Shown here in pieces: positions 1-48,761 of a DNA stretch of 48,761 nucleotides; position 1 is the first letter of the stretch, and each line of letters opens with the position of its first letter. Made by a program: the position numbers and the translations under genes. The notes under the pieces are model-generated. The model saw only the letters and a list, made by a program, of their open reading frames with translations, was not told the origin of the DNA and searched no databases. The DNA comes from a virus: IMG/VR virus record IMGVR_UViG_3300042346_000462, positions 1 to 48,761 of that record; one strand, given 5' to 3'.

Positions 1-127
1 AGCCAGAATCTACGCAGAACTTCCTAGACTGGGCTAAGGACCCTAAGGATTTTTTGGGCAAAACAGTAGTACCTGACAATCCGTACAGCGAATCTCCGTC
101 CGTCGACCATCGACCCCCCCCGCCCCC
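1..127. repeat. Terminal direct repeat, left copy
   Basis: The first 127 bases are identical to the last 127 bases (48635-48761), including the C-rich run near base 112. A reading frame continues through the join, so the ends represent the same locus. An exact length of 127 equals a common maximum assembly k-mer, so this is more likely the overlap of a circular assembly graph than a mapped physical terminus. It could still lie inside a longer terminal repeat. Confidence 0.95.
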
Positions 128-158
128 TTCGAATGATGAGGATATGGGTGAGGAATAG
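3..158 (+). CDS. HTH protein / candidate small terminase, C-terminal part across the join
   Basis: This is the 3' remainder of the gene that starts at 48160. Frame and sequence continue directly through the 127-base repeat and stop with TAG at 156-158. Joined, the gene is 633 bases (210 residues). This part encodes the end of the protein: a stretch with Asp, Trp and Phe (NFLDWAKDPKDFLG), then a proline run (RPPPPPS) and an acidic tail (NDEDMGEE). A proline/acidic tail after a helical body is compatible with a flexible partner-binding end. The next gene on the right is convergent. Confidence 0.75.
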   Translation, partial: PESTQNFLDWAKDPKDFLGKTVVPDNPYSESPSVDHRPPPPPSNDEDMGEE

Positions 159-383
159 ATTTCGCACAACATGAATTATGTCTAGTCGGGGTCTAATCTA
201 GGGCTATCTGCTCACGATTAGCACACCAAAGCGACTAGATGACGTCGGGGGGATTGACATAGGGGGGCTCTGTTATAGGGTTACCATGCCTCGCACGTCG
301 GGTTAGATACACATAACTCGATTCACCCTCTAGGATTGGCTAGGAAGGCAGATGATTGGGTCAAGGCTATGACACCATGTGCC
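159..383. other. Convergent gap with nested inverted repeat
   Basis: No gene is seen in these 225 bases between the HTH gene (plus, ends 158) and the nuclease gene (minus, ends 384). It holds an 8-base perfect inverted repeat, TCTAGTCG at 181-188 and CGACTAGA at 232-239. Nested inside is a 6-base inverted repeat, CTAATC at 193-198 and GATTAG at 216-221. No clear U-tract follows, so a termination role is only possible. A TTGACA at 254-259 has no well-spaced -10 partner. Confidence 0.45.
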
Positions 384-872
384 TCATGTGGTCTGGCCTC
401 TGGTGACAAATGGTAAGGTCCTACAGGCTATCTTCCACAGGTTGGCAATAGGCACGAGTATGACCTTGGACGAGTGATTGTCGCCACCTAGGGATAGGGC
501 ACAGCCATATGCGGCTGGGTTGGCATGAGCGGCCCTGAGATACTCCCTGAGGTCCTCTGTGGGCAGGATGATGGCCATGACTGGCACATCACCTAGCCTG
601 AATATGTGGACCCAAAAATCGGCGGTTGTGACAGCGATGCCTGACTTGTGGCCACGGCTCTCATACTCGAACACGGCATTACCTGTGGTGGCCCAAGTAT
701 CACGCTCGGTCTTGACCTCGACCTTGGCTTGGTCCGTGCCCAGCCATGTGAGCCAGTTCTCACCTGCTTGGCCGTACTGTAAGTCTATGTCGAACTTGGC
801 TCGGTCAGAGCCAGAGGAGCGGGAGCCCTGTGCTTCGTAGTGATTCATGGTGTGCGTATAGGAGATTCTCAT
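384..872 (-). CDS. PD-(D/E)XK-like phage nuclease (putative)
   Basis: 162 residues. The central part has the look of small phage PD-(D/E)XK nuclease-like proteins: FDIDLQYG near residue 27, a conserved glutamate at 39, then VEVK at 51-54 (E52 and K54 as the ExK pair), and an EYESRG block at 69-74 followed by TTADFWVH. In that superfamily these acidic and lysine residues bind metal and cleave DNA; activity here is inferred. The ATG at 872 gives an overlap of 68 bases with the lysozyme-like gene before it; the ATG at 848 would shorten the overlap to 44 bases. The two genes form a short minus-strand unit. The role could be DNA degradation or Holliday-junction processing. Confidence 0.5.
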   Translation of the reverse strand: MRISYTHTMNHYEAQGSRSSGSDRAKFDIDLQYGQAGENWLTWLGTDQAKVEVKTERDTWATTGNAVFEYESRGHKSGIAVTTADFWVHIFRLGDVPVMAIILPTEDLREYLRAAHANPAAYGCALSLGGDNHSSKVILVPIANLWKIACRTLPFVTRGQTT

Positions 873-1368
873 ACCTCATGCCAGTGGCCATCTTGCGGCG
901 GGCTAGGGAATAGGCATAACCAATGGACGTCAGCGGCTTCCATGGTGCCCTGTCAGAGTATGGGCATACTACGGCTGGCTCGTATGGGCTGATGACGTGC
1001 TTCAGTTCGGTCATGTGCCCAATCTTGTTGAGTATGCTTGGGCCTAGTGAGTAGCACGCATACAGCAGGGCTGGGCTTGGTGGTGCCCTGTGATGTACCC
1101 TGAAGCGTGAGACTATCTTCATCAGGAACGTGGTTGCATACTCTCGCGCGATATGTGGGTCATATGCGTCATGGTATGGATGCACAGGCAGGCCATCACG
1201 TCGCCTCATGTCGCTGATGTCCATCCAAGCACTCTGGTGTATCTGGAACGCACCAATGGCTGGGCCATCAGGATGATTCAGGTCGCCCTTGGCCTTGGGG
1301 TCATCGCCAGACTCAATGAGTGCTAGTGCATGAGCAAGTGCCCGCTGGTCTGTGTATACTGTGTGCAT
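805..1368 (-). CDS. Lysozyme / lytic transglycosylase-like endolysin
   Basis: 187 residues from the ATG at 1368. The N-terminal part matches the lysozyme-like fold of soluble lytic transglycosylases: a helix ending in ALIES with the probable catalytic glutamate at residue 19, then GAFQIH about 20 residues later, the GxxQI-type signature next to the substrate cleft. A later LYACYSLGPSIL segment fits the second conserved helix. It would cut peptidoglycan, probably for host lysis. Upstream in-frame starts exist at 1410 (ATG) and 1509 (ATG). The 1509 start adds a stretch resembling a signal peptide (RR, then GLACFLVVLCLLADV, then LFA), but it would overlap the opposite-strand reading frame starting at 1409. 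I took the domain-only start; the true start is open. Confidence 0.6.
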   Translation of the reverse strand: MHTVYTDQRALAHALALIESGDDPKAKGDLNHPDGPAIGAFQIHQSAWMDISDMRRRDGLPVHPYHDAYDPHIAREYATTFLMKIVSRFRVHHRAPPSPALLYACYSLGPSILNKIGHMTELKHVISPYEPAVVCPYSDRAPWKPLTSIGYAYSLARRKMATGMRYENLLYAHHESLRSTGLPLLWL

Positions 1369-1408
1369 GGGCTTGCCCTTGGAGCGATGAGATACGATGT
1401 TGTGGTCC

Positions 1409-1876
1409 ATGGCAAACAAACGCACGTCGGCTAACAGACAGAGAACGACTAAGAAGCAGGCCAACCCGCTTCGTCGCAAGTATGGTGTGAGCGGTGTCGA
1501 ATCGTTCATTGAAGCACATAAGAGAATCAACGATGAGCAGGTCAACACTATGTTGATGCTGGAGCCAAGAGAGTGGTGCGACTACGCATGCGTAGGTGTG
1601 GCTGAGGATGTGATGGGCTCACTCAGGTGCGTATATGACCTGAACATACTGGAGCATGCGTATGCGTTGTCATATGCGTACTCGGAATTCGGATACGACA
1701 GTATCGACAAACTAATTACACACGCCACGCCTGAGCAGTTCGACATGGCACAAGAGTGGGTATCCTATAACACATTACGTGCGGCACCTCACATGGGAGC
1801 CAACTCACCTCTGTTCATACGCTCTCATGACCCCAAAAAGTGGCAGACGGACGCAGAATGGTGCAAAGATTGGTAA
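1409..1876 (+). CDS. Hypothetical protein, head-to-head with endolysin
   Basis: 155 residues from the ATG at 1409; an in-frame ATG four codons upstream at 1397 gives 159. I recognise no family. The first 30 residues are basic and probably unstructured. The rest is mixed alpha with several Trp and Cys residues (EWCDYACVG, EWVSYN, KKWQTDAEWCKDW). Codon use is richer in A- and T-ending codons than the early genes further right. The two ATGs facing each other share the CCATGG at 1407-1412, so if the endolysin uses a longer start the genes overlap antisense. A shorter start at 1550 would avoid any overlap. Its reality is likely but not proven. Confidence 0.5.
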   Translation: MANKRTSANRQRTTKKQANPLRRKYGVSGVESFIEAHKRINDEQVNTMLMLEPREWCDYACVGVAEDVMGSLRCVYDLNILEHAYALSYAYSEFGYDSIDKLITHATPEQFDMAQEWVSYNTLRAAPHMGANSPLFIRSHDPKKWQTDAEWCKDW

Positions 1877-1883
1877 CTGGATT

Positions 1884-1931
1884 TCGTTGTATATCAACGA
1901 CTTACAACTATCTATCTACAGACGCTTGACG
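1884..1931 (+). promoter_or_regulatory. Hairpin and possible early promoter
   Basis: TCGTTG at 1884-1889 and CAACGA at 1895-1900 form a 6-bp hairpin just after the stop of the preceding gene, without a U-tract. It is followed by a repeated TATCTATCT at 1909-1917. A similar CTATCTATCT lies at 5826-5835, ahead of a second early gene group, so it may be part of a promoter read toward the tRNAs and early operon. Spacing to the weak TTGTAT at 1887-1892 is 16 bases. This is a tentative call. Confidence 0.2.
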
Positions 1932-1992
1932 CACGACTACGAATAGTCATGTTGATGGCATGGTGATTAACGCACCATGTTCTTTAACACAC

Positions 1993-2069
1993 GGGGATGC
2001 CTAGTAGGCAATGCGGCAGTTCAAATGGCCACGACACATGCAGGGGTGCAATCCCCCTTATCTCCACCA
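1993..2069 (+). tRNA. tRNA-like element, anticodon not assignable (degenerate?)
   Basis: 77 bases with a good acceptor stem (GGGGATG at 1993-1999 with TATCTCC at 2059-2065, two G-T pairs). It has discriminator A and an encoded CCA at 2067-2069. The T-arm is perfect (AGGGG at 2042-2046, CCCCT at 2054-2058). The T-loop reads TGCAATC, with G where tRNAs normally have T/pseudouridine. The 42 bases between do not fold into a normal anticodon arm: no 5-bp stem with a 7-base loop was found. It sits 6 bases upstream of a clean tRNA-His. It may be a decayed tRNA or a tRNA-shaped element. Confidence 0.35.
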
Positions 2070-2075
2070 CCTTAT

Positions 2076-2151
2076 GGTGTCCATAGTCCAATGGTTAGGA
2101 TACTGCCTTGTGATGGCAGGGATACGGGTTCGATTCCCGTTGGTCACCCCA
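2076..2151 (+). tRNA. tRNA-His (GTG)
   Basis: A complete cloverleaf can be drawn. The acceptor is GTGTCCA at 2077-2083 with TGGTCAC at 2141-2147 (one T-T mismatch). The D-stem is GTCC/GGAT. The anticodon stem is CTGCC/GGCAG around loop TTGTGAT, with anticodon GTG at 2110-2112. The T-arm is ACGGG/CCCGT with loop TTCGATT. An extra G at 2076 pairs with discriminator C at 2148, the -1 G identity feature of histidine tRNAs, and CCA is encoded at 2149-2151. It decodes CAC/CAT. Confidence 0.93.
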
Positions 2152-2235
2152 TTTATGGGTCATACTTGCAGATAGGGCAGTTCTCCAATCACAGAGCACT
2201 AGAACGCTCGCCCTCTGGCATTACAGACCCTCCAC

Positions 2236-2256
2236 TTTCCACCCAAACACACACAC
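2236..2256 (+). promoter_or_regulatory. CA-rich translation leader (no Shine-Dalgarno)
   Basis: TTTCCACCC followed by a run of CA dinucleotides ending directly at the ATG at 2257. There is no purine-rich SD sequence. The same block recurs before several early genes on this strand. Confidence 0.5.
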
Positions 2257-2355
2257 ATGAATAAACAACAAATCAGCACCCTCTGGGTCGTCGCCCTCAT
2301 CATCGACACGGCTACTCTCGTAGCCCTCTGCGTGACCATCGGCCTCATCTGGTAA
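2257..2355 (+). CDS. Small membrane protein, 32 aa
   Basis: A short reading frame of 32 residues starting with ATG immediately after a CA-rich leader. After a polar start (MNKQQIS) the whole remainder is hydrophobic (TLWVVALIIDTATLVALCVTIGLIW as one segment), so it is one transmembrane helix with a buried Asp. The shared leader motif is the main argument that it is expressed. It is the first protein of the early block after the tRNAs. Function unknown; small single-helix proteins early in phage operons often act on host membrane processes, but nothing here shows which. Confidence 0.55.
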   Translation: MNKQQISTLWVVALIIDTATLVALCVTIGLIW

Positions 2356-2360
2356 TGCTA

Positions 2361-2374
2361 GCCCCTTCGGGGGC
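2361..2374 (+). promoter_or_regulatory. UUCG hairpin before CA leader
   Basis: GCCCC, loop TTCG, GGGGC: a 5-bp stem closed by a stable C(UUCG)G tetraloop, between the stop at 2353-2355 and the CA-rich leader of the gene at 2403. No U-tract follows, so it is not a classical terminator. Confidence 0.5.
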
Positions 2375-2402
2375 CCACTTTATAACCAACCACACACACA
2401 AC

Positions 2403-2702
2403 ATGAAATACAGCATCAAATACACACCCATCAACACGGCCAAGGGGATTGACGTCTCCTTCGAGCAAGTTGAAAACCTCTACGTAGGCAATGGCAACCA
2501 ATGCCGTTGCGGATGCGGAGGCGAGTACTACGAGCCGTCCGATGAAGAGGGAGCCAAGGTAATCAAGCAGGCTCTGGCCAAGATGGCCAGCGGAGACTAC
2601 AGCGTCGAGTCCATTGACGACTACATCTTCGAAATCGTCATCCGCAAGGAACGCACCTTCAGGGGCAAGAACAAGGTCATGACCCTGTACCTCAAGAAAT
2701 AA
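2403..2702 (+). CDS. Hypothetical protein with CRCGCGG cysteine cluster
   Basis: 99 residues. The ATG at 2403 follows the leader ACCAACCACACACACAAC; longer in-frame starts upstream would run into the hairpin region and are not favoured. A compact cysteine cluster (CRCGCGGEYYEP) near residues 37-45 could bind a metal. The rest is a mix of strands and a helix rich in Lys and Glu, ending in a strand-rich basic tail (KVMTLYLKK). No family recognised. It lies between a 32-aa membrane protein and the histone-like protein in the same early unit, 12 bases before the next ATG. Confidence 0.7.
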   Translation: MKYSIKYTPINTAKGIDVSFEQVENLYVGNGNQCRCGCGGEYYEPSDEEGAKVIKQALAKMASGDYSVESIDDYIFEIVIRKERTFRGKNKVMTLYLKK

Positions 2703-2714
2703 TCACCCACACAC

Positions 2715-2921
2715 ATGAAGAATAAGTACAAGTACATCAAGCGTTCGGCCATAAAGGCCCTCGCCAAATCCAAGGGCAAGCGTGTCTCTGAACAGTTCCT
2801 GCTCATCCTCGACGCCTTCATCAGCAAAAAAATCTGCATCGCCTGTGAGACGCACAACGGGGGCCGCAAGACCCTCAAGGGCGACCTAGCGGTCATGATT
2901 GGGTTAGCCAGCAGGTTCTAA
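2715..2921 (+). CDS. Histone-fold-like small basic protein (putative)
   Basis: 68 residues, strongly basic. Three predicted helices are separated by two loops that resemble those of archaeal-type and bacterial histones. After a helix at about 8-20 comes KRVS at 22-25, then a long helix 26-47, then GGRKTLKGDL at 49-58 and a short third helix. In the histone fold the loop-1 Arg (here R23) and loop-2 Thr (here T53) pair. The long helix is about five residues shorter than in archaeal histones such as HMfB, and the R-to-D spacing in loop 2 is one residue short, so the assignment is tentative. It could bind phage or host DNA. The start follows the CACCCACACAC leader. An unrelated small alpha-helical phage protein remains possible. 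Confidence 0.45.
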   Translation: MKNKYKYIKRSAIKALAKSKGKRVSEQFLLILDAFISKKICIACETHNGGRKTLKGDLAVMIGLASRF

Positions 2922-2939
2922 TTTCCACCCAGCACACAC
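2922..2939 (+). promoter_or_regulatory. CA-rich translation leader (no Shine-Dalgarno)
   Basis: TTTCCACCCAGCACACAC directly before the ATG at 2940, begun just after the preceding stop codon. It matches the leader at 2236-2256 through TTTCCACCC and the CA run. Confidence 0.5.
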
Positions 2940-3194
2940 ATGAAGCACAAGAAAACCATGGCCTTACGGCCAATCAAACAGCGTACGTTCAAAGGCGAAT
3001 GCGTCCTCACCATCGCATCCACGCCTGCGAACACGCCTGAGTTCAACAACCGCATCTCGTTCCTTCGGGGACGGATGGAGCGGGTCAAGGACGCCTACGC
3101 CCAGCGTGGCTTCCACTGGTTCAAGACCGCTTGGGCCACGGACCTCATCGAACGTGAACTCGGCAAGGTCGAGAAAGAACTCGGCCTCAAATAA
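2940..3194 (+). CDS. Hypothetical early protein, 84 aa
   Basis: 84 residues, basic. No family recognised. The first half is probably extended (RPIKQRTFKGECVLTIAS), followed by a helix-rich half with alternating charges (RGRMERVKDAYAQRGF, then DLIERELGKVEKELGLK) that could pack as a hairpin or dimerise. The ATG at 2940 sits directly after a TTTCCACCC-CACACA leader. The next gene in the unit is the RecE-like nuclease, separated by a GNRA hairpin, so a link to DNA metabolism is possible but not shown. Confidence 0.65.
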   Translation: MKHKKTMALRPIKQRTFKGECVLTIASTPANTPEFNNRISFLRGRMERVKDAYAQRGFHWFKTAWATDLIERELGKVEKELGLK

Positions 3195-3203
3195 GTTGAC
3201 GAC

Positions 3204-3219
3204 TGCCCCGAAAGGGGCA
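3204..3219 (+). promoter_or_regulatory. GAAA-loop hairpin before nuclease gene
   Basis: TGCCCC, loop GAAA, GGGGCA: a perfect 6-bp stem with a GNRA tetraloop. It lies between the stop at 3192-3194 and the leader CCTTTCACCGCACAC (3223-3237) of the ATG at 3238. No U-tract follows. Confidence 0.55.
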
Positions 3220-3237
3220 CAACCTTTCACCGCACAC

Positions 3238-4092
3238 ATGATTAAAACACACTACGACCCTGCTACGCTCTCTGAATTCAAGTTCGAGTTCGTGGCCTCA
3301 GAAATCATCCACGGCCTCGAAGAGGCCAAGTACCGCATGGCGGATGGACTCAACCAGTCCACCCTCAAGAAGGCACTGGCCGTCTCTCCGTTCCACGCAG
3401 ACTACCTGCTGAAGAACCCAGAGCAGACTCCTGCCATGGCCTTCGGCTCTGCCCTGCACACGCTCGTGCTTGAGCCCTCCAAGTTCGACAAGGAGTACGC
3501 CGTCGCACCAGAGTGCGATAGGCGGACCACTGAGGGTAAGCACATCTGGAACCTGTTCACCAGCGAGATTGGCGAACGCAAGGCCATCAAGGCCTCGGAC
3601 TACGAGGACATGCTCGGCATGAAGGCCAGCGTGGGCAACCTGTTCGAGAGCCAGCACGGCAAGCGATACGTCGAGTCCGCATTCTTCTCCGAGATTCTCG
3701 TCACTGAAGGCGAGTTCAAGGGCAAGCGTGTCAGGCTCAAAGGCAAACTCGACTGCTACCACGAGCGTGAGGATTCCGTGACCATCAAGGACCTCAAGAC
3801 TGTGGCCGACATCAGCAACATCAACGGGGCCTCGTACCACTCCAACTGGGCTATCCAGTCTGGCCTGTACAAGGACGCCCTAGAGTTCGCCCTGCGTAAG
3901 CCTGCGGCCTTTGTCTACGTCTGCGTGGGCAAGGACAAGCCCTTCGACTGCAGGGTGGCCAAGTGCACCCAAGAGATGCTCGCCAAGGGCAACCTTGAGT
4001 ACGGCAAGGCCATCCACATGTGGCTGAACTGGGAAGCCATGGGCAAGCCCAACACCGCCAAGTTCCTCGGCATCCAAGACCTCAATGGCTAA
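3238..4092 (+). CDS. RecE-like PD-(D/E)XK exonuclease
   Basis: 284 residues, similar in layout to the putative exodeoxyribonuclease VIII/RecE-type phage nucleases of the PD-(D/E)XK superfamily. Visible motifs: FGSALHTLVLEP around residues 69-80 (conserved His74), GKLDCYHE with Asp172, IKDLKT with D185 and K187 as the D/ExK pair, and QSGLYKDAL at 207-214 as the QxxxY motif. Such enzymes degrade dsDNA and leave single strands for an annealing protein; the ERF protein 2.7 kb downstream is the natural partner. The ATG at 3238 is chosen because it follows a CA-type leader, and longer in-frame starts run back through the previous gene. The stop overlaps the next gene by 8 bases. Confidence 0.8.
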   Translation: MIKTHYDPATLSEFKFEFVASEIIHGLEEAKYRMADGLNQSTLKKALAVSPFHADYLLKNPEQTPAMAFGSALHTLVLEPSKFDKEYAVAPECDRRTTEGKHIWNLFTSEIGERKAIKASDYEDMLGMKASVGNLFESQHGKRYVESAFFSEILVTEGEFKGKRVRLKGKLDCYHEREDSVTIKDLKTVADISNINGASYHSNWAIQSGLYKDALEFALRKPAAFVYVCVGKDKPFDCRVAKCTQEMLAKGNLEYGKAIHMWLNWEAMGKPNTAKFLGIQDLNG

Positions 4093-4744
4093 GGACTTCG
4101 AGTTCAAGGGCGTGTGGATACCCTCACGGGTATTCACGGACGCTCGGCTGACCCAGTCGGACAAGTTCCTGTTCGGGGTCATCCACATCCTCTGCAACGA
4201 GCGTGGCTGTTTCGCCACCCGTGAGGCCCTGTCTGACTACATGGGCCAGTCCGTACGCAACACCCAGTACAGCATCGGCAGGCTGATGGACTGTGGCTAC
4301 GTACGCAGGGATGAGGATGGCACCCTCTGGGACATCGTGAGCCACACGCTGGACAGGGGTGAAAAACCTTTCACGGGAGGGGTGAAGAATTCTTCATCTC
4401 AGGGGCGAAGAAATTTTCACCCAGATAGTAATAAGGATAGAAACAAGGAGATAGAAAAGGCACCAGAGGTGCTGGTGGGGGATTCCTTCATTCGTTCTAA
4501 CCCTGAACTATCGGCTGTCTGGGACAAGTGGCTGGAGCACCGCAGGGCCAAACGCTGGTCCACGACCAACACCTATATCGCTGGCTGGGACGAGGCATTC
4601 AGCCAATGGGGAGCCGCACAGGCTGTCCAGTCCATCAACCAGAGCCTCCTGCAGGGCTGGCAGGGCCTGTTCGAGCCTAAGGGTAGGGTTACCCCTAGGG
4701 CACAGGCTCCAAAGTCCGACACGGACCACTCCAAAGGATTCTAA
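4085..4744 (+). CDS. HTH replication initiation / DnaD-like protein
   Basis: 219 residues. The N-terminal 80 residues have the pattern of a winged-helix replication protein domain (helices around DKFLFGVIHILCNE, FATREALSDYMG, SVRNTQYSIGRLMDCGYV, then a wing). A polar linker follows (around 95-130). The C-terminal part (about 140-205) is helical with several Trp residues (AVWDKWLEHRRAKRW, GWDEAFSQWG). This two-domain layout, with a DnaC-like loader just downstream, is typical of phage initiators that bind the origin and recruit the loader. It overlaps the nuclease gene by 8 bases (ATGGCTAA). The initiator role is inferred from layout and context. Confidence 0.6.
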   Translation: MAKDFEFKGVWIPSRVFTDARLTQSDKFLFGVIHILCNERGCFATREALSDYMGQSVRNTQYSIGRLMDCGYVRRDEDGTLWDIVSHTLDRGEKPFTGGVKNSSSQGRRNFHPDSNKDRNKEIEKAPEVLVGDSFIRSNPELSAVWDKWLEHRRAKRWSTTNTYIAGWDEAFSQWGAAQAVQSINQSLLQGWQGLFEPKGRVTPRAQAPKSDTDHSKGF

Positions 4745-4749
4745 CCACC

Positions 4750-4959
4750 ATGAACAACGAAGACCTCAACAAACGCACCCCCGAACAACTCAAGGAACTG
4801 GTGCAGACCCTCCGTGAGGAGAACCAGAAACTGAGGACCGAGCGTAACGCTCAGGCCGCAGAGATGGAGAAGCACGTCGAGAACTTCCTGAGCCTGCGTG
4901 AGCGGTTCACCGAACTGAACAAGCAGGTGCAGGAAATCGTCAACCGCAGGAAGCCATGA
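4750..4959 (+). CDS. Small coiled-coil protein
   Basis: 69 residues, nearly all predicted as one long charged helix with heptad-like spacing of Leu (LKELVQTLREENQKLRTER and onward), so a dimeric coiled coil is likely. It begins 6 bases after the preceding stop, behind TAACCACC, and overlaps the DnaC-like gene by 4 bases (ATGA). Placed between initiator and loader, it could be an accessory of the replication complex, but the sequence alone does not show this. Confidence 0.7.
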   Translation: MNNEDLNKRTPEQLKELVQTLREENQKLRTERNAQAAEMEKHVENFLSLRERFTELNKQVQEIVNRRKP

Positions 4960-5630
4960 GCCCTCCTCTTTGCCGCAACTTCAACTGCAACAACACCTGC
5001 CACGTGCGTGAGTACGGGGAGGGTGGCGTGGCCATCTATGAGACTCTGTGCACTCCCTGCATGGTCCACTGGAACAAGATGGTACTCACTGTGGGCATGC
5101 CCAAGGAGCCCAAACCTGAGACGCCCATGCCCGAACTGTTCGCCGATACGGACCCCAAGCGTCTGGGCGAACTGCAGATGGTGGCCGAGCACTACCTGCC
5201 CAGCGGCAAAGGCCTGCTGATTCACGGCACCACACGTAAGGGAAAAACACGTACGGCTTGGTACATCGCCAACAGGCTGTGGAATGAGAACAAGTACAAG
5301 AACAGGTATCTGTTCCTGACCATGTTCGAACTGGAGGCCCGCATCGCCGCATCGTGGGGCAATAGCACGTGGGATAAGACCATGCTCCACATGACCAACG
5401 TGCCGCTCCTGTTCCTCGACGACATGGGCAAGGAGAAGATGACTGACCGCATGGCCTCGTGCCTGTTCGCCCTCATCGACCAGCGTACCATGCACAAGCG
5501 TCCTACGATTATCACTACGAACCTGACGGGCGACACGCTCATGGAGCGATTCCATGACAAGGAGACTGGTGCGGCGTTCGTTGCACGTCTCAAGGACAGC
5601 GACCTGTTCGAGCGTGTAGCCGCCCGATGA
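4956..5630 (+). CDS. DnaC-like AAA+ helicase loader
   Basis: 224 residues. The N-terminal part holds cysteines at 6, 11, 15, 32 and 35, likely a zinc-binding module as in DnaC-type loaders. The ATPase core shows Walker A GTTRKGKT at 91-98, Walker B LLFLDD at 151-156, and a sensor-1 motif ITTN ending at Asn189. The family loads the replicative helicase onto the origin in an ATP-dependent way. No helicase gene is visible in the window, so the target should be the host DnaB. It overlaps neighbours on both sides by ATGA junctions, so it is translated together with the coiled-coil protein before it and the 56-aa protein after it. Confidence 0.85.
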   Translation: MSPPLCRNFNCNNTCHVREYGEGGVAIYETLCTPCMVHWNKMVLTVGMPKEPKPETPMPELFADTDPKRLGELQMVAEHYLPSGKGLLIHGTTRKGKTRTAWYIANRLWNENKYKNRYLFLTMFELEARIAASWGNSTWDKTMLHMTNVPLLFLDDMGKEKMTDRMASCLFALIDQRTMHKRPTIITTNLTGDTLMERFHDKETGAAFVARLKDSDLFERVAAR

Positions 5631-5797
5631 CCCAGAAGCGTAGACCCGAAAGACTGAAGCCCAGCCTTAAACTGCTGACTCCAGACGAGAAAAAGGTCAT
5701 GGACAAGACCATGGCCGAAATTCGTGAGATGTGGAAGTCGTTGTACGCCAAAAACAAGTGGAAGCCGCAGGACCCCCTGAAAAAAGTGCAAAAATAA
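5627..5797 (+). CDS. Small basic protein, 56 aa
   Basis: 56 residues. It starts at the ATG inside the ATGA that ends the loader gene, and ends with TAA at 5795-5797. Very rich in Lys and Arg, with a central helix (PDEKKVMDKTMAEIREMWKSLYA) and basic ends. No family recognised. The four-base overlap indicates coupled translation with the loader, so a helper role in replication is plausible. It is the last gene of this sub-block; an 87-base gap with a hairpin follows. Confidence 0.65.
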   Translation: MTQKRRPERLKPSLKLLTPDEKKVMDKTMAEIREMWKSLYAKNKWKPQDPLKKVQK

Positions 5798-5798
5798 G

Positions 5799-5855
5799 TT
5801 GCACCCGACTACAAAAGGTACACATCTATCTATCTCGTCCCTGCTACAACAGGGA
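5799..5855 (+). promoter_or_regulatory. Possible early promoter and hairpin
   Basis: TTGCAC at 5799-5804, GTACACATCTATCTATC at 5818-5834, then a 6-bp hairpin TCCCTG (5838-5843) / CAGGGA (5850-5855) with loop CTACAA. The hairpin is followed by a C/A-rich leader to the ATG at 5885. The first part resembles the minus-strand gap at 40558-40633, which has TTGCAACGAACCCTAAACG then TACATCT. This is a candidate promoter for the second early gene group; the -10 is not E. coli-like. Confidence 0.3.
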
Positions 5856-5884
5856 ATAACCGACAACAACCAACCAACACACGC

Positions 5885-6124
5885 ATGAGCGAAATCAACA
5901 TCAACGCCGTCAATGCTCGCATCGAGGACCTCGAAAAGGAAATCGCTGTTATCAAGGCCGAGAAGCAGAACCTCACCGACCCCGTCATCAAGGGCCTCGG
6001 CATCAAGTTCTCCGACCTCGACCTGAGCAAGGCCTCTGCTGTCATCCACCTCCACAACGCTGTCCTACAGCGTCTGGAAGAACTGACGGCCAAGGTCGAG
6101 GCTCTCGAAGCCAAGGCAAAGTAA
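5885..6124 (+). CDS. Small helical protein with two coiled-coil segments
   Basis: 79 residues. The ATG at 5885 follows AACCAACCAACACACGC. Two helical, heptad-patterned stretches (about 5-28 and 55-79, rich in Glu, Lys, Leu and Ala) flank a short central part (DPVIKGLGIKFSDLDLS). The layout suggests a small oligomer. No family recognised. It leads the second early group, which ends with the ERF annealing protein. Confidence 0.7.
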   Translation: MSEININAVNARIEDLEKEIAVIKAEKQNLTDPVIKGLGIKFSDLDLSKASAVIHLHNAVLQRLEELTAKVEALEAKAK

Positions 6125-6130
6125 TCCATC

Positions 6131-6147
6131 GGGGGAGCAAGGCCCCC
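6131..6147 (+). promoter_or_regulatory. Intergenic hairpin
   Basis: GGGGG (6131-6135) and CCCCC (6143-6147) around a 7-base loop, directly after the stop at 6122-6124 and before the CA-rich leader of the gene at 6171. No U-tract follows. Confidence 0.4.
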
Positions 6148-6152
6148 ATCAA

Positions 6153-6170
6153 TTTCCCACACACACACAC
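6153..6170 (+). promoter_or_regulatory. CA-rich translation leader (no Shine-Dalgarno)
   Basis: TTTCCCACACACACACAC placed directly before the ATG at 6171. Same pattern as the leaders at 2236 and 2922, here following the hairpin at 6131-6147. Confidence 0.5.
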
Positions 6171-6368
6171 ATGAAGAACAACAAAGAGCGACGGGCCACG
6201 CTTAACAAGGCCCTAGCCGAACTCCGCAAGGAACTTCGGGACTACGTCAAAGCCAAACGAGCCGAGTACAGGAAGAAGCCAGTCTACCTCGACAAAGATT
6301 CTGACATCTGCGTCGACCGACTGAACGAATCCTTCCGCTGGTTCATCAACAAGACCTACCGAGACTAA
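6171..6368 (+). CDS. Small basic helical protein, 65 aa
   Basis: 65 residues with a long basic helix in the first half (RRATLNKALAELRKELRDYV, then KAKRAEYRKKP) and an aromatic second half (ESFRWFINKTYRD). No family recognised. The start is fixed by the CA-rich leader. The stop TAA and the next ATG share bases (TAATG), so translation of the following gene is probably coupled. Confidence 0.65.
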   Translation: MKNNKERRATLNKALAELRKELRDYVKAKRAEYRKKPVYLDKDSDICVDRLNESFRWFINKTYRD

Positions 6369-6670
6369 TGGACTCTCCCAAGAACATCACCAAGCCTGCA
6401 CAGGCTGACGTGCCGCACAACGGCTGGTCCAACTACGAAACCTACTGGACCGCCCATGTCATCGCCAACGACGACAATCTGTACAGGCTCTGCAAGGAAC
6501 TGTACGAAGGCGGATACACCTCGTGGGGCTCTCTCGCCAACGCCATGAAAATCTACGGCCACAAGTGGCAGTCCAACTACACTGGGCTGAACTACATCTC
6601 GTGGAAGAACCCGAAGGTCCGTGGCCCTGAACTGACCAAGCACCTCAAAGAACTTTTCCACCAACCATGA
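6368..6670 (+). CDS. Hypothetical phage protein with NGWSNYETYW motif
   Basis: 100 residues. A motif near residues 18-32 (NGWSNYETYWTAHVIAND) resembles a small phage family that starts with a W-N-Y-E-T-W block; no function is known to me for it. The rest is rich in aromatic residues (YRLCKELYEGGY, HKWQSNYTGLNYISW). It starts at the TAATG shared with the gene before and overlaps the next gene by four bases, so it belongs to the same coupled unit as the ribbon-helix-helix-like and ERF genes. Confidence 0.65.
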   Translation: MDSPKNITKPAQADVPHNGWSNYETYWTAHVIANDDNLYRLCKELYEGGYTSWGSLANAMKIYGHKWQSNYTGLNYISWKNPKVRGPELTKHLKELFHQP

Positions 6671-6873
6671 AAACCGACAAAGAAATCCAGCGAGCGGAAG
6701 AACGCCGCACCCGACCCAGACTCCTCTGGGTCAAGGTCCCACCCGAAGTAGCCAAACGTCTGTCCGACACCGCCGAGAAAATCGGCGTCAGCAGGGCCGA
6801 CTACATGAGGCTTATCATCATCAACCACGTCAACAGCGACGACAAATCCTTCACCATCACCCACACCAAATGA
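6667..6873 (+). CDS. Ribbon-helix-helix-like DNA-binding protein (putative)
   Basis: 68 residues. After a basic N-terminus (RRTRPRLL) a short strand (LLWVKVP) is followed by two helices (EVAKRLSDTAEKIG and SRADYMRLIIINHV). That is the order and spacing of Arc/MetJ-type ribbon-helix-helix repressors, which bind DNA as dimers through the strand. It is coupled by ATGA junctions to both neighbours. A role as an early regulator is plausible; no operator can be assigned. TTTTCCACCAACC stands before its ATG, a short form of the leader seen elsewhere. Confidence 0.55.
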   Translation: MKTDKEIQRAEERRTRPRLLWVKVPPEVAKRLSDTAEKIGVSRADYMRLIIINHVNSDDKSFTITHTK

Positions 6874-7616
6874 GCACAAACATCACGCCAGAATTCGCCA
6901 AGGCCTACGCCGAGGCGGTCAGCCGCACCCGTGACGTCGTAGCAGACGCCACCAACCCGTTCCACAAGAACGCCTACGCAACCCTCGGAGCCCACATCTC
7001 CGCCACCAAGGCAATCTTCGCCCAGTACGGACTCGCCATCGTGCAGTTCCCTGTGTCGAACAACGTCAATCGTGGCGAGGTCGGCGTCGAGACCATGGTC
7101 ATACACGAGTCTGGAGGCTACGTGTCCCGCACCATCCTCATGCCCGTCGCCGAAGGCGTCAAGGGTCAGGACGTCGGCTCACTGGTCTCGTACCTAAGGC
7201 GGTACGCCATCGCAAGCGTGGCAAATCTCGCCACCTCTGATGATGACGCAGAAGCCGACAGGGAAGTCCGCACCATCCCTGCTCCTAAACTCATCCAACT
7301 GCCCAAGGCCGAGGCTCCCAAGCCCGTCTCCAAGCCCAAGGCTGAGCCCGTGGAAAAGAAGGCTGAGTCCAACGACCCCAGCCTCGTCGACGCCCTCGGT
7401 ACCATCCTGCACTTCGGCAAGAACAAGGGCCAGTCCCTCGCTCAACTGCCCAAGAACTCGCTCGACTGGTACATCAAGGAATGGCAACCGAAGTCCTACA
7501 ACGGCAAGCCCATCCCTGACGTGGACCTGAGCCTCCGAGCCGCCCTCGACGCCATCCGTGACGCTCGCAACGGCCCCATCAAGCCTGACACGACCAGCGA
7601 CGACGTTCCGTTCTAA
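6870..7616 (+). CDS. erf: ERF-family ssDNA-annealing recombinase with ExoX-like and SSB-like ends
   Basis: 248 residues in three parts. Residues about 10-125 carry ERF annealing-protein marks: YATLGAHISATKAIF and YGLAIVQF in the first half, then the GSLVSYLRRYAI block at 103-114. A Pro/Lys/Glu-rich linker (135-165) leads to a small domain (about 172-228) with HFGKNKGQSLAQLPKNSLDWY, resembling the C-terminal domain seen after exonuclease X-type nucleases. The last residues TTSDDVPF look like the acidic tip of bacterial SSB, which docks replication and repair partners. The protein should anneal complementary ssDNA made by the RecE-like nuclease. It starts in an ATGA overlap with the previous gene; a tRNA-Arg follows 8 bases after its stop. 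Confidence 0.82.
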   Translation: MSTNITPEFAKAYAEAVSRTRDVVADATNPFHKNAYATLGAHISATKAIFAQYGLAIVQFPVSNNVNRGEVGVETMVIHESGGYVSRTILMPVAEGVKGQDVGSLVSYLRRYAIASVANLATSDDDAEADREVRTIPAPKLIQLPKAEAPKPVSKPKAEPVEKKAESNDPSLVDALGTILHFGKNKGQSLAQLPKNSLDWYIKEWQPKSYNGKPIPDVDLSLRAALDAIRDARNGPIKPDTTSDDVPF

Positions 7617-7624
7617 TCCACTTT

Positions 7625-7696
7625 GGCCTTATCGTTCAACGGATAGGACAGGCGTTTCCTAAACGCTTAATCTAGGTTCGATTCCTAGTAGGGCCA
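7625..7696 (+). tRNA. tRNA-Arg (CCT)
   Basis: The cloverleaf has acceptor GGCCTTA (7625-7631) with TAGGGCC (7689-7695), one G-T pair, and D-stem GTTC/GGAC. The anticodon stem is GGCGT/ACGCT with loop TTCCTAA (anticodon CCT at 7658-7660). The T-arm is CTAGG/CCTAG with loop TTCGATT, and the discriminator is A. CCA is not encoded. It decodes AGG, a frequent arginine codon in the minus-strand late genes. Confidence 0.92.
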
Positions 7697-7700
7697 AAAC

Positions 7701-7725
7701 CTTTCCACCCAGCATACGCACATAC
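7701..7725 (+). promoter_or_regulatory. Leader with TTTCCACCC block before a GTG start
   Basis: CTTTCCACCCAGCATACGCACATAC lies between tRNA-Arg and a GTG start at 7726. It keeps the TTTCCACCCAGCA block of the leader at 2922 with a diverged CA run, and supports the GTG as the start. Confidence 0.45.
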
Positions 7726-8202
7726 GTGAGCACACCAGAAGAAAACAAGGTCGAGCACTCCGCTCAGGCCATCACCAATCAGGAGCCGAAGAAACACGGC
7801 TACTGGCCCAAGCAGAAGGGTCTGAAGCACCCCGAGCGTCGTGTTAAGCGTCCTCGGTACGCCAAGGAACTCAAGGGACTCGTCGGTCAGGTCAATGTGA
7901 CCTGTGCTGTCTCCAAGTCCCTCGTCCAACTGCTTGAGGAGCAGTGCCTCCTCGACGGCGTCACACGCTCGGACATCCTGCGAGCCGCCCTCATCCGTGA
8001 GGTCGCCTTCAGGAAGTTCTGCCGTGACAACGGCACTTCGCCCCTGACGGCTTCGCACCTGACGCCTTCCCTGACCAAGCAGGAAAAGGCTCAGGCCAAG
8101 CAGGCCAAGGTGAAGGTCAAGGTCGTCAAGCCGACCATGGTCTCGGTGCCTAAGGAGACGCTCGACCAAATCTCGTTCGTCTTCAAGGCACTCAACGGCT
8201 AA
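7726..8202 (+). CDS. Basic protein with ribbon-helix-helix-like core
   Basis: 158 residues from a GTG start supported by the upstream TTTCCACCC leader. The first 55 residues are basic and probably unstructured. A central part (about 60-100) runs strand-helix-helix (VNVTCAVSKSLVQLLEEQC, then VTRSDILRAALIREVAF), the order of a ribbon-helix-helix domain. A Lys/Ala/Val-rich stretch (KQAKVKVKVVKP) separates it from a short C-terminal helix. DNA binding is likely from charge and pattern; the target is unknown. It is the last gene of the plus-strand early block, ending 22 bases before a strong terminator. Confidence 0.6.
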   Translation: MSTPEENKVEHSAQAITNQEPKKHGYWPKQKGLKHPERRVKRPRYAKELKGLVGQVNVTCAVSKSLVQLLEEQCLLDGVTRSDILRAALIREVAFRKFCRDNGTSPLTASHLTPSLTKQEKAQAKQAKVKVKVVKPTMVSVPKETLDQISFVFKALNG

Positions 8203-8224
8203 GGCACGAGCCAGCAAAACAACA

Positions 8225-8246
8225 GGGACCTTCGGGTCCCTTTTTT
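8225..8246 (+). terminator. Rho-independent terminator of the early block
   Basis: GGGACC, loop TTCG, GGTCCC, then six T (8241-8246): a textbook intrinsic terminator for plus-strand transcription. Read on the minus strand, the same stem is followed by TGTTGTTTTG, so it may also stop the late transcript arriving from the other side. Confidence 0.9.
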
Positions 8247-8261
8247 GTGCCCGTGTAAGGC

Positions 8262-8278
8262 GGGCCGATAAACGGCCC
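8262..8278 (-). terminator. Second hairpin between convergent operons
   Basis: GGGCCG (8262-8267), loop ATAAA, CGGCCC (8273-8278). It lies between the ends of the early (plus) and late (minus) blocks, 16 bases from the first terminator. The downstream T content is modest on either strand. Probably an accessory or back-up terminator for the convergent transcripts. Confidence 0.4.
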
Positions 8279-8335
8279 TTTAAGGCTTAGCCACCCCACG
8301 ACACATACATGAAGGCCACGACAGCCAACACGCCA

Positions 8336-9046
8336 TTACTGTGAAGGCTCGTCCTTGGGACGCAAGCGGCATTTGACCTCTCGGTGCGTATGCAGGCCAG
8401 CGTACATGCCGTAAGCCATTCCTAGGACCACGCAGGCACCAAAGGCCCACTTGAACCACCATGCCTCGACCATGTCCCTGATTACGAACGGCGTGGCCGC
8501 ACAGACGGCGGACAACATAAACATAACGACGCCAGCCTTCAGGCCTTTACCGATGAACGTATTAGCCACGATGAAGGCGGCACCAGCAAAGCCAAAGACC
8601 ATGGACATGAACAGGAACTTGTCCTGCACCTGCTTCCATGACTCCTCCTTCTTCATGGCCGTGATGCTGTTCTTGAGGTCTTGGTTCTCCTTGTCCTTCT
8701 CTGCGATTACCTTGGCCATCCTGCTTGTCTCTTCGTCGACCTTCTTTGCTTTGGCTTGCTCGGCTTCCATCGCTTTTGAATTGGTTATGGTCTTGTCGAA
8801 CTTGTCCACCTGCTCGGCGGTGGGCTTCTTGATGCCCGACAGCCTAGTCTCGGTCAGGTCGAGCAACGGCTTGCCCTTACCCTCGACGTTCTTCTTGGCC
8901 ACGATGATGGCGGCGGCTCCCTCGCTAGCCTCGTGCTCCAGCCTGTCGACGTAAGCGTCCTTGTCCTTGCTTGGGGGCTCTGGCTGTGGTGCCGTGGGCT
9001 TTGGAGCCGTGCAACCGCACAGCAGAAGAAGCAGGAAGTATCTCAT
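8336..9046 (-). CDS. Candidate spanin: lipoprotein-like, coiled coil, three TM helices
   Basis: 236 residues. The start MRYFLLLLLCGCTAP looks like a lipoprotein signal with Cys12 as possible lipidated residue (lipobox LCGC, imperfect). A Pro-rich stretch and a long charged helical region (about 30-140, Lys/Glu-rich) follow, then three hydrophobic segments near 144-165, 169-189 and 198-218, and a short basic tail. An outer-membrane lipid anchor plus periplasmic coiled coil plus inner-membrane segment is the layout of unimolecular spanins, which fuse the two membranes at the end of lysis. Three TM segments instead of one is unusual. It starts in an ATGA overlap with the holin. The alternative is a signal-anchored membrane protein of another role. 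Confidence 0.5.
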   Translation of the reverse strand: MRYFLLLLLCGCTAPKPTAPQPEPPSKDKDAYVDRLEHEASEGAAAIIVAKKNVEGKGKPLLDLTETRLSGIKKPTAEQVDKFDKTITNSKAMEAEQAKAKKVDEETSRMAKVIAEKDKENQDLKNSITAMKKEESWKQVQDKFLFMSMVFGFAGAAFIVANTFIGKGLKAGVVMFMLSAVCAATPFVIRDMVEAWWFKWAFGACVVLGMAYGMYAGLHTHREVKCRLRPKDEPSQ

Positions 9047-9339
9047 TTGGTACGGACGATTCGGCGGCGAATGACCTCAAGAATTTCAGAAGTAAACGTT
9101 CCGACAACGCTGTAGATGACGGCCTCATAGATTGGAGGCACCATGTCATGAACAATGAAATAAGCAATTATGCCGATGATGGCTCCAGCAATGGTACGCC
9201 TAGTCCACACCACCCAACTGTGAGCCTCGTCGCTGACCAGCAACCTGACCAAAGCACCAAGGGCTCCGAGGGCGGCCATGAGCCAGCCACCCTCCTTGAG
9301 GTCTTCGACAGTCTTAGTTAGATTCGGGTCTGGGCTCAT
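9043..9339 (-). CDS. Holin
   Basis: 98 residues with three hydrophobic segments: about 18-35 (GGWLMAALGALGALVRLLV), 48-64 (RTIAGAIIGIIAYFIVH) and 70-86, and a basic C-terminus (RRRIVRTK). Size, segment number and charge fit small phage holins, which form pores in the inner membrane at a set time. Its first 26 bases overlap the 3' end of the giant gene in another frame, and it overlaps the spanin candidate by ATGA. This makes a lysis cassette at the very end of the late operon; the cell-wall enzyme is encoded separately at 805-1368. Confidence 0.7.
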   Translation of the reverse strand: MSPDPNLTKTVEDLKEGGWLMAALGALGALVRLLVSDEAHSWVVWTRRTIAGAIIGIIAYFIVHDMVPPIYEAVIYSVVGTFTSEILEVIRRRIVRTK

Positions 9340-12300
9340 CTCGCTTCTGGCCTCTGCCTGCGGTGTAGAACTTGTACATCTCCACGGCCTGCTTGGTCAT
9401 GGCTTGATTGGAGTCCACGCCTCGGAGGGACATGAACGGGATGCCTTGGACAATCATCTTCTTGGCTTCTGCCACGTGATTGGCGTTCGGGTACTTGGGC
9501 CTGATGACGAGCATCGGACCAGTGAAGCCGACCATCCTAGCCGTCGCCGCCGCAACTTCGTCGGCACTGCTGGTAGCCCTTAGTCCCATGGCATGCATGG
9601 CCACGGAGTTTTCCATGGCCGTAGAGGCAGGGTCTCCAGAGTCAGGTCCGAACAGTCCGTGCACGGCGTCTTCCCTGTTCAGGCCCATGTTGGTCCCTTG
9701 CTTCATGAAGTCTTCCGTCGGCGTCTTAGAGCCGAACGAAGTGGTCATCTGGTTCTGCAAGTTGCCCGACTCGGCACCAGCCATGCCGCCAGCAATGGTC
9801 ATTCCACCGAACGCCACCTGCCTGCCGCTGGACCTAGCGTCCGCAGTAGAGAACAACTTGTTGGACATGGTCTGGGCCATCGACGAGGGCCCGTGTCCAG
9901 TCAGCATGAACGCTTCCATGGCATAAGCACCCATTCCCTTGTACGACTTCAGGAAGTTAGAGACGATGGGCACGGCACCAAGATACTTGGCGTTTTGAGC
10001 GGCCTTCTCTTGAGCCTCGTTGAATGACACGATGCCTTCGGCGATGGGCTTTCCAGTCTTCTTGTCGATGATGGAGTACTTTCCGTCGACCATGATGATG
10101 TCAGGCGTCTCAAAAGCGTCATGCGACACCTGATTGACGAGGGCGTCATGCATGCCTGCGTAGTAGATTTTGTTATGCCACAGCGGTGCACCATAGTTTG
10201 TGGCATATCCGTGGGTCCTGCCTACGGGAACGCTGAGGAACACGCCCTGAGGCTTGGCGATGTGGGTAGCCACACGCTTGGCGACGTCGGCTCCGTCCGT
10301 GATGCCAGACGACTTGATTTGCTCGAAGATGCTTTCGGGGGTCCTTGAGCCAGACCTCGTAGCCTTCACGAGTCCTTTGAGGGTCGCTTGGCTACTGTCC
10401 CTGTAAGTATTCGAGTGCTTGAGGGCCAAGTCGATGACGGACTTCACAGAAGCCCTCATGCCTATGGCCGTCTTGCCCGAGGTGAACATGGGAAGTTCGT
10501 CGATGATTTCCCTAGCAGACTCCATCAGGTGGTCTTCAAGAAGGCCCTCTACGTTGTTCCAAGTAATCTTTTTCTCATTCGAAAGGAACTGTTCCGCATC
10601 GGGAATCTGGTGCAGGTTTCCGTTGTGCAGTGCCTCAAGGAATCCTCCGTGAGTGGTACGCTTCTTGGCTTCATGCATGATGTAACCAGCCGCCATGAAC
10701 TCTGAGTACTTGAACCCGCTGATGTTAATAGGGGCGATGATGCCTCCGCCTAGGTTGAACAGGCCGACGATGTTCCTGTTGGAGTCGTAACGCTTCCTGT
10801 GATGGCGGGCGTCCATGACCACGAGGGCGTCTTTTCTGTTCTGCAGTGCCCTCATGACATACCAGTTGGTCATGACGCCACGATAAGCACCATCTTCGCC
10901 GAGAGGAATGGTGTCTGGGTATGTGAAGGCGTCGGAGTCCACCTTGCCCACCAAGGCCTCAATCTCTACGATACGTGCTTTCGCCTTCTCCATGACTGGG
11001 TCGGGAACATTGGCACGATAGACAGACACGATGGCGGCGGCGTTCATTTCGAACATCTTGCCGAGAAGCGTCCTAGACTCGGTATGCTGTGAGCCACGAG
11101 CCCTTGATACGGGGTTTCCGCTGGTGTTGTCGAAGTCGATGTCGACGGCCTGAATTACCTTCATTCCGTAATCACCAAGGCGGTCAAGTTCGGGGAAAGT
11201 AACTTCCTCTGGCTTGGTGAGAACCTTAAGAAAGGTCTCATTGATGTAACTCCTAGCAGAATCCCTCTTGGCCATGAGTTCAGCGGCTTGCTCGGCAGTT
11301 ACGCCAAGAACCTGTCCAACGAGCCTGATGTCCATGGCGACAGCCTGTGCGGGAGTCAGTTCGACAAAGTTGTAATCCATGTAACGCATCTTCGCCATGA
11401 GTTTCCTCTGGTTCTGCACGATGTCGTCAGGAGATATGCCCAACTCGACCAAGTCTTCCATGCGGACATACCTTTCAATGTTTGAGGCAATGTTGGTAAT
11501 CCTCTGGCCCTCAATCCTGTATGGACGCTTGTAATCTACTCTAATCTCGCTGGCATAAGCGGCCTCTGGTTGCCACGGCTCATGAATCTTGGAATGCAAG
11601 TCACGCTTGTTCCTGAAGTCGGTCAGCAGGTGTGCGGGCTCATAGTACAACTCCTCAGCCCTTTTAATGCCGATGAGCGTTTTCATCTTCCACTCCCTCA
11701 CTTGGTCGGTGCGGGCTTCGAAACGTTCGACCCTACGCCTGAAGTCCAGAAGAGACTCTAGAGCAATTTTGTCGAAGTTGACGCCATGCTTTGCGGCATC
11801 GTTGTAATCCAACTCGTTCTTGTAGTACTCGCCAAGCCAATCAAGTTTGCCCATGAACTCTGGGTTGAACTGAAGTCCGACGGAAGCGATGTACCTGACG
11901 AGGTTGTCCGTGCTGTTCTCGGACATGTAGTGCCAGTAGTTGTCCAGAGTGGTGGCGGCTAATCCCAAAACTCGCCCCATGCCGAATCCGTACACTTCTC
12001 CCATGGCTCCGTAGTGCAACTGTCCGCTTTCGGCTTGGTGGACAAGTTCGAGCATGGACTCGTGAAGTGCACCCTCGTACTTTTCGGTGAAGACGACAGT
12101 GGGTATGTTGTTGTCCTTGAGGCCGTACTTCTTTGCGGTGTCTGGAGATACCTTGTGGGTCTTTTCAAAGTCCAGAACGATTCCGTTTTCTTCGCCGACT
12201 AATCCCTTGTTGATGGCGACTGCGTAAAGCAAGAACGGCGTGGCCTTCCTGATTTCCCTATCAGCGATGACACGCCTGATTACAGTCTTGTGCTTGGACT

Positions 12301-15300
12301 TGACGCTGGACTGGACGTACTTGAGCGGGTCTGCGACGGACTCCAGCCTGTCCCTCTCGGCCAGAACCTGCTCCCTGAGGGTCTTGAGTTCTGCGAACAA
12401 CTTGCTGTTTTCGACGGACTTGAAGTCAGAGCCAAGGAATGCGTCTGGCTGAGGGCCGAACGTCGAGCCTTGGTACCTGTCTGACTGTAGTTCCTCAATG
12501 CCAAGTGCGGCGATGGTATCACGGCTCATGGACAGGGAGTTGCCCACCTCGGTGAGGTTGGCGTTCGCCCTGTGGTACGCAGTGACGATGACGTCGCTGT
12601 GGCGGGCGTGGCCAAGTTGCATGGTTCCACGGGGCGTGTTCTTGTGGCCAGAGTTGGCCATCCTGCTTTGGGCGACGGACTTGACCTTCATGATTCGCTC
12701 AATGGAGGCAATCTGCATGTCCAGCCTAGCGGCTTCTTCGGCGTTGTCTCCCACCCTTTCTCTCATCCTCTTAAGGTTGGCGATGTAGGCATTGGCCTTC
12801 TCAAGGCCCATGGAGGTATGTAGGGTGTCCCATCCGTACTGACCCACGCCACTGGTATAGCCAGCATAGTCTGGCTGGCCAGCGTTGTACTGAATGTTGT
12901 ACGGGTACGCCTCCAAGTCAGCCTGAGGGAAGACATTCCTGTTGGTCTTGTTGCCAAGGCCGATGACAGGCTCTGCTTCGCTGGCACCCCAGTCGTTGAT
13001 GACGTCGAGGTGCGTGGTGCTTGACCTGAAGTCTGGGATTTCGAAATCAAATCCAGCAAGCCTGCCGACGGCTTCAAGCCTAGCCTTGGCAAAGGCGTCA
13101 TTGAAAATGTGCCTGTAAGTTTCAAGGACAGGCTCCGAAATTACTTCGCCAGCACCTTTAGGCCGCACGAAGTTTTCGTTGTCTACGCTGAGTGCCTCGG
13201 TTTCTGCCGTCTTCCTCGGGTATTCCTTGGACGCACTCTCAAGGATGGTCTTGGCCCCTTCTGGGCCAGCCTCGACCATCTGCTTGGCGGCTTCCTTTTC
13301 GTAGAACTGTTCGAGGGCGGTCCTGAGAGCCTCGTCGTGCATCTTCCTGACAGTGGCAAGATAAGCCACCATCTGGCCCTTTTCTTCCTCGGCGGCGGAT
13401 TCAATCTCTTCCTCAATTAACCTGAGGTGTTTCTCACGCTCCCTGTGGAATCGGGTTGCGGCAGAGGCGACTGCCTTGCTGGGGGAATTGACCCTAGCGA
13501 GGTAAGGAGAAGCGGGCATCTCGTCAGCCCTGCGGCCAGTCTGCGGGTACATGGCCCACAGGAACTTGGCCACCTCCATCTTGGTCAATTTGTTGTCCTT
13601 GTTGTCGTAAAGAAACTCGGCAAGACCAAGCACACGCATTTCATTCTTGGAAACTGCGTTCTCGACGAACATCTCGTACCATTCGTTGCCCGTGGCGACC
13701 TCGACGGCCTTCTTGACTTTCTTGGTGGCACCATGCTTGTTCTTCTCCAGCATGGGAACAAGAGCGGTCCTGAGGACGTTAAGGGCCCTAGGTGCGAACT
13801 GGATGTAGGAACCTCCGATGCCGAACTGCAGGCCACGCCTGATGTCGTGCTCGAACTGTCCGACGCCACCAGTAGAAAGACTGACGCTACGCCTCTGAGG
13901 GGCCTTGCCAGTGATAGACTCAGGCTTGAGCAACATAGCCTGTGCGGCCTGTGCGGCGGCTTTGGTGTCGAACGGAGTGTCGATGTTGCCTACGTAGAAC
14001 TTGCCGTCATTGGCGTACACACGGGAGGTTTCAGTCTTACCCTTGGTGATGAACTCGTCCGAGACAGCAAGCCCAGCATATACGTCGGCCTTGCCGCTCT
14101 TGGGTCCGTAAGCCTTCTCGGCTTCATGTTCGGTAAGTTGATACTCGCCCTCCCTGAACAGGGCGGCGGGCACTTCGGCTTCGACGCCGCCAGCAAGCAC
14201 GCTGTCCCTGTACTTGTTCGCTTCCGCTTCGGTCCTGAATGCCATTACCTTTCTGGTCTTGCTGACCATGCCAGCCTCGGTGACGCCAGAAACTACGTCA
14301 TGGCCCACCATGTATCCGCTCTTGTCGCTCTTGCGAATAATGGTCAGGTTATGCTTCTTGCTGGAATCCCAAGCGTATCTTTCAAGGTGTGGCTGGTCTG
14401 GCATCAGCATGCCGATGACGGCAGACCTGTCTCCGTTCATGGCGATGCCACGCTCGACGTCAGGCATGTAGTATCCGCTGTCGCTGGAAGTAAGCCTTTC
14501 GCTAAGCCTGCCGATGTCAGACAGGAGTTGCGGATTGTACATGACCAACTGATTGGCGACCCTGTTGACCTCGGCGGTCGGGTCGTATCCAGAGTGGGCA
14601 ACTTCCGACACCCTGTACCCCTTGAGGGCTGGCATGCCGCCCTCTTTGGGTGCGGCAAGGGACTGCTCTTCGTGCATCTTGAGCATCTTCGTGAACGAAA
14701 TGACGTTGTCTTGGGACATCGCCCCACCCCAAGACAACTGGCCAGCCCAAGGGTTGTCTGACTCTCCCCTCCTGAGGTAGTGCTCCATCCTCATGACCTG
14801 TTGCATCTTGTCCTGATTCTTCAAGGCCATGCCGTGGTAAGCCGCCATGGTGAAGTAAGCAGTCTGAATGTCTTCGAGCGTTGCGTTCTTTGGCAGGATA
14901 ATGGTGCTGTAGGAATTCTCTGGAGAACTGGACATGAGCAAGTCGCTCAGGTCAGTGTACTGGCCTACGTGCTCGGAGTTACTCAATTCAAGGGAGGCAA
15001 AATCAAGTGCGTCACTTCCCTCCCTAATCTTGGCAATCGACTTTACGCCTTGGCCGAATTTATCGGGCGAGAGATGGGAACTGACTCCAGACACACGGGA
15101 GTTTCCGCCAAGCCTTCCGAGGAGGGCTCGCTTAGCCATGGACCTAGCGGCCAGTTCATGCTGTCTGAGGACTGGGGCTGAACTGAAATCCATTAACTTT
15201 GCGACGCTCGCTTGAATGGCACCCGCCTTGTTCTTGAATTCGGTAGAATAGGTTCCGAAGATGGGGAGTGCGTGGTGAGCGGACTGCGGAATGAGCGTCT

Positions 15301-18300
15301 TGCTCTGAACGTCCCAGCCAAGCGTACGCCTATGGGAATAGCCAAGGGCGTTCACGTAATTGTCGCTGAAGATGCCGTCGTAGTATCCGCTGACATCCGT
15401 ATTCGGAGAGATGTTCAGCATGATTCTTCCGTCCTCCAGCCTAGTCCAAGCGAAACCAACCTTGGGCTTGTCCCTTTCTGCCGCTATTGCGGAGTCGAAC
15501 GGCATGCCGCTCCAAGAGTTGCTTTGCACGTGGCCTGCATAGAATGCGTCAGCACGGCGGCTTTCATTCGGGAGTCCGACGTAGTTCAAAGACTGCCTCC
15601 TTGCCGCACTGAACCTAGCGGGCTGTACCGACAGGGTCTCTTTGCCCATGGCAGAAGCGATGGAAGCGAGCCTGCTAACAATCAATTCCCTGCGTACCCT
15701 GCTGGACACGTTTGCCTTCCTAGTCTTAAGGCTAAGTGCGTATTTGCCTCTGCCCGTAGTGCCTACGGACAGGGTTTTGTCCAGAGTGTCCACAAGCCAA
15801 GCATCCTTGACTCCGAACGAACCCTGAGTGTCGACGTATTCGTTTTCTAAAGCCTGTCGGGTGGCCATCTCAGTGATGGCGGTGTGCATGTCTACTTCTT
15901 CTGGGCGTACCCCAGTGACATATCCAGTGCCACGCTTGATGGCGGCCGCTTCGGTGTCCTTGAAAGCAACCCTACTGTTATTTCCGCCGAACAATGAACC
16001 GATGACTGGGTCATGGCCGTCCGAAGATTCAAGGTCAATGGAATCGACATCCATTCCGTAGGACTTCGAACGACGTTTCTTTTCTAGGTTACGCCTGACC
16101 TTCAGAATGGGCTCTTGGCCTTGTACAGTGACGGCAAGTTTTCCGTCCCGCCTGTAAGCATGCGGCCTAGGACTGCGGGTCTTGGTCTTTTTCATGGCGG
16201 CGACGCCGAAGAAATAACCACGCCAGAACTCTTGGTCTATGCCCTGAGAAGAGATTTGCTCGCTGACGTATTTGATTACTTCTGCAGGCAGGCCCTGCTT
16301 GGCCTGAGTTTTGTAGATTTCGCTGTCTCCGTACAGGTGGTCGTAGCCATAGGTGGCACCTTCGTCTACGGCCCTGATGAACTCGGCAGACCTTTCAGGC
16401 CTGACCTTTGACATCTTCACGCCCTGAAGGACGTTCAGCCTTAGCATGACTCCGTCAACTGCCTGCGTGGAAGAGGACTCGTACAGCAACCTGCTTAGGT
16501 TGTTCTTGTCCACCATCAGGAACCACTGGCTCAGAAGTTCGTTGAATGCGTTAGCCTGAGCCCTGTCACGCATGTCGGCGGTCTCGGCCATGGCCACCAA
16601 TTCATGGTATGGTCCGACATCAAGGGTGTTACGGACGTTCATTATGTGCCCTTCCTTGGCTTCTGCGAAGCCGATTAGGTCATGGGACAGTACGTAGGGG
16701 GCGACAAGGTTTCCTAGGACGGCTCGGTTAATCCTCATGCCTTGCGGATGAAGGACGGGGTCTTGGCTTTGACGCCCCATGTTGTCGAACACTCCGCCCG
16801 TGTTGTAGTCGGCCTGAATCTGGTCACGCCTATTGGACAATGCCCACTGGATGAGGGATTCGCCTCCTGCGTCATTGTGGAGAGAAGCAAACACGTTCTG
16901 GCTGAGGAACATCGTGCCATCCAGAATCTTTTCGATGTTGGAAGGAGGGGCCTCAAGGATTCCTTCTGCGTTGTAAATAGACCTCGTGATGAAATCCATT
17001 TCCACGTCATACCTCATGGACGGGGTGATTGTCGGCTGAGTGGCAGAGGGGGACTCAAAGATGGAGCCGCCGTACATGCCAGTGACCTTCGCCTCCATAT
17101 TGAACGCCCTCTTATTGGCCTGAAGGACGACGTGCCTAGGAACGGCATTGGAGGTATTGAAGGACTCCAGAGTGACGGAAGTGGGTGCGTCAGAGTCTGC
17201 CAGTGCCACGTCCACGTCGACGAACGAATCCTTCCCGTGGGTGATAATAGAGACGCCAGTCGTGTTGGTCCTTCTGGTGGAGCCCGTTCGAATCATGGAG
17301 CCGAAGTCTATGAGCCCAGACTGGTGTGCACCCTGTTGCTGGTAAAGTGGGTGCAACGGGCTTACCGCCCTGAGTTCGTCTAACTGCATCTGCATCACCT
17401 TAGCCATGTCGGCGTAGCGGGCCTTATGTTCGGCCTTTCTGACTTCAAGCCTGTCGGCAAGGGCTTCGATTGACTGCTCCTTTGTTAAGCCAGCCGCAAC
17501 GCCCTTTTCGAACTCCTGCTTGACGAAGGTTCCGTAACTGTAGTCGTCAAAATCAAAACTGCTGTCGCTTAGGTAGTTCTTGAAGCCATTGACCTCGTCA
17601 ATCATGCGTTCGATGTTCAGAAGCCCTTCTTCACCGACTTCGATTGCCTCCTGAAGCCTAGTAGCGATGTTGCCAATCGAGTCTTCGGTGCTCCAGTTGT
17701 TGTGAAGCGTGGACATCTGGAACGAAATTGCCTCCGCTCCGCCGTCCTTTATGACGCTCCTGATGTTCCTGTCCGCACCTACCCTGTCCAAGTAACTAAG
17801 GTTTCCATACGCCGTAATCTCGGCGGACGTACGATTTCCGCTGGGCTGGAACTCAAGTCCAGTCTCAACACGTGAAAATCCAGTGTTTGCATCAGACATT
17901 TCTCCGAGGTGCTGGAGCATGAAGCCGCCAGCAAGTGTCCTAAGTGACGGCATGTTTGGGTTGGAGAACGGCAACTGATAGGTCTCACCCCTTCCCGTTC
18001 CTCCTAGGTCCGAACTATCTGACAGGATTGATGTCTTGCCGTAGATTCTGTTCAAGCCGCCTTGGATATAACTGCCAGACACGGAGCCCGAGACGGCACC
18101 AATGTAAGAAGGCTTGGTTTGGTTTGACGTTTCTTGTGCACCAATGCTTTCCCAAGGAGTCGTTCTGATGAGGGACTTTTCAATTTCAGTCAGCATCAGC
18201 AGGGCAATCTTTGACTTGATGCTCCTGTCCTGTTCTCCCACCCTGAGCATGTTGTCCGCAAAAGCCTCAAGCATCGGCTTTATCATGTAGGACATACGCT

Positions 18301-21300
18301 CGAGCCTGTTGTTAAGTTTTCTTACTAGGTCCCTGTTGCTCGTAGAGCCTCCGACATTCTCGATGGTCTCACGCTGGAACCTAGAAGACAGGCCCTTTGC
18401 TATGCGGCTTTTGATTTGTGCGACAGCGGCCTTGTCAGCCTCTCCGTGAATGAACGTTTCGAGAGACGGCACGGAGAACTTGTATTCGGTTCCAGTAAGA
18501 ACGAACTTGCCAATGACGAAGTCCTTAGACTCGTACGAAAAGACCTGAGTCGAGTTATCGCCAATCATGGTACGCTCGGCAAAAGCCCTAGAGCGGTCAC
18601 CAAATGCCTTAACTAACTTCTGGGCGTTTTCGGTTTCCTTGGACCTAGCCATTACTTCTGGGCTTACAACCTCACCGATGCCGAATCCTTTCCTAGAAGA
18701 GGAATAAGGAAGCCTAGTCTGATGGTGGTTATAGGCGAAAATGTTCAGCAGGTCATTCTTAGTAAGGACCATGTCCTTATCCAGACTGCTGACCACCCTG
18801 TTAAGGAGAACGGCATCGGCCGCTTCCTTGCTGTACTTCCTGTCTCCTTCTCCAGAAAGAAGCCCCATGACTTCACCGACCTTGAACATCGGCGGGAATT
18901 CGTCAGACGCCACCAAGTCCATCAACGAGTTTCCAAGAGACAGGACGTCTTCGGAGGCGACCTTAGCACCAGCAATTTCCAAGATTTCGGCCATGGTGTA
19001 GGTGCCGTTTTCCTTGGTCTCGAACGGGACGACGTAACTGTTGCTTTCGGACCTGTCGTATTTGTCATACTGGTGCAAGGTGCCGAACTTTTGACTGAAC
19101 CTACGAACGGCGGCTTCATAGTCTCCTTCGACAATGTAGTTGCCAGTCTTGAGGGTGATTCGGCCGTCTTCGACAGCCCAGCCACGCTCAGAGACAACGA
19201 ACCTGTTGAGCATTGTCAGTTCATCCGAGGCACGGGCCAAAATGTGCCTTACCAGCGATAGTTTGCCCATCATGGCAAAGCCTTGGCTGTCTTCGGCCTT
19301 TTCGCCTATGCCGCCGATGGACTGCATGACGACATGGACTGGGTTGCGTCCTCCAGCCTCGAAGGCGTCAAGCCCCCTAGTCTGCCCTTCCATGAGTTGA
19401 GAGGGGGTGATGACGTCAGACTTGCCGATGGCGTTAGAGATGATGGCCATCACAGAACCTTCGGGCAGGATGTCGGCCGTGTACTTCCTAGGCTTTTCGG
19501 CGAGTTCGCTCTGAGTAAGCATACGCCTGTCCTCGGTCTCACGGGCCATCCGTTCCTCGGGCCTGATGAGGTAGTTGAGGTCGATGTAGTCCTCTAAGGA
19601 CTGCCTGATAAGGAGTGCCCTCTGCTCGGGCGTGGAGTGCTCCATGGCCACGACGCTCCTGACAAGTCCTAGTGCGGACGTAGCGGCCCTGAATTCGACG
19701 TCAAAGTGAGACTTGATGGAGTACTGGGCATTGGTCCTTCTGACCTTCTCCCTTATCTTCATCATGTTCTTGTAAGCGGAAAGGTACTCAGAAGGGGACT
19801 CGGCCCTGCCGACCTCAGCCTGCAGGTCTAGCACCTTCTTGGCGATTTCTCTGTCAATGCGGCCAGCGTCAGCCTCAGAGGCAATGATGCCCGCAAAGTT
19901 CCTCATGGCGGTCTTCATAAGGTGACCTGCCCTCATGTTGAGATGCCTGACTACTGGAGATTCGTTTGCCAAAGCCAGCCTGTTGGCAAGTTCTCCGACG
20001 TCACGGGCGGCGGTCTTGTCTGCGTCAGACCATAGGCTGTCGGCGGCGATGCTCTTTCCGATTTGCTCGGACAGCGAGAAGTTACTCCTGATGCCAAGCA
20101 GGTTGGCGTAATGGCCGAGCACGACCTCCCTGTTGATGTGCATGATGTGGCCATGCTCGTTCATCCAGCCAGCCTTCTCCTGAAGGACGTGCTGTGCCTC
20201 GTGCAGGACTATGGAGGCAAGAGGGTTGGTGGCGACGAACCTGCTGGACAGCGAGGTGTGGTCGTTGAAGACCATGCCGTCGATGTCGTGCTTAACGTTG
20301 AGGGCCGCAGAAGCGAACGAACGGATGCCAAGTTCGATGACATACTCGTCGTTCATCAGCCTGACGGCCGCACCGCCATGACCATCATACCAGCGGACTT
20401 TGACGTCCTTCATCTCTGGGTAGTAATAGTACATGGAGTCATGCCCGAACACCTTGCCCAGCGTCGTTTCCTTGCCGATGGGTGTGCTGTGCGGGATGTA
20501 CTTGGGGAGCCTGTCGTCAGCCGCCCTACGCTTCACCTCAAAGGCATAGTCAGCAAACGCCTTTTCGGCGTCTGGCATGCCAGCGAACGGGAGCATGTGG
20601 GGCTGTCCCTCTACGGAAGAAGTGTTGAGGTAGGCTTCGGCGTCTGAGAACTCAAAGGCGAGAACTCTCTTGCCGTTAAACAACAGTTCTTTGGCTAAGC
20701 CAGCCTTGATGACTTCGCTACGCCTGTCTGCGGTAAGCATGTCAACCCCGCCGATGGAGAAGTTGCTCTTGGCTAGGCCATGGAACTTGTCCCTAGTCTT
20801 CCTGAGATTGGCAATTTCCGCCATGTGTGCGTCGCCAGCCTTCTTGAAGGCATTGTGGAACTGGCTGGAGGCGGCAGTCTCATAGTGGCCTTCAATCACA
20901 GTCTTCTCCGCACCGACGTTCCAATAGGTCTGGGCCGAAATGTTGTAGTTGGCTACGGCTTCATCCCAATACTGGTCCATGAACAGGCTTTCGGCCCTAG
21001 CGTAATCCTTAGAGGCGGACTGCTCGCCCCACCTCTCCTCGAACCTCCTACGCATCAAGCCCTCATCCATGGCCAACGCAAGGCCTAGGGTGGCTTGAGC
21101 CATATGCCTGATGCTCTGAATCTTGGTCTCATCGGCAAGGTCCATGAAGGCACGGGCAAGTTCCTTGTGGTCTCCCTTGCTCATATACTCAGACCACACC
21201 TTGGATACGAGTTGGTCCTTGCTCTTGTCAGACGCCACAAGGCTCGTGGCTAGGTGGTAAAGTTTCTGAGGCAGTGTTTCCTTGGCAAACCAAGTATCCC

Positions 21301-24300
21301 TGATTCCGTCGGCGACGAGGGCGTCATGCTGAGACATGGAGCCGAAGTTCTTGCTGAAGGAAGCGGCCTTCATGGCTCCCCTTGGCTGTCTTGCGGAGGG
21401 AATAGTGCCAGCGTCCGTGCCGCCCTTGATGCCAGTCTTGCCGTTCCTGATGACAGTGACCATGCCATTAGGGTTAAGCAGTTGCATGTCCTGACCGCCG
21501 ATAATGAACAGGTGGTCGGAGATTCCCTCGCCTAGGTTCTCTGCGGTGTACTCTGGGGAGATGATTTCCTGACGCCTGATGCCTTCCTTGGTGGCAAACT
21601 GGACAGACCTCCTAGGAACGCTACCGATTTCACTGCTTGCGATGTCTCCAGTCTCGGAAATCTGAGGTGCCCAATGGGCGAATGCGGTCTTAAGCCCTTC
21701 CGCAACACGGCTTGCCGCCTCGTCTCCATCAATGGCAGAAAGGAGTTTGGTAAGTGCCTTGGCATGTGTGGTGACGTCCTTGGTGGTGCCGATGCCGACG
21801 ACAAGGTTTCCCTTCCTGTCGTAACCCTTGATAATCTTGGCGGTGTTCATGTCGTCGGGAATGAGCATCATGCTCGCCTCCCTGATGACGGAGATGAACT
21901 CCTTGTGGCCCTTGTCGTTCCAAGCCTTTAATTCGGCCCTAGTGGGCTGTCCAGAAGGGAAGCCCATGGCGGCGGCAATCTGCCTGACGGACGTCCTGAA
22001 ATCGGCTGGGATTTCGCTGTTCTTATTTAGTCCATCCAAGGCCGTTTTGAGTTCGGCGGCGGAGGTGGCACCGAGAAGTCCCCTGAACTGCTCAGACTTG
22101 ATAATCTTGTTCCTGCCCTGAACGTAGGCGACGACGTTTTCGTCCGCCGTGTCCTTGCCCTCACGGAAGGCCTTGATTGAGGAGTTAATCAGGGTCTGAA
22201 TAGACCTGTGGTTTCCGAAGTCAGCGAGAGCCTTTGGCTCAAGCGTCATGTAGGAAGAAGTAATGGCGTCTGGGTTTACCGCCTCGGCGACGTGCTGAAT
22301 CTCGCTCTGGATGTCCTGCAACAGGAACTCGGTACCGCTGGCTTGATGCAGGGAATAGTAGTTCTTATCGACGTACACCATGACCTCTCCGTTGGTCATG
22401 TGAGGCATCAATTTGACAGACTTGCCGACGTACCTGCTGTCTACCCTGTTGCCCTTGTCCTGATTCGGCATGATTCGTACGATGCCGAGATTGTAAGCCA
22501 GCCTATTGGACTCCTGATAGGTGCTGAGTTCGTTCTTGTTCTGGAGGAAGTCTCCGAAAGAGACAGGGATTCCATCCATCAGCGACTTGAACAGACGCTG
22601 TACAGTATCAACGTCCACCCACTTAGGCTCGAAGGTGGTGCCTCCGTCACGAACGGGGGCTAGGCTAAGGTTAACGTTGTTGGCCAAGATGCCCTTGGCT
22701 TCGTAGTATTCCTTGGCCTTGTATGACTGTTCCTGAATCGACCTGAGCCTTTCGGGCCTGCTCATCTGCTCCCAGCCTTCTTCCGAGGGCAGGGATAGGA
22801 TGTCCGCAGGATTCATGGCCTTCCTCAGGTGCTTCTGTGCCGCCTTGAATGCCTTGTCCTTTTCGTTGTACCTGCCGACAAGTCCGCCGAACGGGCTGAA
22901 CACCTTCCAGCCGCCTCCAGAAGTGGAGCGTTCCCTGATTACCCTGTAGCCCTGACCGCTTGCGAACACATTGGCCGAGATTTCCTCAAACCCAGCCGTA
23001 GACAGGTTACGCCTAAGGGGCTCGTAAGACCTGCCATGGTGGTAGGGGAACGGGGATGCGGAAAGTTTCTCGACGCCGATGAGGTTCTCCAGCCGCATCG
23101 AGTGGATGGGGAAGTTAGGGTCTTCATGGTCGCTGAAATACCCTTCACGGGGAGCATTGAAGTAGGACTCGTCCTTCCTTTTGCTGGCACCAAAGGTCTC
23201 ATACATGATGTCCCTGACCTTCTCGGCATTAGCACCGAACTTTGGCCTGAACAGCGTAGCGGAGTCCACCCTAGCGGAAGGCTCCCTGAGCATGTTCATC
23301 ATGTAATGGTGGAAGAACTCGTTGAATTCTCCGATGTTGGTGAAAAGTGCCTTTACGTCCGCCCTAGACCACATCTTCAACTGCCTGCGGTGAATGGCGG
23401 TGTAGTCGACGACAGTGGTCAGGAATCCACCACGGGGTTTCCTCAGGGGCCTGCCCTGCGAGTCCGTGGTCCTGAGGCTTACCTTAAGTTCGAAAGGAAC
23501 GAACACCCTGTGCGTAACGGGAACGTCCTCTCCAAAGATACGCTTGAACAGGTTGCCCATCGTAACAGTTCGATGGCTGGCGTTAAGGGCCTGACCATAG
23601 AACATGTTAGGGCTAGTGAATCCAGAAGACTCATAGCCAAGATAGGTATCCCTAAAGGCTTTTGCGATTCGGGCAGACTCGGCGTCGAGGTATCCGCTTG
23701 TAACAAGTGCATCCAGCACTTCGTCCTTCATGGTGTAGACGTCGGCAGACCTATTGCCGTGCTCATCCACAGTAAACTTGGGCTTCAGTTCGTCAGGGAG
23801 AGAGTCGAAGACCTTGAACGCACCTTCCGCAGACTTGGCGGACATGTCGTTGCGTTCTTTCTCGCCCTTAAACGTGGCTCCGTTGCCGCTGATGTTAAAG
23901 AGGAACTCCTTGCGGTGCTTTTTGGCCACGGCCAACTGCATCTCAGGAGAGAGTTGATGGACGGGTGCGTCATTGAGCGACCTCGCCGACTGAATCATGT
24001 TCTTCAGAAGGTTATCGGCTTCTGGGTGACGCCTATAAACGCCGTCGTCGTAAATTTCAGCCTGAATGGTAGGCCTGCCGTCAGGAGCAATCGGTCCATG
24101 CTTAGCCCTGATGCCAGCAAGTTCCATCTCCGACGACACCCTCGACAGACGTTCAATGAACTTTCGTTCAAAGTACATCCTCAAGGGCCTGTCACTGTCT
24201 GGAATAGAAAGGTCTTGAAGGTTCGTGTGAACGAACATGTTTTCCGCATGGCCTGCGACAAACTCTTCAAACATGTATTTAAGAGGGTTCATCACGCCAT

Positions 24301-26563
24301 CAGCACCATACTTTCTTGCGATTTCAACGGACGGGATGTACGCCTCAGAGTAAATAAGCGGTTGCCCGTCCTTTCCTGATTTTTCAAAACTGGCAATTTC
24401 TGAGCCGTAAGAACTGGTCCTGAGTTGCTTGATGGCATCCTCAAAATACTTCACGCTACCTACAGTGTTAGCGTCGGCGGCGTAAATTTGCTTGGCACGC
24501 TCTTGTGCCAAAGACCTTGCCTGAGGATTGCCATCAAGAACTCCTTCCCTGCCGAGTTGTTCGATTGCGATTTCAAGGGAATTTCTAATGGCGGCAGTCT
24601 CAGCCATGAACTTGTCAGTTCTAATGCCCTTGTTTTCCCCAGTTCCAAAGTATTCAAGCAGATGCCTTCCCAATTGGCCACGCTCGGTGAGGTTGTAGAC
24701 GAGAAGGTGGCTTAGCACCTCATGGCCAAAGTCGGTAGGTCTGTAGATGTCTGGGTTCATCCAGACTACTGGCACCATTTCCCCTGAAGAGGCCTCGTGT
24801 GCCAAGAAGAACGAACCTCTGGCATCTTTGGTGATGCCCTGTGCGGACAAGCCCTTGCTCTCAAGCAAGGCAAGGACCTCGGCCGCAGGAAGGGCAGAGC
24901 CGACAGCCTTACGCTTCTGGTTAGGGTCCATAATCAGGTGCATCATCTGTGCGACATACCTGACGTTGGAAGAAGCCCTAGTGGACTTAGCCCTATCCAC
25001 ATCCGTGGTCATCTTCCTGAAGAACGAGCCCAACTCTGGGTTCATGCTGTCAATCTTCGGCATGAACTGAGTGTCGAAGTCCCTGATGTAGTTTTCGTGC
25101 TGGAATGCACCGCTGACATTGGCCCAAAGATGCCTGAAAGCACCGCTGTATCCGCCCCACACCATGCCCATGGTGGCACCGCCGACCATACCCCGCTCCC
25201 TGTCGTTCATGTAGCCTAAGCCAGCGAAGAACAGGGAGTCCTTGTAGGCATGCTTCAATGCCGCAGTGGACATCTGGAGGACGGGGTCGACTGTGACGTT
25301 GATGGCCTTGGCGGCGTTCTGAGCCGAGCGGCTCATGAGTTTATTGCCAGCCACACGCTCAATGACAGTAAGGCCGTTGATTTGGTCGGCCGTAATGACG
25401 CCGTCCGCAAGGAGGGTGGCCTGCTCTCCGAACTCTCCGAGCAACTCGGCGGTGGTCCTGAGGCCAAGCGAGCCGAGATAGCCTACAGTCTGCCTGACTT
25501 CGCCAGCACCAATGTCAGCCAAGCCGTTGATGGCCTGAGTCTGTGCCATGTTCCTAGCGTGTGCGGAATTAATCCCAGCCCTGCCAGCAATGGCGTCTAT
25601 GTTGCCCCCCACGAGCCCTTCGACCATGTTGGCAGGGATGGAAATAGCCTTGGAAGCGGCCGTAGCCATCGTTCCAGTAGACCTGAGTGCGGCACCATGT
25701 GCCAATGAATCCAACTTCTTACCAGCGTCGGTAAGGGTGCCCATCACCCTAGCGTAATAAGAGGCTTTTGCGGCTTGGGCCGCTCCAGCCCTAGCCATAT
25801 TGGTAGCCGCACCTACGGCAAGAGCCTGAGAGGCACCTCCAGTGAACGGAGCCGCAATCATGGAGCCGAGTTCAAGACCCAAGAAGGACATGGCGTGGGC
25901 CACCTTCGGGTTCCTGAGGGACCGCAGGGTCTCTGCGGTGTCGTTGTCCATGTTCACATAAGGCAGGGCCTCGTAAACGGACATGTCGCCCTGCATGATT
26001 TTGTTGCTATCCCAGAGGTACCTGCGGGCATGGTTCCACTGCTGGGCTTCCTCCTGCCAATTTTTGGAAATTTTGCCGCTGGTGATGGCACCAATGGCGG
26101 ACTTGAACTTAAACAGTGGGGAGGTCGGGTTCTCTGACTCGGCAAACATGCCCCACATGTCTCGCAGGGAGCGGACGACGCCTTCTGCGGCACCGCCGAC
26201 AACCTTGATGGGGTTTGGGTCTTCGACGATACCCTCGACCAAAGTGGCGGGGAGTTTTGCGATTTCGGCACCAGTCTCGCCGATGATTTCAAGCCAGTCG
26301 GTGTGACGCTTATTCATTCCCTCTACCAACTTTTCCCAATGCTCCTTGGCGTCTGGCCTAGACAGGTCGATGCCCTTGTTAGGGTTCATCTCGTACCACT
26401 TGGCGACGTCGTTATCGACGCCTGCGTCACCCCACAGGTCCTCCTTAGGTTGGGCTTGGGAGGGTTGCAGGCTCATCCTGCCACCAGCGGCACGAATAGC
26501 GGCCGCATAAGCGGCCGTCTGGTTGATGTCGTTGGGGTCCTTAGGGGAGTACGGAGCGTCCAT
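9314..26563 (-). CDS. Giant 5749-residue polyvalent / ejected internal virion protein
   Basis: An uninterrupted frame of 17,250 bases, about 35% of the genome, starting at a TAATG junction. The N-terminal 400 residues include Ala/Gly-rich hydrophobic helices (SMIAAPFTGGASQALAVGAA). At 2121-2125 HEAQH within NPLASIVLHEAQHVLQ is a zincin metalloprotease motif of the kind found in large polyvalent phage proteins. At 614-619 HEVLSH has one residue too many for HExxH. At 4690-4695 EELQSD matches a motif common in such proteins. At least four short Tyr/Gly strand-then-helix modules recur. Gene order (after nozzle and small internal proteins, before holin) matches ejection proteins of short-tailed phages. 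I infer it is packaged and delivered with DNA, acting on host defences or the envelope; this is not proven. No RNA polymerase motif set was found. Confidence 0.8.
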   Translation of the reverse strand: MDAPYSPKDPNDINQTAAYAAAIRAAGGRMSLQPSQAQPKEDLWGDAGVDNDVAKWYEMNPNKGIDLSRPDAKEHWEKLVEGMNKRHTDWLEIIGETGAEIAKLPATLVEGIVEDPNPIKVVGGAAEGVVRSLRDMWGMFAESENPTSPLFKFKSAIGAITSGKISKNWQEEAQQWNHARRYLWDSNKIMQGDMSVYEALPYVNMDNDTAETLRSLRNPKVAHAMSFLGLELGSMIAAPFTGGASQALAVGAATNMARAGAAQAAKASYYARVMGTLTDAGKKLDSLAHGAALRSTGTMATAASKAISIPANMVEGLVGGNIDAIAGRAGINSAHARNMAQTQAINGLADIGAGEVRQTVGYLGSLGLRTTAELLGEFGEQATLLADGVITADQINGLTVIERVAGNKLMSRSAQNAAKAINVTVDPVLQMSTAALKHAYKDSLFFAGLGYMNDRERGMVGGATMGMVWGGYSGAFRHLWANVSGAFQHENYIRDFDTQFMPKIDSMNPELGSFFRKMTTDVDRAKSTRASSNVRYVAQMMHLIMDPNQKRKAVGSALPAAEVLALLESKGLSAQGITKDARGSFFLAHEASSGEMVPVVWMNPDIYRPTDFGHEVLSHLLVYNLTERGQLGRHLLEYFGTGENKGIRTDKFMAETAAIRNSLEIAIEQLGREGVLDGNPQARSLAQERAKQIYAADANTVGSVKYFEDAIKQLRTSSYGSEIASFEKSGKDGQPLIYSEAYIPSVEIARKYGADGVMNPLKYMFEEFVAGHAENMFVHTNLQDLSIPDSDRPLRMYFERKFIERLSRVSSEMELAGIRAKHGPIAPDGRPTIQAEIYDDGVYRRHPEADNLLKNMIQSARSLNDAPVHQLSPEMQLAVAKKHRKEFLFNISGNGATFKGEKERNDMSAKSAEGAFKVFDSLPDELKPKFTVDEHGNRSADVYTMKDEVLDALVTSGYLDAESARIAKAFRDTYLGYESSGFTSPNMFYGQALNASHRTVTMGNLFKRIFGEDVPVTHRVFVPFELKVSLRTTDSQGRPLRKPRGGFLTTVVDYTAIHRRQLKMWSRADVKALFTNIGEFNEFFHHYMMNMLREPSARVDSATLFRPKFGANAEKVRDIMYETFGASKRKDESYFNAPREGYFSDHEDPNFPIHSMRLENLIGVEKLSASPFPYHHGRSYEPLRRNLSTAGFEEISANVFASGQGYRVIRERSTSGGGWKVFSPFGGLVGRYNEKDKAFKAAQKHLRKAMNPADILSLPSEEGWEQMSRPERLRSIQEQSYKAKEYYEAKGILANNVNLSLAPVRDGGTTFEPKWVDVDTVQRLFKSLMDGIPVSFGDFLQNKNELSTYQESNRLAYNLGIVRIMPNQDKGNRVDSRYVGKSVKLMPHMTNGEVMVYVDKNYYSLHQASGTEFLLQDIQSEIQHVAEAVNPDAITSSYMTLEPKALADFGNHRSIQTLINSSIKAFREGKDTADENVVAYVQGRNKIIKSEQFRGLLGATSAAELKTALDGLNKNSEIPADFRTSVRQIAAAMGFPSGQPTRAELKAWNDKGHKEFISVIREASMMLIPDDMNTAKIIKGYDRKGNLVVGIGTTKDVTTHAKALTKLLSAIDGDEAASRVAEGLKTAFAHWAPQISETGDIASSEIGSVPRRSVQFATKEGIRRQEIISPEYTAENLGEGISDHLFIIGGQDMQLLNPNGMVTVIRNGKTGIKGGTDAGTIPSARQPRGAMKAASFSKNFGSMSQHDALVADGIRDTWFAKETLPQKLYHLATSLVASDKSKDQLVSKVWSEYMSKGDHKELARAFMDLADETKIQSIRHMAQATLGLALAMDEGLMRRRFEERWGEQSASKDYARAESLFMDQYWDEAVANYNISAQTYWNVGAEKTVIEGHYETAASSQFHNAFKKAGDAHMAEIANLRKTRDKFHGLAKSNFSIGGVDMLTADRRSEVIKAGLAKELLFNGKRVLAFEFSDAEAYLNTSSVEGQPHMLPFAGMPDAEKAFADYAFEVKRRAADDRLPKYIPHSTPIGKETTLGKVFGHDSMYYYYPEMKDVKVRWYDGHGGAAVRLMNDEYVIELGIRSFASAALNVKHDIDGMVFNDHTSLSSRFVATNPLASIVLHEAQHVLQEKAGWMNEHGHIMHINREVVLGHYANLLGIRSNFSLSEQIGKSIAADSLWSDADKTAARDVGELANRLALANESPVVRHLNMRAGHLMKTAMRNFAGIIASEADAGRIDREIAKKVLDLQAEVGRAESPSEYLSAYKNMMKIREKVRRTNAQYSIKSHFDVEFRAATSALGLVRSVVAMEHSTPEQRALLIRQSLEDYIDLNYLIRPEERMARETEDRRMLTQSELAEKPRKYTADILPEGSVMAIISNAIGKSDVITPSQLMEGQTRGLDAFEAGGRNPVHVVMQSIGGIGEKAEDSQGFAMMGKLSLVRHILARASDELTMLNRFVVSERGWAVEDGRITLKTGNYIVEGDYEAAVRRFSQKFGTLHQYDKYDRSESNSYVVPFETKENGTYTMAEILEIAGAKVASEDVLSLGNSLMDLVASDEFPPMFKVGEVMGLLSGEGDRKYSKEAADAVLLNRVVSSLDKDMVLTKNDLLNIFAYNHHQTRLPYSSSRKGFGIGEVVSPEVMARSKETENAQKLVKAFGDRSRAFAERTMIGDNSTQVFSYESKDFVIGKFVLTGTEYKFSVPSLETFIHGEADKAAVAQIKSRIAKGLSSRFQRETIENVGGSTSNRDLVRKLNNRLERMSYMIKPMLEAFADNMLRVGEQDRSIKSKIALLMLTEIEKSLIRTTPWESIGAQETSNQTKPSYIGAVSGSVSGSYIQGGLNRIYGKTSILSDSSDLGGTGRGETYQLPFSNPNMPSLRTLAGGFMLQHLGEMSDANTGFSRVETGLEFQPSGNRTSAEITAYGNLSYLDRVGADRNIRSVIKDGGAEAISFQMSTLHNNWSTEDSIGNIATRLQEAIEVGEEGLLNIERMIDEVNGFKNYLSDSSFDFDDYSYGTFVKQEFEKGVAAGLTKEQSIEALADRLEVRKAEHKARYADMAKVMQMQLDELRAVSPLHPLYQQQGAHQSGLIDFGSMIRTGSTRRTNTTGVSIITHGKDSFVDVDVALADSDAPTSVTLESFNTSNAVPRHVVLQANKRAFNMEAKVTGMYGGSIFESPSATQPTITPSMRYDVEMDFITRSIYNAEGILEAPPSNIEKILDGTMFLSQNVFASLHNDAGGESLIQWALSNRRDQIQADYNTGGVFDNMGRQSQDPVLHPQGMRINRAVLGNLVAPYVLSHDLIGFAEAKEGHIMNVRNTLDVGPYHELVAMAETADMRDRAQANAFNELLSQWFLMVDKNNLSRLLYESSSTQAVDGVMLRLNVLQGVKMSKVRPERSAEFIRAVDEGATYGYDHLYGDSEIYKTQAKQGLPAEVIKYVSEQISSQGIDQEFWRGYFFGVAAMKKTKTRSPRPHAYRRDGKLAVTVQGQEPILKVRRNLEKKRRSKSYGMDVDSIDLESSDGHDPVIGSLFGGNNSRVAFKDTEAAAIKRGTGYVTGVRPEEVDMHTAITEMATRQALENEYVDTQGSFGVKDAWLVDTLDKTLSVGTTGRGKYALSLKTRKANVSSRVRRELIVSRLASIASAMGKETLSVQPARFSAARRQSLNYVGLPNESRRADAFYAGHVQSNSWSGMPFDSAIAAERDKPKVGFAWTRLEDGRIMLNISPNTDVSGYYDGIFSDNYVNALGYSHRRTLGWDVQSKTLIPQSAHHALPIFGTYSTEFKNKAGAIQASVAKLMDFSSAPVLRQHELAARSMAKRALLGRLGGNSRVSGVSSHLSPDKFGQGVKSIAKIREGSDALDFASLELSNSEHVGQYTDLSDLLMSSSPENSYSTIILPKNATLEDIQTAYFTMAAYHGMALKNQDKMQQVMRMEHYLRRGESDNPWAGQLSWGGAMSQDNVISFTKMLKMHEEQSLAAPKEGGMPALKGYRVSEVAHSGYDPTAEVNRVANQLVMYNPQLLSDIGRLSERLTSSDSGYYMPDVERGIAMNGDRSAVIGMLMPDQPHLERYAWDSSKKHNLTIIRKSDKSGYMVGHDVVSGVTEAGMVSKTRKVMAFRTEAEANKYRDSVLAGGVEAEVPAALFREGEYQLTEHEAEKAYGPKSGKADVYAGLAVSDEFITKGKTETSRVYANDGKFYVGNIDTPFDTKAAAQAAQAMLLKPESITGKAPQRRSVSLSTGGVGQFEHDIRRGLQFGIGGSYIQFAPRALNVLRTALVPMLEKNKHGATKKVKKAVEVATGNEWYEMFVENAVSKNEMRVLGLAEFLYDNKDNKLTKMEVAKFLWAMYPQTGRRADEMPASPYLARVNSPSKAVASAATRFHREREKHLRLIEEEIESAAEEEKGQMVAYLATVRKMHDEALRTALEQFYEKEAAKQMVEAGPEGAKTILESASKEYPRKTAETEALSVDNENFVRPKGAGEVISEPVLETYRHIFNDAFAKARLEAVGRLAGFDFEIPDFRSSTTHLDVINDWGASEAEPVIGLGNKTNRNVFPQADLEAYPYNIQYNAGQPDYAGYTSGVGQYGWDTLHTSMGLEKANAYIANLKRMRERVGDNAEEAARLDMQIASIERIMKVKSVAQSRMANSGHKNTPRGTMQLGHARHSDVIVTAYHRANANLTEVGNSLSMSRDTIAALGIEELQSDRYQGSTFGPQPDAFLGSDFKSVENSKLFAELKTLREQVLAERDRLESVADPLKYVQSSVKSKHKTVIRRVIADREIRKATPFLLYAVAINKGLVGEENGIVLDFEKTHKVSPDTAKKYGLKDNNIPTVVFTEKYEGALHESMLELVHQAESGQLHYGAMGEVYGFGMGRVLGLAATTLDNYWHYMSENSTDNLVRYIASVGLQFNPEFMGKLDWLGEYYKNELDYNDAAKHGVNFDKIALESLLDFRRRVERFEARTDQVREWKMKTLIGIKRAEELYYEPAHLLTDFRNKRDLHSKIHEPWQPEAAYASEIRVDYKRPYRIEGQRITNIASNIERYVRMEDLVELGISPDDIVQNQRKLMAKMRYMDYNFVELTPAQAVAMDIRLVGQVLGVTAEQAAELMAKRDSARSYINETFLKVLTKPEEVTFPELDRLGDYGMKVIQAVDIDFDNTSGNPVSRARGSQHTESRTLLGKMFEMNAAAIVSVYRANVPDPVMEKAKARIVEIEALVGKVDSDAFTYPDTIPLGEDGAYRGVMTNWYVMRALQNRKDALVVMDARHHRKRYDSNRNIVGLFNLGGGIIAPINISGFKYSEFMAAGYIMHEAKKRTTHGGFLEALHNGNLHQIPDAEQFLSNEKKITWNNVEGLLEDHLMESAREIIDELPMFTSGKTAIGMRASVKSVIDLALKHSNTYRDSSQATLKGLVKATRSGSRTPESIFEQIKSSGITDGADVAKRVATHIAKPQGVFLSVPVGRTHGYATNYGAPLWHNKIYYAGMHDALVNQVSHDAFETPDIIMVDGKYSIIDKKTGKPIAEGIVSFNEAQEKAAQNAKYLGAVPIVSNFLKSYKGMGAYAMEAFMLTGHGPSSMAQTMSNKLFSTADARSSGRQVAFGGMTIAGGMAGAESGNLQNQMTTSFGSKTPTEDFMKQGTNMGLNREDAVHGLFGPDSGDPASTAMENSVAMHAMGLRATSSADEVAAATARMVGFTGPMLVIRPKYPNANHVAEAKKMIVQGIPFMSLRGVDSNQAMTKQAVEMYKFYTAGRGQKRDEPRPESN

Positions 26564-27531
26564 TAATCAAAAGTAATGCTATTGTTGTCCCAGATGCTGT
26601 TCTGAGTGGTCCTGTTACCTTCATTGTCTTCGGCCAAGAAGTCCACTCCGTTCGCATTGGCGGTGTTCTTAAGTTTTTCCATGGTCATGGCCCTGACTCT
26701 CTTGAGGAGCGTACGTTCGTTGCCCTTGAAACGGGTGAACCAACTGGAGGCTCGCTGGGGGGTCATCGACTGGGCAAACGAGATGTCTTTGTCGGACACG
26801 TTGCCGCCAAGACCCTTGCTACCAGTCATGACCTTCATGAAGTCCTTGGTGATGGACGTTTCAAGAGCCCTAGCCTCAGTGGAGGCCTCGCTATAGCCGA
26901 AACCCGTCAGCATGGCGTTCTCGGAGTAAATCTTTTCCAGCCTAGACAGGTTGCCTAGAAGCATTTGGGAGTCCACGACGAGACCCCTGAAGGAGTCAGC
27001 CGCTTCGTCGCCGCCCTTGAAGGGGACGTTGGTGACGCCGTACTGGTTGGCGTAGGCATGGACAGGAAGGTCCTTCATGCCCTGAGGGGTGGCTACCTGC
27101 CTGCTACCCTTAGGAATGATACGCCACGTAGCCTTGGTAGGAGCGGCGTTCTTGTCGCCGTTTTCTGGCAAGCCCATGTCGAACTCGTATGGGTCGTACA
27201 TCTGGAAGACGGCACGTCCGTTCTTGGAACCAGTAAGAGCCGCCGCCGCACCAAAGTCTTCGATGGCGTTGGCATAGAACTCGGCGTCCTTGGCGAACCT
27301 AGAGGGCTCCTCGGGAGCCTTTTGGCTTCCGCCGCCACCACCGCCCATGCCCACGGACTGACCGCCACCACGCTTCTTGCTTTGAAAAAGCGGAGCCGCC
27401 TCAGACAGGGGGTTCATGCCCATCTGCTTGGCCATCATGGCCCGCTCTGGGTAGTAGTACCCCTCCTGCTTAGACTGGCCTAAGACGTCCTGAGGGCTGA
27501 CGTTGAACTCGTCGTTGAATCCAGAGTCCAT
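26563..27531 (-). CDS. Probable internal virion protein, 322 aa
   Basis: 322 residues. The N-terminal third is polar with a Gly run (GGGQSVGMGGGGGGS near 55-70). The middle and C-terminal parts are helical, with segments such as VDSQMLLGNLSRLEKIYSEN and TKDFMKVMTGSKGLGG, a pattern I associate with head or ejected proteins of short-tailed phages, without a family name. It ends in a TAATG junction with the giant gene and begins in a TAATG junction with the gene before, so it is translationally coupled to both. The likely role is inside the capsid or in the ejection apparatus, by position. Confidence 0.55.
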   Translation of the reverse strand: MDSGFNDEFNVSPQDVLGQSKQEGYYYPERAMMAKQMGMNPLSEAAPLFQSKKRGGGQSVGMGGGGGGSQKAPEEPSRFAKDAEFYANAIEDFGAAAALTGSKNGRAVFQMYDPYEFDMGLPENGDKNAAPTKATWRIIPKGSRQVATPQGMKDLPVHAYANQYGVTNVPFKGGDEAADSFRGLVVDSQMLLGNLSRLEKIYSENAMLTGFGYSEASTEARALETSITKDFMKVMTGSKGLGGNVSDKDISFAQSMTPQRASSWFTRFKGNERTLLKRVRAMTMEKLKNTANANGVDFLAEDNEGNRTTQNSIWDNNSITFD

Positions 27532-28340
27532 TATTCATTACCCTCTTCGTCTTCGTAGTCGTACTGGAGGGCTTGGAAGGAGGTCTGCTTGTCCTTGTTC
27601 TTGGAAGGGTTCATGACGACCACTCGCTTCTTGCCGTTTACGTTGGCAAGTCCCGGAAGTACGTAGGCTTCCTTAGCCGCTTGCTTCATCATTTCGGAGT
27701 CGCCCGTCTTGGCTAATTCCTTGACCAAGATGTCGTGCAACTGGCTGGCTCGGGAAGGGTCTTGGATTACTGCGGCCCTGTACTTCTTGTACTTATCCAT
27801 TCCCATGCTTTCGATGGCGGTCTTAACCCACTGGGAGTCTTTGGCCACCATTTCATAAACTGGAGCACTGAATTTCTTAGAGCCTCCCATGCGTTCCATC
27901 TGGAACTTTTCACGGGATTTAACAAGTTCTTCGCTAGACAACGGGTTCTTGACGCCATTGGCATCACGGGGAGGAGTGTCTCCGCCAGCAGTCAACTTGT
28001 AGCCAAGGGTTCCAGCACCACCAAGACCAACAGCCTGTGCGGCATAGCCAGCACCAGTAAGGCTTCTGTGGCCGTCGGTGGCGGCGACGGCTGGCATAGA
28101 TGAGCCAGTTTGTGCACCACCCATTCCCCTGTAGGGCTTCCCGCCGCTGTTGATTGCCGCCCTTCCGCCAACCCAATTTGGCTTTCCACGAGTTCGGACT
28201 CCCAAGCCACGAGCGATGTCCTCGGTCCAAGAGCCAGGATTTAGCCTAGAACCGCTAAACCATTCACTCATGGTTTTCCCGAGTTTACCTTTTCTGATGC
28301 CCTGACGGACACCCTTGATTGCACTGCTTAGAGTTCCCAT
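27531..28340 (-). CDS. Probable internal virion protein, 269 aa
   Basis: 269 residues. A basic amphipathic start (MGTLSSAIKGVRQGIRKGKLG) is followed by a Gly-rich region, a weakly hydrophobic stretch (GYAAQAVGLGGAGTLGYKL, about 97-115), and a helical C-terminal half ending in an acidic tail (YDYEDEEGNE). Basic amphipathic N-termini recur in neighbouring genes (29840-30349, 46535-47086), suggesting membrane or DNA contact. It starts after AACTAAA, with no SD sequence. No family recognised; the internal or ejected virion role is inferred from the position between nozzle and giant genes. Confidence 0.55.
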   Translation of the reverse strand: MGTLSSAIKGVRQGIRKGKLGKTMSEWFSGSRLNPGSWTEDIARGLGVRTRGKPNWVGGRAAINSGGKPYRGMGGAQTGSSMPAVAATDGHRSLTGAGYAAQAVGLGGAGTLGYKLTAGGDTPPRDANGVKNPLSSEELVKSREKFQMERMGGSKKFSAPVYEMVAKDSQWVKTAIESMGMDKYKKYRAAVIQDPSRASQLHDILVKELAKTGDSEMMKQAAKEAYVLPGLANVNGKKRVVVMNPSKNKDKQTSFQALQYDYEDEEGNE

Positions 28341-28346
28341 TTTAGT

Positions 28347-29837
28347 TTATCGGATAGGTCTTTTGAAATTCATTTTCCTGCCAGTGATTTCCCTAGACTG
28401 CGGGGGAGCCCCGAAGTTTCTGATAGCACTGATTGGGTCAAAGTCACGCTTTGGAATGCGTGGGTTAAGGGCATTTCTTTGGCTGATGGCATCCTCAATG
28501 GAAGTTTCTGGCATTGGATTAAGCGTGAGGCCGCTTGCCGCCCTTTCAAAAAGAGGGTCCTGCTCATTGCCATAGTAAATGCTTCCTACTGACGGGTCGA
28601 CGTCCCCCCATCTTCCTTGAGCCGTATTGCCTTTAGTGAAGTGAAGGAAACTCGGGTCGTGATACTGGTCTGAAGTTAGCGAATCTAGGCTATGGTCTCC
28701 CGCCTGATATCCCTTCATTCTAGCCCTTAGGAATTCTCCGAGCCTAGCGTCTGTAAATTCACGTTTACTCGGGCCCGTAATAGGTTCACGATTTTGAAGG
28801 GGGCCGATTTCTGGGTCCTTGGGAAGCCCTCCGCCCATACGGACTGCGTCAGCGATGGGGTCAAAGTTTTTGTCTTCCCAAGAAAATTCTGGACCCATCC
28901 AGTCGGGCCTTTCGTCGGTTTCCACCATTCCTACTTCGCCTTTCTGGCTGTTCCTGAATTGTCCCTCGTTGGCCCAGATGTTCCCTTCTGCGTCTTTGAA
29001 TTCGCCAGTAACGATGTTGTTACCAACCCAGTTGCCGCCTTTTCTAATAAAAGGCGTCTTTTCAGGGAACCATCCGCCCGTAGTTTCAGTAGGTTCTGGC
29101 GTAGAGAAATGCTTCCCATAGGCACGCTCCCTGTAGGTCACAGCACCCTTGCCTTTGACACCGACAGTTTCTGGGATGAAGGAATCAGGGTCAAAGTGTG
29201 CGTACTTGCCGACCCTCATATTCCGTGCGTGTGCATCTGCGTGGCCACCACGTGCCATGGCGGTGTTGAATGCGGAGTTGGGGTCTTTCATTGAGGCCGC
29301 AAGGTCTGCATCCTCTTGGGTGGCGGTCCTGATGTTCTTGCTGGCAAGGTATTCTGCCTGAATTTGCCCCTGCGTTTTCGGCTGTGCCGCACTTGCGGCT
29401 ACGGCTGAAGGCAAAGATGGCGTCGTCTGGACGGGAATGGAAGTTTCTGAAGACTGAGAGAAAGACGGAATTTTAAAGGGAGAAGACTGATTCCCAGTCG
29501 GTCTTGCCATCGGTCCAGAATACGGCTGTGGGCGAGCCATGGGACCAGAGTATTGCGGGCTAAACTTGGGCATCCAAGACGGCATGTCTTCGTTTCCGTG
29601 CTTAGTCCTTACTCCCTTGGAGTCGATGCTGCCAACAACGCTATGAGTCTTAGGGTCGAAATTTGTAATAGGCTTGCCTGTGACGTCTTGGTAGAAATCT
29701 TCATCTACCTCAAAGTTATTAAGGCCAGACCAATACGAAGCCTCTGGCAACTTACGCTTTCTGGTTCCCCTGTATGCCTGAATCGGACTGGAGTCGTTAG
29801 GAGAAAGGGTAAGGCTTGCAGGATTAGTCGTTGCCAT
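28347..29837 (-). CDS. Hypothetical structural protein, 496 aa, low complexity
   Basis: 496 residues, rich in Pro, Ser, Gly and charged residues, with few long helices, so probably extended or disordered in large part. A near-duplicate segment occurs close to residue 95-115 (YSGPMARPQPYSGPMARP). Several short Trp/Pro segments follow (RPDWMGPEFSWEDKNFDP). No enzyme motif is visible and no family is recognised. Its start lies 2 bases after the stop of the previous gene. Position suggests a virion-internal or tail-tip component. Confidence 0.5.
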   Translation of the reverse strand: MATTNPASLTLSPNDSSPIQAYRGTRKRKLPEASYWSGLNNFEVDEDFYQDVTGKPITNFDPKTHSVVGSIDSKGVRTKHGNEDMPSWMPKFSPQYSGPMARPQPYSGPMARPTGNQSSPFKIPSFSQSSETSIPVQTTPSLPSAVAASAAQPKTQGQIQAEYLASKNIRTATQEDADLAASMKDPNSAFNTAMARGGHADAHARNMRVGKYAHFDPDSFIPETVGVKGKGAVTYRERAYGKHFSTPEPTETTGGWFPEKTPFIRKGGNWVGNNIVTGEFKDAEGNIWANEGQFRNSQKGEVGMVETDERPDWMGPEFSWEDKNFDPIADAVRMGGGLPKDPEIGPLQNREPITGPSKREFTDARLGEFLRARMKGYQAGDHSLDSLTSDQYHDPSFLHFTKGNTAQGRWGDVDPSVGSIYYGNEQDPLFERAASGLTLNPMPETSIEDAISQRNALNPRIPKRDFDPISAIRNFGAPPQSREITGRKMNFKRPIR

Positions 29838-29839
29838 TG

Positions 29840-30349
29840 TTATTCAGATTCTGGTTCAAATTTTTCTGGGAATGGTTTTCCCATATGCCCGTAGGCTTTA
29901 CGCCTAATGTCGTTGTAAAGGGCTTCGTTTTCGTCCGTAGCATGAGAGCCAGCCCAAGCACTAAAGCCAAGTGTGGCAGGAATTCCTACGTACGGGATAA
30001 AGGAGGAGCCTTCAATCGCCGTAGTTTGGAGCCATGATTTAGCAGGGTTTTTCCTGTGATAGGAGTTAGACCTCCAGTATTTAAGAAGGTCATCTGGGTC
30101 AATGACACCGCCGCTAAGGCCTTCGTCGTCTTTTACGAGGCCCTCGGCGACCAATTTGTCAAACACGTTGGTAAACTGCTCATCGTCCATGGCGTCAGGG
30201 GTTTCCCAAAATGGAGCATTAACGACGCCGCCACCACCGCCGTATACAATAGGGTTCCTGTACTTGTACATCTTGTTCGCAAGCGTCTTATGGCCTCGCT
30301 TTGCAAGGCCCTTGAGGGCTGGCTTAAGAATGGCTTTGGCTAATCCCAT
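29840..30349 (-). CDS. Probable internal virion protein with amphipathic basic N-terminus
   Basis: 169 residues. The first 30 are basic and amphipathic (MGLAKAILKPALKGLAKRGH), followed by a Gly run and an acidic helix (MDDEQFTNVFDKLVAEG). A weakly hydrophobic stretch (SFIPYVGIPATLGFSAWAG, near 115-135) could touch membrane. It begins at a TAATG junction. No family recognised. Like its neighbours it may belong to the set of small proteins carried with the giant protein. Confidence 0.5.
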   Translation of the reverse strand: MGLAKAILKPALKGLAKRGHKTLANKMYKYRNPIVYGGGGGVVNAPFWETPDAMDDEQFTNVFDKLVAEGLVKDDEGLSGGVIDPDDLLKYWRSNSYHRKNPAKSWLQTTAIEGSSFIPYVGIPATLGFSAWAGSHATDENEALYNDIRRKAYGHMGKPFPEKFEPESE

Positions 30350-30942
30350 TATTGCTCGACGTCGTCGTCGTACTCCGAGTCAACGCCGCTTCGCTTCTTT
30401 GGTGCGGGCTTTTTGTCTTTGGCGGGCTTGTCGCCTCCGCCTTGATACTGGACGCCTAGGCTACCGAGGGTGCCTTGGCTGATGGGGTCGTTGATGCCGT
30501 ACTCCTCGACGTAGTCCATGTATCCCTTGTCGTATGCGGTGCCCTTCCTCTGCCTGTCGGAGAGCATCTTGATGGTGCGGACGGCCTGCTTGTATTCAGG
30601 GCTGTCTGGGGCATAACTCTGCAGGACGTTGTTGGACCAGTCGAGCATGGCGGATTCACGTCCGCCAATTTCGTCGGCAAATGCCTGCTCTTTCATGGCC
30701 GCTTCTTCTTCTCCAGCGGCACCCATCGTCTGCATCTTGAAGTCTTCAAGGGCCAGCATCTTGGCCAGAGAGTCAGCCTCGCCCTGTCGCATGGAGAGCC
30801 TTTTGCTTTCTCCAGCAAGGCCTTGCTGGGCCATCCCAGATGCCATGCCCATGGCACCTTGAAGGGTGGGATTTTCTTGTGCGAGGGCGGCATTCAGGGT
30901 TTCCCTGTTGCCTCTGTAATCACCTAGTGAGAATGTTTGCAT
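30349..30942 (-). CDS. Hypothetical virion protein, Met/Gln/Ala-rich helical
   Basis: 197 residues from the ATG at 30942, chosen because it follows the upstream stop (CTTAACATG). A longer in-frame ATG at 30987 would lie inside the previous gene. The protein is mostly helical and rich in Met, Gln, Ala and Glu (GAMGMASGMAQQGLAGE; MQTMGAAGEEEAAMKEQAF), with a charged tail (KPAKDKKPAPKKRSG) that ends acidic. Composition resembles ejected or internal proteins of short-tailed phages. No family recognised. Confidence 0.5.
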   Translation of the reverse strand: MQTFSLGDYRGNRETLNAALAQENPTLQGAMGMASGMAQQGLAGESKRLSMRQGEADSLAKMLALEDFKMQTMGAAGEEEAAMKEQAFADEIGGRESAMLDWSNNVLQSYAPDSPEYKQAVRTIKMLSDRQRKGTAYDKGYMDYVEEYGINDPISQGTLGSLGVQYQGGGDKPAKDKKPAPKKRSGVDSEYDDDVEQ

Positions 30943-30943
30943 G

Positions 30944-31648
30944 TTAAGTTGCCTGTGCGGCGGCACCCTGAGCCCTAAGTGAAGCAAACATCACGACTTG
31001 GTCCACTGGGGTTGGGTTGGTTCCGATATTGGGCTGAGCGTTGACAAGGTACGTGGCGGCGGCTTGAGACTGTCGAATCTGCTGGGCACGAATTTCGCCA
31101 GCCGAATAGGCTTCAACAGAGGAGGCACAGGCGTCTGCCACTAGTTGGGACTCGATAGGCACGACCAGAGGCATGCCAGAAGTAGCCTGATAGGTCAGCC
31201 CCATCAGGGACTGGGCCAGCCTAGAGGCAGACTCGTGCACCATAAGTTGTTTTTCCTGCGTGGCTAGGTTGCTGTACAGGGCCACGCTTGCATGCCCACC
31301 GCCCGTAGCCGCACTCATTCCAGCGAGAAACTGGTCATAGGCGACGTTGGGGGTTACTGGGGTGCCTCCGTACACGTCATTTTTGACGAGCGTCAGAAGG
31401 TTCTGGTACTCAGCCCTAGCCGTGGTAGCCAGAGTAGATACGACGTCGTTATACCTAGTCTTGAGCGTTGTGCCGATGCTCAACTCAGCCGCCGCCCAAT
31501 CGCCAGTCGGAGAGACGATGTTTTTAAGAAGGGCGGACGTATACTCCAACTCCTTCTTCGGGTCACGGGTGGCGAATACAAACCCAGCACCAGAGTAGTT
31601 GGCGTATGGCTTGGACGGGTAAGGTCCGTTGTCGGCGGGTAATGCCAT
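30944..31648 (-). CDS. Hypothetical virion protein, Ala/Thr/Ser-rich helical
   Basis: 234 residues, Ala- and Thr-rich, mostly helical in the second half (EIRAQQIRQSQAAATYLVNAQ). The N-terminus is Pro/Tyr-rich (PADNGPYPSKPYANYSG). No motif or family recognised. It starts at a TAATG junction right after the nozzle gene, so it is the first of the six genes lying between nozzle and giant protein, where short-tailed phages place internal and ejection proteins. Confidence 0.5.
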   Translation of the reverse strand: MALPADNGPYPSKPYANYSGAGFVFATRDPKKELEYTSALLKNIVSPTGDWAAAELSIGTTLKTRYNDVVSTLATTARAEYQNLLTLVKNDVYGGTPVTPNVAYDQFLAGMSAATGGGHASVALYSNLATQEKQLMVHESASRLAQSLMGLTYQATSGMPLVVPIESQLVADACASSVEAYSAGEIRAQQIRQSQAAATYLVNAQPNIGTNPTPVDQVVMFASLRAQGAAAQAT

Positions 31649-33069
31649 TAGAAGACGTTAAAAATGGAGCGTCCAGCGATACTGCCGTCCACTGTGAACG
31701 AATAGAACAGCGGCCTCCCAGATTTTACAACGACTTCCAGCATGAGTCCTGTACACTTTTTCCCAGCCAAAGCACGTCGAACCGCTTGGCCTACGTTGCC
31801 GTTCAGTTGGTCCAATAGCACCCTAGAGTCTGGATTGATGGTGTTTGCGTAGAATTCCACGTTAGCAGAGCCTTTTGTGTCTAGCGACAGGGTGCATGCG
31901 TCGAACCTTTTGTCGAAATCTGTCCTGAAATTGTAGTTACGGGACTTAAACGACGAAACATGCTGTACGCCGTTGTCGGTAGAACCGCTTTCCAACTGGT
32001 AAATAAGGCCATCCTTGCTGACTGCCCACAGGCAGAGCACTCCGTCCGAGTTACGGGAAGTAACCAGTGACTTAATTTCGTAGGGATAAGAGTCAATTGA
32101 CTCAAACAAGGCTGGAAGGGTCGGGTTCATGACCAGAATCCTGTTCAGTTTGTAGTCCGTAGGGTTAGGTAGCAGTAAATAGTACCTGCCACGCCACGCC
32201 ACGCCGACGGCCTTTTGCATTTCGGCAGCGGGGAGCCCCTCGAACACGTCTGCCACGGAATCGGACATGGGGCCTTGCCCCTCTACCATGCCTTTTTGGG
32301 CGTCAATTGAGTAAATCCCGTCATGACCAAGATAGAAAATCTGGCCAGCCACCTCAGCCACGCTGTCCTTAGCCAAGATGCCTTCCTGCCCAGTAAGCAG
32401 GCTCACCTTGTGGAAGAAGTCAGCCTGTGGTTTGCCAGATTCATGGCTCATAGACGAAAAGCCAAGCGACACTTCATAGACGGAACGCTTACCTAGTGCG
32501 TAAAGTTTCCTGAACTGGTTAGAATAGTGAAGGGAAACGACAGAATCATAAGTGCCTTGGACGAGCGACAGGGTATCACCATTGTAAGGCTGTAGCCCGC
32601 CGAACAGGCTGACCCAAATCTGGTCGTTCTTGGCATAGGCAACCCTGCCAAGCACATTGACGCAGGCCGTGAAGTCGAACTCGCCAGACCATGCTGGGGC
32701 ATTGGAGGACTCGATGGTTGCCAGTTGCTGGTACCCCTGCCCCCTGATTGGCCTGTAGGGCCTAGCACCAGCAGGAACGTCAACAAGTCCTTGCGGATTG
32801 GTGGAGCACCACCTCTTCACCGAGCCGTTCTTCCACAGGTAAATGTAGTCCCCTTGGCTTCCGCACGAGGCGGCGGCGTAGTCGATTGCCGTGGTGGGCG
32901 TAGACATGGCCAGCGTAGAGCCGTCCCTAGGGGAGATTACGCCCTCCAGCATACGCACGTTAGAGGCTGACGTAAGCAGGCCCTTTTGCGGGTCCAGCGA
33001 CGCTGGGTTTGGGTAGGATGAAAACCCTCCGAATGAAAGTTCTCCGTCTTGTTGGAATTCTCTAGGCAT
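31648..33069 (-). CDS. Tail nozzle / stabilisation protein (putative)
   Basis: 473 residues, strand-rich throughout, with an N-terminal pattern common in short-tail nozzle and stabilisation proteins: GFSSYPNPASLDPQKGLL followed by ASNVRMLEGVISPRDGS, then repeated short blade-like segments (DYIYLWKNGSVKRW; GRVAYAKNDQIWVSLFG; GRYYLLLPNPTD; GVLCLWAVSKDGLIYQL). These fit a propeller-like fold. Such proteins close the tail channel and hold DNA inside. It starts at TAAATG after the upstream gene and ends with TAATG. Confidence rests on pattern and position. Confidence 0.5.
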   Translation of the reverse strand: MPREFQQDGELSFGGFSSYPNPASLDPQKGLLTSASNVRMLEGVISPRDGSTLAMSTPTTAIDYAAASCGSQGDYIYLWKNGSVKRWCSTNPQGLVDVPAGARPYRPIRGQGYQQLATIESSNAPAWSGEFDFTACVNVLGRVAYAKNDQIWVSLFGGLQPYNGDTLSLVQGTYDSVVSLHYSNQFRKLYALGKRSVYEVSLGFSSMSHESGKPQADFFHKVSLLTGQEGILAKDSVAEVAGQIFYLGHDGIYSIDAQKGMVEGQGPMSDSVADVFEGLPAAEMQKAVGVAWRGRYYLLLPNPTDYKLNRILVMNPTLPALFESIDSYPYEIKSLVTSRNSDGVLCLWAVSKDGLIYQLESGSTDNGVQHVSSFKSRNYNFRTDFDKRFDACTLSLDTKGSANVEFYANTINPDSRVLLDQLNGNVGQAVRRALAGKKCTGLMLEVVVKSGRPLFYSFTVDGSIAGRSIFNVF

Positions 33070-34671
33070 TTAGGTGATGGATTCTATCCAAAAGTCTTTG
33101 ATGTAGGTTACTTTGCCGTCAAAGGACGGAATTTCAATGTCGTAAGCGTCGGTCCACTCTTCTCCGATGGTTTTGGTCACATAGACGACGCTTTCAAACT
33201 CGGAGGTGGTAAAGATTGGCCTGACCATAGTGCCGTAGTAGGCCCAGTGCATGCTTCCAAGTTCGTTAGGAAACGGGCAATTGTGGTTCTCGAAGTAATG
33301 AATCCCCCTGCCAGCCGTAAAACCCCTGTCCCCAGAACGGCCATGTCCGTACCCCTTAAGTTTGCAGTTTCTGTACTGGGTGGTCGGAGATTGCTGTTCT
33401 AGGTTTTCATACGGAGGAACGGCACTTTTGAGGTTAGCCCTGTAAATCTTGATACCAAAAGTGATTTGCTTGCCTGCTGGACCACAGCATGTCGGGTCTG
33501 GCCTGTAATCGCATTTGATTTTCCACCTAGACTTGACGTCGTAGTTGCTACGTGTGTCGAAAGGGTAGTCGAATTCGTAAGTTTTGTACTCCGTCCACTC
33601 TGGTATGGTGTAGGTGTAGTACTCAGTATAGGTTTCAAAGTACCCCTGAGGGACGTAATAGGTGTCATCTTCTCCGTCCCCGTCAGTGTCGGCCCAGTAT
33701 GGAGGGTAGTCTGGAAGGTTGGCGTAATCCCCTTCGTCTGGGGGCTGGGAAACGACATACTGAGAAAAGTACCATACTGTGTAGGTATATGTGACAGTGA
33801 TGGTCTCCTCGGGGTGAATGATGCCAGTCCCGTCGGTAATCCTCCACGGGCCCCACTCGGGCCTGTTGATTTGAAAACTGAAGTCGTACCAAACCCTAGT
33901 GTGCGTGGTCATTCCTTCATATCCACCGCCCTCTGGAAAGTCTGACAGTTCGACCATGGACTTGTACCAAGGGCAAATAAAAGCCGTTTGTGTCGGGCAG
34001 GCCTGAGGCTCATACGGCTCTACCTCTGGGTCTTCGTACTCGGTATCATCCTTCCAGCGTGGGTATACTGGCTCTTCCCCTCCGCTGTTGTCGGCATACA
34101 GAGACGTCTGTTGGAATGGCTGAAGAGAGTTACGCAGTTCGGCACAGTAAAGGTCGAACAGGTTCTGTGCCTCGGCCCTAGCGGAGTTTTCGTTGTAGGT
34201 CTCTGGCGTTGTTCCGTTGCTACTGCTCCAGTCTTCGGGATGCCCTTCGTCAATGCTTTCAAAGTCGTAGGTGTAAACTAGGTAGTCTATCACGCACTCC
34301 GCTGGCTCAAGCCAGACAGTCATCCAAGATGGCAAATCGTCCTGTGGGTCTTCGTCGAAGGCACAGGTGACCCTTTTGGTGTCAGTGGTCACGTCGTATG
34401 GCTCGGAGCCTCCATCAAGCGTTCCCTGTACGACTAGCAGAAGTTGCCTAGGGAAATTTGCGAAGTAGTGATGGTTGCCCTTGTGCGGAGACTCTGGATG
34501 CCTTTCAAAGATGTCCGACTTGTTTCCAGTGCAAATGTGTTCGTGCCACCTTAGTTGGTGCCTATCCTCCTCAACGGGCACAGTAGTGCTCCCGTCTGGG
34601 AACTCCTTGCCCTCGCTTTCGGCCCTTCCAAGTTCGCAGACTAAACCGACGATTCTGTGAGGGAGAGCCAT
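33070..34671 (-). CDS. Tail-associated protein, Tyr/Asp/Glu-rich
   Basis: 533 residues from the ATG at 34671 (TGATG overlap with the gene before); a longer start at 34713 would lie within that gene. Very rich in Tyr, Thr, Asp and Glu, and acidic overall, with long strand-forming stretches (FETYTEYYTYTIPEWTEY). DTDGDGEDD near residues 342-350 has the layout of a calcium-binding loop. Several Cys pairs (CDYRPDPTCCGP) occur. No enzyme motif seen. Position between fibre-like proteins and nozzle suggests a tail component, possibly host-contacting. Confidence 0.5.
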   Translation of the reverse strand: MALPHRIVGLVCELGRAESEGKEFPDGSTTVPVEEDRHQLRWHEHICTGNKSDIFERHPESPHKGNHHYFANFPRQLLLVVQGTLDGGSEPYDVTTDTKRVTCAFDEDPQDDLPSWMTVWLEPAECVIDYLVYTYDFESIDEGHPEDWSSSNGTTPETYNENSARAEAQNLFDLYCAELRNSLQPFQQTSLYADNSGGEEPVYPRWKDDTEYEDPEVEPYEPQACPTQTAFICPWYKSMVELSDFPEGGGYEGMTTHTRVWYDFSFQINRPEWGPWRITDGTGIIHPEETITVTYTYTVWYFSQYVVSQPPDEGDYANLPDYPPYWADTDGDGEDDTYYVPQGYFETYTEYYTYTIPEWTEYKTYEFDYPFDTRSNYDVKSRWKIKCDYRPDPTCCGPAGKQITFGIKIYRANLKSAVPPYENLEQQSPTTQYRNCKLKGYGHGRSGDRGFTAGRGIHYFENHNCPFPNELGSMHWAYYGTMVRPIFTTSEFESVVYVTKTIGEEWTDAYDIEIPSFDGKVTYIKDFWIESIT

Positions 34672-35591
34672 CAGATTTGAGAGTACCAGTACTGAGCGTC
34701 CTCGTCGCCGCACTTGAAACGCTCAAGCCACAGCGAATTCCTAATGTACTGGTAGATTCTGGTAGTGTAGCCAGTCCCGTTCGGGATGTGGCTGATGCGT
34801 CCAATCCTAAGCCACGCTTGGTTTTCGTCCGTGGCCAGTGTCTCATTGGTTATGACGATGGCCACTGTAGGGTAGGTCTGTAGCCATACTGTGACGTTGT
34901 TAAGTCCAGTACTCGGATACCCTACTGGGGAATTGTTTACTGTGCCTTCGCTGACATGGAAGGTGTCAAAGCCCTCGTCCTTGACGATTTGGAATGGGTG
35001 AGGCTGGGTTGTGTCTCCGCCAGTACCGCCACCCCCGTCGCCACCCCCGTCGGGAGCACAGACATCGCTACGCCAAATCTGCCTTACAATTTCGCCGTTG
35101 GCGATGTAAGCGATGACAATGTCGCTTTCTGAGATGTCGCTCTCTTCAACCGCAGAAATGCACCACTTGTTGGTGTCTGGATTGTCCGTGTCACGGATGT
35201 AGTGAAGAATAATGTACTCGTGCTGAGGCCCAGTCCTAGGCCAAGAAACATAGCCATGCATGCCTACCTCGTTGGTCGCATTGGAAGTCGTAGCCTTGCC
35301 TCTTCCAGCAAGCGAAGAACTTCCCTTGTAGTAAATCTTCGCCGAGTTTGTCTTTACCGACTTGGGAAAGTACTCTAACTCGGTCTTGTTGTATGCCTGT
35401 GCTTTCTGCAGGCCACGTTGGGTAATCTTGTTTTGACCCGCAGGCCAAGAGTTTTGCGACGATACGCCGTAAACACCGCCAGACAGTGAGTCATAGACCC
35501 TGCCTACGTGGCAAACGATGGTGTTGGCGTTGGATACTTCTACCTGAAACGGGTACTGTTTGTCAGCACCAGATGTCCTGATGCCAATCAT
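34671..35591 (-). CDS. Tail fibre / receptor-binding-like protein with duplicated halves
   Basis: 306 residues. Two similar parts each open with a PFQ strand (YPFQVEVSNANTIVCHVG near 13-30; HPFQIVKDEGFDTFHVSEG near 198-216). They are joined by a Gly/Asp linker (DGGGDGGGGTGGDTTQ near 181-196). Strands dominate and helices are few. PFxV openings followed by a G-x-V segment are common in phage tail-tip and fibre proteins. It starts a few bases after the previous stop and ends in a TGATG overlap. Role inferred: tail fibre or receptor contact. Confidence 0.5.
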   Translation of the reverse strand: MIGIRTSGADKQYPFQVEVSNANTIVCHVGRVYDSLSGGVYGVSSQNSWPAGQNKITQRGLQKAQAYNKTELEYFPKSVKTNSAKIYYKGSSSLAGRGKATTSNATNEVGMHGYVSWPRTGPQHEYIILHYIRDTDNPDTNKWCISAVEESDISESDIVIAYIANGEIVRQIWRSDVCAPDGGGDGGGGTGGDTTQPHPFQIVKDEGFDTFHVSEGTVNNSPVGYPSTGLNNVTVWLQTYPTVAIVITNETLATDENQAWLRIGRISHIPNGTGYTTRIYQYIRNSLWLERFKCGDEDAQYWYSQI

Positions 35592-35596
35592 GACGC

Positions 35597-36742
35597 TCAG
35601 GTGGTGTACCCCCCATTGCCGTCAGAATAGTAGTAAGTGTACGAGTCGTTGCCGTACTCGTCAGTTCCGTTGTAGACGTACGTAAACTGGTACCCGTAAG
35701 GCTCGTAGTTGTAGGTGTAACTCCAGTATGTACCGCCGATTCCGTCGTTGTACTCGGTTCCGCTGTAGGTTCCGTTTTGGTAGTACGAGCCGTTAATCTC
35801 TATCGTATTGTAGCCGCTAGACGTGTTTCCAGTGGTAGTTCCAGAAGAAGGGGGACCACTGCCGCCACCAGTGTCACCGCCGCCACCAGTGTCACCTCCA
35901 CCGCCAGAAGACTGCTGATTGTAGTAGTAACCGCCATTGCCGTCATGGTAGTAGTCGTATCCAGCGTCATTGAAAATGAATGTTCCGTTGCTGATGTACG
36001 ACGAGAACATGTTGTCCATCTGAATGCCATAATACTCGCCCATCCAGACGATACTATGGCCATAGGAACCAGAAACGTAATCCGTCCCATTGATGTTGAC
36101 GTAGTAGTTGTTCGATACGCTACCTACTTGGGTGGCGGGAGGCAGGTAAACGAGGCTCTGGTCGGACCAGTCGTATTCGTTGCTACTACCCTGAATCGAC
36201 CTGTATTCCCTAGTGGTGTTTCCTACAGTGTACAGAACGTCATTGTACAGGATTTTGTAGGGTATGGCTTCCGTATGAATCAGGGTTCCATTCTGGAATA
36301 GGAATACTCCGTTAGTAATCTGAGCAAGGTCGCCACTTCCGTTGTGTGCTAGTACCCTGCCCTCGGTTCCGTTAAGGACTGAAATCGTGTCGTTATTCGA
36401 CAGTACAATGGAGGTGTAGTGGTCTACGTTGGGAAGGCCAGAGATGACTATCTGCCCTGCTGGCTTGTACGTGATGTTGTAAGGATTTAGCAGGTCTACG
36501 TAGTCGCCGCCATTCCCGTCTGCCTTTATGTCAAATCTGGCGTTTTGCGTTGCGACGTCGCCTTCGAGCAGGTTGCCCTCGACGTATACGGAGTAGTATG
36601 CCCTAGGCCCAGCCTCGTGGGTCTGGATTACGTAGCCAAGTATGGTCCCAGCCGCAGGAAAATCAGGTCCCTCGGTGGTTCCGTTGAGCGTGGAGTCGTT
36701 GCGACGCCTGCCCCCCAGCCTGCTGTCGCCCTTGAAAGGCAT
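35597..36742 (-). CDS. Tail fibre-like protein with DGNGG and NGT repeats and Gly linker
   Basis: 381 residues, extremely rich in Tyr, Gly, Asn, Thr and Ser. The first 200 residues are a strand-rich part. DG(N/I)GG motifs recur four times (KADGNGGDY, YHDGNGGYY, YNDGIGGTY, YSDGNGGYT), and NGT/NGS tripeptides more than ten times. A flexible linker with repeated GGGGDTGGGG lies near 280-300 before a Tyr-rich tip. The make-up suggests an elongated host-contact fibre. It starts at a TAATG junction. No chaperone domain or enzyme motif is visible. Confidence 0.55.
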   Translation of the reverse strand: MPFKGDSRLGGRRRNDSTLNGTTEGPDFPAAGTILGYVIQTHEAGPRAYYSVYVEGNLLEGDVATQNARFDIKADGNGGDYVDLLNPYNITYKPAGQIVISGLPNVDHYTSIVLSNNDTISVLNGTEGRVLAHNGSGDLAQITNGVFLFQNGTLIHTEAIPYKILYNDVLYTVGNTTREYRSIQGSSNEYDWSDQSLVYLPPATQVGSVSNNYYVNINGTDYVSGSYGHSIVWMGEYYGIQMDNMFSSYISNGTFIFNDAGYDYYHDGNGGYYYNQQSSGGGGDTGGGGDTGGGSGPPSSGTTTGNTSSGYNTIEINGSYYQNGTYSGTEYNDGIGGTYWSYTYNYEPYGYQFTYVYNGTDEYGNDSYTYYYSDGNGGYTT

Positions 36743-37038
36743 TACGACTCGAAGTAGTAGACGTAACCTTCGCCGATGGCCCAGAACTCTCCGTTGTAGC
36801 CGTTGAGTTCAAAAGAACCGCCGTCATGCTTGTTGGCGTTCTTCTCGTGGGTAAGGTTGATAGGGTCGCCAGCACCATTGGGCTGGAGATACATGCCAAG
36901 GATGATGTCGTTGGACGTATTGACGACGCCGAACACCCTGCGATTGCGGCAGGAGTCGAGCACCTTGGCCTTGGTTGCGTTGTTGAAGGTCTTAACGTGG
37001 ACCTTAGGGATTTGATAGGGTAGGTCTTTGCAACTCAT
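36742..37038 (-). CDS. Small structural protein, 98 aa
   Basis: 98 residues, strand-rich, with a basic first half (KVHVKTFNNATKAKVLDSCRNRR) and an aromatic C-terminus (GEFWAIGEGYVYYFES). It might be a small connector, decoration or fibre-base protein; no family recognised. It lies between the adaptor and the first fibre-like gene, starting 2 bases after the adaptor stop and ending in a TAATG junction. Confidence 0.5.
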   Translation of the reverse strand: MSCKDLPYQIPKVHVKTFNNATKAKVLDSCRNRRVFGVVNTSNDIILGMYLQPNGAGDPINLTHEKNANKHDGGSFELNGYNGEFWAIGEGYVYYFES

Positions 37039-37039
37039 G

Positions 37040-37786
37040 TTAGTAATTTCGGAAGTTTATCGGCCTCGTCGAGCCCTGTTGGCGAAGCGTCTGGTCGAGT
37101 GCGGCGTCGAGGGCTTTTGCGTAATCGGCCTCCGCCGCTTGAGCGGCTTCAAGTTCGTTGGTTGAACGACGGAAATCGGCGTGGACTCCGTGGATGAGGG
37201 CGTTGGTGAAGAGTTTTGGGATTTGGATTCGCTCCCAAGAACCAATCGTAGGAATTGAGCCAGTGCCCGACGGAGTTGTACCAGTGTAGACATAAAAATC
37301 ACCCTGAACGGGGTAGCCAGAGACAGGGACGAGCGAACCGCTCTCACTGCCAGAGTCGAAATAAACCTGTGCCTTAGGCCTGTAAGACACATCCGTGCTC
37401 CAAGCGTCGCCGTAAAGCCTAGGAGACTCCTTGCGGGACTCCACCCAGACCTCGCTGTCTTGCTTGTCACGAAGGTTGATGACGTTGTCAATGAGTTCGA
37501 AGTCCTTTTGGCTGGTCGTCTTGGCCATTGGGTCCTTGTCCCAGATGGTCAGCACCTGCCCGATGTTGGGGTCGAAGGCGACGATACGCCTCTCATTGAC
37601 GAGGTTGACGGAGCATTTGGTCAGAACTTTGAGGTCAGTCCACTCATTGGACTCCCAGATGGTCCTAAGACGCATGGAAGCGAGGTCCCTGACCATGGCA
37701 AACCTGTCGGGGGTGGTCAGGTTCCTGTCCAGACCGCAGAGTTGCAGGCTGGCATGCAGGATGTCGCTGAAGTTTACTGAACGCAT
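37040..37786 (-). CDS. Head-tail adaptor (tail tubular A-like, putative)
   Basis: 248 residues from the ATG at 37786, which forms a TAATG junction with the gene before; an in-frame ATG at 37855 would lie inside that gene. The N-terminal 60 residues are helical (NFSDILHASLQLCG, then RFAMVRDLASMRLRTIWESNEW), a strand-rich middle follows, and a final helix (TNELEAAQAAEADYAKALDAAL). This helix-strand-helix layout with the position after the capsid gene fits adaptor proteins that sit under the portal. Called by layout, not by a clear sequence match. Confidence 0.45.
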   Translation of the reverse strand: MRSVNFSDILHASLQLCGLDRNLTTPDRFAMVRDLASMRLRTIWESNEWTDLKVLTKCSVNLVNERRIVAFDPNIGQVLTIWDKDPMAKTTSQKDFELIDNVINLRDKQDSEVWVESRKESPRLYGDAWSTDVSYRPKAQVYFDSGSESGSLVPVSGYPVQGDFYVYTGTTPSGTGSIPTIGSWERIQIPKLFTNALIHGVHADFRRSTNELEAAQAAEADYAKALDAALDQTLRQQGSTRPINFRNY

Positions 37787-38136
37787 TAAGAAAGGGAACG
37801 GCCGAAGCCGTCGATGAGTAGGGTGGTTTTCTCCGCTTTGGAGTTCACCTTGCACTCTGGATTGTCACGCAGGAATTTCCGCATGAAATCTTTGTCCCGC
37901 CAGCAAGCGTATCCCAGTCTCTGTCCCCAGTAATGGTAGGACTCCTCTGGGATACGTGCAGTTAGTTGACCAAGCCCTTCAACATGGCGGTGTTGAAGTT
38001 GATTCAGTTGGGCCAGAGCCTTTTTGGTCGCTTCGGCTTGGGCCTTACGGAGGTTCCATCCCGTCCGAAACTCCTCAAGCATGGGCTTGAGAAGTTCATC
38101 GGGGATGGATTCATGGATGGACTGAATGCCAGCCAT
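37786..38136 (-). CDS. Hypothetical protein, 116 aa, between capsid and adaptor
   Basis: 116 residues, almost all helical with many Lys, Gln and Glu (LRKAQAEATKKALAQLNQL), then an aromatic C-terminal part (ESYHYWGQRLGYACWRD). No family recognised. It starts 13 bases after the capsid stop; CACAGAGGTC before the ATG is one of the few places with a purine-rich SD-like stretch, though set very close to the start. Position suggests a head-completion or assembly helper. Confidence 0.5.
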   Translation of the reverse strand: MAGIQSIHESIPDELLKPMLEEFRTGWNLRKAQAEATKKALAQLNQLQHRHVEGLGQLTARIPEESYHYWGQRLGYACWRDKDFMRKFLRDNPECKVNSKAEKTTLLIDGFGRSLS

Positions 38137-38148
38137 GACCTCTGTGGG

Positions 38149-39555
38149 TTAGGAGTTGTTGGACTTGTAGTCGAACATGCCGAACGTCAGGGGGCTGTGG
38201 CAGAGCAGAGCCGCCATGGCCTCCATCATGCGGCGGGGACCGCCACCATTTTCGGTGAGTTCCCTGACCTGAGCGATGTTACCGCCGTAGCGGACTTCGA
38301 GCATGTCCCACGGGATGACGAAGCCCTTGCAACGGGCGTTGTCGAGGTGGAGTTCGGCTCGCTTCTTGGCGACAGCGTAGGCGGCGTTGCGGTCAGCGGC
38401 AGAGGACGTAGCGGCGGCGACGACGAGGTTGTCGGCGGTCACTGCACCCTGCTGGGCGGAGACGAGGGCCGTCTTCTTGGCTTCGACGTTAGCGGCAGAG
38501 ACGGAGATGACACCAGAGGTGTTGCCGTCGCCCGTCTGGGCCTTGACTCGGTTGGACTCAGTGGCGGTGTGGCCGTCATAGAGTTTGAACTTCTGGACGC
38601 CACCTTCGGCGTACTCGACGATGGTGTACGGGTTCACGCCAGCGTGGAGGAACTGCGACGGGATGAGGGCCAACTTACCGAAGTCACCCTCGAAGTAGTC
38701 AACCGACGCCTTGATGGTGTCAGCCGAAGCGTCACGGGTGGAGCGGATGCCAGTGCTGGACGACGGACCAGCGGGAGCACGGGTCGTGTAGACGAGTTCC
38801 GTGAACTGACGCTTGAGTTTGGTGCCGACGACAGCCTCATGGTTCTTGAACTGGCCAGTCTGCTCATAGACGGAGGTCATGAGGTCCTGAACAGTGTTCT
38901 CATTGAGGGTATCGCAGAGAGCACCAGTGCCGACGATGGAGGTTTCGGGGGTGACGAAGTTCTCGTCGATGGGGCGGATGGACTGGTTCTGGACGCCATA
39001 CTTGTCAGCATTGGTCGTCGCAGTGGCCTTGTCCTTCTTAATCCACGAGGTGAGGCATCGGGTGCGGTACGGGGTCGTGCCGTCATCGAGTGCGGGCATG
39101 ATGTCCGAGGTGAAGGTAATCTCCATCGAACGCTTGAGGTCGATGGTGGCCTTCGCCAACTGACGGGAGAGTTCGTCCTTAACACCAGCGATGTTGAGGA
39201 TGTCCTGCGTCAGGTTGGACACGTGCACGGCACGGCGGAAGAGGTGGATGTTGTTTTCCACTTCAGTGCGGTAGCCGATGGTGTACTGCTTGAAGTCCGA
39301 GTTGGTGCTCGGGTTGGTCGGGTCGACGTCCTTGCCGTCAAGGATGCCGAGTTCGACGGACGGCTCGGGGTTGCGGTCAACCTGCCAGCGGAACGTGGTA
39401 TTTCCAGGCTTGGAGCCACGCTTTGCCATGGAGGAGATGGGAGTCTCCTTGGCGTCGACGTTGGTGATGAGGTCCGAGAGTTCTTCTCGGATACCCACAC
39501 GGGCACCCTGAAGCGGACGCTGATTCTGGAACTGGGACTCGAATAGAGAAGCCAT
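38149..39555 (-). CDS. Major capsid protein (SU10/DUF5309-like)
   Basis: 468 residues. The N-terminal arm and first domain (GIREELSDLITNVDAKETP, then GNTTFRWQVD) match the pattern of the SU10-type major capsid family used by many podoviruses, an HK97-fold lineage. Strong helical and strand alternation follows. Residues 343-408 form an Ala-rich, mostly helical stretch (around AAATSSAADRNAAYAVAKKRAE) between two parts of the fold, which looks like an inserted domain. The C-terminus (CKGFVIPWDMLEVRYGGNIA) resumes the family pattern. It sits directly after the scaffold gene. The leader AACCCAAATCATCATCATC has no SD. Confidence 0.8.
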   Translation of the reverse strand: MASLFESQFQNQRPLQGARVGIREELSDLITNVDAKETPISSMAKRGSKPGNTTFRWQVDRNPEPSVELGILDGKDVDPTNPSTNSDFKQYTIGYRTEVENNIHLFRRAVHVSNLTQDILNIAGVKDELSRQLAKATIDLKRSMEITFTSDIMPALDDGTTPYRTRCLTSWIKKDKATATTNADKYGVQNQSIRPIDENFVTPETSIVGTGALCDTLNENTVQDLMTSVYEQTGQFKNHEAVVGTKLKRQFTELVYTTRAPAGPSSSTGIRSTRDASADTIKASVDYFEGDFGKLALIPSQFLHAGVNPYTIVEYAEGGVQKFKLYDGHTATESNRVKAQTGDGNTSGVISVSAANVEAKKTALVSAQQGAVTADNLVVAAATSSAADRNAAYAVAKKRAELHLDNARCKGFVIPWDMLEVRYGGNIAQVRELTENGGGPRRMMEAMAALLCHSPLTFGMFDYKSNNS

Positions 39556-39576
39556 GATGATGATGATTTGGGTTTC

Positions 39577-40557
39577 TCAGATGAACTTATTTCGGAACAC
39601 GTCGCTTAGGTCGTCGAGCGAGGACGTCTGCCTGTAACGGGATTCTGCCAACTTGGCTTTGACGACGTCAGGCTTTTTGCTCTGGGGCGTCGGCATAGAC
39701 GAGGTGGTCGGCTGAACGGGTACACGCTGGGACATCTGGCCAGTCTTGGCCGCAGTCTTCTGCTGTTGATACGACACCATGCCAGTGGCAAGATGAGCGG
39801 CGTAGATTTCGTAGTCAGGGAACTTGGTGACCTCAGGGACGGCCTCAATGAAACGCTTGGCCATGATGGCCCGCTTGTCAGAGGGGTCGTTGAGCCACGG
39901 GAATTCCTTGCGAGCGGCGGCTTTGAAGGCCTTGCTCTTCTCCACGTAGTCTAACTGCTTAGGCAGGAAATCCTCGGTGGCACGGATGGCGTTGACCTTG
40001 GCCTTCGCAATCTGCTCCTTGTCGATGGGTTCCTTGCCGTCTTCGTAGTATCCGTCAGGGTAACGTTCGCAAAACAAGCGAATTTCCTTCTGCCTCTCGT
40101 ACTCGGCCTCGATTTTTTCCTCCGTATCCAGTTTGCCGAAAGGGTTGTTGGCATTCTGGGGAGTGGCCTGACGACGCTTGAGAGACTCAAGTTCTTCCTC
40201 TAGTTTCTTTGCACGTTCCTCAGCCTCTTTCCGCTGGGCGGTCAACTTGGAGATACGCTTGTCAACACCCTTAGGTGCGACCTGCTGAGGCTCTTCGTCT
40301 TCCTGCTCTTGCGATTCTGCTTCGGTGTTCTCGGTTGCGACTTCGGCCTCATCTGAGAGGGCCTCGTCCACCTGTTCCTCAGGTTCAGCAGTCTGAGGTT
40401 CTGCTCCTTGCGGGCCGTCTGCAAGGGCTCGCCCAAAGAATTGGGTGAGTTTTTCATCATCGGCGAGGTCGGCGGGCTCGCTCTGTTGTGCCATGAGCGG
40501 ATTAATCTCGGGCTCAAGTCCGAGAGATTCGGTGTTATCCGTGTTTTCAGGTTCCAT
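39577..40557 (-). CDS. Scaffolding protein
   Basis: 326 residues. The first 95 are highly acidic and low in complexity (many Glu, Asp and Gln). A charged coiled-coil helix follows (VDKRISKLTAQRKEAEERAKKLEEELESLKRR), then a folded middle (FPDYEIYAAHLATG), and a polar, Pro/Gln/Ser-rich and finally helical basic end (SLDDLSDVFRNKFI). Acidic N-terminus, coiled coil and helix-loop C-terminus that binds capsid are the usual marks of scaffolding proteins. The position immediately before the capsid gene agrees. A 76-base gap precedes it, one of the few in this operon. Confidence 0.75.
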   Translation of the reverse strand: MEPENTDNTESLGLEPEINPLMAQQSEPADLADDEKLTQFFGRALADGPQGAEPQTAEPEEQVDEALSDEAEVATENTEAESQEQEDEEPQQVAPKGVDKRISKLTAQRKEAEERAKKLEEELESLKRRQATPQNANNPFGKLDTEEKIEAEYERQKEIRLFCERYPDGYYEDGKEPIDKEQIAKAKVNAIRATEDFLPKQLDYVEKSKAFKAAARKEFPWLNDPSDKRAIMAKRFIEAVPEVTKFPDYEIYAAHLATGMVSYQQQKTAAKTGQMSQRVPVQPTTSSMPTPQSKKPDVVKAKLAESRYRQTSSLDDLSDVFRNKFI

Positions 40558-40633
40558 AGTCAGCGTTACTTAGCACGCAGAAGTAGTCGTAAAGATGTAC
40601 GTTTAGGGTTCGTTGCAAGAGGCTATAGCCTCC
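40558..40633 (-). promoter_or_regulatory. Late-operon gap with hairpin and promoter-like stretch
   Basis: Read on the minus strand: a palindromic hairpin GAGGC-TATA-GCCTC (plus 40619-40632), then TTGCAACGAACCCTAAACGTACATCTTTACG leading to the scaffold ATG at 40557. The part from TTGCA to TACATCT resembles the plus-strand stretch at 5799-5827. It could raise capsid and scaffold expression above that of the upstream genes. Confidence 0.3.
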
Positions 40634-40900
40634 TCAGCCGTTTTGAGTGGGATTGACCTGCTTTCCTTCCCTGACCTTGTTCATCAGGTCCCTGTTAGCC
40701 TGAAACAGCCTCAGCATGTCGTTCATGGCTGAGATTCTTCCGCTGTAGTACGCTCGCTCTTCGCCGACGACTTTTGCCTCCATGACCCTGATGAGGTCGT
40801 TCTGGAAGGTTTCGTCGGTCAGGATTAGCACGGCTTTGTACAGGGCCTCGGCATCGGCGTTGGCGAAGCCGAACGCTTTGGTGTTTTCGTCTATTTGCAT
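40634..40900 (-). CDS. Hypothetical protein, 88 aa, between portal and scaffold
   Basis: 88 residues, mostly helical (NADAEALYKAVLILTDETFQ; FQANRDLMNKVREGK). No family recognised. The start is preceded by AATCCACCACC, a minus-strand version of the C/A-rich leader seen in early genes. Proteins of this size at this place are common in podoviral head modules and often unassigned. Confidence 0.55.
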   Translation of the reverse strand: MQIDENTKAFGFANADAEALYKAVLILTDETFQNDLIRVMEAKVVGEERAYYSGRISAMNDMLRLFQANRDLMNKVREGKQVNPTQNG

Positions 40901-40909
40901 GGTGGTGGA

Positions 40910-43159
40910 TTAAATCATGCCCATTGACTGGAGCGGAGAGGGGACGCCGCCCTGAGGGGGAGGAGCCGCCTGCTGGGGGGCTTCCTGCTGGGGTGCCTGT
41001 TCGGCCATAGCCTCGCCCATTTCTTGCTGAATCTGCTCGGAGGCAGGCGATACGCCGATACGGCCGATGGTCTTGTTCTTCTGTTGCTCGACGGACATCT
41101 GCAGGTTCTTGGAGTAGTTCTCCAGCAGAATCTGGAAGACCCTGTCTCCCTGAGCGGCCTGAGCCGCCTTGGGGTTCTTCTGGAGGATTTCCTGAAGGTA
41201 CTGCATCTTGGACTCGGCGGCTGGGTCGTTCTCCACGTAGAGGGCCTCATTGCCAAGCATCATCATGCCGACGTCGTTGATGACGTCCTTATACAGTTTC
41301 TGAGACGCAGTGGTCTGGTCGATGACCAGTTCCCTAGCGGCGTCAGGCGAGATGGCCTCGATGACCAACTTGACCAACTTGTTCCTGTCGATGACGCCGC
41401 CGCTATCAAGCGGCACCACAGTCTCGACGATGGATTTCAGTTTCTCCATGACGAACTCAGGGTCGGTGTCACGTACGTCAAAGCGTACGTTGAAGTCATA
41501 CTGGCTATGGATGTCGGACATGTTCTGCTTGAGCGGGGCACCAGTGATGCGGGTGACCTCTTCCTCGGGCATGTACTGAAGGCACAGGGAGAACAACTGC
41601 TTGTAGGTCTGGGTCCAGAACTGAAGCCAGTTGTTTACCTGCAACTGTTGCATCATGCGTACCTTGTTAGGGTCGATGGTCTCGCCGACGATGAAGCCGT
41701 AGAAGTTTCCAAGGTTTGTTTCAATCTGCTGGATGATGCTGATGGCGTACTCAGCCTTGCCCTGCGGAGGCTCCATCCAAGTGTAGTCATCCTTGGTGGA
41801 AACTGGAAGCACCTGTCCCGGAGCAATCCTATTCAAAGCACCCACTCGCTTGACCACTTTTACGGGCGGCATGATTTCAAGTGCGGTCCTGTCACGGAAC
41901 GCATCGTGCTGTGCCTTGACTTCGTCCTGTTCGGTCTTGGAGATTTCTGGGATGCCTCGGCTTTCCGTCACCTGACGGCGGGTCATTTCGAACCTGATGG
42001 ACACGAAAGGGTACTCGCCATGGGCGTAGTTCAACATGTCTTGGATGGCGTACATCTCGTTTCCTACGTGAGGGGAGAACACAGTGTAGTAGATGGATGC
42101 GATGTCGTTTTCGTCCAACTGCCTGTAGTACGCCCAGACCACCTCGATTAGGTTGTCTCCACGCTGAACGTTAGAGTTCAGCATCGTCGTTGTCGGGATT
42201 AGGTTCGGGTCGTTGAAGTAGAAGTGGTTGCCAGACGTCTTTACTGCGGCCTCAATGAACTCAGGGTCCCATCCAGCGTTCTTCTGCATGGAGCGGAGTT
42301 CGACTTCCGTCATGTACTGCCTGCGGAAGATGACACGGGCCTCCTGAAGGTCGCTCGTCTCAGGCGGGAAGCAAACTTCGTCGAACGGCTTGAGTGCGGT
42401 CACCTTGGGAAGGTTCTTCTGGATGTAGACTTCTTCCAGTTCGCCCTGACCTTCTTCACGCATTTTGGTGACGAACTTGCGGATGTCTTTCTGCTTCATC
42501 TGGGGAAGCACCTGCTTGCAAAGTTCGATGGCGTACTCCTCCTTCTGCGGATTTTGGATTGAGGCAATGAGTTCGCCAGTGACTCCGCCCTGACCCATAG
42601 CCTCTTCCTGCTGTTGCACTGCCATGAGTTCTTCCATGGTCATGGTCTGACGCCTGATGCCGATTTTCCTATCCCACGTAATTTGGGCACAGCACCATCC
42701 GTAGGTAAGCATGTAATCGGCGACCAGTTCTGCCTCCCTCTGCATCTCCGACTTGAGTTTTGTCTCAACCAGCCAACGCATGAGGTTGGTGGCAGAAGAC
42801 GCCGCCATGGCGTCATTGACCTCGGTTCCGCCGACCTTGAGGGTCGAAGCGTTGTAGGAGGTCATCAGCATGGCCTTTTGGTCACGGATGAGCCTATCGA
42901 CGAGCCTTACACGGACGTCAGAGGCACCTTCGAACGGGAAGGCGGGGTCGCCATCGGGGCGGGCCCAAGAGTGCTTCTTGCCGTCGTCGGTCTGGCCAGC
43001 CCAGCGGGCGTAGCGGACGTCGTCGGCCCACGACATCTTAGACACCATGGTGCCATGGTAGGCGGACCTCTCGTATTCGGAGAGAAGCGTCTGGATGTCT
43101 GGCTTACGCTCGTGGTAGGCCAGAGGGTCACTACCGACCTTGTTAAACTTGTTTTTCAT
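40910..43159 (-). CDS. Portal protein
   Basis: 749 residues, a typical length for podoviral portals. The N-terminal part (AYHERKPDIQTLLSEYERSA, WADDVRYARWAGQTDDG, DPAFPFEGASDVRVRLVDRL) is the usual opening of this portal type, followed by a long strand-helix body and a Gln/Pro-rich C-terminus (QEAPQQAAPPPQGG) after the helical crown. The portal forms the dodecameric DNA entry ring and binds terminase. It starts inside the end of the small HTH gene (17-base overlap), so the two are coupled, and it follows the terminase by 192 bases. Confidence 0.85.
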   Translation of the reverse strand: MKNKFNKVGSDPLAYHERKPDIQTLLSEYERSAYHGTMVSKMSWADDVRYARWAGQTDDGKKHSWARPDGDPAFPFEGASDVRVRLVDRLIRDQKAMLMTSYNASTLKVGGTEVNDAMAASSATNLMRWLVETKLKSEMQREAELVADYMLTYGWCCAQITWDRKIGIRRQTMTMEELMAVQQQEEAMGQGGVTGELIASIQNPQKEEYAIELCKQVLPQMKQKDIRKFVTKMREEGQGELEEVYIQKNLPKVTALKPFDEVCFPPETSDLQEARVIFRRQYMTEVELRSMQKNAGWDPEFIEAAVKTSGNHFYFNDPNLIPTTTMLNSNVQRGDNLIEVVWAYYRQLDENDIASIYYTVFSPHVGNEMYAIQDMLNYAHGEYPFVSIRFEMTRRQVTESRGIPEISKTEQDEVKAQHDAFRDRTALEIMPPVKVVKRVGALNRIAPGQVLPVSTKDDYTWMEPPQGKAEYAISIIQQIETNLGNFYGFIVGETIDPNKVRMMQQLQVNNWLQFWTQTYKQLFSLCLQYMPEEEVTRITGAPLKQNMSDIHSQYDFNVRFDVRDTDPEFVMEKLKSIVETVVPLDSGGVIDRNKLVKLVIEAISPDAARELVIDQTTASQKLYKDVINDVGMMMLGNEALYVENDPAAESKMQYLQEILQKNPKAAQAAQGDRVFQILLENYSKNLQMSVEQQKNKTIGRIGVSPASEQIQQEMGEAMAEQAPQQEAPQQAAPPPQGGVPSPLQSMGMI

Positions 43160-43349
43160 TTACGGGAGGGGTGGAGTTGTTCTTGAGAAAGTTTTCGATG
43201 TCGTCCCTGTAGAACATGTGCTGTTTTCCTTGGGTCGTGAACACACGAAGGGCTTTTTGCCTACGCAGGCGGATTAGGGTGGTCTTGGACAGTCCGTAGT
43301 GCCTTGCGGCCTCGGCCAGCCTCATCAGGGGTGGAATCTTGTTGTTCAT
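43143..43349 (-). CDS. Small HTH protein between terminase and portal
   Basis: 68 residues from the ATG at 43349, just after the terminase stop (TGAAATG); a longer start at 43376 would lie inside terminase. The core (MRLAEAARHYGLSKTTLIRLRRQ, then FYRDDIENFL) is a winged helix-turn-helix of the excisionase/MerR-like type. Its place between terminase and portal is unusual for a regulator; it might recognise packaging DNA or help terminase. It overlaps the portal gene by 17 bases. Function beyond DNA binding is inferred. Confidence 0.65.
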   Translation of the reverse strand: MNNKIPPLMRLAEAARHYGLSKTTLIRLRRQKALRVFTTQGKQHMFYRDDIENFLKNNSTPPVNEKQV

Positions 43350-43350
43350 T

Positions 43351-44979
43351 TCAGTAAGAGCCTCCGCCAAACGCACGATAGGCGTCGGAGCCGCCGTAGT
43401 CTGGTTGCATGACTGCTATGTACCTGAGGGCGTCGATGGGGTCCTTGCTGGAGCCCTTCTCGCCGTCGATGCCAGTCCATTCACGGAGGCACCACATCAG
43501 GTTCTTGCATTCCTCGGAGATAAAGAGTTTCGGCTGGTTGACCGCAGAGATGGGCTGGTTCTGGTCGTAGGAGAACCAATCGTTGATGATGCTGACGCCC
43601 TCTTCGAGTCTCAGGCCAGCAGAAGCGGTAAAGTACATGGGCAACGGCTCCTCGTCCAGCAACTGAAGCAAGGTTGTGCCACCCTCTTTGTTGATGACAG
43701 GGGAACCAGCGGCACGAGGGTCAATGTAACGCTCGGCGATTTCCTCCCCGTTCTCAAGGGTCAGAATGTGGTCCTTGATTTCGGTAAGCCCCATGCCAGC
43801 ACCCTGCTTCTGGGCGGGACCAGCACGCCCGTCCGCCTTCTCGGATGGCAAGGCCCACTCGCCCATGCTGATGTCAGGCCACTCCCTGTAGACGAACTTA
43901 TTGCCGTACTCGTCTATGCGTAGCCACACCATGAACCAGTTTCGAGCACCTGCAGGGTCGACAGCCATGTAGTTGGTGCCTTCCTCGGGAATCTGGTCCG
44001 CTGGGATGATGTTAGGCTCTCCGAACCTCGGGAACTGCGAGCCTGCGAGTGACTCCGCCCAGCCGTATGCACGGATTTTGACTTCATAAGGTCCACGGCC
44101 CCTAAGTGCTAACTTGATTTGTTCGAAGGGGGAGTATCTATTCAGGATTGAATGAAACCAGATTACATTGGCAGAGCCCTTGCTGCATTCTGCAACGTAG
44201 GGCATGTGCCCCTTAGGGATGCTTGGGACATTCTGTGTATCGGGCAGAAGGTCCGCATAAAGGGTCTTTTTAATGCGGCACCCAGCGACGTAGTCCTTGA
44301 CGACGGGGGTGAAGCCAGTGATGGGCGTGAAGGTGAGAATCATCTTACCCGAACGGGTGACAAGTCGGTACCTTAACGTCTCAATCCAGTCCTGCGGCAC
44401 GAGTTCGTCGCACCAGATTAGGTCTGGTTCGCCACCTTCGATGACCTTCTTCTCCTGCCCGTAGTTCATGAAGAAGCACTGGGAGCGGTTTGGGAGGACG
44501 AACGTAGCGTCGGTAAAGCCGTTCTTCTGGGAATACTGGATGTTCGTGACCTTGGTCTTCTTGGCGGTCTTGAATTCAGGGGGCATGTACTTCCAGATGA
44601 CCGCCTGTTGCATCTGGATGGAGGTCTGGGAGGTGGTGTGTAAGCACCAAATTCTGGAGTTTGGTCGGGTGCACAGCAGTTGCATCACCCTCTTGGCGGC
44701 GTACTCCGTCTTGCCAGCACGATTGCCGCCCATGATGAGCAATTCGTTTCCAGACATGAGCAACTTGTCCGCCTCGGCCCAACTATCTGGCTCGTATCCA
44801 TGCCTGTAGGGGTCGCCCTGCTCGGCCTTAATCTTCTCCTCACGACGCTTTAGGACCTCAGCGGCCCCCTCCGAGCCCAGCGTCTTGGCTAGTTCGACTA
44901 TCTCGTCCTCAGTAGGAAGGTGAATGATGGGATGCTTGCTTAACTGCATCCCAGCGACTGTCACTAGGTCCGTGCTCAT
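43351..44979 (-). CDS. terL: Terminase large subunit
   Basis: 542 residues. ATPase domain: Walker A GGNRAGKT at 84-91, Walker B DLIWCDE at 186-192, coupling motif ILTFTPI at 214-220. Nuclease domain: AVDPAG with Asp341, RYIDPRA with Asp420, and DPIDALRY with Asp513 and Asp516, the acidic residues that hold metal. The enzyme pumps DNA into the prohead through the portal and cuts the concatemer. It starts in an ATGA overlap with the 242-aa gene. The candidate small subunit is the HTH protein at 48160, at the other end of the operon and on the opposite strand. Confidence 0.92.
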   Translation of the reverse strand: MSTDLVTVAGMQLSKHPIIHLPTEDEIVELAKTLGSEGAAEVLKRREEKIKAEQGDPYRHGYEPDSWAEADKLLMSGNELLIMGGNRAGKTEYAAKRVMQLLCTRPNSRIWCLHTTSQTSIQMQQAVIWKYMPPEFKTAKKTKVTNIQYSQKNGFTDATFVLPNRSQCFFMNYGQEKKVIEGGEPDLIWCDELVPQDWIETLRYRLVTRSGKMILTFTPITGFTPVVKDYVAGCRIKKTLYADLLPDTQNVPSIPKGHMPYVAECSKGSANVIWFHSILNRYSPFEQIKLALRGRGPYEVKIRAYGWAESLAGSQFPRFGEPNIIPADQIPEEGTNYMAVDPAGARNWFMVWLRIDEYGNKFVYREWPDISMGEWALPSEKADGRAGPAQKQGAGMGLTEIKDHILTLENGEEIAERYIDPRAAGSPVINKEGGTTLLQLLDEEPLPMYFTASAGLRLEEGVSIINDWFSYDQNQPISAVNQPKLFISEECKNLMWCLREWTGIDGEKGSSKDPIDALRYIAVMQPDYGGSDAYRAFGGGSY

Positions 44980-45704
44980 TCATCGTCCTCCTCCTCTTTG
45001 GTTTCGTACGTTGAAGCGGCGGCGGCGGCGTCAAACTGCTGTACGTTCAGAATAGGGAAAGCACCTTTCCACGTCATAGGCTGAATCCTGATGGCACCCC
45101 CGTGGAAGCCAGTGCCGAAGAGGCCATACTGGGGTATGAAGTGCTTGGCCGACGCTACTGCGGCCTTGTAAAACCCCTCCTTGAACACCTTAGGGTTGAA
45201 CTGCTTAAAGGTAGGGTCACCTCGTCCGTAGGACGAAATTTTTTTAGAAGGCTTAGTCCCAGACTTCGCACCTCCACCAGAAAGGTCTTTCTTGGTGGAT
45301 GCCTGCTCAGTCTTGGGAACTGGCTGATTGGGGCTAGGGATAGGTGCGTTAGGGTCCCTCAGGGTCAGCAACCCGTTCTTCCCCCTAGTGAACGCTGAGG
45401 TGTTCCTAGCGGCTAGTTCCTTGTTCCTCGCATCAAGGGTATCCTTGCTGGAAAGGAGTCCAGAACTATCCCTCCCGAAGGCGGTCTGCTTGAGCAGAGC
45501 GTCGCCAGTCGAGGAGTTGAGTTTGAGGAGGTTGGGGTCCGTAGCGAATGACTTGTCGCTACCAAGGGTGTACTTGTCGGCACCCTTATCCCACTCTGGC
45601 CCTAAACTCTTGCTCCACGGCGTGAACGACAAGGAGTCAGGACGTGTGACATCGAGGCGTGGATTGCCCCGACCCGCCACGTACTTGTCCTTGTCGTCGG
45701 CCAT
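44976..45704 (-). CDS. Hypothetical protein upstream of terminase, 242 aa
   Basis: 242 residues, polar and low in helix for the first 160 (rich in Ser, Lys, Asp and Gly; GGGAKSGTKPSKKISSYGRG). A more ordered last third follows (FKEGFYKAAVASAKHFIP, then Ala-rich) and an acidic end (KEEEDDE). No family recognised. It starts directly after the stop of a 34-aa membrane protein (TAAATG) and overlaps terminase by four bases. Position suggests a packaging or head accessory protein. Confidence 0.55.
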   Translation of the reverse strand: MADDKDKYVAGRGNPRLDVTRPDSLSFTPWSKSLGPEWDKGADKYTLGSDKSFATDPNLLKLNSSTGDALLKQTAFGRDSSGLLSSKDTLDARNKELAARNTSAFTRGKNGLLTLRDPNAPIPSPNQPVPKTEQASTKKDLSGGGAKSGTKPSKKISSYGRGDPTFKQFNPKVFKEGFYKAAVASAKHFIPQYGLFGTGFHGGAIRIQPMTWKGAFPILNVQQFDAAAAASTYETKEEEDDE

Positions 45705-45809
45705 TTAGCCTACGATGCTGTACCAGACCGCCTTAAGGCGTTCGGAGTAACGAGCACCGACATAGACGCCACCTAGGAAGCAGATGGCAGAAACAACGAG
45801 AGTAATCAT
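45705..45809 (-). CDS. Single-pass membrane protein, 34 aa
   Basis: 34 residues, ATG at 45809 inside the ATGA that ends the upstream basic protein, stop at 45705-45707 just before the next ATG. One hydrophobic helix (TLVVSAICFLGGVYVGA) is followed by a basic-aromatic tail (RYSERLKAVWYSIVG). The two-sided coupling of starts and stops argues it is a real gene. It may be a small envelope protein or lysis accessory; nothing more specific is visible. Confidence 0.6.
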   Translation of the reverse strand: MITLVVSAICFLGGVYVGARYSERLKAVWYSIVG

Positions 45810-46528
45810 CGGTTGGATTTCTTGGCTTTGTAGTACTCAGAGGCGGCGTAGCCTGCGGCGGCACCGAGGGCGACTTTCTTGCCAGCACGGACCTGCTTGC
45901 TGGTATAGCGGGAGCCACTGCGTCCCATCGGCTTAATGTCGTCATAGGACAGTTTGCTCCTGTCGAAGGCGGGAGCCTTGTAGTATTTCTGGAAGTCGCC
46001 GATGTTGTCGGGAGCCTTAATCTCCCGCATGTTGGCACCACGAGGAGGCCTGCTGTTGCTCATGTAATCTCCCCTGCGAGGCCTGACGGACTCGTCACGG
46101 AAGTTGATGTTGTTGCCCTGCCTCTTGTACCTCATCATCTGGGCTTCGTGGGCCTTGACGTGGCTGTCCATCTGGGACGGCGTGTGAACCTTGTTCACGA
46201 TGCCCTTGCGGCGGTTAATCTGGCCCATCGTCTCACGGGCACGAGGGCGTGCGTGACGGGTGGCCTTGATGACGGCGGCGGAGGCGTTTCGGGTCGCCTT
46301 GCCAGTAGCACCAAATGCGGCTTGGTCGAATGCGTCGCCGACACGAGCGGCCTTGCGAACAAGGTTCGCAGTCGCATCGGTGGCACGGGACACGCCCCTG
46401 CCGACTGCGTCATAGGCCTTGTCGGCGGTTCGGTTTGCTCGGGCGACAACCTTGAGGGACTTGCGTCCAAGGTAGTTTCCGATGGATTGGGCAGCCTTGC
46501 GAATGCCAGTGATTGCTATTTTACGCAT
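45806..46528 (-). CDS. Highly basic protein, 240 aa (nucleic-acid binding?)
   Basis: 240 residues, with Arg and Lys throughout and very few acidic residues in the first 110. The N-terminal part is Ala-rich and helical (YLGRKSLKVVARANRTADKAY; ATDATANLVRKAARVGDAF), the middle is Arg-rich (RHARPRARETMGQINRRKG), and it ends basic (KKVALGAAAGYAASEYYKAKK). No family recognised. It may be packaged with DNA or condense it. It follows another very basic protein and is coupled to the 34-aa membrane protein by an ATGA junction. Confidence 0.55.
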   Translation of the reverse strand: MRKIAITGIRKAAQSIGNYLGRKSLKVVARANRTADKAYDAVGRGVSRATDATANLVRKAARVGDAFDQAAFGATGKATRNASAAVIKATRHARPRARETMGQINRRKGIVNKVHTPSQMDSHVKAHEAQMMRYKRQGNNINFRDESVRPRRGDYMSNSRPPRGANMREIKAPDNIGDFQKYYKAPAFDRSKLSYDDIKPMGRSGSRYTSKQVRAGKKVALGAAAGYAASEYYKAKKSNR

Positions 46529-46534
46529 GGTAAA

Positions 46535-47086
46535 TTAACGTGTGTAGGAACGGCTCTTGTAATTCTTGAAGCCCTTCTCGCCGTAGGCGTCATCAAGGGC
46601 TTTTTTCATGCCAGTTCCACCACCAGACAGTTTGACGTTGGGGCTCGTGCGAAGTGCTTTCTTGGAAATGATGGTTCCGTACTTGTAGCCACCAAACATC
46701 TTGAAGGACTTGTGGAAGTTTTTTTCGGTCATGTCCTGACCCTTGAAGGTGACACGCTTCTGTGCGGGCTTCGACTTCGGGGCCTTCGGATAGCCAGCGT
46801 CCCATGCGGCGGCACGACGGCGAGAAGAAGCGATGTTCGCTTGTTCGGCTTCGTGAAAATGCTTGGTCAGGGCGTTTTTTGTCTGAGCGTCGGCGAGGTC
46901 AACCTTCTTGGGAAAAGAGGCGACACCCTGTTTCCTGATGACGTCCCTTTGGCTTGCGGCGACATTGTCAGCCCTCCATGCGTCAGACATCGGACTAGGA
47001 CGTCCAGTCTTAGGACGGGTTTTTTTTGCAAAGGCGGTCATGAACTTTCGTCCGATGGACCTGCCTGCACGTAACATCATACCCAT
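46535..47086 (-). CDS. Highly basic protein, 183 aa
   Basis: 183 residues from the ATG at 47086, preceded by CCAAACAAAA. A GTG at 47122 would add 12 residues but overlap the 13-aa peptide gene. Basic throughout (AGRSIGRKFMTAFAKKTRPKT; SRRRAAAWDAGYPKAP), with a Gly/Lys/Tyr-rich end (FGGYKYGTIISKKALR; KNYKSRSYTR). No family recognised. Together with the next gene it forms a pair of strongly basic late proteins upstream of terminase, suggesting DNA-binding or packaged proteins. Confidence 0.55.
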   Translation of the reverse strand: MGMMLRAGRSIGRKFMTAFAKKTRPKTGRPSPMSDAWRADNVAASQRDVIRKQGVASFPKKVDLADAQTKNALTKHFHEAEQANIASSRRRAAAWDAGYPKAPKSKPAQKRVTFKGQDMTEKNFHKSFKMFGGYKYGTIISKKALRTSPNVKLSGGGTGMKKALDDAYGEKGFKNYKSRSYTR

Positions 47087-47105
47087 TTTTGTTTGGCGGC
47101 GGGCG

Positions 47106-47147
47106 TTAGCACCGCTTGCCACCTTTCTTCTTGGTGTTCTTCTTCAT
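47106..47147 (-). CDS. Tiny basic peptide, 13 aa (MKKNTKKKGGKRC)
   Basis: A 13-residue frame starting at the ATG of an ATGA overlap with the upstream gene and ending with TAA 19 bases before the next start. Seven of the 13 residues are Lys or Arg, and it ends in Cys. The four-base coupling is the same as between undoubted genes in this operon, which is the only argument that it is translated. It could be a leader that couples neighbouring genes rather than a functional peptide. Confidence 0.35.
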   Translation of the reverse strand: MKKNTKKKGGKRC

Positions 47148-47638
47148 TGTGGTTGAGAATTTCTCTTAAGCAAAGTGTTGAGACGTAGTATGGAAGTGGG
47201 CCGATGCTCACAAAACCAGCGGTTGCCACGATACTTAACGACTATGGGCATCCTTGGTTTGAACGGCCTTGAGTCGAAAACGTTGCAGAAGACCGACTTT
47301 CCGCTCTCTGTCTTGACCAGCATGATGCGGCGATTCGGGTAATCGCACCGCAATACGTCGGCCATCTCCATGACCTCAGGGTCAGCCTCAGCGGGCTTCA
47401 TGACCTTGGTGTCGATGCCGTCGCTGTGGACCTCAATCAGGCCGAAACGCTCGACCACCTTGTCCCAGCCAGATTCGGTGTAGACGATGGGACAGGTCCT
47501 GAGCGGCCTCTTGCCGAAAGGCATCCGTTCCCAATGTTCGCCCTCATTGAGCGATTTGCGGAATTCGACCAATTCGTCCTTGGGAACGCCAAAACGTGAA
47601 ATCACGTCAGACTCCTTCCATTGGACGAAATCACTCAT
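47144..47638 (-). CDS. Hypothetical protein, 164 aa
   Basis: 164 residues, mixed strands and helices with many charged residues. No motif recognised; a helix near 10-30 (VISRFGVPKDELVEFRKSL) might act in DNA or protein contact, and the middle part carries several Cys, Pro and Arg residues (RPLRTCPIVYTESGW). It is coupled to RusA upstream and to the 13-aa peptide downstream by ATGA junctions, so it belongs at the head of the late operon. Confidence 0.6.
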   Translation of the reverse strand: MSDFVQWKESDVISRFGVPKDELVEFRKSLNEGEHWERMPFGKRPLRTCPIVYTESGWDKVVERFGLIEVHSDGIDTKVMKPAEADPEVMEMADVLRCDYPNRRIMLVKTESGKSVFCNVFDSRPFKPRMPIVVKYRGNRWFCEHRPTSILRLNTLLKRNSQPQ

Positions 47639-48120
47639 TTGGACAAATGGTCGATGACCGCCCCCATTAGCACGGAATCAATGTGTTCGGCTCGTTTCAC
47701 CCAAACTCCAAGAAATGGCTTCTCGGTGCGAAACTTCATGACCTTGCCAAAAACGACCTGACAGTCGTCGTGCCAGAATCCGCAGTTGGTCAGCGAGTCG
47801 CACACGGCCTTCGCCAAATTGTCGAAGTCGGGTCGGGTGGCCATATGGACAGTCTTGCCCTTGTCTCTCAAAGTGTTCGGAAACCCAAAATACAGAGTCA
47901 ACTCCAGCGGTCCGATGTAGGGCTTGTCTGGGGCGTGTCTCTTGGCCTTCAGTTCAAACTCCTTCATCCAAGCCTTGATGGCCGACTTCGTCGTCTTGCC
48001 GACGAACATGCGGTTGTCCGTGGTCTTCAGGATTCGCAGGTCTGACTGGTGGGTGGTCTTGATGGGGACGATGTCCACGATGAACTTACGTTCAAAATAG
48101 TTGGGGACATCCTCGGCCAT
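47635..48120 (-). CDS. rusA: RusA-family Holliday junction resolvase
   Basis: 161 residues from the ATG at 48120; a GTG at 48147 would add nine residues. The RusA signature is plain: RPDFDNLAKAVCDSL, with the two aspartates of PDFDN, then HDDCQVV about 20 residues later, the third acidic site. RusA-type enzymes cut four-way junctions as dimers, here probably resolving branched replication or recombination DNA before packaging. It is the first gene of the long minus-strand operon, divergent from the HTH gene at 48160, and coupled to the next gene by ATGA. Confidence 0.85.
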   Translation of the reverse strand: MAEDVPNYFERKFIVDIVPIKTTHQSDLRILKTTDNRMFVGKTTKSAIKAWMKEFELKAKRHAPDKPYIGPLELTLYFGFPNTLRDKGKTVHMATRPDFDNLAKAVCDSLTNCGFWHDDCQVVFGKVMKFRTEKPFLGVWVKRAEHIDSVLMGAVIDHLSK

Positions 48121-48159
48121 GGATTGACAGTTGTCACCAGTATCCACAGGTTGTCAACA
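48121..48159. promoter_or_regulatory. Divergent promoter/operator region
   Basis: The 39 bases between the RusA ATG (minus) and the HTH gene ATG (plus) hold TTGACA at 48124-48129 on plus and TTGACA on minus (complement of TGTCAA at 48152-48157). The inverted repeat TGACA-GT-TGTCA lies at 48125-48136, and TTGTC at 48151-48155 recurs inverted as GACAA at 48163-48167. No clear -10 boxes are seen. Repeated TTGTC half-sites beside an HTH gene suggest an operator. Confidence 0.35.
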
Positions 48160-48761
48160 ATGGACAACGAGAGACTTGATACCAACCCATCCTCCAACCA
48201 CTCAGCCAAGCGTGTCTCGAAAGAGCGACGGGCACAGGTGGAAGAACTGCTGAGGTCTGGCACCCCTATCCTCGAAGCGGCCAAGTTGGCCAAGATGTCG
48301 CCGAACAATGTCATGGCCATCAAGCGTGAGATGCCAGAGACCACAGGACTGCAGGATGAGTTCAAGGCGACGACTGTCCGCAACCTCAAGGCCTTCGTCC
48401 AAAGGGCATCCCAGAAACTGGTCGACGAACTGGACAGCCTGCACGTCAGCCAAATCCCCATCGCCATGGGTATCAGCATCGACAAGATTAACGCCCTGCA
48501 GGACCAGCCCCAAGCGGTGGTTGAGCATCGTTTTAGCATTAGCCATGATGCCCTAGACAAACTGCTCAAGGCTAGGGGTCAGGGGGTCAAGGTAGACCAG
48601 AAGGGGGTTATTGACCTAGATGTCGTGCAGAATAAGCCAGAATCTACGCAGAACTTCCTAGACTGGGCTAAGGACCCTAAGGATTTTTTGGGCAAAACAG
48701 TAGTACCTGACAATCCGTACAGCGAATCTCCGTCCGTCGACCATCGACCCCCCCCGCCCCC
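48160..48761 (+). CDS. HTH protein, candidate small terminase subunit (5' part, continues at base 3)
   Basis: This starts a 210-residue protein whose last 51 codons lie at 3-158 after circular joining. A helix-turn-helix is visible at about residues 24-60 (RRAQVEELLRSGTPILEAAK, then KMSPNNVMAIKREMPE). It is followed by a helical body (VRNLKAFVQRASQKLVDEL) and an IPIAMGISIDKINALQDQP segment, which I associate with phage HTH proteins often labelled small terminase. It could recognise the packaging site for TerL, or be a regulator acting on the divergent promoter next to it. It is alone on its strand here, divergent from the late operon that contains terL, which is unusual for a small terminase. 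Confidence 0.6.
   Translation, partial: MDNERLDTNPSSNHSAKRVSKERRAQVEELLRSGTPILEAAKLAKMSPNNVMAIKREMPETTGLQDEFKATTVRNLKAFVQRASQKLVDELDSLHVSQIPIAMGISIDKINALQDQPQAVVEHRFSISHDALDKLLKARGQGVKVDQKGVIDLDVVQNKPESTQNFLDWAKDPKDFLGKTVVPDNPYSESPSVDHRPPPP
48635..48761. repeat. Terminal direct repeat, right copy
   Basis: Identical to bases 1-127. See the left copy; the HTH reading frame passes through this repeat without interruption. Confidence 0.95.

Follow-up and report, generated by a model that had tools for sequence, protein, structure and literature searches.

A single giant gene in the window (the whole stretch of 48,761 nucleotides analyzed here, IMG/VR record IMGVR_UViG_3300042346_000462) very probably encodes a polyvalent ejection protein, packaged in the virion with several modules and delivered ahead of or with the phage DNA. 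This sequence-based assignment follows from the place of the gene, the exclusion of cysteine from its product, and homology to known polyvalent proteins. The gene is one ATG-to-stop frame of 5,749 codons (17,250 bases, 9314-26563, minus strand), and its product has a predicted mass of 636 kDa and a predicted pI of 6.6. All protein features described below lie on the same minus strand.

An exact 127-bp repeat at both ends of the window identifies it as a circular assembly with a unique genome of 48,634 bp. The giant gene occupies 35.5% of this genome, in agreement with the sequence-only reading, which had described an intact 17,250-base frame filling a third of a 48.6-kb genome. In relatives the repeat measures 87, 99, 100, 123 or 127 bp, a variation to be expected from assembler word sizes rather than from a biological terminal repeat. 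The phage belongs to an uncultured family with genomes of 48-50 kb, in which the giant takes up more than a third of the genome. In IMG/VR, the large terminase leads to no fewer than 107 related virus contigs. Of 27 such records queried with the C-terminal 1,749 residues, 26 contain the giant, and a single stop-free frame was extracted from 25 of these 26. Where the contig end does not badly cut the frame, its product ranges from 5,271 to 6,460 residues, and a scan with the most conserved block (residues 980-1280) yielded 40 loci. Among annotated phages, tblastn with the first 3,000 and the last 1,749 residues found no homolog, and two scans of prokaryote genome contigs for a host or prophage returned no relative of either the terminase or the most conserved block.

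Purifying selection along the frame is an observation rather than an assumption. Across eight pairs, overall dN/dS was 0.08-0.37, and no 300-codon segment free of synonymous saturation reached 1, which bears out the strong selection that the sequence-only reading had supposed to keep the frame intact. The possibility it had raised, that several genes were joined into one frame during assembly, is ruled out by the same stop-free frame in 25 other records and by the purifying selection all along it. The highest segment value (0.72, residues ∼1500-1800) came from the G016/G026 pair and falls within a hypervariable stretch (residues 1300-1900, 20864-22666) that combines the lowest conservation with the highest dN/dS. 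This stretch may be adapted to host factors.

The strongest sequence evidence that the giant is ejected is the complete absence of cysteine, which had been overlooked in the earlier reading: there is not one in 5,749 residues. Base composition is ruled out as the cause, since the two shifted frames of the same DNA contain 190 and 210 cysteine codons. The exclusion extends across the family, with 56 cysteines in 112,299 residues (0.050%) in the giants of 19 near-complete genomes versus 0.89% in the other ORFs. A partial homolog in G007, with 13 cysteines in 3,955 residues, counts against the reading. Phages T7, P22 and N4 provide a calibration, as their ejected proteins are established (T7 gp14, gp15 and gp16; P22 gp7, gp20 and gp16; N4 gp50, gp51 and gp52). 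These nine proteins together contain one cysteine in 7,864 residues, in T7 gp14, where 58 would be expected, and cysteine is absent from 8 of the 9 versus 6 of 36 other sampled proteins of the three phages (Fisher p 1e-4). The feature is not exclusive to ejected proteins: the T7 and P22 scaffolds, the N4 coat protein and P22 gp26 also lack cysteine. For N4-like virion RNA polymerases, the absence of cysteine has been tied to passage through the tail and the oxidising periplasm (PMC2784036, PMC3715699, PMC3915230), and the same absence and rationale have been published for the giants of StenR_269 and Zobellviridae (PMC10747016). Cysteine goes unmentioned in a review of ejection proteins (PMC8954989), so the wider rule may have drawn little attention, although we do not claim that it is new. 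The calibrated count suggests a simple way of picking out ejected proteins in any phage genome, where they are otherwise hard to recognize because they evolve fast.

Genomic neighborhood analysis places the giant in a cysteine-free cassette. Immediately upstream, on the minus strand, lie five predicted ejection proteins without any cysteine: ORFs of 322 (26563-27531), 269 (27531-28340), 496 (28347-29837), 169 (29840-30349) and 197 residues (30349-30942, counted from its ATG). A cysteine-free ORF of 301-334 residues occupies the place of the 322-residue ORF in 13 of 13 genomes, and in the same genomes the four ORFs next upstream of the giant, 52 in all, contain a single cysteine, in one ORF of G023. 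The giant and its cassette form the nearly cysteine-free run after the tail genes that characterizes podophage ejection proteins. Downstream, a minus-strand gene (8336-9046) has a translation with a lipobox-like start, a coiled coil, two hydrophobic segments and five cysteines, and is a candidate holin or spanin-like lysis gene; a cysteine-containing ORF of 236-375 residues follows the giant in 13 of 13 genomes.

Elsewhere in the genome, three further cysteine-free minus-strand ORFs of 242 (44976-45704), 240 (45806-46528) and 195 residues (46535-47122) lie just upstream of the terminase gene. The last two are very basic, and the trio may represent additional internal or DNA-binding virion proteins. 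The plus-strand early module (1397-8202) encodes an exonuclease VIII-like protein, an O-like replication initiator, a DnaC-like loader and an Erf-like annealing protein, accompanied by genes for tRNA-His and tRNA-Arg.

Database searches with pieces of the giant and with its diverse homologs found no convincing family in Pfam, PHROGs, NCBIfam or the PDB. Profile searches of the PDB returned nothing, and the Pfam LPD models gave no convincing match. Scattered weak matches to LexA, Birna_RdRp_C, Ntox44, EutK and similar families were treated as chance, as other family members gave no support. Structure comparison, in contrast to these searches, was informative for the N-terminal part. The AlphaFold2 model of residues 480-1290 (22694-25126; pLDDT 73.9, pTM 0.60), which span the first zincin-type motif and the most conserved block, matched eight phage proteins in BFVD by Foldseek at E <= 1e-3, with E-values from 6.7e-15 to 1.4e-4. 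Several of these are named 'large polyvalent protein associated domain' or 'ART-PolyVal-like'. With long flexible models low TM-scores are to be expected, and they are low here; the matches are therefore read as homology of parts rather than of one rigid fold. The same model matched nothing in the PDB by Foldseek. Within this core, the block of residues 980-1280 (22724-23626) is the most conserved of the protein, with a mean column identity of 54% (alignment A5). Just ahead of the core lies a glycine-rich segment, LGYxNxRxEGAxxGxGMGxAWGGxSGxxRH (residues 450-478, 25130-25216), which is near-invariant in all 23 homologs covering it and possibly contacts a membrane.

The core also carries the first of two zincin-type motifs, HEVLSH (residues 614-619, 24707-24724), in which H614, E615 and H619 are invariant, as is E767, the candidate third zinc ligand. 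The motif takes the HExxxH form in the clade of the window and the HExxH form in most relatives (HELAH, HEYGH, HEVAH); the HExxxH variant is known among polyvalent metallopeptidases (Iyer et al. 2017, PMC5512222). In the model, its helix comes after two strands, and weak matches of this region to Peptidase_M78 and M4 were confined to single members. The second motif, HEAQH (residues 2121-2125, 20189-20203), is an invariant HExQH in 25 sequences (alignment A1), which also share an invariant candidate third ligand, E2337, in the context Y....P.E..A..T..R. HEAQH had been listed in the sequence-only reading, together with an EELQSD motif near residue 4690; both are real, and the motif at 614 had been missed. 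At 614 as at 2121, the sequence has the layout of the zincin-like domains of large polyvalent proteins, namely HExxH or HExxxH with a downstream glutamate. Shuffled versions of the giant contain on average 0.23 HExxH and 0.003 EExQSD per protein. Both zincin-type domains are putative zinc-binding peptidases. In each of two homologs, G023 and G024, HExxH occurs four times, near 625, 2300, 3500 and 5025. Far downstream, a conserved DARHHxxRG-like motif (residues 5251-5258, 10790-10813; D5251 and R5258 invariant, alignment A11) is a possible further active site.

The zincin-type motifs bring with them the most serious alternative, to which we assign a minority chance: the giant would be a polyprotein that its own zincins cut before or during packaging, with only some of the pieces entering the virion. 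Two conserved motifs, and four HExxH in G023 and G024, are compatible with this, and P1 DdrB sets a precedent, being processed to about 76 kDa before packaging, with autoproteolysis proposed (Iyer et al., PMC5512222). However, the N4 virion RNA polymerase is packaged unprocessed despite its zincin motif (PMC5512222), and cysteine is excluded from one end of the chain to the other, which suggests translocation in full. The polyprotein model keeps the ejection idea and changes the timing of processing.

The C-terminal part contributes the EIQSD module (residues about 4290-4900, 11864-13696). Its landmarks are TGxEWxxx..E.R..GL..L, GH...H.R and EELQSDRYQ, and the EELQSD motif itself (residues 4690-4695, 12479-12496) belongs to an EExQSDxxQ signature that is invariant in 26 sequences. 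A scan of viral contigs with a DNA pattern for EEIQSDWxQ gave 80 ORFs. In hhalign, the GH...H.R...EEIQSD..Q region of these phage ORFs matched the giant with 94% probability (E 1.1e-7). The giant and ORFs of other phages also share the TGxEWxxx...E.R..GL..L landmark ahead of EIQSD in identical order, so that TGxEWxxx, H.R and EExQSDxxQ follow one another in the giant as in the module at large; the combined two-landmark profile reached an E-value of 6.3e-9, versus at least 0.09 for reversed decoys. Among the 80 ORFs, 70 lack cysteine altogether, and the set contains 16 cysteines in 99,688 residues (0.016%) versus 0.70% in other ORFs of the same contigs. This low content probably marks the module as belonging to ejected proteins across many phages. 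HExxH occurs in 12 of the 23 EIQSD ORFs of at least 1,500 residues, versus 1.0 expected from shuffles, and one EIQSD ORF carries Pfam ART-PolyVal (E 6.5e-14). A supposed pairing of HEIQH with EIQSD did not hold up: no ORF around any of the 81 EEIQSDWxQ sites contained HE[IVLAMF]QH, although the larger ones often have HExxH in other forms. The module also occurs in cultured phages: gp34 of Pelagibacter phage HTVC028P, for example, sits among internal virion protein genes, and gp33, gp34 and gp35 of that phage are all cysteine-free. No Pfam model matched at the module in a scan of EIQSD-bearing stretches, and a low-confidence structure model containing it found no match in BFVD.

The Foldseek match of residues 480-1290 and the sequence match of residues 4290-4900 are independent tests, and together they tie the giant to phage polyvalent proteins. 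One chain combines two zincin-type motifs, the polyvalent core fold and the EIQSD module. The polyvalent nature proposed in the sequence-only reading holds up by fold and by the EIQSD match; its suggestion of anti-defense or envelope functions found no such backing, and searches of Pfam, PHROGs, NCBIfam and the PDB assign nothing further.

These modules also weigh against a mainly structural interpretation, in which the giant would be mainly an internal-core or DNA-organizing protein serving assembly or the ejection conduit and have no enzymatic role. In its favor, the core proteins of T7 and P22 have the same gene order, no enzyme is recognizable over most of the length, and the glycine-rich segment at 450-478 could touch a membrane. 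Yet both zincin-type motifs and their candidate third ligands are invariant, as is EExQSD, and together with the homology to polyvalent proteins they point to catalytic parts; we regard this interpretation as improbable.

Under the preferred reading, a polyvalent ejection protein, the giant would enter the cell together with the DNA as infection begins, as the cysteine exclusion and the gene place suggest. The head of this short-tailed phage would contain a few copies, along with the four or five smaller cysteine-free products of the upstream genes. The chain would pass through tail and cell envelope in an at least partly unfolded state, ahead of the DNA or together with it, and without cysteine no disulfides could trap it in the oxidising periplasm. 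After entry, the chain would refold into a series of domains that would be the first to act, with the N-terminal polyvalent core and its zincin-type motif followed by the second zincin-type domain and the EIQSD module, alongside several further modules. The zincins may then release modules by self-cleavage or cut host proteins. A bolder version, which we offer tentatively and consider more likely wrong than right, holds that the 636-kDa chain enters whole and is cut by its own zincins, with the 980-1280 block and the EIQSD module among the undescribed effector enzymes released to make up the entire first-wave arsenal, and that cysteine exclusion is a general rule, readable from sequence, for envelope-crossing phage proteins. 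An early intracellular effector, made in the infected cell and never packaged, is very unlikely: the giant lies in the late (structural) strand adjoining a lysis gene, the entire neighboring cassette is cysteine-free, and the known homologous type is packaged.

Comparison with N4 addresses the remaining alternative, an N4-type virion RNA polymerase. The ejected N4 gp50 (3,500 aa) is likewise giant and cysteine-free and also has an HExxH, located in its C-terminal part, and the upstream gp51 and gp52 are cysteine-free like the ORFs upstream of the giant (Schitoviridae ejection proteins). Unlike these features, sequence similarity between the two is undetectable: hhalign of gp50 against all parts of the family gave at most 6% probability, and profiles of all thirds of the giant found no RNA polymerase among PDB chains. 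Both tests disfavor a polymerase, which we judge even less probable than the early effector. T7 gp14-gp15-gp16 and P22 gp7-gp20-gp16 are consecutive and nearly cysteine-free and have the place and role expected of the cassette, but they are much smaller, and no transglycosylase-type domain was recognized in the giant.

The large polyvalent proteins (PMC5512222) are among the closest known systems: they too are very large and multidomain, with zincin-like motifs and genes adjoining structural genes, and the core fold of the giant matches proteins annotated as large polyvalent or ART-PolyVal. Unlike them, the giant has no convincing Pfam LPD, ART, methylase, helicase or other named domain, evolves fast, and fills one third of its genome. 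The DarB-like giants of Lessievirus (BcepIL02 gp70, 4,667 aa; JC1 gp69, 4,515 aa) offer a parallel in layout. BcepIL02 gp70 stands at the end of the structural module ahead of holin and endolysin, lacks cysteine and has one HExxH, and JC1 gp69, at 22% of the genome, was found in virions by mass spectrometry (PMC9144972). The Lessievirus giant takes 22% of the genome versus 35% here and is annotated DarB-like, whereas no part of the present giant matched the adenine methylase and SF2 helicase of DarB in Pfam, PHROG or NCBIfam; BcepIL02 gp70, for its part, lacks the EIQSD motif. By description, the giants of StenR_269 and Zobellviridae are also large and cysteine-free; their annotation is internal virion protein or putative virion RNA polymerase (PMC10747016). 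Phage C75C1 (OQ984151), the nearest annotated terminase relative (31.5%), has cysteine-free proteins of 2,770, 376 and 1,344 aa in its structural module; its giant shows no detectable similarity to the 5,749-residue protein and has neither HExxH nor the EIQSD motif.

For a phage of only 48.6 kb, a 17-kb gene maintained by purifying selection must bring a large benefit, and the 26 diverse homologs expose conserved modules through which the functions of a phage-delivered protein can be tested one by one. Giant cysteine-free podophage proteins are already known (N4 gp50, BcepIL02 gp70, JC1 gp69), and because the comparison covers these named systems rather than all phages, we claim no size record. 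The family adds to this kind a new member that is larger and looks unrelated, and among the systems compared here it devotes the greatest share of its genome to a single such protein.
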